Assembly (NCBI RefSeq): GCF_905475395.1 | Contig: NC_058341.1 | Location: 66,843,501-66,907,500 of the forward strand | Length of the DNA: 64,000 bases | Source of the DNA: Chrysoperla carnea | Taxonomy: Eukaryota; Arthropoda; Insecta; Neuroptera; Chrysopidae | Reading direction: 5' to 3' | In this document: one piece after another, positions 1 to 64,000 of the stretch | Position numbering within the stretch: position 1 is the first letter of the stretch | Layout: every line of letters begins with the position of its first letter | Program-made: the position numbers and the translations under genes | Notes under the pieces: generated by a model | The model's input: only the letters and a program-made list of their open reading frames with translations | What the model was told of the DNA's origin: nothing | Database searches by the model: none

Positions 1-569
1 TAACATGTAAAGAACTGCAAATTAGTAATAACAGCCCCCTTTAACGCCAAAATTGTTCACTGGTAGCGCTGGCATCGATTTTATTGTCCCTACCATGACT
101 ACGCACACAACGAATATGTTATCCACTGAAGAAGTGACAAGAAAGATACTCTTATGGTTTTGTAGTATAAGGCTATCTTTCTTTACTTAAATGACGTAAA
201 AAAAAAAAAAACGATTGCGTCTATAAATGGTATTTCAACAATTAAGGCAATTGTTTGTTTTCAAGCAGGCAATATTTTTGAAAAATTTTATGTGCTGAAG
301 AAGAGAAATTTTATAAGAGTTTTTCCTGAAATGTCCCGACCAAGTGTATATAATGCTCGTCTATATATACTCGTAACCAAATTTTTTTGACTCCGATTTG
401 TTACCCTACATTTACTAATAAATATCGAAAAAACAAGCATTTTTGTGCAATCATATTCGAATTTCACAATAAAAAAGAATATTAACTCGCATTAAAGTAT
501 AAAATTAATTGCAGCTAGCTGTAGAAAGAGTCGATCTAGAGCTATAAAGTCAACAACAACAAAAACTAG
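1..569. other. Gene-free AT-rich stretch
   Basis: No reading frame resembles a protein. The only recognisable item is at about 222-262, where a short piece matches the distal end of dispersed family A (the motif TGGTATTTCAACAATTAA followed by CAATTGTTTGTTTTCA), so an old truncated copy of that repeat lies here. Confidence 0.5.
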
Positions 570-2565
570 GTTAACGATTTAAGTCAATGACGACTATATA
601 AGCCAGTCACCTGGTAGTCAAGATCGTGCCCGTTTCGAAAAAAACATCGAATGGCTGAAAATACTTTTCTTAAAACGACAATTTTGTGCGCTGATCACGA
701 ATTTTTGGGTCATTTTGCTCCCTGAGGTGAGGAAAAAAAGATTTGGCCACTATTACCGTTTTTTTTAATAATTTTTTGTTGAGTAGGAGTTTGACTTCAA
801 AAATAAAATGTATGTCGGGAAAGATAGTTGGTTCTTATGTTGTTCCACCTTGTTTTTGGTTTTTTTTGAATAGCGGCATTTCCGGTGCCAAAATCAACCA
901 TTTCCGGAAAATCTTAAGGATGGATACCCAATATTAAATTTGAAGTTATTTTATTCAATTTAAAGTATGTTGAAGAATAAACTCCACTCTTTCGATTATA
1001 TGGAAAAAAATAGTACTTTTCCGTGGGTTTAAGAGAAATAATCGAAATTGAAAGCGTCATTTAACTCCGGGTTATTTTTGCCGGAAGTAGTTTAAGTTAG
1101 AAAAAAATTAAAAAATATGATACGTAAAACTGAACTCAAGTAAAAAAAAAAAACTAATTTTTGAAAACTATGCACTTTTTAGAATTATTTTATGCAAAAA
1201 AAATTGGTCCTTACCGTGGTTTTTGTAGAAATATTTGAGTTCAATTTTGGGAAAGTCATACTTTTATGTCATTTAAATGTCATTATGACATTATTTTATG
1301 AAAATTTCAAGTCAAATTACATACTTGTTTTATGATAAATAATTAATTAAAGATACAATATTAATTATTTCATACTTATAATTACTTATAATTACTAAAA
1401 AAAATATTATATGTATGATTCTCTATAAAAATTAATTAAAAAATTATTTAGATGTACTACCGAGTTTGACATGGTATCCATCCTTAAAATCGAGTTTTTA
1501 GGAAACAAATTCAGCTATTTAACAAAATCAAAAAAGAAAAATAAAAATACCATCCATTGTAATTTTCGTCAATAGCCCGACTTCTAAGAGTGGTTAGTTT
1601 TCGAGGTTAGAATTATTTTAGATTGGCCAAATTTTACAGGTTGTTAGAATTGACTACGATCCGCAAGTCGATTTATTTTAACTCATCTTGAACCGGAGAT
1701 ATTGATCAAGTTGCGTTTGGGGCTCTCATGAGCCCATTATTGGGCCTTGGAAACAAATTTAAAATATGAGTGGTAGATTTAAACACCCTTAGTTTAAATT
1801 TTCACCCAAATTTGCGACTTCGTAATTATCAATAAACAAATTATATAGCAAGAAGATCAAAAAAAGTGCTCGAAGTTAAAATTGCAATCTTTTTGTATGT
1901 TTTATAGCAGTGAATGTATATTTATAGTTACATGCACATATAAGAAGTGTTCCAAACAAACAAAAAGATAGCGAATCAAAGTGCTGTAGAATTTTTTTAT
2001 TGATAGCTACAAAGTCGAAAATTTGGATTTAAACGCATTTTGATCAATTACTCCGATTCTAGATGAGATAAATAAAATAAATCGGCTTGCCGCAAAAGTT
2101 GGGTCGTAGTCTATTCAAACAACCTGTATTTGGCCAACTTCGAAAACTTACCACTTTTTCGTGGTCCGAAGTTCAGAAGTCAGGATATTGACCAAACTTA
2201 CATGGATGGATGGTATTTTTAGATTATTCTGACCAGAATCTACAAGACCAATTTCAATTTTTTTAAATAACTGCAATTTTTTGGCCTAAAAACTCAATTC
2301 TACGATATTCCAGAAATGGTTGATTTTGGCACCGGAAGTGGCGCATTTAAAAAAAAAAAAAACAAAAACAAGGTGAAATAACATAAGAACGGTAAAAGTG
2401 GCCATCGGGGAGGAAAATGATTCGAAAATTCGTGATCAGCGCACAAAATCATCCCTTAAAAAAGTATTTTCAACCATTTGCAAGAAACAAAAAAAAAACC
2501 TACCAGGAGACTGGGCTAATAGTTATAGAAGTCATGCGAGTATTTCACCAAAGATTTTTTTCTGT
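570..2565. repeat. Degenerate fold-back (long inverted repeat) element
   Basis: Two arms are inverted copies of each other. The stretch 640-913 pairs with about 2285-2495 (both carry GTGCGCTGATCACGAATTT or its complement, and GGTGCCAAAATCAACCATTT), 1490-1740 pairs with 2030-2230, and 1770-1835 pairs with 1985-2040. The outermost similarity reaches about 570 and 2565. The arms are diverged by many substitutions and small indels, so the element is old. It contains no coding frame and looks like a non-autonomous DNA transposon or the remains of an inverted duplication. The left arm is interrupted by a later insertion (918-1483). Confidence 0.7.
918..1483. mobile_element. TTAA-flanked MITE nested in the fold-back left arm
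   Basis: The segment begins GGATGGATACC and ends with its complement GGTATCCATCC, and is flanked on both sides by TTAA (914-917 and 1484-1487). The matching right arm of the surrounding fold-back is continuous across this point, which supports 918-1483 being an insertion. A TTAA target duplication is typical of piggyBac-type cut-and-paste elements, but the termini do not start with the usual CCC, so the superfamily is inferred from the target site only. The 566-bp interior is AT-rich and non-coding. Confidence 0.6.
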
Positions 2566-2950
2566 TCCATTGATTATGAAAATATGTAGATGTGGAAATA
2601 TGTTACATATTTATGATAATATTCAGAAACACACAGTTTATGTATTTCATTTTTTTGGAATTTTTCCAAATATGAGAATAAATTTTTTTTTTTTTTTGGT
2701 GTGTGGTAAATTAAATATTTAAAAGTTTTATATTCATGATGTGTGAATGACTACTAGGTACTATGTTCGGTTCGTCTTCTAGTTTTTTTTTAATACTTAT
2801 TCTGCAGTCAGTCTCGAAGGTATATTTTATGTATAGAAAGTTTATCCTATCATTTGTGTGGTACTATCATAATAAAAATGAAATGGTTGTTTTTTTTCTC
2901 TTGAAAACACATTAGATTTATTGGTATTTGGTATAAACAACAATGTAATA
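2566..2950. other. Gene-free AT-rich stretch before the R2-type insertion
   Basis: No protein-like frame, with runs of T and A. It is the 5' flank of the retrotransposon and carries no similarity to 28S rRNA, which matters for classifying the element that follows. Confidence 0.6.
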
Positions 2951-2968
2951 TATCTAAATAGCATTTTT
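2951..2968. repeat. Left target-site duplication of the R2-type element
   Basis: The 18-bp string TATCTAAATAGCATTTTT occurs here and again at 6964-6981, immediately outside the two ends of the retrotransposon. A perfect duplication of this length is what target-primed reverse transcription with staggered cleavage produces, and it fixes the element boundaries. Confidence 0.85.
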
Positions 2969-2971
2969 TAG

Positions 2972-5900
2972 GTTTTTTCATGGTTTCAATGTGCGGAATG
3001 TGGATTCCGGTCTGAGTCTCTGAAAATTTTAAAAAAACACCATCAGACTCACCAACCGGGTGCGGCAACTGCACCACCTAAGACAGCCGCACCCCGGAAA
3101 CAACCAGTAAGGGCCGCACGTAGTCAACCACCACCAACTAGGTTGGCTACGCAAACTACACAGAGCTCGCCGGAATCCCAAACTACAGTAACCCCGCCAA
3201 GGCGCATTACGCGCGCAAGATCGGTGTCCCAGGCAGGAGCCTCCAACATCGCTCCACCATCTGGGCCTCAACCCAGCACATCCACCGGATTTGACATCAC
3301 AAGGATCATACATCAAATACTCGAAGACAGCAGTGACGACGAGCTACCATCTACCGTCAACCCGACAAGTGCCACTCAACAGCCCCCGCCCCCTAAAACC
3401 GATAATGGCACAGGGGCTGCTCTTGGTACTGTAACTGAAAGGTTGTGTCACGATGTATCGATGGATCCCCATACCTATATAGACCCACCGCATTCAGATC
3501 ACTTGGTTGGCATAAACTCGTATCCACTAGGATCACTACCCCAACCACTCAGCCAAACTAGATCACCCGCTGAGCTGAACGGTGTCACCAGCATTACTCG
3601 AGAAATGGAGACTGAACTTCCACCGGTTGCTACAGCCGCCCAAAACCAACCAGACCTTGTCACCATTGATCCCGGCGCTACCCCGGTAGTTGCCGGAACC
3701 AATGTTGACGAGCTACCAACACCAATTCCACCCACCGACTTGGCCGACAGTCAACTGACCAAAAACCAAGTTCGGTGGCTTGCACTAGTAAATAACGCCG
3801 CCAGCTGGGAGGAATTTGAGGCGGCAGTAGCAACCATCACAGCAGACCTTGCGAGAGGCACTCCAGGCCATGTGGCCGAAAGACCACCACCAAACGTGCA
3901 GCGTTTTCAAAATAGGCCTCGGCCTATGAGAAACCGCCCCCGCCGTGCACAATATAACCCTGCGGACGCGGCGAAGATTCAGAAATTATATAAGATCAAT
4001 AAGAAAAAAGCCATGACCAGCATACTGAGTGATCCAGGTAGCTCACCATTTTGTCAGGTCAACACGGAAACGGTCCATGAACATTTCCGTGGAATATTTG
4101 CTCATAAGGATCAGGAAATAACACCAACTCCTGAACAAATCCGGCAAATATTCAGACCTGACCAAAATGATGGCGGAGATGGAGACGAACGCTTCACGTT
4201 CCTACTGGACTCCATCTCAAAAGAATCAGTATGTGCGCGATTGGCTAAAACCTCTAACACCGCTCCGGGGAAGGACGGTATAAGGTACTCGTGCCTTAAA
4301 CGTTCCGACCCCGGCTGCGTAGTACTTTCTGCAATCTTCGACCGTTGCTTCCGTGAGGAAAAAACACCACTGGCTTGGAATGACTCCCGCACCGTACTGC
4401 TTTATAAGAAAGGTAACCGTGATGAGCTGTCGAACTGGAGGCCTCTTACTTTGGGGGGCACGATCGCCAAGTTGTATGCCGGCGTTATCTCCGACCGTGT
4501 CACCTGTTGGGCGAAGCTCTCAGACAATATCTCACCAATGCAGAAAGGATTTCTGGAGTATGAAGGCTGTTATGAACACAACTTCATAGTCCAAAGTGCA
4601 TTGGATGACGCGCGCCGAGATGGCAGACAGATCGCATTGGCATGGCTTGACCTAGCCAATGCTTTCGGCTCTGTACCACACGACCATATTCGGCGGGTAT
4701 TGGAAGAGATGCGGCTACCCAACAAGATACGAAGTGTGATAGCCGAGCTTTACGCTAATACCACCACCACAATTCGCACTAAGGACGGAGAAACCCGTCC
4801 AATCCACATTCGTGCGGGCGTAAAGCAAGGTTGTCCACTTAGTCCTATTATTTTCAACTTGGCTATCGAGCCGCTCATAAGGGTGGCGTCTGGATTGGCA
4901 GCTCAGCATGGTTACAAGCTCCACAACCATAGCTTCTCTATTCTCGCGTATGCTGATGACATCGTTCTTCTCGGAAAAAATGCTGAATCCTTGAGGATTC
5001 TCTTGGATGCAGTAGGATCAACTGCTGAGTGGATGGGTCTAAAGTTCCAACCTCCGAAATGCGCCTCACTGCACGTTGATTGCAGGCGAAGACGGGAAGT
5101 CTTTCCTACGGAATTTACCATCCAAGGAGGAGGACTAACGGTTTTAAAAGACGGGGAAGAGTACCAACACCTAGGTGTACCAACGGGCTTCCGTGTGACC
5201 CAAACCCCCCTTGATGCCATTCAGGCCATCAAGGAGGACGTTCAGAAGGTACACGATTCTCTTCTCGCACCCTGGCAAAAATTGGAAGCCACAAACATGT
5301 TCATCCTTTCTCGGCTAGACTTTATTCTGCGAGGCGGCAATGTCGCCAAAGGACCTTTGACTGACGCAGACAAGACTATCAAAAGGCTAGCCAAGAAATG
5401 GATGAACCTACCTCAACGTGGCTCTCCGGAAATACTTTACATTCCATCTTACCAGGGTGGCGCAAATCTTTTACCGTTGGCCGATTCCGCGGACGTAAGC
5501 ACCGTAGTGCACGCTTTTAGACTGCTGACCTGCAAAGACACCATTGTCAGGGAAACGGCCTGGTCCTGCCTTAAACGTGTAGTGAGACGTCGTATCGGAG
5601 AAGATCCAACCGAGGATATGCTCGCCAAGTATCTGTCTGGCTCACTAGAGGGTCGATTAGCACGCGACGGCGGAGACATTTCTAGTTTGTGGTCACAAGC
5701 TAGAAATGCGTGCCGTCGCCTCAACAGCAAAATTAGTGTGGGTTTCCATTGGTGCAGAGAAAAGCGCGATCTGTCTGTCACTATCAATCGTCCTGGGCAA
5801 ACACCGGAGCGTATAATTGTCCCGGAGACGGCGCGATCCGTTGTTGTTCGAATGCTACGTTCAGCACTTCGAGCATTCTACCTTGCTAGACTGCTAGGAA

Positions 5901-6616
5901 AACCAGATCAGGGAAAGGCGTACTCCTGTACAAATCTAAGGGAAGCGAGCAACCACTTCCTGCTGAATGGTCGGTACACTCGATTTTGTGACTACCGCTT
6001 TATCCACCGAGCCCGACTCGGCGTCGTTCCATTAAATGGAGCACGGCGATTCGGGAACGGGGATAAACGGTGCCGACGTTGTGGTTATGTCAATGAGACA
6101 TTACCACACGTACTGAATCATTGTACCGTCCATTCAGCGGCGTGGCAACGGCGGCATAATGCCGTCCAAGACCGTCTTGCTCGCGGATCGCGTCTACCCC
6201 CGGGTGCTGTCTTAAACATCAATAGACAAGTACCCGGCGTACGGAGTACTCTTCGTCCTGACCTGGTGGTCCTGGATGAGGCTAGTAAGGAAGTCAAAAT
6301 CATAGACATCTGCATTCCATTTGAGGGTGCCCCAGATGCTCTAGAGGTGGCTCGGCAGCAAAAGCTCGATAAATATAACCAACTTGCTGCTGAGTTATCC
6401 TCGAAAGGCTATAGGGTCTCTTTGGATGCTTTTGTCGTTGGTTCGCTCGGGTCCTGGCTAGCACAGAACTACAGGGTTGCGAAGTCTTTGGGAATATCTC
6501 CAAAATATACGCAGACCATGGCACGGTTGATGGCGTCAGACACGATCCGCTGGTCACGTGACATTTATATCGAACATCTAACCGGACAGAGACAGTACCA
6601 TGATCAGCCTCTGTGA
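2972..6616 (+). CDS. R2-type retrotransposon polyprotein (zinc finger, RT, endonuclease)
   Basis: Single uninterrupted frame of about 1214 codons. No ATG precedes the first conserved domain: the frame opens at the codon after an in-frame TAG (2969) formed at the insertion junction, and the first in-frame ATG is at 3461. R2 proteins are known to start without a conventional 5' UTR or AUG, so 2972 is given as the open-frame start and not as a proven start. A C2H2 finger lies at 2990-3045 (C-x2-C-x12-H-x3-H). Next is a proline/serine-rich linker. The RT domain spans about 4250-5200, with PGKDGI near 4265 and the catalytic YADD at 4949-4960. A CCHC knuckle (CRRCGY...H...C) lies near 6072-6123, then an endonuclease core with RPDLVV near 6250 and VKIIDICIPF near 6295, giving the expected D...K/D pattern. 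The C terminus (near 6530) has the conserved SDTIRWSRDIY block. The product would nick a chromosomal target and reverse-transcribe its own RNA there. No clear Myb motif was recognised between the finger and the RT. Confidence 0.92.
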   Translation, partial: VFSWFQCAECGFRSESLKILKKHHQTHQPGAATAPPKTAAPRKQPVRAARSQPPPTRLATQTTQSSPESQTTVTPPRRITRARSVSQAGASNIAPPSGPQPSTSTGFDITRIIHQILEDSSDDELPSTVNPTSATQQPPPPKTDNGTGAALGTVTERLCHDVSMDPHTYIDPPHSDHLVGINSYPLGSLPQPLSQTRSPAELNGVTSITREMETELPPVATAAQNQPDLVTIDPGATPVVAGTNVDELPTPIPPTDLADSQLTKNQVRWLALVNNAASWEEFEAAVATITADLARGTPGHVAERPPPNVQRFQNRPRPMRNRPRRAQYNPADAAKIQKLYKINKKKAMTSILSDPGSSPFCQVNTETVHEHFRGIFAHKDQEITPTPEQIRQIFRPDQNDGGDGDERFTFLLDSISKESVCARLAKTSNTAPGKDGIRYSCLKRSDPGCVVLSAIFDRCFREEKTPLAWNDSRTVLLYKKGNRDELSNWRPLTLGGTIAKLYAGVISDRVTCWAKLSDNISPMQKGFLEYEGCYEHNFIVQSALDDARRDGRQIALAWLDLANAFGSVPHDHIRRVLEEMRLPNKIRSVIAELYANTTTTIRTKDGETRPIHIRAGVKQGCPLSPIIFNLAIEPLIRVASGLAAQHGYKLHNHSFSILAYADDIVLLGKNAESLRILLDAVGSTAEWMGLKFQPPKCASLHVDCRRRREVFPTEFTIQGGGLTVLKDGEEYQHLGVPTGFRVTQTPLDAIQAIKEDVQKVHDSLLAPWQKLEATNMFILSRLDFILRGGNVAKGPLTDADKTIKRLAKKWMNLPQRGSPEILYIPSYQGGANLLPLADSADVSTVVHAFRLLTCKDTIVRETAWSCLKRVVRRRIGEDPTEDMLAKYLSGSLEGRLARDGGDISSLWSQARNACRRLNSKISVGFHWCREKRDLSVTINRPGQTPERIIVPETARSVVVRMLRSALRAFYLARLLGKPDQGKAYSCTNLREASNHFLLNGRYTRFCDYRFIHRARLGVVPLNGARRFGNGDKRCRRCGYVNETLPHVLNHCTVHSAAWQRRHNAVQDRLARGSRLPPGAVLNINRQVPGVRSTLRPDLVVLDEASKEVKIIDICIPFEGAPDALEVARQQKLDKYNQLAAELSSKGYRVSLDAFVVGSLGSWLAQNYRVAKSLGISPKYTQTMARLMASDTIRWSRDIYIEHLTGQRQYHDQPL

Positions 6617-6660
6617 ACCTGCACACAGGTATGGATGGCCCGAACACCTGAGCCATCCCT
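6617..6660 (+). promoter_or_regulatory. Structured start of the R2-type 3' UTR
   Basis: Directly after the stop codon are two hairpins: ACCT-N6-AGGT (6617-6630) and GGATGGC-N12-GCCATCC (6633-6658). In R2 elements the 3' UTR RNA structure is what the protein recognises to prime reverse transcription. That this is the recognised structure here is inference. Confidence 0.45.
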
Positions 6661-6963
6661 CCCCACCAACAACTGTGATAAAGTGCTTGTGATATGTGTG
6701 TGCTGTGCTATTCTTTTTAAAATTGTTTGACTGTGATATGTGACACTATTTTATCCTTCTGTTTTTAAACTCTTTTAAATTATTTATTGTGTTTTTAATT
6801 TTTTAAATGTGTAGTCTAATTTTATCTATCTGTTTTTTAACCATTTTAACTCTTTTTTATTGTTTATATATTTTATTACTACACGTTGTTGCGATTATTT
6901 AAGTTTTTTATATTGTATATTTTATTATTTGTATCTTTTCAAGATTATTAAAATAAACGCTTT

Positions 6964-6981
6964 TATCTAAATAGCATTTTT
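6964..6981. repeat. Right target-site duplication of the R2-type element
   Basis: Exact second copy of the 18-bp string at 2951-2968. Confidence 0.85.
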
Positions 6982-8300
6982 CATTCTTTCTTTTAACTTA
7001 TAGTGTCTGTTTGTCTGTCCAAAAAACTTTGAATCGATTTTAACCCTTTTCTCCAAACTAATCGAGCTGAAACTTATGCAGAAAGGCTCGTGGCGACGGT
7101 TAAAAAATAATTAGTTTAATTTGGGATTTTCGAAATTTTAACGGTAAGAAAGGGAGTATAATAAAAACTTTCTTCTTCTTTCGCCTTTAAGTATATGCTT
7201 GAAACTGGAAAAGTCACTTTTATCGATAAAAATGCTTCAAGCGAAAAATGTTGGGTGTGTAGGCGCACATCTTACTCTGACATTAAATTTAACCTAGGTT
7301 TTCAAGCTCAATTGAAAGCTCACTTTGCTCACATAACAGGTAATCGAAGATGATCATTATAAATTAGAAAATTGTTATTGATTACAAAAGTAATATTTTT
7401 TGATCGAATTATTATTCCGTAAACCGTACAGTTTAGGCAAAAAAAATTGTTATTTCGTATAATTTTTTTTGTAATATCTAGGCACTTTTTGAAAAAGAAT
7501 TTTCCAATGAATCCAATAAAAGTGGTTAGTTTTTCTTCAAACCATTTTTGTTCAAACTGAATGGACAAACGCATAAAAAGCTAGATTTTTGCTATCAATT
7601 ATTGTCTAAACTATTTGGTTTACAAAAAAATGTTTCAAACAAAAATGTTTGCGTATTTATAAAGAACAACTTACTAATTTAAAGCGGTCATCTTATGTTT
7701 GATTATGAATCAGAGTGAGGTTTTAAATGAATCTGAAAACTTCAGTCGAATTCCATGCTGGTATGAGATGTGTGCCTTTGAAGCTAACATTATGCGTTTG
7801 AAGCATCTTCCTCGATTAAATTTTTTTATCGAGTTTCAAGCAAATGTCATCTTAAAAAAGACAGCATGTTTAATCTGTCTACCCGTATTTTTTCGTAAAC
7901 ATCACTGTTTTTCCGTGAAGGTGCAAATTAAGACAAAAGTATGTGTTGAAAGATTGCAGGGAGCTTCAACAAGTCATTTTGTGACAGATTCTCAAAAAAC
8001 AAAAAACAAATAAAATTCTAAAAAATACTTCTTTAAAATTTTTCAAAACCAAATGGCGGCCAAAAAGCCGTCAATATTGTTTTGTTTTTTTTTTTTATAC
8101 TTTTCTAATTCATTAAAAATAATGCAAGCACTGACATTCAACGCTTTCAACACAGCATATTTCGTCAATTAACTCAGTCAGTTGTTTCATTTGTTTTAAA
8201 CTTGTTTGTGAACAGTTGTGCTGTAATAAAATGCCTTTGGCATTAATTCAATTTGAAATGCCTAACATCCTAAGTAAATGTGGCAAGTTTGACGAAGGAA
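6982..8300. other. Gene-free stretch with a diverged family A remnant
   Basis: No coding gene. Pieces at about 7618-7660 (TTTACAAAAAAATGTTTCAAACAAA), 7880-7945 (TCGTAAACATCACTGTTT) and 8155-8215 (CAATTAACTCAGTCA) appear in the same order as in family A elements elsewhere in the window, so a broken, strongly diverged copy underlies roughly 7600-8220. Confidence 0.5.
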
Positions 8301-8309
8301 ATAGGAGGT

Positions 8310-8440
8310 AAAAGTTGGTATGAAAATACATATAAACCGCCCTTTTTAAGTTTACCACTTAACTGATTTTAAAAATCCTTACACTTATAGTATGCTCCAT
8401 TATCACCAAGAAACATGGGTTGTATTTATTACTTTTTGTT
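8310..8440 (-). repeat. Partial family B repeat
   Basis: Matches, in reverse orientation, the part of family B that reads GATAATGTAGCATTCTATAG in other copies, and ends with ACATGGGTTGTATTT as at 14570-14590. It is followed by a short direct duplication: TTATTACTTTTTGTT...TTTAATCAT occurs at about 8426-8460 and again at 8720-8750. Confidence 0.5.
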
Positions 8441-8822
8441 TTTGTTTACTTTTAATCATGCATACGATATTTATTCACTTCATGGTCTCTTGATTATAAT
8501 TGATATTTTTAATATGATACATACAGCGTAAACTAAATATTGACAAATATCTTGTCTAGTAATCTTAATTAAAAAGAATTGAAACAAAAAAAACTCGAAT
8601 CAGTACTTGGATTCATGTCAAGCGCCCTACCAATATTGGCTATTCGAGTTCTAGACAAGTGCAATTTTTTCAACTCATTGAATTTTTATTTTTACTTTTT
8701 TTATTCACTTATTTATAATTATTACTTTTTGTTATTGTTTACTTTAATCATCTATACGGGGTTGTATTTTATTTTCTAAAAATTTAGGGTTTCGCACCAA
8801 AACTTAAAATTTATTTTATATG

Positions 8823-9361
8823 TTATACCATGTTTATATGAAATATACATAGTATATTAAGTTTAGTCCCAAGTTTGTAACGCTTAAAAATATTGATGCT
8901 ACGAAAAAAAATTTGGTTTAGGTGTTCATAGAATCATCTAATTAATCCATTTCTGGTTGTCCGTCCGTCCGTCCGTCTGTGGACACGATAACTCAAAAAG
9001 ATATCAAGCTGAAATTTTTACAGCGTACTCAGGACGTAAAAAGTGAGGTCGAGTTCGTAAATGAGCAACATTGGTCAATTGGGTCTTGACCTATGGGTCC
9101 GTAGGACCCATCTTGTAAACCGTTAGAGATAAAACAAAAGTTTAAATATAAAAAATGTTCCTTATCAAAATATAAACAACTTTTGTTTGAAACATTTTTT
9201 TAAACAGCATTGTTTACCCGTGATAGCGCAAATTAGACGTAAATTGTATAGTATGTATTATATAAATTGTATATGTATGTGCAATGTGATAGAGTAATCA
9301 ACACTATTTATGCATGGTATTTCAACAATTAACTCAGTCAATTGTTTGTTTTCACTTGTTA
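8823..9361 (+). repeat. Dispersed repeat family A, full-length copy
   Basis: Begins TTATACCATG...GAAATATACATAGTATATTAAG and ends CAATTGTTTGTTTTCACTTGTTA. Diagnostic internal blocks are a GTCC microsatellite (GTCCGTCCGTCCGTCTGTGG), GATATCAAGCTGAAATTTTTA, CAGCGTACTCAGGACGTAAA and TGGGTCCGTAGGACCCATC. The last is a short dyad around GGTCCGTAGGACC. No coding frame and no clear terminal inverted repeat. At least seven other complete or partial copies lie in this window. The class (SINE, Helitron or other) is not determined. Confidence 0.8.
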
Positions 9362-9384
9362 TTAAATTAAAATTTGTTTTTGAT

Positions 9385-9990
9385 GGAACAATTTTTTTTT
9401 TATATAAGTTACAGAAATATTGTTTAAACAATATAAAAAACTAGCAGTTATCCACGTTATATATCCACTTCAATTTCCTCACCGTCACTTTTGTTTATTA
9501 ATAATTGGATTTTAACTTTTAGTGCGAACACCTAATTTTTTTTGAAAATAAAATACGGCTATGTCACTTGCTGACAATGTAGCATTCTATAGATGAAATA
9601 ATTTTTAAAATCAGTTTCGTAGTGAACTCAACATTGACGGTTTCACTATTTAATGGATTTTTACTTTTGGTTCGAAAACCCAATTCTTGGGAAAATAACA
9701 TAATACAGCCCATAACACATGTTGCTTGTTGATAATGTACCATTCTATAGATGAAGTACTTTTTAAAATGGCGGTTTATATATATTTTCATACAAAGTTG
9801 CATCCCCGATTTCACCCTTTCAGTCTTAGAATCATTCGGTACATTGCGTTTTCCTCCTCAAGATTATTTCCCCTCTCAGAGGTTTCTGATTTTAAATGAT
9901 ATACGACATTTAAAAAAAAAATTATCAAAATAGCTAGTATTGAGATAGTAGCTGCTATTGAGGACTCCCTAGTAAAAACATTCATTGATG
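9385..9990 (+). repeat. Dispersed repeat family B, compound copy
   Basis: Contains two successive versions of the block TGATAATGTAGCATTCTATAGATGAA (near 9573 and 9735) and ends in the block TTGAGGACTCCCTAGTAAAAACATTCATTGATGCG shared with 17320-17345 and 48830-48860. Non-coding. Confidence 0.65.
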
Positions 9991-10031
9991 CGACTATAAA
10001 ATAGTTTTTATCATTAATTAATTGATAATAG

Positions 10032-10542
10032 GTTGGCTGATAAGTCCCCGGTCTGACACATAAATGGCGTCGCTAGTATTAAATGCATATTATTTTTATA
10101 TAGTACCAACCTTCAAATGATTCGTGTCAAAATTTGACGTCTGTAAGTCAATTAGTTTGTGAGATAGAGCGTCTTTTGTGAAGCAACTTTTGTTATTGTG
10201 AAAAAAATGGAAAAAAAGGAATTTCGTGTTTTGATAAAATACTGTTTTCTGAAGGGAAAAAATACAGTGGAAGCAAAAACTTGGCTTGATAATGAGTTTC
10301 CGGACTCTGTATTTTTTCCCTTCAGAAAACAGTATTTTATCAAAACACGAAATTCCATTTTTTCCATTTTTTTCACAATAACAAAAGTTGCTTCACAAAA
10401 GACGCTCTATCTCACAAACTAATTGACTTACAGACGTCAAATTTTGACACGAATCATTTGAAGGTTGGTACTATATAAAAATAATATGCATTTAATACTA
10501 GCGACGCCATTTATGTGTCAGACCGGGGACTTATCAGCCAAC
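10032..10542. mobile_element. Mariner-derived fold-back element
   Basis: Two 236-bp arms (10032-10267 and 10307-10542) are almost perfect inverted copies around a 39-bp loop. Each outer end is a mariner terminal repeat (GTTGGCTGATAAGTCCCCGG). Each arm continues through the 5' UTR into the start of a mariner transposase, the protein beginning MEKKEFRVLIKYCFLKGKNT. The element is two copies of the 5' quarter of a mariner joined head to head. It has no transposase of its own but both ends are of the kind a mariner transposase would bind. Confidence 0.85.
10207..10306 (+). pseudogene. Mariner transposase N-terminal fragment
   Basis: The first 30 or so residues of a mariner-type transposase (start MEKKEFRVLIKY) are readable from 10207 on the plus strand, and again in mirror image from about 10367 on the minus strand. 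The frame runs into the loop and then into the inverted arm, so no DNA-binding or DDD catalytic domain follows. It is an inert remnant. Confidence 0.75.
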
Positions 10543-11195
10543 TGTTACAAATTTGCTACTGCCTAGCATAAAAGATTTCATTTGCTATTATTAATCATTC
10601 CAATTTGCTAATTCTAATCATTCTATTTAATAGCGAATATGCATTTAGCCTTTAATTACTTGTATTCAAAGTTTTGAAGATTTCTTAAGATTTTGCTAGC
10701 CTGACCCAACTATAACTTAATGATCGAATAACTAAAAACGTGGTATCAATACTATAAGTAATAGAACGTTATGAATTTATAAAATTAAATATGGTCATAA
10801 ATAATTGATAATGGTATAATTTAATTTCATTCAATGTGGTTAGAATAATAATTATTTATAAATGAAATAATGATAACTTTATTTCATTTCATCAATAAAA
10901 CCCAATGAATATTGATGAATTTAGTAGGTATAGATGTTGTGCTGGATGAACGCGATCAATGAATGGTTGAAAATTATATAAAACAAGCAAATATGCAAAT
11001 TTATTGTTTAATTCAACAAATTGGTCAAGCTCACTTTTTTATATCTATGATATTAGTATAAAAAAATACGGTGCAAATTTTTTTTATTATATTACCTAGC
11101 TTTTTATTTACGTTTTATATTTTTACGTAGTTTTAAAGTATATTTTACACGAATAACGTTTGTTTAGTTTTTGCAATTTGTTCATTTAGAACATT
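10543..11195. other. Gene-free AT-rich stretch
   Basis: Very AT-rich. No protein-like frame and no repeat family recognised. Confidence 0.5.
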
Positions 11196-11201
11196 ATATA
11201 G

Positions 11202-11250
11202 TACTAGCTATACCCCGCCACACTTCGCTGTGGGACTATATGGATGCATG
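11202..11250 (-). mobile_element. Helitron-like 3' end
   Basis: Read on the minus strand, a hairpin CCACA-GCGAAG-TGTGG is followed by CGGGGTATAG and then CTAG with a T directly after. A short hairpin about 10 bp before CTRR, inserted before T, is the mark of a Helitron 3' terminus. The element body would extend to higher coordinates, but I cannot place its TC start. Confidence 0.5.
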
Positions 11251-12008
11251 GAAATATATGAGTAGTATCTAGTAAACTTTATGAACTTTGATAAATCCCC
11301 GATAAGAGTTCACAAGAAAAGAGTAACTTATAGTTTTTTAATGTACACAACAGTTTTTAAATTACACATCATCATGCCCTTCTTTGGTATCAGAATTGGA
11401 TATATTTTAAAATATTCGATCATTCATCCTCACTGTCACCTCTCCCCCATATCCCCTTGGGACGGGTTAATACATTTTTGTAATGTATTAGTCATGATCT
11501 TTTATTTTCAAGTATACCCCACTACTTGGATATATTTGAAAATATTCGATTTTCCAGAATAAGAAGAACATGCGTGTCCATGACAGGAAAGAAAAAGTTC
11601 AGTAGATATTTTACACAGCCGTCACTATATTAGTAGTTCGGTATCAAATATTCGCTGCATGAAATTTGATTTTATTAGAAAATCTTTTATACTGTATTTG
11701 CTTAAGAAATTGTTTTAATAACATTATTTAAAATTGTTCGTTAGACGATAAAATATAGTTTCAGATTTTCGATTAATAAAGAGACATTCCTAACATAATA
11801 CTTGTGAGAATAATAATTCGAATTATCTTTTGTAAATATTATAAATAAACGTTGATCTGTATTTGTCTTTAAAATTATTTACATGGGTTTTCCAAAATTT
11901 AATCCTCGCTTCCACCCCTGGGGATTAAATATAGATAAACACCATCCTCGAAGCAGGTTGCGATGTAGAACTTGTCGAGTCCATAAGCAATATACAAACG
12001 AACATAAC

Positions 12009-12011
<3 letters not shown>
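11251..12011. other. Gene-free stretch, probably Helitron-like body
   Basis: No conserved protein. The A+T-rich frames here have no recognisable domains. It may be the body of the Helitron-like element whose end is at 11202. Confidence 0.4.
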
Positions 12012-12101
<90 letters not shown>

Positions 12102-12149
12102 AAATCCACACACATAACTCACATTCAATAAATAAACATGTATGGACGG

Positions 12150-12185
<36 letters not shown>
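12012..12185. repeat. (AT)n microsatellite with duplicated flank
   Basis: Long AT dinucleotide runs at about 12012-12098 and 12156-12185. A unit of about 60 bp (GATAAATCCACACACATAAC ... AACATGTATGG) follows each run, so the array has duplicated as a block. Reading frames through it give only Tyr-Ile repeats and are not genes. Confidence 0.85.
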
Positions 12186-12188
<3 letters not shown>

Positions 12189-12239
12189 AAATCCACACAC
12201 ATAACTCACATTCAATAAATAAACATGTATGGCCGGATA

Positions 12240-12890
12240 AATCATTGCCACTGCTTTGCGTCGCGCAGCCAAGTATTAACGTTAATTTGCCTGCCCCGTC
12301 TTCCGCTAAGTGAGCAACGTATGCGGTGTTTTGGTAAAGAATCCGTCTTAACGTCCTATTTAACTTAAAAAAATATCAGTTCTATATCTTGCACTGTTTG
12401 GAAGTAATTTTAAGATTGTCGAACTTTTTTCGAGCACTATATAGTCAAATTGCATGAATTCATTTGTTCGGTGCTAGTTGAGAAATTCCGTGTAGCGTAT
12501 ATAATGGAATAAATAAATATGACATCATGCTTACTGGAGACAGTGTAATGGTTAACAATAAAATAAAGTCATATAAAACATGCTTTACAATTGCGGATTT
12601 TATTTCACATAAATTTTTTATTCACTATAAATAAAATTTCAGAAAGTTCATAGAACTAACTAGAACGAATTATTACAGGTTTCCATTCAAAAGATTTAAA
12701 TGAATTATGAAGTGAAAAGCATGTAAATCATGTGAATAATTGTTTGTAAAAAAAATCCGTCGCCCAGAAGTTGCGTAAGCTAAACGTAGTAATAATGAGA
12801 CGACTTCAAAAATATCGTGCCTTATTCAGAAAGACACACTAGGTATAACTAAAAAGTTTGAAATGAAAATAATCGCTATCTGATATAAAA
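12240..12890. other. Gene-free stretch
   Basis: Non-coding. The first 70 bases are somewhat richer in G+C than their surroundings but give no recognisable product. Confidence 0.5.
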
Positions 12891-13000
12891 CTAGTCTGAT
12901 TTACATCTAGGCATATAAATATCACGAGTATGACAGAATACATGCGTTAAGCAATGCATCTAAGTGAGAGGTATTATTAACATGTGTTGGCCCCCACTCT
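12890..13000 (+). repeat. Truncated MITE family C copy
   Basis: Shares GATTTACATCTAGGCATATA, ATCACGAGTATGACAG and CATGCGTTAAGCAATGCATC with the complete family C elements near 34.9 and 36.7 kb. Only the left terminal region is present. Confidence 0.65.
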
Positions 13001-13817
13001 CTGCAGGCACAAAACAGAAGAACTGTTTTATAGCTTAAAAGACATCAAAGCCACGATACAAGTCATATCGAAAAATGTTACTCTTATCTTTCTACATTCA
13101 TGAAGTGGTAACAAAATTCATCATCAAAGTTGAAAATTAGATAAAAATAACTTTAACCCTAAACCTACCCTGCTCTTATATCCCTTATATGGATGGAGAC
13201 ACTTGGTTTCTTTCTTAATAAGTTTTTTTTTCTTTTTTTCATTCTTCCAAGTGAAATGTATCAAAAACTTTCCAAATTTGTCGTTTTTTTGAGATTTCTC
13301 CATAAGTATTTTATATCGATTTTCAATGAATTTTTTCTAAAAAATTTGTTCCGATACCTAAGCTGAAATTTTAACCACATATTCTTTGAGTAAAAGTCTG
13401 CCTATACAAAAATTTTGAACCTGTAAATCATTGTTGTCATGCTCATACATCCTTAACTAATAATATTATGTAATCCTTCGACCGCAAATTATCATTTAAG
13501 ATATTCCAGGTCCACAAGTACTTGTTTGCATTTTCCAGTTTATGTTCTATTTTCTTAAAATTATTTTTATTTTTTTCCTTTCATAATTAAGTTTAATTAC
13601 GATGAAAAACAGAAGTTAAAAGCTCTGAAATTGTTAGAAACTTTATACCCAAAGTCCAAGAAAATTATTTAATGCATTTGCTACAAGAAACAACGATAAA
13701 ACCACTATATTCACTGTTACTTTTTTCTATGAGTAAAGAAAAAAATAAATGAGAACATTAAGCAGCATTTTGAACGTAACTAACGGCCATTAATTTTTCA
13801 TTAAAAATTTAAAACCA
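13001..13817. other. Gene-free AT-rich stretch
   Basis: No coding frame with recognisable domains. Poly-T tracts near 13225-13250. Confidence 0.5.
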
Positions 13818-13942
13818 TGTACACTCACTGTCAGAAAAAGTGCCACAGTTAAAACATTCTAAGCGTACTCATTATATGTTATGTTATAATAGTAACACTT
13901 AGAATGTTTTAAAACGAGCATTTTTTGTGACATTGAGTATAC
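13818..13942. mobile_element. Short Tc1-like MITE (about 125 bp)
   Basis: Imperfect terminal inverted repeats GTACACTCACTGTCAGAAAA and its counterpart at the other end, continuing into a second inverted pair AAAACATTCTAAG / CTTAGAATGTTTT. The ends resemble Tc1-type termini. The interior is non-coding. Confidence 0.55.
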
Positions 13943-14209
13943 GTATACGATGCGACGTATCCCATATTCTATAGTAAAGAAAATCTTTGTTTTACTTAAT
14001 AATGTTAATGATTATTTATGGTTTTCAGTTGTCGAAACCAAGTAATAGAGAGGGATGTGTGCATGTAGCTTACCTACCAGTTGGAAGTAGCTTGAACTTA
14101 TTATACACATGACTCTTTGTTATACCTATAAAGTTACAAACTGTTCTTAACTAGGATCACCAGTCCAGGTGTATAGAATGTACTAGTAGTCTCATAAAGG
14201 AATATATAA

Positions 14210-14910
14210 AATAGCCATTCTTAGGGAGTCCTCAATAACACCTCCGATTTTTATGATTTTTTTTAAATGTTTTTTTCTTATATTATTTAAAATCAGAAAC
14301 CTTCCGGAGGGGAGAAGTTATCTGGACGGGGAAAAGGCAATGTCCCCACTTGTATATCAATGCTCAGCCTAAATCGCTAATGATAGAAGTTTGTACTTTC
14401 GAGAGAATATTGATTTTATACTGTAGGTGCCATTTAATAAAGGATTTTTCGAAATTCATATCTTAAAAGGGTGAAGGTTTGAATGAAAATATATACAAAT
14501 CTTCATTTTTGAGTTCTCTACTAAACCGATTTTAAAAATTCTCACGAATGGAATGCTACATTATCAGTAAAAAACATGGGTTGTATTTTATTGTTATTAT
14601 GGTAGAATTCACTTTTTGAGGAAAAATCTTGCAAGAGTTTTTTATATAAGTTGCAAATAAATTATTTAAACAATAATAGCAATAACTGGCAATTATCTAC
14701 GTTATAGCCTTCAATTCTCTTACTTTTTACTTTCACTTTTGTTCGCTAATTAATGGATTTTAACTTTTGGTGCGAATCCCTAATTATTTTGAAAAGAATA
14801 AATACTGCCATGCCACTTGCTGATAATGTAGCATTCTATAGATGAAAGAATTTTTAAAATCGGTTACGTAGTGAACTCAAAAATGTCGGTTTCACTATTT
14901 AATGACATAG
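14210..14910. repeat. Two family B units in inverted orientation
   Basis: 14210-14590 is family B on the minus strand (GGGAGTCCTCAATAAC at its start, a Gly/Pro-coding-like GC patch GGAGGGGAGAAG, then GATAATGTAGC in complement). 14600-14910 is the part containing GCATTCTATAGATGAAAGAA on the plus strand. Together they form an imperfect hairpin next to the large palindrome that follows. Confidence 0.55.
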
Positions 14911-14941
14911 ACCAGGTAGTAGAGTGAAATTACGCCTTGTG

Positions 14942-16924
14942 TATGGATTAAAAGTTCGAGCAGTGAAACTTTGGGGTTTTTCTTTTCACATCAAAATAAG
15001 TATTTTTTGAAATTTTTTACTTTCCCGGAGTGGTGCAACATGTTTAAAAAACAAAATGGCGTCAAAAATGAAATTTTTTTCAGAAATTTTATCATTTTTA
15101 TTTTATATTCGCAAAAGGAGACATCGGTGCATATCCAAATTTGGTAGGTTCGTAGTCCATGTTAAGAACTACTCCTCATAATTTTTTGGTGGGGTTTCGT
15201 CCCTTCCCCTCCCAGTTATATATATATGTATACATACAAATGGTAAAACAGTTCATTTGACTATAACTTGAAAAATATTCGATTGATTTTAATGAAACTA
15301 ATATCAATAGTAGGTTTTATTACTTACAACTTTCGGTTAAAATTTTATCGAAATCCGTTAAATAGTTCGGCCAAAATTTCCGATTTAGGGAATTGTTTAA
15401 AATGGCTGCCATTTTATGCCGTTTTGTCCTACGAGGTTAAATTTTTTTTAAATTGTAGCATTTTTTATTATCTTTCGATTTTATAATAAGTGGCTTACCC
15501 GTAAAATGACTCCTTGATCCATATTTTTGCGAAAAACGGAAAATTTAACACTTTCTGGAAATAATTGTTTGGGGGGTGTATGAACTGGCTTTGGGGGGTG
15601 TTTTTTGCTTTGGCATGAGAAAACTATTTTTAAAAGAGGTCTATATGGTTTAAAGCAAAATTTTTAACTTTTAACCCCCGCGCTGTAAGGGGGAAGGGGT
15701 GTATGAAATAAATGTATTTTAAAAGATTTTAAAAAGAGGTCAAAATAGTTTAAAATGCTAAAGTAACCCAAAATTTTAGATGCTTTTATTAATATTGCAC
15801 TTTTTACAACATCCACCCCTTCCCCTCCCGCTTTCATATTTTTTGCAAATTCAAAATTTTTATGACGTATAAAGGGGTTTTTGGGGTCGCTGATCTCGAA
15901 CTTTTGGCCCAAATAAGTACACCCCCTAAAAATATTACAATTGTTTTTGATAATCTATTGCAAAATTCGAGATCAGCGACCCCAAAAACCCCTTTATACG
16001 TCATAAAAATTTTGAATTTGCAAAAAATATGAAAGCGGGAGGGGAAGGGGTGGATGTTGTAAAAAGTGCTATATTAATAAAAGCATCTAAAATTTTGGGT
16101 TACTTTAGCATTTTAAACTATTTTGACCTCTTTTTAAAATCTTTTAAGAACATTTATTTCATACACCCCTTCCCCCTTACAGCGCGGGGGTTAAAACTTA
16201 AAAATTTTGCTTTAAACCATATAGACCTCTTTTAAAAATAGTTTTCTCATGCCAAAGCAAAAAACACCCCCCAAAGCCAGTCCATACACCCCCCAAACAA
16301 TTATTTCCAGAAAGTGTTAAATTTTCCGTTTTTCGCAAAAATATGGATCAAGGAGTCATTTTACGGGTAAGCCACTTATTATAAAATCGAAAGATAATAA
16401 AAAATGCTACAATTTAAAAAAAAATTTAACCTCGTAGGACAAAACGGCATAAAATGGCAGCCATTTTAAACAATTCCCTAAATTGGAAATTTTGGCCGAA
16501 CTATTTAACGGATTTCGATAAAATTTTAACCGAAAGTTGTAAGTAATAAAACCTACTATTGATATTAGTTTCATTAAAATCAATCGAATATTTTTCAAGT
16601 TATAGTCAAATGAACTGTTTTACCATTTGTATGTATACATATATATATAACTGGGAGGGGAAGGGACGAAACCCCACCAAAAAATTATGAGGAGTAGTTC
16701 TTAACATGGACTACAAACCTACCAAATTTGGATATGCACCGATGTCTCCTTTTGCGAATATAAAATAAAAATGATAAAATTTCTGAAAAAAATTTCATTT
16801 TTGACGCCATTTTGTTTTTTAAACATGTTGCACCACTCCGGGAAAGTAAAAAATTTCAAAAAATACTTATTTTGATGTGAAAAGAAAAACCCCAAAGTTT
16901 CACTGCTCGAACTTTTAATCCATA
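14942..16924. repeat. Large palindrome with 959-bp arms
   Basis: Left arm 14942-15900 and right arm 15966-16924 pair with a constant coordinate sum over their whole length, so there is no net indel, around a 65-bp loop. I noticed only scattered single-base differences (for example in the ATTTAGGG / CCCTAAAT and GTATGAACTGG / CCAGTCCATAC blocks). The arms hold G-rich and C-rich tracts (TTTGGGGGGTGTTTTTT and GGGGAAGGGG) and no gene; the frames readable in both arms are mirror copies without domains. It sits between two family B copies. It could be a large fold-back transposon or an inverted duplication. Confidence 0.85.
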
Positions 16925-16959
16925 TAACAGTCTTTTTTTGCTTAGATTTACTCCAGTAA

Positions 16960-17345
16960 GGTTATTTGCTGATAATGTAGCATTCAATAAGTGAATGAAT
17001 TTTTATAATCGGTTAAGTAGACAACTCAAAAATGAATATTTGTATATATTTTCATATAAACTTTCATCTCCTATTTCACCCTTTTAGCGGATGAATTTCG
17101 ACAAATCCTTTCCTAAATGACACATACAGTATAAAATCAATACCCTTTCGAAATTTCAAACTTCTATCGATAGCGATTTAGGCTGGGCGACGATATATCA
17201 GTCGGGGTATTGCCTTTTCTCCTTCCAGGTTATTCCCCCCTTCTGAAATGTTTCTGATTTTAAATAATATACAAAAAGAATTATTTAGACAAAAAAAATC
17301 ATCAAATCGTAGCTGTTATTGAGGACACTCGAGTTAAAACATTCA
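16960..17345 (+). repeat. Dispersed repeat family B copy
   Basis: Contains GATAATGTAGCATTCAATAA, GTCGGGGTATTGCCTTTTC and the end block TATTGAGGACAC, in the same order as near 9.6 and 47.9 kb. Confidence 0.65.
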
Positions 17346-19104
17346 TTGATTTGACTACCCGCCCGCTTTGTCAGTCACAATCTACCGTACCATTCAATTT
17401 ATGTTTACTGTCTTTGTTAGTGCAATTAAGTAAAGATTTATAGTGGATATTGAAGAAGGTTTGTGCTTATTGTTGTTATTTATTAGTAATTTATTTTCAT
17501 GTTATTAAAATAATTAAATATTTATAATTCAAATTATCATAGTAATTTTAAGTAATTTTTTTCATTCCATTTATCATACTCAACTTTTTGTTCATGTGTC
17601 AGGTCTTGTCGGACAAAATTTTTTGAAGCTAAGTTTAAGTATTCTTAAATATGATTATGAAAAAAAAAATCTTGTGCAGACTTGCGCCTTTCCTTTTAAG
17701 AATAAGAGATAAAGACAGATTAAAATAGCTTAAGGCAAAAGTAAAAGAATGGAGCCAACAGTTTTCCAGTGAAACCTTGCAACTAATAATTCTATAATCA
17801 TTTTACATGGAAACAAAAGCAAGCATAGATAAGACAAAAAATGCCTCAAAAGCAGAAACAATTAAAAAAATTGAAAAAGAAAATTAAATATTTGGGTTAA
17901 AGGCGAATATAATGAAGACGAATCTGACAAAAAATTTTTTATTTAATTATATTGTCAAATAAAAGATACTTTAAAAAGTAGTCGTTTGAATCAATTTTGT
18001 GCATAAAAATCACTTCGGTATATTTTGACCAGAAATTTGATATCAATACTCCACTGTGCAGTGTTAATATAATTTTTACTGCCGTAAAATCGATGAGGGT
18101 CACAATTGCGGCTGTTAATACAGTGAATAAGCGAGAAAAAAGTGTCGATAGTGGAAATGTGGAATGGAAACAGCACCGATTTTAATTAAACATTATGTAG
18201 CGTGTAATAAGATCCCAAGCAACATTCAGCCAATTCAATATAGTCATAGGGAGGCATATAGACCCAGCAGGGGTTTATGAATTTTAAAAATTTTTTGTGA
18301 AATGTTTATTTTTGCTTAAAATTGTCAACTATTACGTATTTTTGGTCCCTCAATACGTATCCAAGGTCAAATGACACGAATCCTGTCAGGTATTACGAAA
18401 ATTGTGTGATTTTTTCCCAAAAATTTTCTCTTGTTTGGCACATAAAAACACAAGTTTGTTTTGTCGCAAACAAATATTAGGTATTGACGTTAGAAATATT
18501 AAATTATTCATTTACACACTTATATCAAGGTATTACTTTTTTAATTGGAACAAATAGAAAGAAACTAGGTAATGTCCTTTTTCCATTGAACTGTAGAATT
18601 TCATTCTAAATGTGAAGTGGTATAATGTGTTAAGATAACAAGAGTTATTAAAAGTTTCATGTATGAGACTTTCCTGACTTATAAAGTGCAGAAAAAATTT
18701 GAAACAAATGTAAAAAGTTTAATTTCATAATTAAAAAAAAGTTATTAGTAGTTTCTAGAGACTAGGTTCGAAAAAAATATTTAATTTTTAATAACTGGCA
18801 AAAATGGCGCGATTTTTTCAAGATGTGACAGAATCCATAATTTGACATCTGATTCGTAGTCAGCGATCATAAGTACCTTCTAGAGCACAGTTTAAAATAC
18901 TAAAATGTTTTTTATTTAGCCATTTGAACTTCAATTTTAATCAAATTCAACGTGGCTAAAAGATGTATGAAATGTACACCCAATTTTTTAATTAAAGTTC
19001 CATACTTCCGGTATTCCCAAATGAATAAGATATAAATATCTGAAATATCATCGTTATTTCTGTGACACATTGTAAATGTAACAGCACACGTATAAACCAT
19101 ATAT
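17346..19104. other. Gene-free AT-rich stretch
   Basis: About 1.7 kb without a recognisable protein. The frames at 17991-18185 on both strands overlap each other and carry no domain. The stretch 17690-17890 is purine-rich with many broken frames and might be an old transposase relic, but I cannot assign it. Confidence 0.5.
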
Positions 19105-19911
19105 CCTAACTAATATTATAAATATAAAAGTAACTCTGTCTGCTTGTCAGTCTTTTACGTTTTCACGCATGAACCGCTGAATCAATTTTGAACATTTCTG
19201 GTTTAGATATCGATGAGACCTTGGAAAAGCACGTGGGTATTTTTTGTTGCGAAAATAAAACTTGAAGGGGTGAAAGTTTATATGAGGAACCAATAATTTT
19301 TCAAGTTAGGATTAGATTATTCACAGTATTATAGATTATATATCAGAATAGGAGATAAAATCGCTTTAAACATTTATTTCAATTTCTAAATCATAACTCT
19401 CCGAAAATAGGAAAAACATTCCTAAAACTACCCTTTTCACTTCTATTCACACAAGAATGCTGGATTTTTTTCATTGAACTTAATAAAGTCGAATTATCAA
19501 AATACTTCGAAAAATTATAAGATATACATCGCAAATCCCCGAAAATAGTGTAAAAACATCCCCAAAACTACCTGTTTTCTTCTATAAATGGTAGAAAGAT
19601 GCAGTTTTTTGCTTTCGACTTAAAATTTCATGTCATTTATGGTAAAGATCAAAAACTATAAAATTTTCACCGAAAACGTCTTATACTGTTTTTCACTTTG
19701 ATGGGAGGCTGTGTCCACCAGCGAAGGCTATTACCGAAGTCTGACTGCTTTATTGTTCAAGAAATGAAAGTAAAGATGCATTTTATATATTGCGAGCAGT
19801 ATATGGAGGGGATAAGAGAGGAAAGGTATGTTCTTTAAATGAATCAATGATTCTCTAAATGAATCATTTAGTGAATGAATTTAAACGAATCATGTCGCGG
19901 GAAAAGCTAGT
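19105..19911 (+). mobile_element. Helitron-like non-autonomous element
   Basis: Starts TCCTAACTAATATTATAAA after an A and ends GTCGCGGGAAAAGCTAG before a T, matching the TC...CTAG ends and A/T insertion site of Helitrons. Shortly inside is CTGTCTGCTTGTCAG, then ACGTTTTCACGCATGAACCG, a pattern common in insect dispersed repeats. No Rep/helicase frame. The 3' hairpin is weak, so the class is tentative. Confidence 0.45.
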
Positions 19912-19924
19912 ATTATATAGGTTA

Positions 19925-21361
19925 CAGTAAAAACTCTTAACCGGTCAAAACTACTTTTAACTGGCAAAATCAGTCAAAAGTACTTTTGACCGCAGGCTCT
20001 CGACAATAATATATTTGATTGAAATAACAGTCAAATGTACTATTGTCCAATGAAGCTGTTCAAAAGTGGTTTTGATTTACTGATTTTTGCTTATTTTTAC
20101 TAAAATTAAAGTTAAAAAATATCTAAAACGTAATTTTCGTCTTTCGTTATTTTACAGTCAATTATTTGAGTACTTGTTACTTTTTTTATGTATCAGTTAT
20201 TATTCCAAACTCTTGTAATAAACCATTTCGCAAAATAAATATGGACACTTCAAGTAAATTTTTCGATGTACCAAAAATACGTCGAATCGATTGTGGGGAC
20301 CAAAAAAATGATTCCTATAATAAAGTATTTACATTTAAAAGTGTTTTGCAATAAATATATTTAGCAAAATTGTGACATTAAAACACTTCAGAATCGTGCG
20401 CAATGATACATGACGTCATCTTTTATGACAATTCATTGTATATAAAAGAGCTTATACAACTAGAGAAGGCCAGAGCCCAAAACTTGCGATATGATGAATG
20501 AAAGAGAAGACTGCTAGTGAGTTCTCCTGAGTCCTTGTCTAATCTATATGCCAATGTCTACATATTGTTTACATTTTTACTATTAAGTAAATTATTACTA
20601 TTAAGTTAAAAAATAATTTATGGAATATTATTTAATACATTAAAAGTTATTCAAAAAATAGAAACGTATAAACATAACAAACACAATATAAACAGTTTAA
20701 TTTTTAAAAATAATATTTGTTTTATTGAGTTTAATTATTATTTAAATTTAAGTTCATTTTCATCTATCAATATTTCAATTACAATATTTCTGAAAAAAAC
20801 AAATTGTATACTTAGTACATTGTGTACTAAGTATAAACCGCGACCACATATTAATTTTTTTATGTACTTCATCTAAGTACCACTTGTATTCCAAACCCTT
20901 AACCGAACCACACTACGAGTGATACTCGGGAGGCATTAGATCTTTTAGTATCAGATTCCGGCTACCCTACCTATGGTTTTCCATTAGGTTTGCACGAGAT
21001 TAATGCCGGGATATTGCCTAACAAAGTCAGTCATAGCTGCATACCTTCCCCTTCCTTTCTTTTTCCCTATCCCTTTCAATGACATGTTCTGTACAATATT
21101 GTATTGTTAAAAAAAAGAATGAATAAATTGAATTGAATTAAATTGAATTAAATATTGGAAAAAAATGCAAATTTGCATGTTAAACACCTTTTAATTTTTA
21201 CCTTGCTAGAATATGAAGTCCCCAGCATTGGAGGAGGGAATCCGGCTGTATTTGAACGGAGCCTGTCTGATACCTGTCCACCTCGGGCAGCTCCAAAAGT
21301 GCTTTTGTCGGTTTATTTCAGTTAAATTTCAGTACCTTTGACTAGCTAAGAGTTTCGACTG
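19925..21361. mobile_element. TIR element of pogo/Tc1 type
   Basis: The left end CAGTAAAAACTCTTAACCGG and right end (complement) CAGTCGAAACTCTTAGCTAG are clear terminal inverted repeats, extending with GTCAAAA about 27 bp. The flanking dinucleotide is TA on the left and TG on the right, close to a TA target duplication. The 1.4-kb interior has no transposase and includes a LINE 3' tail (20820-21160). Assignment to the pogo/Tc1 group rests on the CAGT ends only. Confidence 0.5.
20820..21160 (+). pseudogene. 5'-truncated LINE 3' UTR with AATTG tail
   Basis: A GC-richer block (ATACTCGGGAGGCATTAG, GCCGGGATATTGCC, CCTTCCCCTTCC) followed by an imperfect AATTG/AATTA tail at 21119-21152. Such a tail after a unique non-coding block is typical of the 3' end of a non-LTR retrotransposon. 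The coding part is absent, and the family is unknown. Confidence 0.45.
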
Positions 21362-21680
21362 TGATATATACATTATAAAACAGTATCTATGTATGTGTTT
21401 TGTGTATATAGAACTTACTACGCTTTGAGAGAACCTTAACTGATAACATGACCACTCTGACGTATGTACTGCATTAATTTACGTAGGTAGTATATAATTC
21501 ACATGTTATACATGCAATGTATATACGTTAAGTATAAAAAACTTATGTCTGGTGCATACCACATAATATGTGATGCTGGCTGCTTTTTGAGCTTTTAGTT
21601 TATCTTGTTAATGTTTTGAAACAAAGTCATTGTTTTCGTTCCCAAAAACCAAATGAAAAAATTTTATTTACGCTCGTAAG

Positions 21681-23235
21681 ATAAGAACACCATGAACTAG
21701 TAAACGCCAAATATTATTAATAATTAAAAATAATTATATATCAAAAAATTGCCCCTGAAATGCTAACAATAGGGAATATTTATGAAATTTAAATTTGGCT
21801 CAAATTGTTTTTTCCGTAACTTTATTGGCTGGACATTTCAACTAAACCATTATTACCTAAAATTAATTAGTAAAAGTGCAAATTTAGTGAGAGAAATTCC
21901 AAATTTCTAAAACGGAAATTCAAATTTTAAATCGGACATAACGTCATAGTATTGGCTTTGTCAAATTCGTTGGCATACTGTATGGTATTATATATTTATA
22001 TTTTGTATGGTATTACATTGAGTTATATTATTCTACGATTTTTCATTAGAAAACTTAATAATAACGTGTGTCAATTCTGTGTTGTAAATTAATTTTTTTT
22101 AAGTGTAAATTATACATTGAACTGTCACCAATTGACAGGTCACATATTAATACGCCATCAACAGAGAACGCCAAAAGACTGCGTTTAAAAATCTCAAAAT
22201 TATTTTGTATTTTAAATAATTTTTTTACACTTAATTACAGCATTTTTAAACAGTTTTTATATTTGTTACTATGTTATAATGGTGAAAACAATGAATTAAA
22301 AATATTTAAAAAAAATACATTAATATTCCCTATTGCTCCACTTATATAAATAATAGTTACTTAGTAATTCAATATTAAAAATATTTTAATATTGAACGTC
22401 AAATTAATTTGTTATTTAAACCCCACTAACGACATCTTGATTTTAAACTTTTTTTATACCATGTATATATGAAATATACATATTACCTATACCATGTATA
22501 TATGAAATATACATAGTATATTAAGTTTAGTCCCAAGTTTGTAACGCTTAAAAAAAATGATGCTAGGAAAAAAATTTTGTCATAGGTGTTCATAAAATCA
22601 CCTAATTAGTCCATTTCCGGTTGTCCGTCCGTCCGTCCATCTGTGGACACGATAACTCAAAAACGAAAAAAGATATCGAGCTGAAATTTTTACAGCGTAC
22701 TCAGGACGTAAAAAGTATGAGGTCAAATGAGCATCATAGGTCAATTGGGTCTTGGGTCCGTAGGACCCATCTTGTAAACCGTTAGAGATAGAACAAAATG
22801 TTCCTTATCAAAAAACAACTTTTGTTTGAAACATTTTTTCGTAAACATCACTGTTTATCCGTGAGGGCGCCAATTAGGCGGAAATTTTATAATATGTACT
22901 ATACTTGATTATCAGTTATGTATGTGTCACATGTTTGTATGTGTAATGTGATAAAGAAATCAACACTGACTATGCATGGTATTTCAACAATTAACTTGGT
23001 CAATTGTTTGTTTTACTTGTTTTTTTTTTTTAATATTAACATTTGAAGTATGTAATATGTAAATGTAAATAAAGACAATTAGGAAATATAATTTAATTAT
23101 TATGAATGACTAATTAACTATTAAATATTTAAGTGGAGTAATTGTATAATCTAAAGGAGCATTTCCGGAGCAATTTTTTGAAATATAATTGTTTTTAAAA
23201 TATGAATATTTGGCGCTAACTAGTTTATGGTGATA
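21681..23235. repeat. Inverted-repeat-bounded unit enclosing a family A copy
   Basis: 21681-21767 (CACCATGAACTAGTAAACGC ... CAAAAAATTGCCCCTGAAATG) matches the complement of 23153-23235 at roughly four bases in five. The unit of about 1.55 kb contains AT-rich non-coding DNA and the family A copy at 22455-23020, which probably inserted into it. Confidence 0.5.
22455..23020 (+). repeat. Dispersed repeat family A, copy 2
   Basis: Nearly complete. The start is partly duplicated (TATACCATGTATATATGAAA twice). It contains the GTCCGTCCGTCC tract, CAGCGTACTCAGGACGTAAA and GGTCCGTAGGACCC. It forms an inverted pair with copy 3 at 23404-23970. Confidence 0.8.
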
Positions 23236-23403
23236 AAAACTACTTAGCCCACATGCAATTACATAATCGCACTCATTTTTTTATTACCACACTCATTTTC
23301 AACCTATTCAATTAGCTTAAAAAGGAGTTACATAAGTTTTAACCAATCAGATTACATTACATTACATAATCAAATTAGACAAATTACTGTCAAAATCTAA
23401 ACT

Positions 23404-23970
23404 AATAACAAGTGAAAACAAACAATTGACTGAGTTAATTGTTGAAATACCATGCAAAGTCAGTGTTGATTTCTTTATCACATAACACATACAAACATGT
23501 GACACATACATAACTGATAATCAAGTATAGTACATATTATAAAATTTCCGCCTAATTGGCGCCCTCACGGGTAAACAGTGATGTTTACGAAAAAATGTTT
23601 CAAACAAAAGTTGTTTCATTTTTGATAAGGAACATTTTTTACATTTAAACTTTTGTACTATCTAACGGTTTACAAGATGGGTCCTACGGACCCAAGACCC
23701 AACTGACCTATGATGCTCATTTACGAACTTGACCTCACTTTTTACGTCCTGAGTACGCTGTAAAAATTTCAGCTCGATATCTTTTTTCGTTTTTGAATTA
23801 TCGTGTCCACAGACGGACGGACGGACGGACAACCGGAAATGGACTAATTAGGTGATTTTATGAACACCTATGAAAAATTTTTTTTCCTAGCACCATTATT
23901 TTTAAGCGTTACAAACTTGGGACTAAACTTATTATACTATGTATATTTCATATACCTATACATGGTATAA
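23404..23970 (-). repeat. Dispersed repeat family A, copy 3
   Basis: Full-length copy in reverse orientation, from AACAAGTGAAAACAAACAAT to CATACCTATACATGGTATAA. Together with copy 2 it gives two arms of about 570 bp around a 380-bp spacer, able to form a large hairpin. Confidence 0.8.
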
Positions 23971-25146
23971 CAAGGCAATATAGTTACTTTTTTAATATTC
24001 TAGTTTTCTCAGTAACTCATGACAAATTTAAAATTTAAAACTATCGTTTATTTTCATATTTTAGAGACGTAGATAAAGCTTACTTCTGCTATGGCCAAAC
24101 TCGTTCTCCGTCATAACTCCACACGCATACCTTAATAATTCACCTAGCCTATTTATACCTTAATAATGCGCTTAGCCTACTTGTATCGTAAATAACTATT
24201 ATTTTAATTACAAGGTGGAAGCGAAAAGAGTAAAATTTAGTTTTAAAAGAACCGACTCATCACGAACCTAGAAAGAATTATATATTTTCTAAGTTTTGAT
24301 AGGAAGTTTACTTCCACTATCCCGCTGTCATCCTTAATAGAAACCATATACAATGCAATCGATAATGTCGGGCTGAATCTATATGCTTAACTAACAAGGA
24401 GGAAAAAGGCGAAATCTCTAAATTTTGACCTATTACACCGATTTTGATAAAAATTAAGATTTGGGCTTTGCTTACCCTGTAGATCAAAAGTTATAAGGTG
24501 CCAAGTGGTGCTTTTGCCAAGGGGTTGGTAATCCCCTCTTCTAAGAGGTGTAAATTAACATTGAAAATGACAGCTTAAATCGATAGAATGATGAAATCTT
24601 AGCAAAAAAATGTCATTCAAATATATTTCAAAAAGTCAATTCTTTCTTTCAAATAACTGAAAAATTTGACGTTTTTTTGACAAAAAGTATATCCTACACT
24701 TTTTAAACTACTATATAAAAAGCTTGAAATTCTGCTCCCGCAGTTACCGTAACCCGTGGTTACCATGTACTGTGGCTAAAAACAACAAACAACAAGCAAC
24801 TAAATTCGCTGAAAAGTGGTGAAGAAAATCAAAAGTTCTTAAATTAATATTCGGACAACATGTATTAAAAATAGTAATTATATGTCTATTAGGAAAGTAT
24901 AAGAAGAGCATCTGTAAAAACTAACATGTTTGCCTATTAAAACTTATTATTTAAATTTATGATATTTTTTCGTTTAAATTATTTATCTAGCGTGTTTTTT
25001 CCCAAGCGATACATTTTTAGACCGGGATTATATTTTTCGTCAAACCAAGACATAATAAGCTTGAAAATGAGGAGTGAATCATGGAGTTTGATAAAGGAAT
25101 ATAGAAGATAAGAGTAAAACAGAAAAAACTTACTAGAGTAATAATA
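23971..25146. other. Gene-free stretch
   Basis: No recognisable coding region. The part around 24390-24560 (CACCGATTTTGATAAAAATT, GGGGTTGGTAATCCCC) has the look of another dispersed repeat but no second copy was found in the window. Confidence 0.45.
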
Positions 25147-25432
25147 TACAGGATATTTCAGCAAAACTAGCCCATGGGGTGTTATTAAAAGGAAAAGCCA
25201 CATTTACTTACAATGTCAAAGTAGCTGAAACAATATTCTTTTTGGATCCATTTAAATATAATTTTTTATTTGGTGGGACGTTATTTGATGTAATAAGAAT
25301 ATCACACGGAGAATGCAATAAGAATATCACATTAATAAGAATTAAGTATAATATCTAAGTATTTATAAAACAATAAAATAATAAATAGACCTGTAACTTA
25401 TTATTTTGATGTTTTATAAATAGATATCATAC

Positions 25433-26467
25433 CAGTGATGGATTTAGGCCTAGGCCCGTGAGGCGCGGGCCTAGGGCGGCAGAATTTGAAGGGCGGCAAA
25501 ATTTATGAAATGCCAAAATTTTACAGTCACAAAAAAGTAAAGACAATCAATTATAAAAATTGGTTCAGAATAGTTTTTATAAAAAATTTTCGATTGAAAA
25601 TATTATAATCCAATTCATTAATCTACTTCTCAATCTGTGTTGGTAAGATGTTAATTTTTGAATCGATCAATGATATTCTTTTCGAGTAATGTTCTTTACT
25701 TTCTGTTCCTTTAGTGAGATTAATCTCACGTGTATTATTTAATCATTAATTATTTAATCATTATTTAATAAGATTAGTCTCAAGTATTTTGAAATTATTT
25801 AATCCAAATGACTTCTCAATTTGTTTTTAGTGTGAAATAAAAATACCGAAGATTTGTATGTCCCATGATGCATGCTACGCATTAGAAAAAGAGTGGCCTG
25901 CAATAAGAGTGGTAGGCAATGAATGCATTCATTTACATTGTCAACTCAAAGATTCCTTGGCAAATATGGAAAATGTATTGCATTCACGGAATCTTCGAGA
26001 TGTTTATCCGAATGTGGACATTGCTCTCCGTATTTTTTTTGAGTATCCCGGCTACAAATTGTTCAGGAGAAAGATCTTTTTCTACTCTTATAAGGGTAAA
26101 AACCTATTTACGCGCAAGCATGGGCCAAGAAAGACTGAATGTACTTGCATTAGTGTCTATTGAAGCCCAACTAGTCCAAGAAATTAATTACGACGACATA
26201 ATTGGCGTTTTTGCACGGACCAAAGCCAGGAAAAAGAAATTTTCAAATTGATTAATATGAAAAGAAATATGAATTATTTATCTGTCTAAAGTTTATATAT
26301 ATATTCATCTGTCTTGTTTATCAGTAATATTTAAAAAATTATATTTCAATAAATTAAGTTACTTTAAAATAAAAAAAACTGGATCAAAATTAATGAAATT
26401 CATTCCATCGAAAAAGGCGGCGCATAGAATGGGGCCTAGGGCGGCAGCAAGCCTAAATCCGTCACTA
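25433..26467 (+). mobile_element. hAT element, decayed, with 8-bp duplication
   Basis: Ends CAGTGATGGATTTAGGC and (complement) AGTGACGGATTTAGGC, flanked by the 8-bp direct repeat TATCATAC (25425-25432 and 26468-26475). The subterminal regions contain GGCCTAGG / GGGCCTAGGGCGGCA on both sides. The interior carries a broken hAT transposase C terminus. The last base of the right terminus departs from the expected G. Confidence 0.8.
25858..26251 (+). pseudogene. hAT transposase C-terminal dimerisation domain, frameshifted
   Basis: The end of a hAT transposase: a frame beginning at 25858 holds the block NLRDVYPNVDIALRIF, then near 26035 the reading shifts to the frame that starts at 25919, which continues SIPATNCSGERSFSTL, YLRASMGQERL and INYDDIIGVFA. 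Those blocks are the conserved hAT dimerisation region (same family as zinc-finger MYM/BED-type transposases). The N-terminal BED finger and most of the RNase H-like catalytic core are missing, so it cannot be active. Confidence 0.8.
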
Positions 26468-26643
26468 TATCATACCAACAGGATTATCTTATTACATATA
26501 ATAATCTCCCACCAAATAAAAGAGAGTATATTAAAATGGATCCAGTAAGAATATTGTTCCAGCTATTTTGACCATATAAGTAAATGTGGCTCTTCCTTGT
26601 AAAAACGCCCCATGAACCATCATTGCTGAAAAACCCTGTATAA

Positions 26644-28143
26644 GATTCAAAGGATCAAATTCACCAAAACTTCTTTGTTTGTGTGGTTAAAGTCCGTTTT
26701 ATATGATACAGGCATCTAGACGATGGGTATGGTATTAGTTTTCATCATACATAATGATTCGATTAAGATAAATTCTTTAGGTGTCTGTTCTCTGTCTGTT
26801 TTATTTTATGGTATAAAGTTTTCAATGGATGTTTTGTTTTGTTATCATTTGAGTGGACGATATAAGTAGAGTAATATAGTAATTTAAAATATATTCGCGA
26901 AAATGTTATACCCTTTTATCAATTGTTTGTGTATCATGATGAATTTTAACAAAAAATATCATCAATGATTTATTTCTCTTGTTCGTTTAATAAATCACGT
27001 ATATTGGAACGTAACCCGCATTAAATAACCGCAAGAACCAACGTAATTACACTCGTTTAATAATGCACCTGTACAAAAACGTTTGCTTTAAAATATTTAA
27101 AAGTTTATGTGATGAACTAATAAATATGTCCTGTGTAATAACTATTTCTAAAAAATTTTTCGTTAATAGTTAGAGATCTTAAAAAATGATATTTTGGGGA
27201 GAAAATCGATTTTGGTTTTACGACTACGATTTTTTTCACAGCGTTCTATTGTCTAGCTATAGATTCCGTTCCATTATAGCTTACTGATTCAAGAGTATGT
27301 CTCACATATTTTTTGTTCATTCTGAATTCCTGGTACGTTAATTTTTGTTCGCAAATCCACCAAAAAATCGTCAAACTCCACTGGTATAATCCATAGGAAC
27401 TCGATTATATAGGGTGGACCATTTTAATTTATTTCAGCTCGTTTTGAAATGAGCCAATAAAAAAATAAATTAAACACAAGTTGCAGAGTTATTGAAAGAA
27501 AAAGAATTTCTCAAGACCACCAAACTTTTTGTGAACTTTTCACAACAAATTATTTAGTTGGTTTGAACAATTCTTTTATCGACCTCAATTTATATCTATA
27601 ATTTGGTATCATTTGTGAAATGTTTGTAAAATAAAAAGAAAGTTTCAAACCCACTAAATAATTTGTTGTGAAATGTTTGGTGGTCTTGAGAAATTATTTT
27701 CTTCAAATTTGCATATTTATTTTTAATTTTTTTAATTTTGTGAAAACTGTTTGTAATGTGTTATATGAATAAATCTAGCTACTGACAATGATTGCGTTGC
27801 AATTGAAATATCGATATTTGTCGACATGTAAGTCTGTTGTATGTTCTTTAATTGTATATTTTAAATATAATTTCTTAATATACAATTTTATTTCGAGTAT
27901 CGTGGTATTTATTCAACAAAAGTAAACAAAAATAATACAAAACTTCATGAATGTAGACGAATAATCAAAATACAATTTTTCGATATCTACCTTGGTTTTT
28001 GAAATATCGAAAGCTAAATAATTAAACCAAATTTTAAATTTTCGATTTTTTGAAAATTACTCCAAATATCGAAAAATGGTATTCTTACTTTTCGTTTTAT
28101 ATTGTCAAGTTATACAACATAATTCACCATCATAGTTGAATAA

Positions 28144-28145
<2 letters not shown>
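26644..28145. other. Gene-free AT-rich stretch with one hairpin
   Basis: No protein-like frame. 27503-27570 and 27634-27696 form an inverted repeat (CTCAAGACCACCAAAC / GTTTGGTGGTCTTGAG; CACAACAAATTATTTAG / CTAAATAATTTGTTGTG), a small hairpin element of about 190 bp. Confidence 0.5.

Positions 28146-28147
<2 letters not shown>

Positions 28148-28230
<83 letters not shown>
28148..28230. repeat. (AT)n microsatellite
   Basis: Uninterrupted AT dinucleotide run of about 80 bp. Confidence 0.9.
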
Positions 28231-28241
<11 letters not shown>

Positions 28242-28470
28242 GTCCCCACTGCTGTGCTCATACATCCGTAATTAGTCGGGAACAATGGTTTTTTTTATTT
28301 TCAATAATTTGCTAAGGTTTTAACTTTAATTTAAATAGTTTTTTTTTTTCACTTACTAGTTTTGGAGAAATATATTAAAATATATCACTCTTCTACTGTT
28401 TTCCCATAAGACCAATGATAAATATGCCTACTTTTGAAATCATTTATTTATTTAAATAATCGGACAACCC

Positions 28471-28762
28471 CAGTGCTGGATTACCTATTAGGCCGTACTA
28501 GGCCATGGGCCCCCGACGGGCAGGGGCCCCCACGAAAATCTGATATGATTATTTTTGAACAAAAATTTTCAATTTCAAGTTATTTTTAGTTATTTTTAAA
28601 TTATTTTGTTCATTTTATTTTGTTTATAACCGTGGAATGATATGAATGGGCTGTACGAATGCTGTGAATACACAAATAACGATTAATTTTACAATTATTC
28701 AAAAAAGGGGGGCCCCAAAATTTTATTGGCCTAGGGCCCCCAATGGGCTTAAACCGGCACTG
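28471..28762. mobile_element. hAT MITE, 292 bp, with 8-bp duplication
   Basis: Starts CAGTGCTGG and ends CCGGCACTG. It is flanked by GACAACCC at 28463-28470 and 28763-28770. Subterminal G/C-rich blocks (GGGCCCCCGACGGGCAGGGG; GGCCTAGGGCCCCC) resemble those of the larger hAT copy at 25433. No coding capacity. Confidence 0.8.
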
Positions 28763-28770
28763 GACAACCC

Positions 28771-31068
28771 CCTTTAAAATTTTCTAAATTCATTACACTT
28801 AGTTCAACTTCACATTAAAAAAAATCAAGCATTTATTCAATATTGCCCTGGCGCTCATATGTACATCCTTCAAAACTTAATTCGAATTGAAAAATACGAT
28901 CAAATATCAAATATTATCTATCTAACATGATAGAACAGATTTTGTTATTTTTACTAAATTTTCTTTTTGCTAGCATTTTAATCAAGGATGCACTAATAAA
29001 TTCTGTGTAGTATCAATCTGTCGTTTAAACATCCGGATTTTTTCCAGTTAGGTGTGTAAAATTAGTTATTTGACCGAATTTTTCAATTGCGATTAATAAA
29101 TATTATCGAAAGTCTAAAAAATTACTTTAAATACTCTACTCTTGGCCAAAATTTACATTTTTGACAATTCTGTTATACGAATGCAAAAAATTGATATCTG
29201 ATTATTTTATAGTACTTTCTAAGGCGAGAACTTTTATTCACGAATTAAGACACTTCTAACGATACCTAATTTGTCAAATTATGATAAGCAGTTAAACTTA
29301 CTCAGATGGTGTGTGTATATAGAAAAAAAAATTATGCGTTTCAAAAATATCTTTCGGCGAAAAAAAACAACTGATCTTGAAAGGTCGTTGTACGCCGGAT
29401 TTACAATTAACACAAACTAAAGATAAAGCCAGTCGTAAATTCAACACAAAACGATCTGATTCATAGTATTGGCTGACAAGTTGCAGCAATCGGTTGTTCC
29501 CTTGTCTACTATTTGACAAAAATAAAACCATCTCGAACGATACCGCTTACAACAATGTTCATAATTTTTCTACGACCGCAAAAAAACAGGATCAATCTGA
29601 ACACTTAGAAGTTTCCCTTGAGTATCACACCTTTGGGAAAAATCCTTATACTCACACCACCATCTTTTAACTGCTATTATTTAATTTTAGTCTTTAAAGG
29701 TCAGCCAATCTATGGATATTTGTGATTACAAATACCTGCATCATTATTTACTCACCATGACGATGAACCAAATTCAACATGCCGTATTTTTAATTATATT
29801 TTAGCTTTTAAAAATTTCTGTCTTCAATATCTGAAAACTCTGACATCAATTCTCTAAATACGTATATAAGAGGCTAGCTACGTATACATTTATTTACGTC
29901 AGAGCAGTAGGTTTGTATTACGTAAATTGGAATATAAAGTGCTATAAATTGTAAAATACATGATATGTTATAAACTATTTTCCATTAAGAACGTTACAGA
30001 TTTAAACTTAAACAAATTGTGTATAAGAACTTTATAAACACTTTTTATTTTTCTTTGCACGACTATTTGACAATAATTTGTGTCAAATATGATACCAGCA
30101 ACATGATATAATTCGCTGGACAGGGCGATGTTATTAATATTGAGAAAATAGCCATTCAACATTACATAATTGTTTTTATTTTTATTTGGGTCATTTTGAT
30201 GTTTAAAAAAAGTAAATCATAAATTTCCAAATTGTAATCAGGAAATGAAAATTTCTCATACTACTATAAAATTAAATATGAAAATGTATATGAAAACATT
30301 TAAAATAAAAAAAAAGTATTTGTAAATCAAAAACAAGAAAATTTTATAAAAGATTCAAAATTTGTATGAGAAATAATTCATATAACAAAACAAACGACAA
30401 AGAGACTCGGAGAGCAAATATGGATGGCACAGCACATTTAAAAGTATAATGAAGTAAGCATCTTTAGTTTTTTATTCAATGAAAAAATCAGCTGAGTGTT
30501 TAAAGAATGGTATACCAATTAGACCAATATAATTAAAACTGAGTAAATCAGTAGGCAAGCGAATCTCTAGAGAGTTGAAGGTCAGTTGATCTAATCTTCT
30601 GTGGAAGAATATTCATCATTTCATGAAAAAATTATTTAGCATTTTCACTGAAATTTTATAGTAAATATTTTTCTCTATGTGCTATTATTTTTATTTATTT
30701 TATTTTTTTAGAAAATCTTACTCAAAATCTTGTAGTAAAAAGTTATATAAACTAATTTATAGATACTTTAAATGTGTTAAAAACGAGAATAATCATTTTT
30801 TATCTCCCGAGTTAAACTACAGTGACTACTCATTCTGAGGTTTAACCATAGACAATAGTATAATATAAATATTTATTATCTATGGGTTTAACTCAAGGAG
30901 CGATACACTAGTGACATTTTTCAATTAAGTCGTTCAAGACAAGGTTCGGTTCTGATCCGGAGTTTATATGACCGATTCAATACGCTTTAATTCTACTCTG
31001 ATTCAATCCTTGCCAGAGAAATGTTTTCATCGCCATGGAAAGTATATTTATAGACAGTTGAAATGCTC
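28771..31068. other. Gene-free AT-rich stretch
   Basis: About 2.3 kb with no recognisable protein or shared repeat. A small dyad at about 30838-30898 (GGTTTAACCATAGACAATAG against its near-complement) would form a hairpin. Confidence 0.5.
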
Positions 31069-31076
31069 GCTCAGCC

Positions 31077-32092
31077 TAAGATAATATAAAATAAAGGTAT
31101 TCTAATCCTGCAATGCATGATAGGAAATGAGTCCAGCGTTTGAAATATTATCTGTCAAGTAAAGTACTTTCATGCTAACTCCCATAACTCCCATAATAAT
31201 AATAAATATTTGTATTATATTTTATAAATATATAAAGTATTCTTGATACTAAGTAAATTAGTAATGTAATTTAAGAAATAGGTTATTATAATATTTTAAT
31301 ATTATTTCAAAAATCTAAACAATTTATTTGCGAACAATCTTTGTAGAAGAACGCATATGTGCACTCCGAGAGCTAAAAACAAGATTTTGATTCTCTGGTT
31401 GCACCGTTATATCCTTAGCGATAATGTGAAGCAATAAGGATATGAATTTCTCCAAAACTTTATCGCCTATATTGTGGCATTCAGAAGAGATAAGTGAGTG
31501 TTTAACATCTTCCTGAATACTTCTTGTTAAAAAGCTCATGAACATTCTGCAGATGCGATAATGATTTTCCACAGCTAGTGAAAACTTCTTCGTCTTTTTT
31601 TAGAAGTTGATACAATGCCTCACTAAGATGTTTTAAGTGACCACGATTTATTGCATTTATGCAGTCACAGCTTGCATTTGAGGGTACTGGAGAATTAATT
31701 GCTCTTTCACAAACTTCGCAATCAAAGGACGAAACAAATACTGCCCAAATACAAAAATAAACAGTCCGTATTTTTGTATTTCTGTTAATTCACAATTATC
31801 AGGTATTTCGATGATATATTGTGTTTTATGAACTAAACAACGTAGCTCTTTACATTTTTGATGCAGAAATTCGAATATATTATTGTTGTTATTATATAGA
31901 TTCGAATATTAGAATATACGTATTTCAATCTAATAGTTAATTTTTTTAGTCGCTATAATTATTTATTAAAAAATATATTTATTATCATGGGAGTTAGTAT
32001 TGAACTACTTTAGTGTACAAATAGTATGCTTCACACACTCGTGGCGGCGCAACCGCATGAATGATTGGAATACCTGTCTTTGTATTATCTTA
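31077..32092 (-). mobile_element. P-like DNA transposon, internally deleted
   Basis: 1016 bp between perfect 8-bp duplications GCTCAGCC (31069-31076 and 32093-32100). Imperfect terminal inverted repeats start TAAGATAATA and continue AAAGGTATTCTAATC / ACAGGTATTCCAATC. Farther in, both sides share TACTAACTCCCAT-type blocks. The interior keeps part of the transposase C terminus on the minus strand. A second, right-half copy is at 34236-34736. An 8-bp duplication fits P and hAT elements; the protein points to the P/THAP type. Confidence 0.65.
31330..31860 (-). pseudogene. P/THAP-type transposase C-terminal remnant
   Basis: On the minus strand, at about 31740 downwards, one frame reads FDCEVCERAINSPV, then INAINRGHLKHLSEALYQLL and KKDEEVF. 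After a frame change near 31575 another frame continues ENHYRICRMFMSFLTRSIQ to 31324. The Cys pair followed by a 'NRGxLxxxSExxxxLLxxxExVF' pattern is what I know from the C-terminal part of P-element/THAP9-like transposases. Stops and at least one frameshift break it. The assignment is from memory of the pattern, without alignment. Confidence 0.45.
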
Positions 32093-32536
32093 GCTCAGCC
32101 TTTCTAGACGAATTATTTTAGATGAAAAAGTGTAAAATGAATAATTTTTATGTACCTCAACCTATCGGACCAGTTTTTTTTTTTAAATGTCCAGGAAAGT
32201 CTATATATCAAAACCTACATTTAACTTGTTACTGCTAAAAAGTTTGATCATTGCTATGGACCAAATAAGCCAATTATTAGAATCAATTTCTGAGGTGATT
32301 TTGAAAATTTTAAAACTTTGAAAATACGGGCCAGAAACGTATACTCGGGGGTTTTTTCGGTGTCGCTGATCACTATTCCGAAAAAATGACGTGTACATTA
32401 CAAAATTGCGGGAAAAAAACATATGCGGGGAGGTTGTCAAATGGGGGACGAAAGATGGAATATTTTCAAATATAACCAAGTGAAAAACATGTATACCTAG
32501 ACTAAATAAAAAAAAAGATATCAACTTTTAAATAGC

Positions 32537-33014
32537 CACACACACATAACTGATATTCGCATATTAAAACATACTATAAAATTTGCACCTACTTAGCGCC
32601 CTCGTGGGTAAACAATGGTGTTTACAAAAAAATATCTTAAACAAAAGTTGTTTATTGTTTTATAAGGAGCATTTTTTAAACTTTTCTTCTATCTCTAACG
32701 GTTTCCAATTGGTCCAAGACCCAATTGACCTATATAGCTCATTTACGAACTCGACTCACTTTTTACGTCCTGAGTACGCTATAAAAATTTCATCTTGATA
32801 TCTCGTTTTGTTTTTAAGTTATCGTGTTGACAGACAGATGGACAGATGGACAGATGGACAGACGGACAAACAACCGGAAATTACTAAACTGACTAATTAG
32901 GTGATTCTATGAACACCTATATCAAAATTTTTTTCGTAGCATCAATATTTTTAAGCGTTACAAACTTGAGACTAAACTTAATATAGTATGTATATTTCAT
33001 ATACACATGGTATT
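32537..33014 (-). repeat. Dispersed repeat family A, copy 4
   Basis: Reverse-orientation copy lacking its distal end. The GTCC tract has changed to a GACAGATG/GACAGATGG repeat (32832-32866). The blocks ACGTCCTGAGTACGC and CATGGTATT are kept. Confidence 0.75.
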
Positions 33015-33037
33015 AAAACTGGCCCGATAGGTTGAGG

Positions 33038-33302
33038 CAGGCGCGGATCTAAGGGGGGGGGGGGTCACATGGGTTATGACCCCCCCCCCCCCAAAACAGC
33101 CCGCATTTCAAAAAAAAGAGCTGAACAAATTAGACGAATTTTTGCATGCGAGTATTCTGATTTTGTTTTTGATTCATTGGAGAAATTCAGTTTTCTTTGT
33201 TTATTTGGTTGTTTTGTTATTTTATTGAAAAACAAAAATGACAAAAATCCTACGAACCCCCCCCCCCCCCCCCCCCGAAAAAAAATTCCAGATCCGCGCC
33301 TG
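33038..33302. mobile_element. hAT MITE with long G and C runs
   Basis: Starts CAGGCGCGGATCT and ends with its complement AGATCCGCGCCTG, flanked by GGTTGAGG at 33030-33037 and 33303-33310. It contains a G run near 33053-33064 and C runs near 33080-33092 and 33258-33276. No transposase. The homopolymer runs make its exact length uncertain in any assembly. Confidence 0.8.
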
Positions 33303-33318
33303 GGTTGAGGTACAAAAA

Positions 33319-34070
33319 AATTCTCTTTGAAATGCTAAAATGGCACGACTATTCAAAGTTAAAAAGATTTTATCTTCAGATCACTACCACTGTAATACAT
33401 ATTCTATTAATATCGATAAAAAACAAATAGTAAGTGCAAGTAAATCATGGTCATTCTAATATGTATGATATGTATGTGAACGCACAACAAACACCTGATC
33501 CCAAATATATATATTATATTAAATTGCACGTGCTCATCAAATACAAAACAGGTGAAAAGGGAAGAAAGAAGGAATACGTTTAACAGCTAACATACACTGC
33601 ACTACACTAACTTTATCACAGTCATTTAAAATATTTTCTTCAACGAACCTCTTAAAAAATTTCAATAACATAGAAAGTTTAAATAATGAATATAATAAAT
33701 AAAAAAGAATAAAGTATATAAATAAGCCGGAAATTGTGGAAAAAAGATGGAACGGCTCTCTGATTTCAAAAATTTTCGTTTGCAAGTAGACCAAGGAGAC
33801 CTCGTTTGTACGTAGACTACATAGACCTCGTAACAGTGAACAAAAATTTACAAAAATCAAATTTCACTTCGGAAATCGTTTTCCGCGGGTTTCCGGGGTT
33901 GCTTATATAAATTCGAGATCAAAAAGCAACTGAATGGGGTTTCATCCACATTAAAACCACCCATAGAAGTCAATAATAATAGTCAAGGACATTCAATTGC
34001 TTTTTAACCTTAAATTTATTATTAACGAATTCGAAAACTCCCGAGCGACCATTTCTGAGGTGCAATTCAC
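33319..34070. other. Gene-free stretch
   Basis: No domain-bearing frame. Includes the AT run near 33507. Confidence 0.5.
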
Positions 34071-34071
34071 A

Positions 34072-34235
34072 AGTATACTATGTATGTCCCAAGTTTGTAG
34101 CCCTTAAAAATAGTGATGCTACGAGCAAAATTTTGGTGTAGGTGTCTATCCGTCTGTGTACATGATAACTCAAAAACGAAAAAAAAAGTCTGGTCGAGTT
34201 TGTATATGAGCATCATAGGTCAATTGCGTCTTGGA
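34072..34235 (+). repeat. Family A fragment
   Basis: Keeps GTCCCAAGTTTGTAGCCCTT, CTGTGTACATGATAACTC and CATCATAGGTCAATTG. Internally deleted and joined directly to the P-like fragment that follows. Confidence 0.65.
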
Positions 34236-34736
34236 TAGGTATATTGTGGCATTCAGGAAAGATAAGTGAGTGTTTAACAACTTCCTAAATACTTCTTGCA
34301 AAAAGCTCATGAACACGTAATAATGATTTTCCATAGCTACTGAAAACTTCTTCTGCTTTTTTCAGAAGTTGGTATACTGCTTCACTAGCATGTTTTAAGT
34401 GGCCACGATTTATTGCATCCGTCCAGTCAGAGCTTGCATTTCATAAAGATACTGGGAAATTAATTGCTCTTTTTTCACAAACTTCGCAATCAGAGGACGA
34501 AACGGCAGAAAGTTAGGGATTATGGATTTTTTTACGTGCCATATCCTAGAATATGCGTTTATCAATCAAATGTTAATTTTTTTAGTCGCTTATTAATTAT
34601 TAAAAAATATATTTATTATTATGGGAGTTGGTATGGAAGTACTTTAGTTGACAGTCAGTTAGTATGCTGGACACAGTCGTGGCGGCGCAACCGCATGAAT
34701 GTTAAAATACCTGGTCTTTATATATTACCTTAGGTG
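34236..34736 (-). mobile_element. Right-half copy of the P-like element
   Basis: Matches 31480-32092 piece by piece (GTGGCATTCAG, AGATAAGTGAGTGTTTAAC, CCACGATTTATTGCAT, CTCGTGGCGGCGCAACCGCATGAAT-like block shortened here) and ends near TATTACCTTAGG. Broken frames of the same transposase C terminus are present. No left end. Confidence 0.6.
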
Positions 34737-34842
34737 ATTGACTTATGATTGACTTGAATATGACAGAAATAACTATACCGTAACTTTCTTTGTATCTCTT
34801 TCTAACATTGGAACATGAAATTCGTCGAATACGCATTTTACA

Positions 34843-35170
34843 TACAGAATGTTCGATTTACATCTAGGCATATAAATATCACGAGTATGACAGAATACAT
34901 GCGTTAATCAATGAATCTAAGTGAGAGGTGTTAAATACATGTGTTGAAGCTTCGATATGCATTTAGATAGTTGTAAGACGCTTAGACAGTGGGAGTTACT
35001 TAGTTGAATAGATGAACTACAACAGATAAGCCACGATATAAGTCACTTTTGAAATTTCATAAAACACCTATAATACCTCTTACTTAGATGCATTGCTTAA
35101 CGCATACTCGTGATATACTCTGTTATGCTCGTGAGATTTATATGCCTAGATGTAAATCGAACATTCTGTA
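34843..35170. mobile_element. MITE family C, complete copy
   Basis: Perfect outer inverted repeats TACAGAATGTTCGATTTAC at both ends, continuing with ATCTAGGCATATAAAT and on through GCGTTAA...GAGGTGTT in imperfect form. 328 bp, no coding capacity. Confidence 0.75.
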
Positions 35171-36170
35171 TACTGGGTCTCTCAGCAAAATACGTCATAG
35201 GCGTTTTTTTAAAGTGGGAGTCATTAAGCTAAGGAATAAGGGAAATCATTAAAAGCAATAAAATCATTGTAAGTATGAATTTAGTATTGGATACAATATT
35301 TTTGTAGAAGTTATTTAGCTACTCCTTTAAAAAACTCCCCGACATCTTATCCAGGATGACCCTGTATGATCTCTTTGTGTTTTTTGGTAAGTGAAAATCT
35401 AAAATGGTTGTGGTATATACTACACAACAGCAGTTGGGGGGATAAAAATAGCTCACTGACTATAAAATGAATGATGTCACTGGTGTGGTGTTGTACACTA
35501 GCTACGTGTAGTGGCGTGCGTGCTTGCGTGAGTATGTCATGTGTGTGTCCTCTGGTGTATGTTTTTCCAGAATTTATTTAATGCACACAATATTTATAGC
35601 ACAGGTTGTATAACATTTCACTATCATCAATCCATGACTACGAACCGTAGAATCGCAGAGTACATTTTATAAAATCGTACCTGCCTAGCTAGGCTTTATG
35701 TAATATTATATATAGTATAAACACTTGGGAAACGTTGTATACGTGCTTAAATTTTCAAAGAATACTAGAAAATTTTGAAATATATTGCCATCAAGTTTAA
35801 TTTTGATGGTCATAACAATTCGTAAGCATACTAAAACGTAAGGATACCAGAACAATTTTCGATTTTTTTTTTTTCAAATCGTGTTATATATGAAATATAT
35901 ATCAATTCCCATGTTTGTATGTCGAAATATTGATGACTAGCTTGATACCCGCCTTAACTGGACTTAAAAGTAAAAATCAGCGATTTATAGCCTCCACTTC
36001 TTTTGATCACAGTTATCAACGTTCCATAACACTTGAAGGGATTGTTTTACGCAGTTACAATTTTCAATTTCAAAAATTGTAGATCAGATAATTAAATATA
36101 AAAATGTCTCCGTATGTTTTCCACCGTTTCTGATATATAACGATTCAAAAATTTGGAAAAGTTGTAATCA
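35171..36170. other. Gene-free stretch
   Basis: No recognisable gene. Includes a GT/GC-rich patch at about 35505-35560 (GTGCGTGCTTGCGTGAG) and a poly-T run at 35862. Confidence 0.5.
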
Positions 36171-36189
36171 ATACTATGTATTGATTATG

Positions 36190-36678
36190 ACAATACATAG
36201 TATAAAACAAAGGCGCTTCCGTCTATCTGTCCTTATGTATGCTTAGATCTTTAAAAGGGCGCAACGAATTTGGATGTGGACGAATTTTTTCTAGTAGATA
36301 GAGTGATTCAAGAGCAAGGTTTTTATGTATAATACATGCATAATACAGTAGAGTAAGGGGATGAAATAGGGGTTGAAAGAAATGTGCTTCAAAAACTTAA
36401 AAAATGTGCATCGATTATTCTCAAATATTGAGAAGATATTTAACCAGCTTCAAGGATTGTTTTGATTTATTTTTAATCTTCGGGGGGTGAAAAGGTGGAG
36501 CAAAAAAGTGGGGATGAATAATCGGATATTTTCTAATATACCCTATATATATATAGCGGATATCAAATTAAAGAGCATGACGTGTACATTACAAAATTGT
36601 AACCCCTGCTCAAGGAGATATGGGAGAGGAGGTGAATGTGAGGATGTTTCTCAGCAAAGCGGGTAGTTCACAGCTAGT
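36190..36678 (+). mobile_element. Helitron-like element, related to 42334-42622
   Basis: Shares its first part with the element at 42.3 kb (TAGTATAAAACAAA, CTGTCC.TATGTATGCT..GATCTTTAAAA, GATAGAGTGA) and ends CAAAGCGGGTAGTTCACAGCTAG before T. No Rep/helicase frame. Confidence 0.45.
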
Positions 36679-36686
36679 ATGAAAAT

Positions 36687-36926
36687 ATAGAATATTTGAT
36701 TTACATCTAGGCATATACTATATACATGTGTTGAAGCTTCAATATGCGTTGAGATAGTTGTAAGACGCTTGGAGAGTGGGAGTTACTTAGTTGAATAGAT
36801 GAACAAGTCACTTTTTCAATTTCATGTAACACCTATAATACTTCTTACTTAGATGCATTGCTTAACGCATGTACTCTGTCATACTCGTGAAATTTATATG
36901 CCTAGATGTAAATCGAACATTCTGTA
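36687..36926. mobile_element. MITE family C, shorter copy
   Basis: About 240 bp. Termini are as in the 34.8-kb copy with a few changes on the left, and the middle blocks TGTTGAAGCTTC and GTAAGACGCTTGGAGAG are shared. It abuts the Helitron-like end at 36678. Confidence 0.7.
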
Positions 36927-37497
36927 TAATGAGAACGCCACATACGCCACGGGCTTTTAATCGAAATGATCTGACACACTTGTTTCAGAGTATAACATAC
37001 AGGATTATGAAATACTTTTGCATCGTTTATCAATAGGGTTAGGGTGTATGATGGTAATTTACTGATGTTAGCTGCTCCAGCTACTGGGTACTGACAGCAT
37101 CTGGGATAGTATTGTGTATCCGATAGTTTCTCATGGCATGCCATCACACACACAGACACAAACGCTTGACCATCTTCAGAGCAATGGTACTGTCTTCTTC
37201 ATACACACAATACAGGGTGGCCAAAACTAGTGCATTAGAAGAGAAGAGCGATCGATATAGAAGATAAAATTTTACGAAAATAGTTCCTTTGCGGTATTTG
37301 AATTCGACGTGCCATTTACTACCGACGTTTATTATCGTGTATAATATTGAGAATATCTCAATATCTTAAATACGCCAGCCATATTCTGCACAAAAAAATT
37401 GCAAAACTCGATGTAAAGCTGCTTTTTTCCTGTTCTTTGGACGCCTAAAGAAGTGAAAGTTAGTTCTTGAAGTTAAAATTCAAACTTTTTCGTTTTT
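36927..37497. other. Gene-free stretch
   Basis: No conserved protein. The frame at 36902-37159 on the minus strand starts inside MITE C and has no domain. Confidence 0.5.
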
Positions 37498-37819
37498 TAA
37501 CCGACTTCAAAAAAAGGAGGTTCTCAATTCGACTGTATTTTTTTTAATGTTTGTTACCTCAGAACTTTTGAATGGGTGAACCGATTTTGATGATTCTTCA
37601 TGAATTTGCTTTTCGTGTGGTCTCGTTTCATTTTGTACCAATTCTGACAACGGCAACCATGAGAAAACCATAAAAGTCTTAAATTTACATTAAGTTTGCA
37701 CGACACGAAGACGAATAACTCAATATCACGCCACCCGATTTTGATGACTCTTTTGTTAATGACAAATAAGTAGTGCATATTGATTTGTTTTGGAAAAGTT
37801 TTTCTTTTGAAGTCGGTTA
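37498..37819. mobile_element. MITE with TAACCGACTTCAAAA ends
   Basis: Inverted ends TAACCGACTTCAAAA (37498) and TTTTGAAGTCGGTTA (to 37819). The start continues AAAAGGAGGTTCTCAATTCG, a string I recognise as a frequent dispersed repeat in insect genomes. Two internal tracts with CCGATTTTGATGA are repeated near 37580 and 37735. Non-coding. Confidence 0.6.
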
Positions 37820-37917
37820 TCTTTTTTATTTCAAAATTTTTTTATAAGATACACTAGTTAAAGGTTCCTACAAATTATTTCTCCTTTTTGTATATTTTTG
37901 GAGAAAATGGACACTAA

Positions 37918-38050
37918 AGCTTTGGCCTTGTTTGCTCCCTCACGAGAAAACAATGGTGTTTACGAAAAATTGTTTCAAACAAAAGTTGTTTATTTTTTTA
38001 TAATGAACATTTTTTTCCTTGAAAATTTTGTTCTATCTCCAACGTTTTAA
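37918..38050 (-). repeat. Family A fragment
   Basis: Holds only the block CTCCCTCACG-AAACAATGGTGTTTACG through TTCTATCTCCAACG. Confidence 0.6.
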
Positions 38051-38640
38051 CATAAGCAAAACAAAAAATTTAACACTTCTAAACGCCATTGTATATTTTC
38101 CCAACATCATACTCCAAAAACTATTATACATACGGAGCTGTGGGTTGGCTTTAGTTGTTTCAAATTTAATATACTTTGAAAATGATAGTCGCAACTAATA
38201 TCAAAAGCTCATAGTTTTTGAATTGAACTGCAAAACGTAGTTTCAAACTCCTCTTAGATATCCTCTTAGCACATCAAAAAAGAAGCTTCATATTACGTTT
38301 TCCGATTCTAGTTGTTTGTTATTTTTTTTGTTAAATTTTACTGGCGTATAATGTTTACGAAGAAAAATTTACCTTCCATGTTTTTAAAAACAAAATTTTA
38401 AAGCTCAAATTATGTATAATCTATATTACAAATATAAGGAGGGTATAAAAAAGTAAATTATATTTTCTACATTTTTTTTTTTTTAATTATATAAATTCTA
38501 ATTGGACTAATTTGAATCGAGATATTTTCAAAGCTATAAACTTTCTCAACTACGAAACTTTCTTCTCAAAATTGTATCCCTTATATCATCGCTCTACTCT
38601 TCTAATAGGTAATAGTTATAGGATATCCAATATACAGATA
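38051..38640. other. Gene-free AT-rich stretch
   Basis: No recognised feature apart from short poly-A/T tracts. Confidence 0.5.
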
Positions 38641-38659
38641 TTGTAAATATACAGTGAGT

Positions 38660-39590
38660 TATTTTCAAAATTATCCACTTTTAAAAACTCTTGACTTGAT
38701 GTGATTGTTGTTTTGAGTGAAAATACGTCGATTTAGATATCGAGGTGGAAGTTCAAAAATGGTACCTAGAGAATTTTAGGTTTCGTCCCTTCGTCTGTAT
38801 CCACCTCAACTTTGAAAGTACAAATGGCACACCTTACCTTGTAACATCTCATTTGAAAGGGCATAAATCAATTGGTTCTTAAGATAGTCTGTACAGAAAA
38901 TGGAAGTTATCTATCTTTAATAACTCTTGACTTGATGTGATTATTGTTTTGAGTGAAAACACGTCGATTTAGATATCGACGAGGAAATTCCAAATTTGTA
39001 CCTAGAATATTCTAGGTTTCATCATACATTCCCATCTACCCTTTATTTGAAAAGACATACAATTGTCTCTCCAAACATGATTTAAAAAAAATGAAATCGA
39101 TCAATTGTTTTTTAAGATAAACTACTCAGAAGATAGAAAATAACTAACGACCCCAACCAAAACCCAACTTCCATCTATTGGGTTTTCTATCTTAAGTACT
39201 AATCAATCGATTAAATTTTTTTATCATGTTTGAAGAGAGAATTGTATGCCCTTTCAATTGAGGTACCTACCACAAAGGTAGGAAGTGCCATCTGAAATTT
39301 GAAAGATAGACTACACAGAAGATGGAAGATATGAATTCCATCTTCTGTGTAGTGTATCTTAAGAATCAATCGCTTGATTACATTATTCTTTTCCATGGCT
39401 GCGAAGAGACAATTGTATGCCCATTAAAATGAGATATCATAAGGTAAGCAATGTGATAAGGGGTGAAACTTCTCTAGGTAGGTACCATTTTTGAACTTGA
39501 ATCTAAATCGACGTGTTTTCACTAAAAAAAAAAAAAAAAAAAAAAAAATCACCTCAGGTCAAGAGTTATTTAGGGTGGATACTTTTGAAG
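38660..39590. repeat. Tandem and inverted repeat cluster
   Basis: A unit of about 230 bp occurs twice in tandem (38660-38885 and 38895-39130): ACTCTTGACTTGATGTGATT, GAGTGAAAA.ACGTCGATTTAG and TACCTAGA..ATT appear in both. A third, inverted piece is at 39470-39590, interrupted by a poly-A run (39524-39547) where the others have GAG. Between them lie further inverted pieces (GACAATTGTATGCCC / complement). No coding frame. Confidence 0.6.
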
Positions 39591-40074
39591 TGAACATACT
39601 GTATTATAAAACAAATGGTGTAAAATATGCGGAGTTTGAGATACTTTTGTTTAGTTTTAACAAAGTGCTGTGTTCGTCCTGTTTTACATGTGTGTATGTG
39701 ATGGCCGCATGCACAGTTTGAGTCTATACAATACAGAGGCGTAATAACAATTCTTTGTGATAGATAATATAATCTAATCGTTAAAACTTGGCGTTGAGCA
39801 ATGCATTTATTTAATACTATAGATCGATCCGCGCGGAAACCGTGGCTAAAAATAGTGATAAACATCAACAGTTATTTAATATTTTTATTTATAGGCAAAT
39901 TTATTGCAGTTATGATACACAAATTACATAATGAACAAAATTAAATGTTAATATTATTTCTCTATATGAAGTATCGAGCAACGAACAGCCCTCCGGAAAT
40001 GGATTAGTTGTTAAAAATAACAATGAAAGACCAGATGGTATATTAGTTCGAACAAGTGGAGAGGTTTAATTATC
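39591..40074. other. Gene-free stretch
   Basis: Two overlapping frames on opposite strands (39491-39721 and 39566-39868) carry no domain. The DNA is not recognised. Confidence 0.45.
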
Positions 40075-40450
40075 GTTAAATCTCCAATAGCAATGTTGAA
40101 AAGGGTGGTGGGACTCTTGACAGGACAATTTCAATTGAATTATCACCTTCATAACATAGGAATCTACGTTGATTTCACTTGTACAGCCTGTATGGAGAAA
40201 GGTGAATCCTCCGTACATGTTAGTTTCGTCTGCCGAAAACTACAGGGTGTCAGATTTATAATCAGAATCATGGTCCGAAACCATGTATCTATCAATTCTG
40301 GAAGCGATCCCGACAGAGAATCGCCTGTGGACTTTCTGCGTGGCGTTTAGCCACGACAGAATCCTATTACTTCATCCTGTCTCGTCTTCGGGTGACAGGT
40401 TGTTCTCAAGGAGGTCACAGAAAACCCCTGGTCTAGGTGTTACGAACCCA
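40075..40450 (+). pseudogene. LINE ORF2 C-terminal fragment (R1/LOA/Jockey-like)
   Basis: The frame from 40093 reads VVGLLTGQFQLNYHLHNIG, then a C-x2-C-x8-H-x4-C knuckle (CTACM...H...C near 40175-40227). 'LLTGxxxLNYHL' followed by a CCHC knuckle is the C-terminal region of many insect LINE reverse transcriptases after the RNase H part. The continuation (ILEAIPTENRLWTF) is in another frame from about 40283. Upstream RT and endonuclease domains are absent. Confidence 0.6.
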
Positions 40451-40689
40451 TTTGCGGTACTCCTCTTATGCTTTATTATTATTATTATTTTTACTGTCGA
40501 TAAACCGCTCGGCGATACTGTCTCTTGTCAGTGTGACGAAGCGTCAGAAATTCGAGTAAGCATTGCTAAAGATTCAAGAAGCGTTGTAGCACTGTTAAAC
40601 AAACACCATAAACTTTTTGCTATTTTCTATTTCTTAAATTACTTGCAAAGGAAACTTAACCACCCCCCCCCCCGCAATTGCTGACAGTT

Positions 40690-42333
40690 ACAAAATCACT
40701 ATTTAATTTATAGAAACTATTATTTTCTGAATCTTTTAATAATTGTAAAAATTATTTTAACATATATAATCATTGAAAACTATTTTATATCCCGGAATTA
40801 TATTAAAACTGTGCTCACTATTCCAGGAGTTAAAAACATATTAAAAAGTTATCATAGAAAGCAATTCTTTTAGAATTAATTAGACAAATTTAAACAAAAT
40901 CATATCCCTTAATTATCTCAAAACAATTGATAGTATTAACTGCTTCTATTGGTACAAAATATTTTAAATAGTTCTAACAGCAATTTAAATTGAGAGTTAA
41001 AAATAATTACTATTTTCTCTAGTTACGATAGACTCCCGTAATATAGTTCCGTATCACTGATTTACGAACATAATTACGGGAATCTTAAACACGAATGTTC
41101 ACATAATGTAAGGAAAATAATTAATTAAAATAATTTGAAAAAGCTTTAAAACTTTTTATTAATTCATTCCAATCAATATTTTTACATATTTAAATATAAT
41201 AAATACAATTACCAGGATACTTACAAATCCTTAACAATGAATCTCTATAGCTTTACGTTTGTTTATTCATATTCTAATTCTAGAGATTGTGTTATTTTTT
41301 AAAACTAAAAGTTTATTTGTCAATGTTCCGTATTTTTTGATTATAATAAAAAACTCCCGGAATAACGTACTTCCCCGTAATAATGTACATTTACCTTATT
41401 AAATAATGCCTTCTTGGACACGTTACTGGTTTGCCATATATATAACATGCATGTATTCTTACTTTGTTATAATATGCCTCTATTTAAGGTAGTACCTACA
41501 CGAAAGTGATATTCCAAGAATTTCTCAAAACTCAGAATATAAAATATTTAATTCATAATACACTTGCTGTTAAAATTAGAAGATGATTTACCATGCCATT
41601 CATGAGATATTAGCAATTAAAAGTGACGCAATTTGTACGTGTACATGGGAGAAGTGTATAAAAATACACAAATTTACAAATATTATATTTATTTACCAAT
41701 GAATGACGTCCACCATCTCTATGAAAAACTAATATAATGTAGAATACTATATTTAGAAAATATATAAATAAAAATAAAAATTATTTACCATATAGTTTCG
41801 ATAAAAAACTTAAATAAATAACTCGTTTTAGCGATAATTTTTGTGGAAAGCATATAAAAACTAATGTTAAATGTATATATCAAAGTATGTGTGTGTATAC
41901 GAATAGAAGATATAATTGTGTGTAACTACAGTCTGTTGAAAATAATATATTGTATATGTATAATAGTCATAGCACAGTTAACGCACTGAATGATAGTATT
42001 AGTCCAAAACTTTTTGACTGGACGGTCGCGGAGGAACTACCTTAACTTTATAAATTTATAAAACACAGTTCAAAACTTTATAAAAAACAGTTCTTACAGA
42101 ATGGTACCGATATCTATAATATGCCCGATTCATTCGCTTTAGACTCGGATATGTATACAATACATATATCTACATTTGTATTACATTTATCTAAAGAATA
42201 GACAACTTTAAATACATTAGTTGTGTTGAGCAGTGATTTATAATACCTATTGGCTGGGAGCTTTGTAAGTGTAGAGAGTACCTAAATCGACCACAGCGCT
42301 GTTATCACTATCATATCAATCATTGCGTTCTAT
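40690..42333. other. Gene-free AT-rich stretch
   Basis: About 1.6 kb. Two short blocks with CTCCCGTAATA / CTCCCGGAATAACG (41031 and 41353) hint at the ends of a decayed element, but I cannot pair them convincingly. Nothing else is seen. Confidence 0.45.
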
Positions 42334-42622
42334 CACTACATAGTATTAAACAAACTCGCTTACCGCTGTCTGTCTGTCCCTATGTAAGCTCAGATCTTTA
42401 AAACTACGCAGCGGATTTTGATGCAGTATATTTTAATAGATAGAGTGAGTGACTTAAGAGGAAGGTGTATATGTATGTGTGCAGTTGTATATGCATAATA
42501 TAGTAGAGAAAAACTGATAATTTTACAGGTTTCTAATATAAACACATTTTTGTATATAGACATTTTGTAGTATGTTTGGTATCAGCATTGCACCCGTGCG
42601 AAGCCGGGGAAGGTCACTAGTT
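42334..42622 (+). mobile_element. Helitron-like short element
   Basis: Starts TCACTACATAGTATT after A and ends CCGTGCGAAGCCGGGG plus AAGGTCACTAG before T. The GC block before CTAG can fold as a short hairpin. 289 bp, non-coding, clearly related to 36190-36678. Confidence 0.55.
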
Positions 42623-42751
42623 TAAAATATTGCATGGTAAATAAAAATTATTGGAAAATAACAATTAAACTTGTTTAAACAATTAAATAATTATTATAAA
42701 ATTAAACTTGTCGCAGACCAAATTCCATAAATAATATTTTTTTAATGTTAA

Positions 42752-43162
42752 TTAAGTCGTTTTGATACCAAAGCGAAAGTGTTACTAAAAACTGAAATTT
42801 GGTGTATAAATTAATGAGTATTTAATACGCCTTCTGTATAAAATTCAAATCGATTCTCTGTACGGCTTACGATAAATTAATTTTTAAAAACAGCCCTTTT
42901 TATATAGTGATATATAAAGAAGTCGTAATAAATGTTGGTTTTTCAGTTAATAAGTGCTTTTAAAAATGTTTTACCATTTACATTAAAAAATTTTTTTCAA
43001 TATTCCTCAAGTTTTAAGTTTACAATCAAACCAAAATTTAGAACTTTGCATAAAAATGAAAAACTGTTGTTGAACAAAAAACGAATAAAAGGATGATTAA
43101 TTGATAAATGAAATTTCAAATTTTTGGTATCTTTTTCATTTTTACGTTGTCGAAATACCTTA
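42752..43162. mobile_element. MITE family D, copy 1
   Basis: Ends AAG-CGTTTTGATACCAAA and (complement) TAAGGTATTTCGACAAC. The interior shares GATTCTCTGTAC, AAACAGCCCTTTTT, TATATAAAGAAGTCG and GGATGATTAATTGATAAAT with copy 2 at 49.3 kb. Confidence 0.65.
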
Positions 43163-43212
43163 ACATTTACTTATTTAAATTTGTAAGAAAATACTATTAT
43201 ATTATCATTGTT

Positions 43213-44096
43213 AAACATTGGCTTACTTTACAAATTAAAACAACATCTTCCAAGTAAATATTATTGTATTTTGAAATCTTATCTAGAAGCATTTTCAGGT
43301 CAAAGTTCAAGAAAAGTTATCTGACTTGTTTCCTATTCAATCTGGCGTACCACAGGGCAGCGTTCTGGGCTTAACTCTCTACTTGATGTATACCGCGGAC
43401 TTACCAGCCGACGGAAAAAATACCATAGCTACTTTTGCAGATGATACTGCAATATTATCCACAGACCTGGACCCAAATGTAGCTTCTCAAGGACTACAAA
43501 ATAGTATAAATAAAATACAAAACTGGTTACAAAAGTGGCGTATTCAAGTAAATGAACAAAAATCAGCTCAAGTAACATTCTCTTTAAGAAGGGAAACTTG
43601 TCCAGCTGTAAAAATGAACAATGTCAGTTTTCCACAGGCAAACAAAGTGAAATACCTGGGAATTCACTTAGACAGAAGGCTAACTTGGCGCCAACACATC
43701 TGGTCCAAGAGAAAACAATTAAATTTAAAATTTTCGAAACTTTACTGGCTGTTAGGTCATAAATCTATGTTATCATTAGACAATAAAGTGCTAGTGTATA
43801 AAACAATTTTAAAACCTGTGTGGACTTATGGGATTCAAGTATGGGGAACTGCTAGCAACAGTAACATCGAAATTATTCAACGGTTTCAATCAAAAGTGTT
43901 ACGAACAATTAGTGAATCTCCCTGGTACGTGCGTAATGACGACATTCACCGTAGTCTCAAAGTGCCCACAGTACGCGAAGAAATTACGCGGTTCAGTGAA
44001 AGTTACTTGACTCGCCTTGAAAGTCACCCAAATGTTGAAGTAATCAATCTCTTAGACAATAGTGAAAGAGTAAATAGACTAGACAAAGTGTTCTAG
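43213..44096 (+). pseudogene. Jockey-like LINE reverse transcriptase, 5'-truncated, one frameshift
   Basis: The open part (43287-44096) includes the late RT motifs: FPIQSGVPQGSVLG (motif B/4 region, near 43327), FADDTAIL (catalytic FADD box near 43434), then KYLGIHLDRRLTWRQHI and the thumb region, ending LDKVF-stop at 44096. Upstream, 43213-43280 reads LLYKLKQHLPSKYYCILKSYL in another frame, so a frameshift lies near 43280. Endonuclease, ORF1 and the early RT motifs are missing. It is a typical dead-on-arrival copy, though the 3' 800 bp are undamaged, which suggests moderate age. Confidence 0.88.
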
Positions 44097-44268
44097 ATTT
44101 AAGATTTAGAACGTAAATAGTTTTAATTATAGTTTACATACTATAAATTCGATTAGGTGACTATCACTGGGTAGTTGCCGTTCATGTTATCTATTCATCA
44201 GACCTATTTATAGTTCCTTTAGGAACTGATAAAAGAATATTAGGATACTAAAAAAAAAAAAAAAAAAT
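43213..44268 (+). mobile_element. 5'-truncated Jockey-like LINE with poly(A)
   Basis: Comprises the RT fragment, a 3' UTR of about 155 bp with a hairpin (TAGTTCCTTTAGGAACT at 44210-44227) and a poly(A) tail at 44251-44268. Confidence 0.8.
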
Positions 44269-44861
44269 TGTAAAACATATTTACATTCCTCAGACTTATT
44301 ATGTACATCCATACAATTATATTGATAAAGTGGCGTTTATTAACAAAAATACAGATGAATGAAATTGTTTGAATATTGGCAATGATTTGGTTTGTTTTTA
44401 TGATTACAAGCTTTTATTTAACTTGCAATGTTCATCTTGATATAATTATACTTAGAAGATCAAAAAAAGACCTTCCCAATGCCCAAAATTATTTTAATGG
44501 ATCCACTCAAGTTTATTTTTATTTTGATCTCGTTAAAACGAATTTTTTGTGTAAGATTCTTTCGATTTTCATTTTAGTTGTTATAAACGGTAAAACTCAC
44601 AAAATAATTAACAAAAGGTTTTTTTTAAATAAAAATTTTTTTGGGTCAATTTAAACAAAAATGTAAACTGTGATTTTTCCGCTAATCTTTTAGTTTTCGA
44701 TAAAACTATTAGAATAGAATAATACAGTACAATCTTACTAATCCGTTATAATTAAAAACCATCAGAGAGTGTCGGATTATTGGAATGTTCGGATAGTTTC
44801 ATTTCCTTAATAGCTTTTTTATACGATTCTCTTCAAACTGTTTGATTCTTTTCATTTCAGC
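44269..44861. other. Gene-free stretch
   Basis: A frame at 44376-44654 is open but low in complexity and has no domain I recognise, so it is not called as a gene. Confidence 0.45.
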
Positions 44862-45050
44862 TTGATATATCTTTTCGGTTATGAGTTATCCCATCGACAG
44901 ACAGACGGAAAACCGAAAATGGACTAATTAAGTTGTAATATGAACACCTGTACCAAAATTTTGTTTATAGTAACAATATTTTTAAGCGTTACAAACTTGG
45001 GACTAAACTTAGTATACCTTGATATATATCATATATACATGGTATAAATA
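44862..45050 (-). repeat. Family A fragment
   Basis: Keeps GCTTGATATATCTTTTCGG, GACAGACGGAAAACCG, AGCGTTACAAACTTGGGACT and ATACATGGTATAA. Inner part lost. Confidence 0.7.
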
Positions 45051-45489
45051 TATAATGAAGGGGGAAAATGCCTTTAGTAATGGAGCTCTGCTACTTAGGA
45101 GTGTTTTTTAAATATGTATCACAATTTACAAGAATAAAAATGTATTCTGTTAAAAACCGCATACAGAAGTTTTTACGTTTTAAAATTTGTATACCCTGTA
45201 TATATGAAATAAATATGAACCCTTGTAGAAAAATTTCTTTGTTAAACTGAAAATAAGTCCGTATAACAGTTCTTAAATTTTTACTTTTTCATCAAAAGTT
45301 TGAAAAATTCAATATAATGTTGGTCCCTTCAATGTCGTTATTAGCGATTTTGACTGTAAATACTATTATTTTTACATTTTTTGAAAATGAATTTTTTATT
45401 CTATGCGAATTAGTCCTTTTTTGATTATTTTTATTTTTGAAACGCAATATACTTATATTATGAAAAAACCATGTAATACGTCTTGAAGC
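45051..45489. other. Gene-free stretch
   Basis: No domain-bearing frame on either strand. Confidence 0.45.
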
Positions 45490-46155
45490 AGGCATATCAT
45501 CTTTGTCTCTTAAAGCAATCAAATCAGCTCTTTTTTGGTTGAAAAACATTTTGCGCATGGAGGACGAGCGATATCCAAAGTTATGCTACAAAAGGCTTCT
45601 AAACTTAACCAATACTTCCGAAACTGTCCCGATTAAGTTAAATTGGGTCTCTCAATTTAAGAACCTACTCGAATTAATTGACTCAGTAGACATTCTAAAT
45701 AGCGATTTCATTTCGCAATCAAGAATAAAAACCACTCTTTCAATTCAACGAGAAATTTCAAAGATACTACGCGAAACAAGACATTGAAAGGGTGGCCTTG
45801 TCAACATATAACCCGTTATTTAGGGATCTTATAGCCACAGATGGATATCAGAACTACTTAACTTTTAACTGTCCTCTGTCTTTTATTCGAGTATTTGCAC
45901 AACTCCGTACCTCGTACAAACAAATTTTGCGTGTTGTTTTCTCTTTGCAATTTAAATGTTCATGAAACTTTACATCATCTGTTGTTTGTTTGTCCTGTTT
46001 ACAACTTTGAGCGTGACGGTTTTTCCAAGAAACTCAATTCTACAACTTGGGACTTGGAAGGTTTGTTATACGGTGAAACTATTTCACATATAAAAAAAGT
46101 TTTTTATTTTCTACAAACAATTCTCATGATAAGGTCTTTTCTTTTGAATAAATGA
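45490..46155 (+). pseudogene. LINE ORF2 C-terminal region, frameshifted
   Basis: Three consecutive frames carry one protein's C terminus: 45503-45787 (ALFWLKNILRMEDERYPKL), then from about 45765 the frame YAKQDIERVALSTYNPLF ... FAQLRTSYKQILRVVFSL, then from about 45935 SLCNLNVHETLHHLLFVC with a Cys/His knuckle pattern, ending at 46155. The order and the ETLHHLLFVCP block are what LINE reverse transcriptases show after the thumb. Two frameshifts make it inactive. It differs from the Jockey-like copy at 43.2 kb and the fragment at 40.1 kb. Confidence 0.65.
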
Positions 46156-46405
46156 AGAAATATTTTTTTATAGATTTTTTTTTTCCATTATGAATTAATA
46201 TGATTGTATATTTTTATTGCTAATTTTTTTTTCCAATCATTTTGATTATTTCTAGAATTTTTTTTATTTTTTCTGTTCTTATGAGTTTTATTTTTTCTTG
46301 TTTTTCTTACATATATTTTGTGTGTGTTTTTTTTTTTTTTTTTTTTTTTTTTGTTTAATGTCTAGGAATTCTTTGTAAAAGGTTGTAAAATCTTTAAACA
46401 AATAA

Positions 46406-46438
<33 letters not shown>

Positions 46439-46440
46439 GA
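46156..46440 (+). repeat. LINE 3' UTR, poly-T tract and (TTA)n tail
   Basis: T-rich DNA with a pure T run at 46328-46352 and a TTA microsatellite at 46409-46438. The TTA tail probably marks the 3' end of the LINE fragment before it. Confidence 0.6.
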
Positions 46441-46548
46441 AAAATGATTATGATCAAAAATGTATTAATTTTGTAGTGATATTATATTGAACAAAAATTA
46501 ATTGTATTTTGATTAAAGCGGAAATTAACGTGAAAGTCTGCATAAATG

Positions 46549-47381
46549 TACACTGAAAAAAAATTCTTAATATCAACTTCACCTTGTCTCAACCTCATCG
46601 CGAGATAAATTATGCCGGATGGAGTCACGAATGTGATACTACTATCGTACGGGGTTGAGTGGTGAAGTTGACACAACCTCATGAGTTGTTTGTATGAAAG
46701 TAATATACTGGCTAACAAATTTCAAATATTGTTGTTTTGAAATGCATAGTTTTAAACAATCTTTTTGTGATTCGTTCTACGACTTATAAATATTATAAAA
46801 TAATACTGATGTGATTGTCACAACCACATGGGCAGTTTGATTAGGTTTATTTAAAAAAATTGATATCTTCTAGTCGGATTTGAACCAGCGACATATCGAT
46901 TCCTATTGATTTTAGTGTATATGTACAAAAATATCCTGTATATCCTCTGTCTGTTGGTAATAACAATCTTCATGCGGTTGGCTCAACCCCACATTGGTTA
47001 GACATAACAGGTATGTGTTTGTATTAGAAAAACCCTATATTTAAAGCAAACGTAAAGATATGTTATTTTAATTCAACAGTTCGCTTTATTTCAACGATTA
47101 TCTATTCCAACTAAGTACAATTTTATTTTCTATCAATAAAATGCATGACTTTAAACTAAAATCAATCTCTTTCATAGAAGCAATAATTTTGTTCCCTGTT
47201 AATCAAGTTCACTGATTTTTTATCAATGAATTCATATTTTAAATTCAATCCCATTCTATTGTAAATACAAATATTTAGCTGAACTTGTTCCTACCATTAG
47301 GAAATTGTTTGAAAGTATTTTTACTTTATTTCAATATGAATCGGCCAACTTCGGAATGAGGTTGCCATTTTTTTTAGTGTA
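46549..47381. mobile_element. Possible MITE with TACACTGAAAAAAA ends
   Basis: Left TACACTGAAAAAAA and right TTTTTTTTAGTGTA are inverted. Both sides share CAACTTC and CAACCTCAT further in. The interior (833 bp) is non-coding. The A-rich termini make the match weak. Confidence 0.35.
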
Positions 47382-47839
47382 TTAATTTTGTAGTGTTTAT
47401 CAGTGGAAACAAATAATTTTTTTAGTTTTTATAGTGAAACCACATTTACAAGTGAAAAATATTTTTAAAGAGAAACTACGGAAGATCAGTGCCTAATATC
47501 AAATTGAAAATAAAAGTCTGTGCTATAGAAAATTTGACATAATTTTATAACTATTAATAATTAAAAAAACATAATCTCTATTGATGTCGTTCACAACTGT
47601 TCGAAGAAATTCTCTTTTGTGCCATTTAATTATATCTTCTAAATACTCTTTTTACAGCCGCAAAAATTGTCTACTGAAAGTTTTCATAGGTCAGAAAAAC
47701 TCTTTAAAACATTTTTAAAGTGTTAGTAAGTCTTAGTAACTCTTTTGGTAATTTTTTAAATTCTGAATAACTCTTCTGTAAGAGTCCGCGGAAATCTTGG
47801 AATTACTCTGACTTAAATACGTCAAATTTAATCTTATTC
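47382..47839. other. Gene-free stretch
   Basis: Nothing recognised; many short direct repeats of AACTCTTT / TCTTTAAA type. Confidence 0.45.
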
Positions 47840-48075
47840 TTAGGACACATTTTCATACTTTCATCCCCACTCTTTAAGGGAATAAATTATCGAAAAATAC
47901 TTTTTATAAATGTCACCTACAGTGTAAAATCAATATACCCTAAACTAAACTATCATTAGCGATGGGCGTTGAAATGCTAGTCGGGGTATTGCCTTTTCCC
48001 CCTCCAAATTATATTCCCCCTCTCAAAGGTTTCTGAGTTTAAACAAAATATAAAAAGAAACATAATTAATAATTA
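47840..48075 (+). repeat. Family B fragment
   Basis: Shares TATAAATGTCACCTACAGTG, GTCGGGGTATTGCC and CCCTCTCAAAGGTTTCTGA with other copies. Confidence 0.6.
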
Positions 48076-48258
48076 TAAAAGATAATAAACGAGAACTCTA
48101 GGATATTTCGAAATAAATTTGGATTTTGCCCCAATTTCCAAGATCAATTTTTCCAAGACCAAATTAGCAACGAGTAACATACACAATAAGAGTAATTACG
48201 ATTATCTAATTCATACTGATGATGACCACTTGGTAGTCGAAATACGTATTTATATAAT

Positions 48259-48746
48259 TAACAAGTCAAAACAAACAAATGACTGAGTTAATTGTTGAAA
48301 TACCATGTATAAATAGTGTTAATTACATTGGACATACATATACAATTTATGTAATACATACTATACAATTAACGCCTAATTTGCGCCCTCACGGGTAAAC
48401 AGTGATGTTTACGAAAAAATGTTTCAAACAAAAGTTGTTTATTTTTTTATAAGAAACATTTTTTACATTTAAACTTTTGTTCTATCTCTAACGGTTTACA
48501 AGATGAGTTCTACGGACCCATAGGTCAAGACCCAATGGACCCATGTTGCTCATTTACGAACTCGACTTCACTTTTTACGTCCTGAGTACGCTGTAAAAAT
48601 TTCAGCTTGATATCTTTTTTCGTTTTTGAGTTATCGTGCCCACAGACGGACGGACGGATGGACAACCGGAAATGGATTAATTAGGTGATTGTATGAGCAC
48701 CTATACCAAAATTTTGTTCATAGCATCAATATTTTTTAGCGTTAAA
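48259..48746 (-). repeat. Dispersed repeat family A, copy 8
   Basis: Nearly complete on the distal side (AACAAGTCAAAACAAACAAA start). It stops at AGCATCAATATTTTTTAGCG, where other copies continue for about 80 bp more. A family B end fragment (48770-48860) follows directly. Confidence 0.75.
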
Positions 48747-48769
48747 ATTCGGGCAAAAATCGAAATTTA

Positions 48770-48860
48770 TTTCTAAAATGAAACATTTAAAAAAAAATCA
48801 TCAAAATCGGATCTACGATTGAGGATTTCCTAAGAATGACTATTTTATGTATTCCTTTAT
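48770..48860 (+). repeat. Family B end fragment
   Basis: CATCAAAATCGGATCTACGA then TTGAGGATTTCCTAAGAATGACTATTTTAT-type end as in 9.95 and 14.2 kb copies. Confidence 0.5.
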
Positions 48861-49316
48861 GCGACTAAATGATCTACAAATATTTTACATTACTTGGTAA
48901 AAATGCATTTAATGTATATATTTTAATTAATGGAAATTAATTACTTTAGTACCATAGAGAAAATACAATGAAAATTGATTACAATGAAAATTATTTAGTC
49001 AATTGAACATACAAGATGATGGAACGAGTACAAAATTTAATTATATATAAAATTTGACCACCACTTTGACACAAAACAAAACAGGTGAAAATTTAATTGG
49101 AAATTGTTGTTGATTATTATTTAATTATAAAATATAATTCGATTATTTAGACGTAAAGTGATACTTTTTTATTCATAGGGGTTGCATGACAGTGTTGTTT
49201 GATGGCAAAGTTTATAATTACTTAGCTCTATGTTTAAACTTTAAGGTTGTTCGATCCATCGCATAAAAAGTTAATGTGTAAATGTAGAATGAAAAAAAAA
49301 TTACGAATGTATTATT

Positions 49317-49990
49317 TAAGGTATTTCGATACCAAAAAAGATGAAAATGAAACAACAAATTTCAAATTTTATTTATCAATTAATCATCCATTTATACGTC
49401 TTACTTAAAAAAATTCAAATCTGAACGGTTAAAGAGAACTATCGAAGTCGGTTTTTCAGTTTTTTAACCAATAAAAGGGCATATTTCTCATAGATAAACA
49501 GTACAGAGAATCGATAAGAATTTTTCACAAAAGGCCTATAGGTACAAGAGTGATTAATTGATAATTAAAATTTTAAATTTTTGTTATCATTTTCATTTTT
49601 CCTGTTTAATATATTTTGATACAGGAAGTTGAAAATGATACCAAAAATTTGAAATTCGTTTTATCAATTAATCATCCTTTTATATATCTTCTGTGAAAAA
49701 TTGATATCGATCATCTGTTAAAGTCAGTGTTTTAACCGAAAAGAGTTTTCATTTTAATGCACAGTTCTAAAATTTGGTATGATTTTAAAGCTTAAAACTT
49801 AAGGAATATTGATACAAGTGTTTTATGAAAATGGTAAAACATTTTTAAAAGCATTTAATGACTAAAAAATCAACATTTATTACGACTTCTTTATATATCA
49901 CCATGTAAAAAGGGCTGTTTTTGATCATTAATTTACACACAAAATTTCAGTGCTTTTGCAACACTTTCGTTTTGGTATCGAAACACCTTA
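49317..49990. mobile_element. MITE family D, copy 2
   Basis: Outer inverted repeats TAAGGTATTTCGATACCAAA and (complement) TAAGGTGTTTCGATACCAAA. An inner second set near 49560-49690 (ATTAATTGATAA, TTTTGATAC) shows that one arm has been duplicated, so this 674-bp copy is longer than copy 1. Non-coding. Confidence 0.65.
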
Positions 49991-50869
49991 ATTGCATATG
50001 TTGAAATATATCTGCAGATGCAAAGGAATTATCAATTTTTTAATTAATCGAGATATTTGCTAAAAATATATCAATTTATTGTTTCAATGTATTTATTGTT
50101 ATTGTTATGACCCTGACAGCCACACTGTTTATAAAACGTGTGATAGAATGATCGATTCAACGATATTTTGAAAGAAATTTGTATCCCTTACTATTTTTCC
50201 ATTTGTTTATTCTTTGCAATCTTCCTAACTTTTATGATTCGCTAGAAAAATATGTACAAGATAACTGCGTCGAGATTTTAATATTAGTCAAAGATATCTA
50301 TAAGGTGTTTAGAACCAACATCGTAAAGTCGTAACCTTAGCCAGTGGGATCTAAACCCTTAGATTTGAAATATTTCCAGGAAGGACTTTTCGACACGTGA
50401 AATAATCCATCCCCGCGAAATACGATCATACATTTAGCGATCAATCTATACACCACTTTGCAATAAATTTCGTTTATCCACACGGTAAGAAATGTATGGT
50501 AAGAAATAATGCACGGTAAGAAATGACTGGTAGATAAGCTATACCAGTCCGGGCCCACTTTTGCTCATTTTTACATGTTATTTCTTATGGGAAATTCTAA
50601 GGTCCATTTTGCACTTTTTTGTTCCTTTTTATGTAATGCTGGTTGCCTAACCTTAACGCATACTTATTATTTATGTATGTATATTGTATTCAATTACAAC
50701 CCATCTGAACCACACTTGTTAACACACTTACATCATACTCTTTACTTACCATTATTTGTAATTTAGCATACGTAGCGTACGTTGGTATAATTGTCAACAT
50801 AACTTCTTCATGTATTAACAGCGAATATTAATAATATTATATGGATTGCTTAAAAAAATTTTACTTACT
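49991..50869. other. Gene-free stretch before the giant palindrome
   Basis: No domain-bearing frame. The short frames at 50337-50558 and 50575-50766 are not recognised. A small repeated block ACGGTAAGAAAT occurs near 50481-50525. Confidence 0.45.
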
Positions 50870-50950
50870 ACTATAAGATTTGAACGCGGGCCCTCATGAG
50901 CGGAAGTCTACTATGCTAACCACTCAACCACAAGACCTTGTTACAACATA
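50870..50950 (-). other. tRNA-like promoter sequence (SINE head or tRNA relic)
   Basis: Read on the minus strand: TGGTTGAGTGGTTAG resembles a tRNA A box, and 40 bases later CGTTCAAATC resembles a B box. Spacing fits a tRNA, but the acceptor and anticodon stems do not pair, so it is at most a degraded tRNA or the head of a tRNA-derived SINE. The mirror copy begins at about 63970 and runs off the window. Confidence 0.35.
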
Positions 50951-51694
50951 GACAAAAAAAGTTAATAACTTAAAAACGTTTTTACAAAAATAATTTAAAA
51001 TATTATATTCATGAAGGTCAAATATTATTTAAAGTGTTTTGTAAAAAGAAACTCAATTACATTATTTAGATTTTTATTTTATTAGTAAACAATATTGATA
51101 TACAGTATAATAATATTAATATATACTAAATTATAAATAGATAGCTAATTTACAAGGTAATAATAATTCAATGGTTAATTATGCATTTTTTAATTTATTG
51201 GTAGATTTTTATTTTATTGGTAAACAATTGATATACAATACAATAATATTAATACTAAATTATAAATAGATAATTAATTTATAAGATAACAATTCTATTG
51301 CTAAAAGAAAACTCTAATTAATTTGTTTAATTATATGTAAATAATTTAATAGGTATATAAGTTTCTGCAAGTCCTATGACAAATTTTAAAACATACGATT
51401 TTTTTTTTATAAATGAGCATATATTCAATTTGTTTTAGAGGTTATAAAAATTAATTTTACGTTACACACACACACAATCACACCTCAATGAGATGACATT
51501 TTAAAAATCAACAAAAAAAACATTTTAACATAATATTAAATAGGTAATAATTAATTAATTAATTAAAGTTTACACTGATTTTTTAACAATATTGAGATTA
51601 TTGAGATAACTTATGAATTCAAGAATTTCACTATAAATGATATTAGCATCGATCTCTTCAATGAATAAGTGATATTGTCATGCTTACGAATTAA
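50951..51694. other. 3' flank of the left polymerase gene
   Basis: AT-rich, no gene. Two similar blocks of about 80 bp (ATTTTTATTTTATT..TAAACAA, TAAATTATAAATAGATA) form a tandem duplication at 51070-51160 and 51200-51290. An AATAAA-type signal for the minus-strand gene is at 51217-51222. The mirror copy is 63226-63969. Confidence 0.5.
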
Positions 51695-54600
51695 CTATAC
51701 ATTTTTTTTCTTTTTGATGCAAGGTTCATCTATATATTCAGCTTTTCGTTTATAGGTTGTAGTATTCAAAGAATAGTGACCCCAGGGTAGTGTATCATAG
51801 GAACCAGGTATAATATATCGCTTATCATCATAAGGGCTTAGAGCAATTTTTGTCTGAGTTTGGGTGTAAAGCTTAAGTTTATCAGATTTTATGAGGTTTT
51901 GATCAACTGATATCTCTTTAAATTCCTCCAAACATTCAACATAATCTTCAAATGTTATTTTCGTACTAAGAACTGACCTTTTAACTCCCTTAGCTTTTTT
52001 TGTTAACCCAAGATTATTTGGTTCTTGTTTAATATTCCCATGATTAAATATAGCATCATCAAGTGATTTTGATTGTTTTTCTAGAGGGGTTGCTATTTTT
52101 AATGTATATAATTTTGATCGTAATCCTACAAAATGAGTCATAGGAGTTCCATTGTTTTCATCCTTCATCATACCAAGCACTTTCTTATTAACGCAAGGTA
52201 TATTATAAACATTAGAAGGATGGTAATCACTGGTATCAAAATACTTGTGACAATCTCTTTTTATCATTTCATAGGGATCATGGTTTTTAATTTCGTAAAT
52301 AACCGAGTCAGTATCTGTATAGATAGCGGTAGAATCATCACCCAGCTGTGGAATCATATAGCCATAATGAAAATCATAAATTGTAGTTTTAGCTAAATCT
52401 AAGATTGCCATACCAATATACAAAGGCTTATTGAAGAATATCTCCATCTTTTTCAACTCAATAGCCACCAAGTTTGAATTGAAAATTGTACAAGAATGAA
52501 ATTGGGGTTTAGATATATAAGCTTCTGCCCCATATCGACCCTCCCATTTTGTAACAAGCTTTACATTAGAATGTTTCCTAATATTTTCCATTGTTTTTCC
52601 AAAGACGGCATTGTTCATTAATTTATACAAATTTTTCTCAAAATCATTATTAGCATTCTTTCGTAGTTTGGTATTTAAATCAATATATGATTGAAGCCAA
52701 GGCGACTGTTTAAATTTTAAAACTTTATGAATTTTTTCTAATTTTAGCCCATTGTTTAATGCCTGCTTCAATGTTCTATAATGAATTACATATCGCTCTT
52801 TATCATGAAGAGTACCCATCAATTTACTCTGTTTAGAATTAGGTGCTGTTCTATGTTCAGGGCAAAAAGGTAAATCCTTATGTTTATCATGAAGTTCTTC
52901 AGGATATTTGAGATCCACTTCTAAGAAATATCCATTATCAGCGTCATCTAAAATCATCGAAACATCAATATCTGTATCACACCACTCAAAACCACTGTAA
53001 GGAAGACACTGACTCATCGCCCATCCATATTGATTGTTAATGTCTGTATAAAGTAAATACACTTCAGGCTTGGATGGATCAAATCCTGGAATGTATTTAT
53101 TATTCGCTGTGGAACGTCGTTTCATACATTGACTCAAACCACCGCGAATTCCTCGTTCGACAAACATCATCATATCTATATCAGTCAACAATTCGAGCTC
53201 AATATTTGTATACTTCAACATACAGTCAAACGTAAATCCCGGAAGTGTATAGTAATTTCCCGGGTCAATGTTGTACGTAGACAGACAGGTTGCTCTAAAC
53301 GTTTCGAAAATATCCGTAAGTAGCATTATATCCGTTTCCATATAGAGATCTACATAATCACCTAAATTTGAACAATTAAATGCTGACCAAACGTTTTGCG
53401 CATGATGATACATTTGTCTAGAACACTGTTTCTCCTCCAATCGATTATAGAATGCTTCTATGTTCGGTAGTTGAGTGTAATTAAATTTATCAAAAGAATC
53501 AATAAAATCATATGGCATTACACCTTTCTTTTTCAACAATTGAAACTGATTTTCTGAAACGTTAGAAAAACGCTTCTTCATGTTAGGAAATTCCGACAAG
53601 TATGAAGCTAGCTTATCAAGGGAAGAAGCTAAAAATCTGAATGAATCTATGAATCGAAATTTTATAGATGAATCTTCAATGTTTTTGGTGAAAGAAATAT
53701 ATTTTTCTTTGGTAACAGGTAAAAGTTCAACGCGCCCTCCAATCTTTGTCGCAACATCTTCAACTATCAGCATCCCATCATAATTTGACATATTATGGAA
53801 CACTACAGGAACAACATGGCTATCTTGATAATTAATATTACATGATTCGTGGGCAGGGCCTCTGTAATTGGTACCATCTTTATATCCACCAGTTTTCGAC
53901 GCAAGATGAAAATGGTCTCTAACTTTCTTTTCCTCATCCACAAATGGTTTATTACATATATGACAATGTGTAGATTTCTGAAAATCTTCCTCTTCAATAG
54001 TAGTTAATGGATCCATCTCATACGAGCACAATAAAATTGTTTCCACTTCTTCAGATATTTGTTTTAACTCCCTTATAAACCAATCCATACAATCCACTCC
54101 ACGATATGAACGATAATATGATAATGAATCATCATAAGCACATTTAAAATAATACCCAACAACAGCAGGTATATGTTTTTGATACCGAATTTTATCATCC
54201 AGAGGTTCCAATACAGATTCGATATCCCCGTAAATGATAAAAGGGGTTTTCTCTTTATTTTTAAAATTTTTGAATTTTAAAATATTTTCTCCTTCCTTAG
54301 GCATTCTTATCGCACAATCATTCATTTTCTTACAGTTTTCATAATGGCTGTTCAATTTTTCTTCTGAGTAGAAATAGTGTAAGCATCGCTCACAGAAAAA
54401 CTTTTTATGACCATCTTTATTCAGCTGGGAGGAAACCAAACGTGATAGATTTTTAACCCAAACGTAATGATAACGAATGGGTAATAAATTATTATCATTA
54501 TCATCAACATCTTCATCATACTGATCTTGAATCAGTAATAAATTCACATGATTAATCAATTTATTTTTTGTTAAGTAGCATGGCACAACATTAAAATTTT

Positions 54601-55543
54601 TCAAGTGTTTCTTCAGTACATAAACATTTATCGATATTTCATTTTGATTTTCAAAGTTAGGTATCTGTTTTAGTGTCATTGGAAACTGTACACCTTTCAA
54701 CTTCAACACTTTTGAATAATGTGGATATTTTGAAATACGCTGGGGATGCTTCTCAACTGGATACAATGCTGACGTCACAGCCCACGCAAAGCATGCATTA
54801 TCATCATTCTTTACGTTTATACAAGCTTCTAGTCGTTTGATTTGGGTAGGTAGTTCAATATATGACGATCCAAGTAATGGTGTATATTTATTTATATTAA
54901 CACCAAGGTTAATAATGTTTACTAGAGCCCAACCGCTATCGCGTTCCTGGAATTCTTCCAAATCACGTGTTATCGGACCAACAACATTCTTCCCAAACCA
55001 TTCATTCACATCAGTATTCTGATATATTGGATTATTTGAAGTAGTGAAGTATTTGTGTTCAGTTATCATTTTGTTTGCAGATACAATTTGAAATTCTCCA
55101 CAGAAAATAACGTTAACTTTTATAGCTTCATGAATTTTCAGAACGTTACTTATTCTTCGTCGAAAAAGTGCTTCACAATCCTTCAAAAATGCTTTAGGAT
55201 CTTTATGTTTCAGATTACTAATAATACCAGTTCTAAGCCGACTCTCAAATGCAGATAGGGAATCATCCCATCGTACTCTCTTTGCAGCCGTCTCTTTTCG
55301 ACTTTGAACACCTGCTCCGTGCTTTAACATACACTTAAGATTGCAACGATAACTTTTTACAAGAGCCAAGTTTGCTAACAAATTCTGCTTTTTACCAACA
55401 GATTTTGCAGCTTTCAATTTTTTACATATCCGTCGAACAGCAATATTGCAATTTTTCAATCCATCTCCAATATTCAATTTATTAGCAGTCATGGTGTCGA
55501 TAGATTTTATTTTCTCCAACAAAGTAGACATTGAGTACGTCAT
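51695..55543 (-). CDS. Polinton-type family B DNA polymerase (left copy)
   Basis: Intact frame of about 1282 codons starting at an ATG whose first residues are MTYSMSTLLEK. Its translation is identical to the copy at 59377-63225. Domains counted from that Met: N-terminal basic region of unknown role (1-130); C2HC-type zinc finger (C384, C387, H400, C404); 3'-5' exonuclease with Exo I DIE (D440, E442), Exo II HNMSNYD (near 583-589) and Exo III YMETD (734-738). An endonuclease VII-like Cys/His insert lies between Exo I and II (C527, C530, RDHFH 542-546, C568, N569). Palm motif A is YTDINNQYGWAM (D834), motif B KLMNNAVFG (974-982), motif C YTDTDS (1075-1080), and the KxY triad KLY is near 1144. 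This is the protein-primed branch of family B, which replicates linear DNA elements from a terminal protein. The gene is transcribed away from the spacer, and its 5'-UTR intron lies at 55560-56014. Confidence 0.93.
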   Translation of the reverse strand: MTYSMSTLLEKIKSIDTMTANKLNIGDGLKNCNIAVRRICKKLKAAKSVGKKQNLLANLALVKSYRCNLKCMLKHGAGVQSRKETAAKRVRWDDSLSAFESRLRTGIISNLKHKDPKAFLKDCEALFRRRISNVLKIHEAIKVNVIFCGEFQIVSANKMITEHKYFTTSNNPIYQNTDVNEWFGKNVVGPITRDLEEFQERDSGWALVNIINLGVNINKYTPLLGSSYIELPTQIKRLEACINVKNDDNACFAWAVTSALYPVEKHPQRISKYPHYSKVLKLKGVQFPMTLKQIPNFENQNEISINVYVLKKHLKNFNVVPCYLTKNKLINHVNLLLIQDQYDEDVDDNDNNLLPIRYHYVWVKNLSRLVSSQLNKDGHKKFFCERCLHYFYSEEKLNSHYENCKKMNDCAIRMPKEGENILKFKNFKNKEKTPFIIYGDIESVLEPLDDKIRYQKHIPAVVGYYFKCAYDDSLSYYRSYRGVDCMDWFIRELKQISEEVETILLCSYEMDPLTTIEEEDFQKSTHCHICNKPFVDEEKKVRDHFHLASKTGGYKDGTNYRGPAHESCNINYQDSHVVPVVFHNMSNYDGMLIVEDVATKIGGRVELLPVTKEKYISFTKNIEDSSIKFRFIDSFRFLASSLDKLASYLSEFPNMKKRFSNVSENQFQLLKKKGVMPYDFIDSFDKFNYTQLPNIEAFYNRLEEKQCSRQMYHHAQNVWSAFNCSNLGDYVDLYMETDIMLLTDIFETFRATCLSTYNIDPGNYYTLPGFTFDCMLKYTNIELELLTDIDMMMFVERGIRGGLSQCMKRRSTANNKYIPGFDPSKPEVYLLYTDINNQYGWAMSQCLPYSGFEWCDTDIDVSMILDDADNGYFLEVDLKYPEELHDKHKDLPFCPEHRTAPNSKQSKLMGTLHDKERYVIHYRTLKQALNNGLKLEKIHKVLKFKQSPWLQSYIDLNTKLRKNANNDFEKNLYKLMNNAVFGKTMENIRKHSNVKLVTKWEGRYGAEAYISKPQFHSCTIFNSNLVAIELKKMEIFFNKPLYIGMAILDLAKTTIYDFHYGYMIPQLGDDSTAIYTDTDSVIYEIKNHDPYEMIKRDCHKYFDTSDYHPSNVYNIPCVNKKVLGMMKDENNGTPMTHFVGLRSKLYTLKIATPLEKQSKSLDDAIFNHGNIKQEPNNLGLTKKAKGVKRSVLSTKITFEDYVECLEEFKEISVDQNLIKSDKLKLYTQTQTKIALSPYDDKRYIIPGSYDTLPWGHYSLNTTTYKRKAEYIDEPCIKKKKNV

Positions 55544-55559
55544 TTTCACTGTATGAAAT

Positions 55560-56014
55560 CTAGAAATGATATAAGAAAAAATAGGTTTTAATCGTATAAT
55601 ATATAATCAATAATTATAGTTCAAATACATGAAGATAAACGAACTTTTACAAATATTACTGATATTATCACATAGAAAAAATAAAATTTTATATATATGC
55701 GTACAGTAATGCTGAACCTAAAACATAATTTTGTAATAGTTTAGATTTTCATATAAACCAAACATTCTCAATATCTATGTTTTATATACCTAAATCATAT
55801 AGATAACTGCCCGTTTTGTAAGCGGGTCTTACAGATATCATGATTTGATACAATCACCCATATAGAGATACTTCATTAATACACAGATAGAAAACGTTGA
55901 TTTTAATAGTATACAATCTAATCCAAACAAAAATATATTATATATTATAGTTTTCACTTCGCTTTATCATTACAAAGTAATAGATAGATGACGTGTTCGT
56001 GTTATGAAACTTAC
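55560..56014 (-). other. 5'-UTR intron of the left polymerase gene
   Basis: Mirror of 58906-59360: donor AAG|GTAAGT and acceptor TTTCTTATATCATTTCTAG. Confidence 0.5.
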
Positions 56015-56168
56015 CTTACAACAACAATAATCAACAGTTATATATTTTTTAAGACACACAAACTTTACAACAATGTTCACGATATGTAACACACTTTTAT
56101 TATAATAATTTTTAAGGCACTTTTATTATGATTATTAATAACTTGTTCACTTTCACTGTAAATATTCA

Positions 56169-56204
56169 ACTGAGTCAGGTCAAGGTAATAACGCTGCTTA
56201 TATA
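56169..56204 (-). promoter_or_regulatory. Core promoter of the left polymerase gene
   Basis: TATATAAG at 56197-56204 and TCAGT at 56169-56173 on the minus strand, mirror of the right-arm promoter. Confidence 0.55.
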
Positions 56205-56318
56205 CGTTTTTCAAAATTGAAATATTTGAACATGTTTTGACATGTAAAAAATTGTTCTAGAACATTATTTTATAGTTTAACAATTTGAAAAATAGATTAT
56301 TCATCATCTTGTTACAAG

Positions 56319-56618
56319 TTCAAACTTGTTTGAAATAATTTTACATGTGTCAAAACACGTGACCGGATGTTAATATTTTTTTATGATTAAGCAATGTAAT
56401 ATGACACTTGAAATTTACATAATAAAAATACATGTTCAAACTTGTTTGAATGGACTTTGATCTTAAAATAATTTTACACGTGTCAGCTATTCTCAAGAAT
56501 ATGTTGAAATAGATTTGACCTTGAAAAATATGATATCATCATCCTGTTACAAGTTCAAACTTGTTTGAATAAAAATACATGTTCAAACTTGTTTGAACAT
56601 GTTTAAACTTGTTTGAAT
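56319..56618 (-). promoter_or_regulatory. Five dyad motifs upstream of the left polymerase
   Basis: TTCAAAC-N2-GTTTGAA at 56319, 56435, 56555, 56582 and (one mismatch) 56603, mirror of the right-arm set. Confidence 0.5.
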
Positions 56619-56766
56619 CGCATTAGATCTTAAAAAAATTTTACACGTGTTATGAGATTAGAATAAAGGTTTTATTTAATAAAAATCTTTATTTTTTTTT
56701 TATACAACACAAATATGTTCGCAAAAACGGTCCACTATGACAGATTTTTTATTGTTACAAGTATGT

Positions 56767-56991
56767 TCATAAAAACGGTCCACTATAAAATAAGACTTTT
56801 TTATCAATATATGAATCGTGTAAAGAGTCGAACACTAACCACCTGACTTTAACGTTGGATTCACGTTTAGCTAAGACCTTTTCCACTAAATAAATGTTTG
56901 GATGGTGAACTTTTTGTAATTCTTCGGCATAGAAACCACCCTTTATATCTTCGTTGCTGTTATCCTTCAATAAATATACAGGTCTCTTTCT
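56767..56991 (-). pseudogene. Polinton integrase C-terminal chromodomain fragment (left copy)
   Basis: Identical to 57929-58153, see there. It points away from the spacer, in line with the polymerase gene. Confidence 0.6.
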
Positions 56992-57130
56992 AAACAGGTC
57001 TGTATCTAAACAGGTCTGTATCTAAACAGGTCTGTATCTAAACAGATCTGTATCTAAACAGGTCTCTTTCTAAACAGGTCTCTTTCTAAACAGGTCTCTT
57101 TCTAACAGATCAGTATTAAACAGGTCTGTT
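56979..57130. repeat. 16-bp tandem repeat, left copy
   Basis: About nine units of 16 bp of the form AGGTCTGTATCTAAAC or AGGTCTCTTTCTAAAC, followed by a shorter dyad (ACAGGTCTGTTTAGTACTGG ... GACCTGTTTA). It overlaps the 5' end of the integrase stub, whose own codons contain AGAGACCTGT, so the array probably grew from that piece. Confidence 0.8.
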
Positions 57131-57289
57131 TAGTACTGGTTTGACCTGTTTAATTATATTAATTGATAAATTAAGAAGGCTACATTCTACAAACATCGGA
57201 AGAGAAATACTATCTATAATCCAATACTTGAGGAAAACAAATATAATTAAATAACAAGTTTATAATAACTTTATCAAAAATTAAAAAGC

Positions 57290-57640
57290 TGGAGTAAAAT
57301 CGGTGAAAACCGGAGTAAAACCGGAGTAAAATCGGCGAAAGTCGGAGTAAAATCGGTGAAAACCGATCTTCATTCATTAGATCTACATACATGTATTCAT
57401 TTTATCAATTTTATTCCGATTTTGCTCCGACTTTCGCCGATTTTACTCCGGTTTTACTCCGGTTTTCACTGATTTTACTCCGACTTTCGCCGATTTTACT
57501 CCGGTTTTACTCCGGTTTTCACCGATTTTACTCCGACTTTCGCCGATTTTACTCCGGTTTTCACCGATTTTACTCCGACTTTCGCCGATTTTACTCCGGT
57601 TTTACTCCGGTTTTCACCGATTTTACTCCAGCTTTTTAAT
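57290..57640. repeat. Minisatellite at the palindrome centre
   Basis: Built from two alternating modules, TTTTACTCCGGTTTTCACCGA and TTTTACTCCGACTTTCGCCGA, some with an additional TTTTACTCCGG. In the left part (57290-57365) they appear as the complement, and from 57401 to 57630 on the plus strand. The mirror stops at 57365/57555, leaving a 189-bp spacer that itself holds about 110-140 bp of additional modules plus the non-repeated ATCTTCATTCATTAGATCTA. Frames through it read as Phe/Tyr/Ser/Gly repeats and are not genes. Confidence 0.85.
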
Positions 57641-57789
57641 TTTTGATAAAGTTATTATAAACTTGTTATTTAATTATATTTGTTTTCCTCAAGTATTGGA
57701 TTATAGATAGTATTTCTCTTCCGATGTTTGTAGAATGTAGCCTTCTTAATTTATCAATTAATATAATTAAACAGGTCAAACCAGTACTA

Positions 57790-57941
57790 AACAGACCTGT
57801 TTAATACTGATCTGTTAGAAAGAGACCTGTTTAGAAAGAGACCTGTTTAGAAAGAGACCTGTTTAGATACAGATCTGTTTAGATACAGACCTGTTTAGAT
57901 ACAGACCTGTTTAGATACAGACCTGTTTAGAAAGAGACCTG
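57790..57941. repeat. 16-bp tandem repeat, right copy
   Basis: Mirror of 56979-57130. Confidence 0.8.
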
Positions 57942-58153
57942 TATATTTATTGAAGGATAACAGCAACGAAGATATAAAGGGTGGTTTCTATGCCGAAGAA
58001 TTACAAAAAGTTCACCATCCAAACATTTATTTAGTGGAAAAGGTCTTAGCTAAACGTGAATCCAACGTTAAAGTCAGGTGGTTAGTGTTCGACTCTTTAC
58101 ACGATTCATATATTGATAAAAAAGTCTTATTTTATAGTGGACCGTTTTTATGA
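57929..58153 (+). pseudogene. Polinton integrase C-terminal chromodomain fragment (right copy)
   Basis: The frame reads RPVYLLKDNSNEDIKGGFYA, then EELQKVHHPNIYLVEKVLA, VRWLVFDSLHDSYIDKK and a stop. The 'YxLKD..xExIKGxFYxxELQKV' lead followed by a chromodomain-like beta fold (YLVEKVL..., VRWLVFD, SYID) is the C-terminal end of Polinton/Maverick retroviral-type integrases. The zinc-binding and DDE catalytic parts are absent: the frame runs upstream into the 16-bp tandem repeat. No plausible ATG is present, so I treat it as a truncated relic, although the short domain itself is undamaged. It lies about 560 bp upstream of the polymerase TATA box in the same orientation. Confidence 0.6.
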
Positions 58154-58301
58154 ACATACTTGTAACAATAAAAAATCTGTCATAGTGGACCGTTTTTGCG
58201 AACATATTTGTGTTGTATAAAAAAAAAATAAAGATTTTTATTAAATAAAACCTTTATTCTAATCTCATAACACGTGTAAAATTATTTTAAGATCTAATGC
58301 G

Positions 58302-58601
58302 ATTCAAACAAGTTTAAACATGTTCAAACAAGTTTGAACATGTATTTTTATTCAAACAAGTTTGAACTTGTAACAGGATGATGATATCATATTTTTCAAG
58401 GTCAAATCTATTTCAACATATTCTTGAGAATAGCTGACACGTGTAAAATTATTTTAAGATCAAAGTCCATTCAAACAAGTTTGAACATGTATTTTTATTA
58501 TGTAAATTTCAAGTGTCATATTACATTGCTTAATCATAAAAAAATATTAACATCCGGTCACGTGTTTTGACACATGTAAAATTATTTCAAACAAGTTTGA
58601 A
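58302..58601 (+). promoter_or_regulatory. Five dyad motifs upstream of the right polymerase
   Basis: TTCAAACAAGTTTGAA (a TTCAAAC-N2-GTTTGAA dyad) starts at 58302 (one mismatch), 58323, 58350, 58470 and 58586, often followed by CATGT or CTTGT. Between them the block CACGTGTAAAATTATTTTAAGAT recurs (58271, 58439, partly 58572). The repeated dyads 115-450 bp before the TATA box look like binding sites for a dimeric factor or remnants of a replication origin. No factor can be named. Confidence 0.55.
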
Positions 58602-58715
58602 CTTGTAACAAGATGATGAATAATCTATTTTTCAAATTGTTAAACTATAAAATAATGTTCTAGAACAATTTTTTACATGTCAAAACATGTTCAAATATTT
58701 CAATTTTGAAAAACG

Positions 58716-58751
58716 TATATAAGCAGCGTTATTACCTTGACCTGACTCAGT
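58716..58751 (+). promoter_or_regulatory. TATA box and initiator of the right polymerase gene
   Basis: TATATAAG at 58716-58723 and TCAGT at 58747-58751, with the initiator A 33 bases after the first TATA base. This is the classical arthropod RNA polymerase II core promoter arrangement, implying the gene is read by host transcription. Confidence 0.6.
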
Positions 58752-58905
58752 TGAATATTTACAGTGAAAGTGAACAAGTTATTAATAATCATAATAAAAG
58801 TGCCTTAAAAATTATTATAATAAAAGTGTGTTACATATCGTGAACATTGTTGTAAAGTTTGTGTGTCTTAAAAAATATATAACTGTTGATTATTGTTGTT
58901 GTAAG

Positions 58906-59360
58906 GTAAGTTTCATAACACGAACACGTCATCTATCTATTACTTTGTAATGATAAAGCGAAGTGAAAACTATAATATATAATATATTTTTGTTTGGATT
59001 AGATTGTATACTATTAAAATCAACGTTTTCTATCTGTGTATTAATGAAGTATCTCTATATGGGTGATTGTATCAAATCATGATATCTGTAAGACCCGCTT
59101 ACAAAACGGGCAGTTATCTATATGATTTAGGTATATAAAACATAGATATTGAGAATGTTTGGTTTATATGAAAATCTAAACTATTACAAAATTATGTTTT
59201 AGGTTCAGCATTACTGTACGCATATATATAAAATTTTATTTTTTCTATGTGATAATATCAGTAATATTTGTAAAAGTTCGTTTATCTTCATGTATTTGAA
59301 CTATAATTATTGATTATATATTATACGATTAAAACCTATTTTTTCTTATATCATTTCTAG
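58906..59360 (+). other. 5'-UTR intron of the right polymerase gene
   Basis: Donor AAG|GTAAGT at 58906 and a pyrimidine-rich acceptor ending TTTCTAG at 59360, 16 bases before the ATG. The intervening 455 bp is AT-rich and non-coding. Both splice signals are near consensus, but splicing itself is inferred. Confidence 0.55.
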
Positions 59361-59376
59361 ATTTCATACAGTGAAA

Positions 59377-62300
59377 ATGACGTACTCAATGTCTACTTTG
59401 TTGGAGAAAATAAAATCTATCGACACCATGACTGCTAATAAATTGAATATTGGAGATGGATTGAAAAATTGCAATATTGCTGTTCGACGGATATGTAAAA
59501 AATTGAAAGCTGCAAAATCTGTTGGTAAAAAGCAGAATTTGTTAGCAAACTTGGCTCTTGTAAAAAGTTATCGTTGCAATCTTAAGTGTATGTTAAAGCA
59601 CGGAGCAGGTGTTCAAAGTCGAAAAGAGACGGCTGCAAAGAGAGTACGATGGGATGATTCCCTATCTGCATTTGAGAGTCGGCTTAGAACTGGTATTATT
59701 AGTAATCTGAAACATAAAGATCCTAAAGCATTTTTGAAGGATTGTGAAGCACTTTTTCGACGAAGAATAAGTAACGTTCTGAAAATTCATGAAGCTATAA
59801 AAGTTAACGTTATTTTCTGTGGAGAATTTCAAATTGTATCTGCAAACAAAATGATAACTGAACACAAATACTTCACTACTTCAAATAATCCAATATATCA
59901 GAATACTGATGTGAATGAATGGTTTGGGAAGAATGTTGTTGGTCCGATAACACGTGATTTGGAAGAATTCCAGGAACGCGATAGCGGTTGGGCTCTAGTA
60001 AACATTATTAACCTTGGTGTTAATATAAATAAATATACACCATTACTTGGATCGTCATATATTGAACTACCTACCCAAATCAAACGACTAGAAGCTTGTA
60101 TAAACGTAAAGAATGATGATAATGCATGCTTTGCGTGGGCTGTGACGTCAGCATTGTATCCAGTTGAGAAGCATCCCCAGCGTATTTCAAAATATCCACA
60201 TTATTCAAAAGTGTTGAAGTTGAAAGGTGTACAGTTTCCAATGACACTAAAACAGATACCTAACTTTGAAAATCAAAATGAAATATCGATAAATGTTTAT
60301 GTACTGAAGAAACACTTGAAAAATTTTAATGTTGTGCCATGCTACTTAACAAAAAATAAATTGATTAATCATGTGAATTTATTACTGATTCAAGATCAGT
60401 ATGATGAAGATGTTGATGATAATGATAATAATTTATTACCCATTCGTTATCATTACGTTTGGGTTAAAAATCTATCACGTTTGGTTTCCTCCCAGCTGAA
60501 TAAAGATGGTCATAAAAAGTTTTTCTGTGAGCGATGCTTACACTATTTCTACTCAGAAGAAAAATTGAACAGCCATTATGAAAACTGTAAGAAAATGAAT
60601 GATTGTGCGATAAGAATGCCTAAGGAAGGAGAAAATATTTTAAAATTCAAAAATTTTAAAAATAAAGAGAAAACCCCTTTTATCATTTACGGGGATATCG
60701 AATCTGTATTGGAACCTCTGGATGATAAAATTCGGTATCAAAAACATATACCTGCTGTTGTTGGGTATTATTTTAAATGTGCTTATGATGATTCATTATC
60801 ATATTATCGTTCATATCGTGGAGTGGATTGTATGGATTGGTTTATAAGGGAGTTAAAACAAATATCTGAAGAAGTGGAAACAATTTTATTGTGCTCGTAT
60901 GAGATGGATCCATTAACTACTATTGAAGAGGAAGATTTTCAGAAATCTACACATTGTCATATATGTAATAAACCATTTGTGGATGAGGAAAAGAAAGTTA
61001 GAGACCATTTTCATCTTGCGTCGAAAACTGGTGGATATAAAGATGGTACCAATTACAGAGGCCCTGCCCACGAATCATGTAATATTAATTATCAAGATAG
61101 CCATGTTGTTCCTGTAGTGTTCCATAATATGTCAAATTATGATGGGATGCTGATAGTTGAAGATGTTGCGACAAAGATTGGAGGGCGCGTTGAACTTTTA
61201 CCTGTTACCAAAGAAAAATATATTTCTTTCACCAAAAACATTGAAGATTCATCTATAAAATTTCGATTCATAGATTCATTCAGATTTTTAGCTTCTTCCC
61301 TTGATAAGCTAGCTTCATACTTGTCGGAATTTCCTAACATGAAGAAGCGTTTTTCTAACGTTTCAGAAAATCAGTTTCAATTGTTGAAAAAGAAAGGTGT
61401 AATGCCATATGATTTTATTGATTCTTTTGATAAATTTAATTACACTCAACTACCGAACATAGAAGCATTCTATAATCGATTGGAGGAGAAACAGTGTTCT
61501 AGACAAATGTATCATCATGCGCAAAACGTTTGGTCAGCATTTAATTGTTCAAATTTAGGTGATTATGTAGATCTCTATATGGAAACGGATATAATGCTAC
61601 TTACGGATATTTTCGAAACGTTTAGAGCAACCTGTCTGTCTACGTACAACATTGACCCGGGAAATTACTATACACTTCCGGGATTTACGTTTGACTGTAT
61701 GTTGAAGTATACAAATATTGAGCTCGAATTGTTGACTGATATAGATATGATGATGTTTGTCGAACGAGGAATTCGCGGTGGTTTGAGTCAATGTATGAAA
61801 CGACGTTCCACAGCGAATAATAAATACATTCCAGGATTTGATCCATCCAAGCCTGAAGTGTATTTACTTTATACAGACATTAACAATCAATATGGATGGG
61901 CGATGAGTCAGTGTCTTCCTTACAGTGGTTTTGAGTGGTGTGATACAGATATTGATGTTTCGATGATTTTAGATGACGCTGATAATGGATATTTCTTAGA
62001 AGTGGATCTCAAATATCCTGAAGAACTTCATGATAAACATAAGGATTTACCTTTTTGCCCTGAACATAGAACAGCACCTAATTCTAAACAGAGTAAATTG
62101 ATGGGTACTCTTCATGATAAAGAGCGATATGTAATTCATTATAGAACATTGAAGCAGGCATTAAACAATGGGCTAAAATTAGAAAAAATTCATAAAGTTT
62201 TAAAATTTAAACAGTCGCCTTGGCTTCAATCATATATTGATTTAAATACCAAACTACGAAAGAATGCTAATAATGATTTTGAGAAAAATTTGTATAAATT

Positions 62301-63225
62301 AATGAACAATGCCGTCTTTGGAAAAACAATGGAAAATATTAGGAAACATTCTAATGTAAAGCTTGTTACAAAATGGGAGGGTCGATATGGGGCAGAAGCT
62401 TATATATCTAAACCCCAATTTCATTCTTGTACAATTTTCAATTCAAACTTGGTGGCTATTGAGTTGAAAAAGATGGAGATATTCTTCAATAAGCCTTTGT
62501 ATATTGGTATGGCAATCTTAGATTTAGCTAAAACTACAATTTATGATTTTCATTATGGCTATATGATTCCACAGCTGGGTGATGATTCTACCGCTATCTA
62601 TACAGATACTGACTCGGTTATTTACGAAATTAAAAACCATGATCCCTATGAAATGATAAAAAGAGATTGTCACAAGTATTTTGATACCAGTGATTACCAT
62701 CCTTCTAATGTTTATAATATACCTTGCGTTAATAAGAAAGTGCTTGGTATGATGAAGGATGAAAACAATGGAACTCCTATGACTCATTTTGTAGGATTAC
62801 GATCAAAATTATATACATTAAAAATAGCAACCCCTCTAGAAAAACAATCAAAATCACTTGATGATGCTATATTTAATCATGGGAATATTAAACAAGAACC
62901 AAATAATCTTGGGTTAACAAAAAAAGCTAAGGGAGTTAAAAGGTCAGTTCTTAGTACGAAAATAACATTTGAAGATTATGTTGAATGTTTGGAGGAATTT
63001 AAAGAGATATCAGTTGATCAAAACCTCATAAAATCTGATAAACTTAAGCTTTACACCCAAACTCAGACAAAAATTGCTCTAAGCCCTTATGATGATAAGC
63101 GATATATTATACCTGGTTCCTATGATACACTACCCTGGGGTCACTATTCTTTGAATACTACAACCTATAAACGAAAAGCTGAATATATAGATGAACCTTG
63201 CATCAAAAAGAAAAAAAATGTATAG
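59377..63225 (+). CDS. Polinton-type family B DNA polymerase (right copy)
   Basis: Same 1282-residue protein as the left copy, with every exonuclease, endonuclease VII-like and polymerase motif intact. The start ATG at 59377 is chosen because it is the first ATG after the predicted splice acceptor; a GTG six bases before it is in frame but not a eukaryotic start. Length and motif order match polymerases of Polinton/Maverick elements and their virus-like relatives, with the HxxC/CN endonuclease VII insert seen in many animal copies. There are no stops or frameshifts, and the C terminus is lysine-rich (CIKKKKNV), a possible nuclear localisation signal. With two identical copies and no partner genes it may be functional in isolation, recently duplicated, or an assembly duplicate. 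Confidence 0.94.
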   Translation: MTYSMSTLLEKIKSIDTMTANKLNIGDGLKNCNIAVRRICKKLKAAKSVGKKQNLLANLALVKSYRCNLKCMLKHGAGVQSRKETAAKRVRWDDSLSAFESRLRTGIISNLKHKDPKAFLKDCEALFRRRISNVLKIHEAIKVNVIFCGEFQIVSANKMITEHKYFTTSNNPIYQNTDVNEWFGKNVVGPITRDLEEFQERDSGWALVNIINLGVNINKYTPLLGSSYIELPTQIKRLEACINVKNDDNACFAWAVTSALYPVEKHPQRISKYPHYSKVLKLKGVQFPMTLKQIPNFENQNEISINVYVLKKHLKNFNVVPCYLTKNKLINHVNLLLIQDQYDEDVDDNDNNLLPIRYHYVWVKNLSRLVSSQLNKDGHKKFFCERCLHYFYSEEKLNSHYENCKKMNDCAIRMPKEGENILKFKNFKNKEKTPFIIYGDIESVLEPLDDKIRYQKHIPAVVGYYFKCAYDDSLSYYRSYRGVDCMDWFIRELKQISEEVETILLCSYEMDPLTTIEEEDFQKSTHCHICNKPFVDEEKKVRDHFHLASKTGGYKDGTNYRGPAHESCNINYQDSHVVPVVFHNMSNYDGMLIVEDVATKIGGRVELLPVTKEKYISFTKNIEDSSIKFRFIDSFRFLASSLDKLASYLSEFPNMKKRFSNVSENQFQLLKKKGVMPYDFIDSFDKFNYTQLPNIEAFYNRLEEKQCSRQMYHHAQNVWSAFNCSNLGDYVDLYMETDIMLLTDIFETFRATCLSTYNIDPGNYYTLPGFTFDCMLKYTNIELELLTDIDMMMFVERGIRGGLSQCMKRRSTANNKYIPGFDPSKPEVYLLYTDINNQYGWAMSQCLPYSGFEWCDTDIDVSMILDDADNGYFLEVDLKYPEELHDKHKDLPFCPEHRTAPNSKQSKLMGTLHDKERYVIHYRTLKQALNNGLKLEKIHKVLKFKQSPWLQSYIDLNTKLRKNANNDFEKNLYKLMNNAVFGKTMENIRKHSNVKLVTKWEGRYGAEAYISKPQFHSCTIFNSNLVAIELKKMEIFFNKPLYIGMAILDLAKTTIYDFHYGYMIPQLGDDSTAIYTDTDSVIYEIKNHDPYEMIKRDCHKYFDTSDYHPSNVYNIPCVNKKVLGMMKDENNGTPMTHFVGLRSKLYTLKIATPLEKQSKSLDDAIFNHGNIKQEPNNLGLTKKAKGVKRSVLSTKITFEDYVECLEEFKEISVDQNLIKSDKLKLYTQTQTKIALSPYDDKRYIIPGSYDTLPWGHYSLNTTTYKRKAEYIDEPCIKKKKNV

Positions 63226-63969
63226 TTAATTCGTAAGCATGACAATATCACTTATTCATTGAAGAGATCGATGCTAATATCATTTATAGTGAAATTCTTG
63301 AATTCATAAGTTATCTCAATAATCTCAATATTGTTAAAAAATCAGTGTAAACTTTAATTAATTAATTAATTATTACCTATTTAATATTATGTTAAAATGT
63401 TTTTTTTGTTGATTTTTAAAATGTCATCTCATTGAGGTGTGATTGTGTGTGTGTGTAACGTAAAATTAATTTTTATAACCTCTAAAACAAATTGAATATA
63501 TGCTCATTTATAAAAAAAAAATCGTATGTTTTAAAATTTGTCATAGGACTTGCAGAAACTTATATATTAAATTATTTACATATAATTAAACAAATTAATT
63601 AGAGTTTTCTTTTAGCAATAGAATTGTTATCTTATAAATTAATTATCTATTTATAATTTAGTATTAATATTATTGTATTGTATATCAATTGTTTACCAAT
63701 AAAATAAAAATCTACCAATAAATTAAAAAATGCATAATTAACCATTGAATTATTATTACCTTGTAAATTAGCTATCTATTTATAATTTAGTATATATTAA
63801 TATTATTATACTGTATATCAATATTGTTTACTAATAAAATAAAAATCTAAATAATGTAATTGAGTTTCTTTTTACAAAACACTTTAAATAATATTTGACC
63901 TTCATGAATATAATATTTTAAATTATTTTTGTAAAAACGTTTTTAAGTTATTAACTTTTTTTGTCTATG
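63226..63969. other. 3' flank of the right polymerase gene
   Basis: Mirror of 50951-51694. AATAAA at 63698-63703 is the first evident polyadenylation signal. Includes TG repeats at 63443-63455. No gene. Confidence 0.5.
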
Positions 63970-64000
63970 TTGTAACAAGGTCTTGTGGTTGAGTGGTTAG

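Follow-up and report, generated by a model that had tools for sequence, protein, structure and literature searches.

A palindrome of ~13.86 kb in the genome of Chrysoperla carnea is a real, repeatedly inserted mobile element. It probably derives from a Polinton/Maverick transposon whose polymerase-bearing end became fused to its own mirror image, a fold-back derivative with arms equalised in a hairpin and an integrase acting in trans. The window that we analyzed was a stretch of 64,000 nucleotides (NC_058341.1, positions 66,843,501 to 66,907,500), and the element starts at window position 50529 and overruns the window by 387 bp, its right end lying at C5:66907887 (window coordinate 64387). Its features are as follows:

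50529..64000, running on to 64387, no strand: whole palindromic element, set by the sharp boundary common to other copies, with the right end in L009
50530..57365, plus strand: left arm, 6836 bp, from arm pairing
50530..50570, plus strand: terminal sequence at the outer end of the inverted repeat, GTAGATAAGCTATACC..., from comparison with other copies
51350..51353, no strand: private 4-bp TAGG insertion in the left arm, from comparison of the arm with other copies
51695..55549, minus strand: family-B DNA polymerase gene of the left arm, 1284 codons, open (PF03175, E 1e-25; conserved columns; motif positions)
56636, no strand: sole mismatch between the arms within 51354-57365, from arm comparison
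56767..57021, minus strand: 84-codon frame with the C-terminal portion (chromodomain region) of an integrase of Polinton type, lacking the core
56978..57129, no strand: 16-bp tandem array (ACAGGTCTGTATCTAA) of the left arm, with its mirror copy at 57789-57942
57366..57554, no strand: central non-mirrored spacer, 189 bp, within a CGGAGTAAAA-type tandem array at the turning point
57555..64000, extending to 64386, minus strand: right arm, mirror of the left, from arm pairing
57899..58153, plus strand: mirror copy of the integrase C-terminal remnant
59371..63225, plus strand: family-B DNA polymerase gene of the right arm, identical to the left (PF03175; arm identity)

On the left the mirror ends at window position 50530; on the right it ends at C5:66907886 (window position 64386), and the flanks beyond are unrelated. 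An earlier note on this DNA had started the palindrome at 50920, which is merely the mirrored window edge; followed past 64000, the mirror stops at its right end, and on neither side does it continue through neighbouring unique DNA. Positions 51354-57365 pair with 57555-63566 at a coordinate sum of 114920, whereas outside 51350-51353 the sum shifts to 114916 because of the TAGG insertion. BLASTN of arm against arm over 6450 bp gave 1 mismatch and 1 gap, and the 6.8-kb arms are 99.9% identical, far above chance. The perfect palindrome of more than 13 kb described earlier is therefore real and larger than described, but it is near perfect only, with one mismatch and one 4-bp indel; the sum given for all landmarks holds over the inner stretch alone, the claim of no indel over 6446 bp does not hold, and the 189-bp spacer is as stated.

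The same palindrome with the same ends was found at unlinked sites of the 559-Mb genome, among them C3:57.69 Mb, C1:50.10 Mb, C6:2.81 Mb and C225. A perfect 6-bp target duplication flanked 9 of the 12 copies with both ends in hand, and was missing from the window copy, from C6_6.04 (AGGTGT versus AAGTGG, 4/6) and from a 1.9-kb C1 copy. The ends (AGTAGATAAG/CTTATCTACT) form a conserved terminal inverted repeat starting with AG; base 50529, at the left end of the window copy, is G, whereas an A occupies this position in most other copies. An ordinary Polinton of the same genome (C3:6503835-6518825) begins AGTAGGTAAG and has the target duplication TCCTTT. By sequence, the palindrome ends are of the Polinton/Maverick type. 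However, the inverted repeat takes up nearly the whole palindromic element, with its 6.8-kb arms, compared with ~0.32 kb (~323 bp) in the ordinary Polinton and with the 46-1447 bp given for intact vertebrate Mavericks (PMC8097293).

In both arms the polymerase frame has 1284 codons from GTG and 1282 from ATG, which bears out the earlier description of two open, identical genes of 1282 residues. The product is homologous to insect and adintovirus PolB (48% identity to that of a Megastigmus wasp adintovirus), its nearest relatives come from beetles, and no solved structure matched it by sequence. With dN/dS values of 0.18, 0.25 and 0.21, its sequence marks it as a polymerase of the Polinton/Maverick type under purifying selection. 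The C1 copy contained three indels common to both arms, in homopolymers or an AC run, one of which shifts the polymerase frame. These could be sequencing errors; if they are real, the C1 polymerase was disrupted no later than the insertion itself, and polymerase acts in trans. More distant relatives were present in one viral contig (L037, 37% identity) and in 14 contigs (L023-L036) that are labelled MAGs of bacteria or archaea. Outside the Chrysoperla carnea genome we found no palindromic relative, and among these 15 contigs the only inverted repeat of at least 100 bp was a 108-bp pair in L025.

The other recognizable gene sequence is the integrase remnant. Over 61 amino acids it is 51% identical to the integrase C terminus of an ordinary Polinton of this genome (67 bits, against 20.8 for the best of 200 shuffles), so the integrase stub reported earlier was correctly identified. 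We searched 26 sequences with 12 proteins of an ordinary Polinton (integrase, ATPase, a PLA2-domain protein and nine unnamed frames), taking as controls either the query element or L040, a near copy of it, and the only match was to the integrase C terminus (residues 240-306). A full RVE-type integrase gene was not found in the palindromes, where only the C-terminal remnant is present. Neither were the Polinton packaging ATPase, capsid proteins and protease identified; the ATPase, the PLA2-domain protein and the nine unnamed frames went unmatched in the 26 sequences, and no long frame besides the polymerase was found in the arm. Full-length open integrase frames are present elsewhere in the genome.

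Among copies divergent enough for the comparison, arms within a copy were more alike than arms of different copies: arm differences within 11 copies were 0 to 0.8%, against up to ~18% between copies. The arms differed at 0/5070 positions in C3a and C1, 27/5590 in C6a, 20/4407 in C6b and 10/3171 in C3b, with divergence among these copies of up to 5.65%. In C225 the arms were identical (3621/3621), yet only 81 to 84% identical to the window arm, counting aligning stretches only. The arms of C6_6.04 (9/3970) and C6_1.25 (2/3487) compared with 12.3% and 6.4%, respectively, to the nearest other copy. In a tree, own arms grouped together in 8/8 tested copies (0/200 shuffles as low), with support of only 63/39 for C6a. 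For C6_3.47 the aligned right arm gave a noisy result, with 22% in the multiple alignment but 99.3 to 99.5% by BLASTN over ~2.3 kb. The window, C3a and C1 copies, on three contigs, are uninformative on arm pairing because they differ by only 0 to 1 substitutions; the window left arm is equally close to C1 and to its own right arm. Polishing with reads from both arms could make young arms look falsely more equal. Changes relative to the window arm were shared by both arms or confined to one in numbers of 257 and 20 for C6a, 234 and 20 for C6b, and 54 and 9 for C3b; the one-sided differences were split 14+6, 12+8 and 0+9 between the arms. Two-sided changes would predate insertion and one-sided changes would postdate it.

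The most probable explanation is fold-back replication. During protein-primed, strand-displacing replication, a strand would fold back inside a Polinton and be copied to its own end, yielding a product whose two sides share one type of origin and transposon end. Once displaced in a later cycle, a strand of this product could fold into one long hairpin, in which a change in one arm would be corrected from, or copied to, the other. Displaced adenovirus strands form panhandles by annealing of their terminal repeats (PMC9863843). The hairpin stage would equalise the arms before each insertion, with drift afterwards, insertion would rely on integrase supplied by other Polintons resident in the genome, and the fold-back derivatives would have become a lasting transposon family. 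Of the origins offered by the earlier note, the evidence favours head-to-head replication of a linear element with protein priming, but a junction at the terminal repeats finds no support, since the transposon ends lie outermost and the centre is interior DNA. An extremely recent origin fits the window insertion but not the palindromic form, C225 differing by 16 to 18% from the window arm where aligned.

The centre either contains integrase-gene sequence (window type) or adjoins the integrase-gene site of a linear relative (C225 type). That relative, L063, is a decayed element, with a frameshift in its integrase and a polymerase interrupted by a gap and stops; it is 98.1% identical to a C225 arm over 3932 bp and extends past the turning point into an integrase gene. 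Up to position 4151 it has 75% identity to the ordinary element, with arm homology from 4159, so it could also have arisen by recombination between a palindrome arm and half of an ordinary element. One end of it was read, and the palindromic form may derive from such a linear element. We dropped the idea that the fold-back point of the window arms lay exactly within their own integrase gene, because the remnant and its neighbouring 16-bp array recur at many other loci and most resemble another Polinton group. Because of this resemblance, the window-type and C225-type centres appear to be different events. Three loci had one arm only within the read range: C6:12.47 Mb (covered ~8 kb beyond the start of the polymerase), C6:6.35 Mb (~9 kb) and C5:71.57 Mb, where the mirror stops after 507 bp and other elements are nested within.

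Ordinary gene conversion in the chromosome, as in sex-chromosome palindromes, could have equalised the arms after insertion with no need for hairpin replication, and it would likewise yield two-sided changes and arms that pair in the tree. We regard this as unlikely, given the one-sided differences in C6a, C6b and C3b, which are expected for postinsertion drift (although partial conversion may have contributed), and the near-identical window, C3a and C1 copies, whose arms are all substitution free over ~5 kb. Somewhat less probable still is an extrachromosomal unit consisting of a single arm, covalently closed as a hairpin at the tandem-array end, whose replicated dimer integrates, a scheme that overlaps with the fold-back explanation. 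It would account for the tandem arrays at the turning points of both types of copies, for the 17 array units in C225 versus 0 in L063 and for the coalescence of arms within each copy. However, the arm offers no candidate resolvase, as it lacks another long frame, a small loop would be expected rather than the 189-bp spacer of the window, and window-type arrays are also found in other Polinton copies.

Separate insertion of two single-arm elements facing opposite ways, or an inverted duplication of local origin, is very improbable. Adjacent inverted Polinton copies do seem to occur in this genome: the halves of C231 are 98 to 99.7% alike over long parts and 85 to 92% over others. We set C231 aside as a second palindromic family, since the ~9.4 kb between its halves begins with the other-side sequence of linear copies, making two linear copies more likely. 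For the palindrome, in contrast, the centre and both outer ends are the same at C5, C3 and C1, a single 6-bp duplication, GAGGAC or CCTTTA, surrounds the whole unit at C3 and C1, and own arms are closer than different copies. Least credible of all is a fold-back artefact of library or assembly, an option raised earlier that near-perfect symmetry and the absence of a target duplication at the window copy might suggest. We reject it on the recurrence with fixed ends at unlinked loci, mostly with target duplications, the internally deleted copies C4 and C3b and the private arm differences.

A broader proposal, to which we give tentative credence, is a long-lived palindromic transposon lineage in which every generation goes through a replicon produced by its own polymerase, either a hairpin of full length or a one-armed form with a closed hairpin. 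The two gene copies would evolve as one, the integrase of resident Polintons would be used, and the form would have lasted, or arisen again several times, in subfamilies with dS values of 0.2 to 0.5 between their polymerases.

The fold-back element shares with Polintons/Mavericks its AGTAG-type ends, 6-bp target duplication, family-B polymerase of the Polinton kind and integrase remnant, but it carries the polymerase twice, and each 6.8-kb inverted repeat makes up about half of the element. An integrase with a C-terminal chromodomain is described as typical of adintoviruses (PMC11071296). The palindrome resembles these in its PolB and chromodomain-type integrase C terminus, whereas its arms hold no other long frame. 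Foldback elements are transposons with long inverted repeats, and both they and Teratorn differ from the palindromic Polinton in enzymes and origin. Teratorn is likewise described as a transposon with long inverted repeats (PMC6431247). Snapback adeno-associated virus genomes are self-complementary duplicates of one end in which the terminal repeat is kept and the rest lost (PMC8235507). The palindrome would likewise be a self-complementary duplicate of one end, but it forms a dispersed transposon family that is inherited, carries a polymerase kept by purifying selection and uses other replication enzymes. We found no palindromic Polinton in the literature at the level of titles and abstract openings, a scope that mostly excluded subscription journals.

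Viral replication is known to yield fold-back genomes as defective products (PMC8235507); here, what carries the fold-back form seems to be an inherited family of transposons whose polymerase gene is under selection. A long palindrome in an assembly need not be an artefact, and terminal repeats can come to occupy nearly the entire element. With the arms as a replication record, the Polinton replication cycle is open to study from genome sequence alone.

The palindrome at the right edge of the window is a real mobile element that belongs to a family of palindromic transposons derived from Polintons. When we re-derived the mirror symmetry base by base, the constant coordinate sum of 114920 claimed in the earlier note held within 51354-57365, where the arms differed by one mismatch (56636). 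Farther out the sum was 114916, owing to a 4-bp insertion in the left arm (TAGG, 51350-51353) that had been overlooked. The left end was at 50530, and the right arm continued beyond the window to C5:66907886, so that the whole element measured approximately 13.86 kb, with arms of 6,836 bp (left) and 6,832 bp (right) and a 189-bp spacer between them.

The window occupies C5:66843501-66907500 of the assembly (559,487,470 bases, 337 contigs). We searched this assembly and found copies with identical sharp ends at unlinked loci; the window palindrome is a transposon.

Palindromic copies with the same sharp ends
C3:57692046-57706249, palindromic copy
C1:50103383-50117660, palindromic copy
C4:36877546-36883138, palindromic copy, internally deleted
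C3:15586704-15593015, palindromic copy, internally deleted
C6:2813159-2829005, palindromic copy

Further copies shared these ends. Among the 88 matches listed in a terminal-sequence search, in which only the best candidates were scored, we counted by reading 14 inverted pairs with a spacing of 1.2 to 33 kb (the left side of one, at C6:5.89 Mb, lacked its outermost part), and unpaired matches were also present. Identical 6-bp flanks were seen in 9 of the 12 copies for which both ends were obtained (GAGGAC, AATATA, CCTTTA, CATAAC, AGGTTA, AACAAG, CGTCTG, GGTTCG, and TCCAGG) and were absent from the window copy, a copy at 6.04 Mb on C6 (flanks re-read as AGGTGT and AAGTGG), and a 1.9-kb copy on C1. 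The element began with A in 10 of the 11 copies besides the window copy; the window copy itself and the C6 6.04-Mb copy began with G. A rearrangement may have caused the missing duplication at the window copy. Two miniature palindromes with the same kind of termini, of 1.2 kb (C197:1524200-1525480) and 1.9 kb (C1:139329880-139331850), are shorter than the polymerase gene requires and resemble MITEs of the palindromic family. At C6:12.47 Mb and C6:6.35 Mb, the 8 and 9 kb, respectively, past the polymerase start revealed no second arm; these copies may be palindromes that have been broken or relatives of linear form.

The window also contained palindromes at 14257-17293 (nested arms of 526, 296, and 186 bp, 97 to 99% identical, centred near 15933), 10032-10542 (236-bp arms, 100%, centred near 10287), and 22499-23954 (arms of 218 bp, 97%, and 229 bp, 93%). 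These three regions may represent further inverted-repeat elements. Judged by their sequence, two other frames belong to retroelements.

Reverse transcriptase frames in the window
3143-6616, + strand, 1,157 codons, PF00078 (3.6e-27)
43326-44096, + strand, 256 codons, PF00078 (1.6e-14)

The two arms of a copy evolve jointly. In a comparison of seven copies, which differed from each other by up to 5.65%, the arms of the window copy (0/4681 substitutions), C3a (0/5070), C1 (0/5070), and C4 (0/2139) were free of substitutions, although window, C3a, and C1 are mutually 0 to 1 substitutions apart and therefore give little information on arm pairing. C6a, C6b, and C3b showed 27/5590, 20/4407, and 10/3171 substitutions between arms (25/3178 for C3b in a second alignment). 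With the window arm as the reference, most substitutions were common to both arms (257/277 in C6a, 234/254 in C6b, and 54/63 in C3b). Both C1 arms shared three indels, one shifting the polymerase frame, but each was located in a homopolymer or an AC run and may be a sequencing error. The arms of C225 were identical at 3621/3621 bases, while C225 was 81 to 84% identical to the window arm over approximately 2.3 kb (the polymerase start and the stretch preceding it), its inner part giving no alignment to that arm. The arms differed at 9/3970 positions in the C6 6.04-Mb copy versus 12.3% to the nearest other copy, and at 2/3487 in the C6 1.25-Mb copy versus 6.4%. The C6 3.47-Mb copy aligned poorly in the multiple alignment, and BLASTN gave arm identities of 99.3% (1,345 bp) and 99.5% (968 bp). 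At C5 71.6 Mb the mirror was limited to 507 bp (97.2%), and the miniature arms differed by 4 substitutions plus 16 gap columns over 598 bp (C197) and by 6 substitutions over 956 bp (C1). In a 17-arm tree, in which the C3a and C1 rows were identical or almost so, own arms grouped together in all eight copies tested, weakly in C6a (63/39); none of 200 shuffles equaled this.

A decayed linear relative, L063 (C5:73324001-73332400; polymerase with a gap and stops), matched the right arm of C225 at 98.1% over 3,932 bp and the left at 98.0% over 3,446 bp. The C225 turning point corresponded to L063:4159, approximately 85 bp beyond where the integrase frame ends. Past this point the linear copy enters the integrase gene, the C-terminal part of which has a disrupted frame; beyond it lie a weak match to ORF160 (37%, 1.6e-4) and a match to ORF374 (56%). 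Outward the order was integrase, polymerase, and terminus, the last placed by terminal-sequence match because the stretch read ends at 73332400. The central tandem array has 17 units in C225 and none in L063. The pattern as a whole is consistent with a linear Polinton that folded back internally and gained arrays where it turned. L063 may instead have arisen in reverse, by a palindrome arm joining half of an ordinary Polinton; L063:3164-4151 is 75% identical to the ordinary Polinton.

The window-type centre contains an integrase C terminus and a 16-bp array, both present at many other loci and 93 to 95% identical over approximately 445 bp to copies from another Polinton group. It is unlike the C225 type, so at least two different palindrome centres exist. 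The integrase remnant (56767-57021) and array recurred at many loci as a short open frame of approximately 79 to 84 codons and seem to represent a widespread deletion derivative of a different Polinton group.

The window polymerase matched PF03175 (E 1e-25) and kept all invariant columns of a 13-sequence alignment that included it, with polymerase and exonuclease motifs in place. Its best protein hits came from Chrysoperla carnea. In a 27-polymerase tree, it grouped with the two closest Chrysoperla proteins (100/100), nested in a well-supported, mostly beetle set and separate from the ordinary lacewing Polinton. The dN/dS values were 0.18 for window versus C6a (dS 0.20) and, over 320 codons, 0.25 for window versus C225 (dS 0.40) and 0.21 for C6a versus C225 (dS 0.51), indicating purifying selection during family divergence. 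Between the window and C6a/C6b, 1.5 kb of the gene (53530-55030) differed by 11 to 14%, versus 0 to 4.4% in the remaining 500-bp bins. This appears to be a mosaic segment, suggesting recombination between relatives; since the C6a and C6b arms are almost equal, it sits in both arms. Polymerase relatives carrying Rickettsia endosymbiont (P0015) or bacterial/archaeal MAG labels (L023-L036) are perhaps misbinned eukaryotic or viral DNA. Close relatives from metagenome-type sources (P0023-P0048) lay on contigs of 3.9 to 7.1 kb, mostly 4 to 5 kb, that barely exceed the gene; a palindrome collapsed into one arm could look alike, as could other causes.

An ordinary Polinton from the same genome served for comparison.

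Ordinary Polinton
C3:6503835-6518825, 15.0 kb, start AGTAGGTAAG, duplication TCCTTT

Its terminal repeats were approximately 323 bp once a 768-bp insertion in the left repeat was discounted. Among its genes were those for a single polymerase, an integrase with rve (1.6e-15) and chromodomain (8.7e-5) matches, an A32-like ATPase, and a protein with a phospholipase-A2 domain. Twelve of its frames, in sets of seven and five, were compared with the window together with 25 stretches drawn from the palindromic family and its near relatives, and integrase residues 240-306 were the sole match; the controls (this Polinton or its near copy L040) show that the search works, not how far it reaches. The palindromic element has Polinton ends and a Polinton polymerase, yet is incomplete as a Polinton by gene content. 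A literature search at the title and abstract level found no palindromic Polinton-derived transposon. Another Polinton group forms two inverted copies at C231:130665-151861 (L055, L056, L059, and L060), 98 to 99.7% alike over long parts; these are probably two linear copies and possibly a second palindromic family.

Full-length open frames of Polinton-type integrases were present in the genome, with at least 132 integrase matches; none of those listed fell within the palindromic copies named by locus, and many lay near one end of C5 (71-74 Mb) and C1 (138-140 Mb) and on C6. Insertion would require an integrase, and these full-length frames are a candidate source. Polinton replication is thought to be adenovirus-like. 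In adenovirus, the terminal repeats of a displaced strand anneal into a panhandle, re-forming the origin (PMC9863843). By analogy, a palindromic molecule would form a panhandle along its entire length, bringing arm mismatches together in one duplex open to correction, and such correction would account for both the two-sided changes and the coalescence of arms within each copy.
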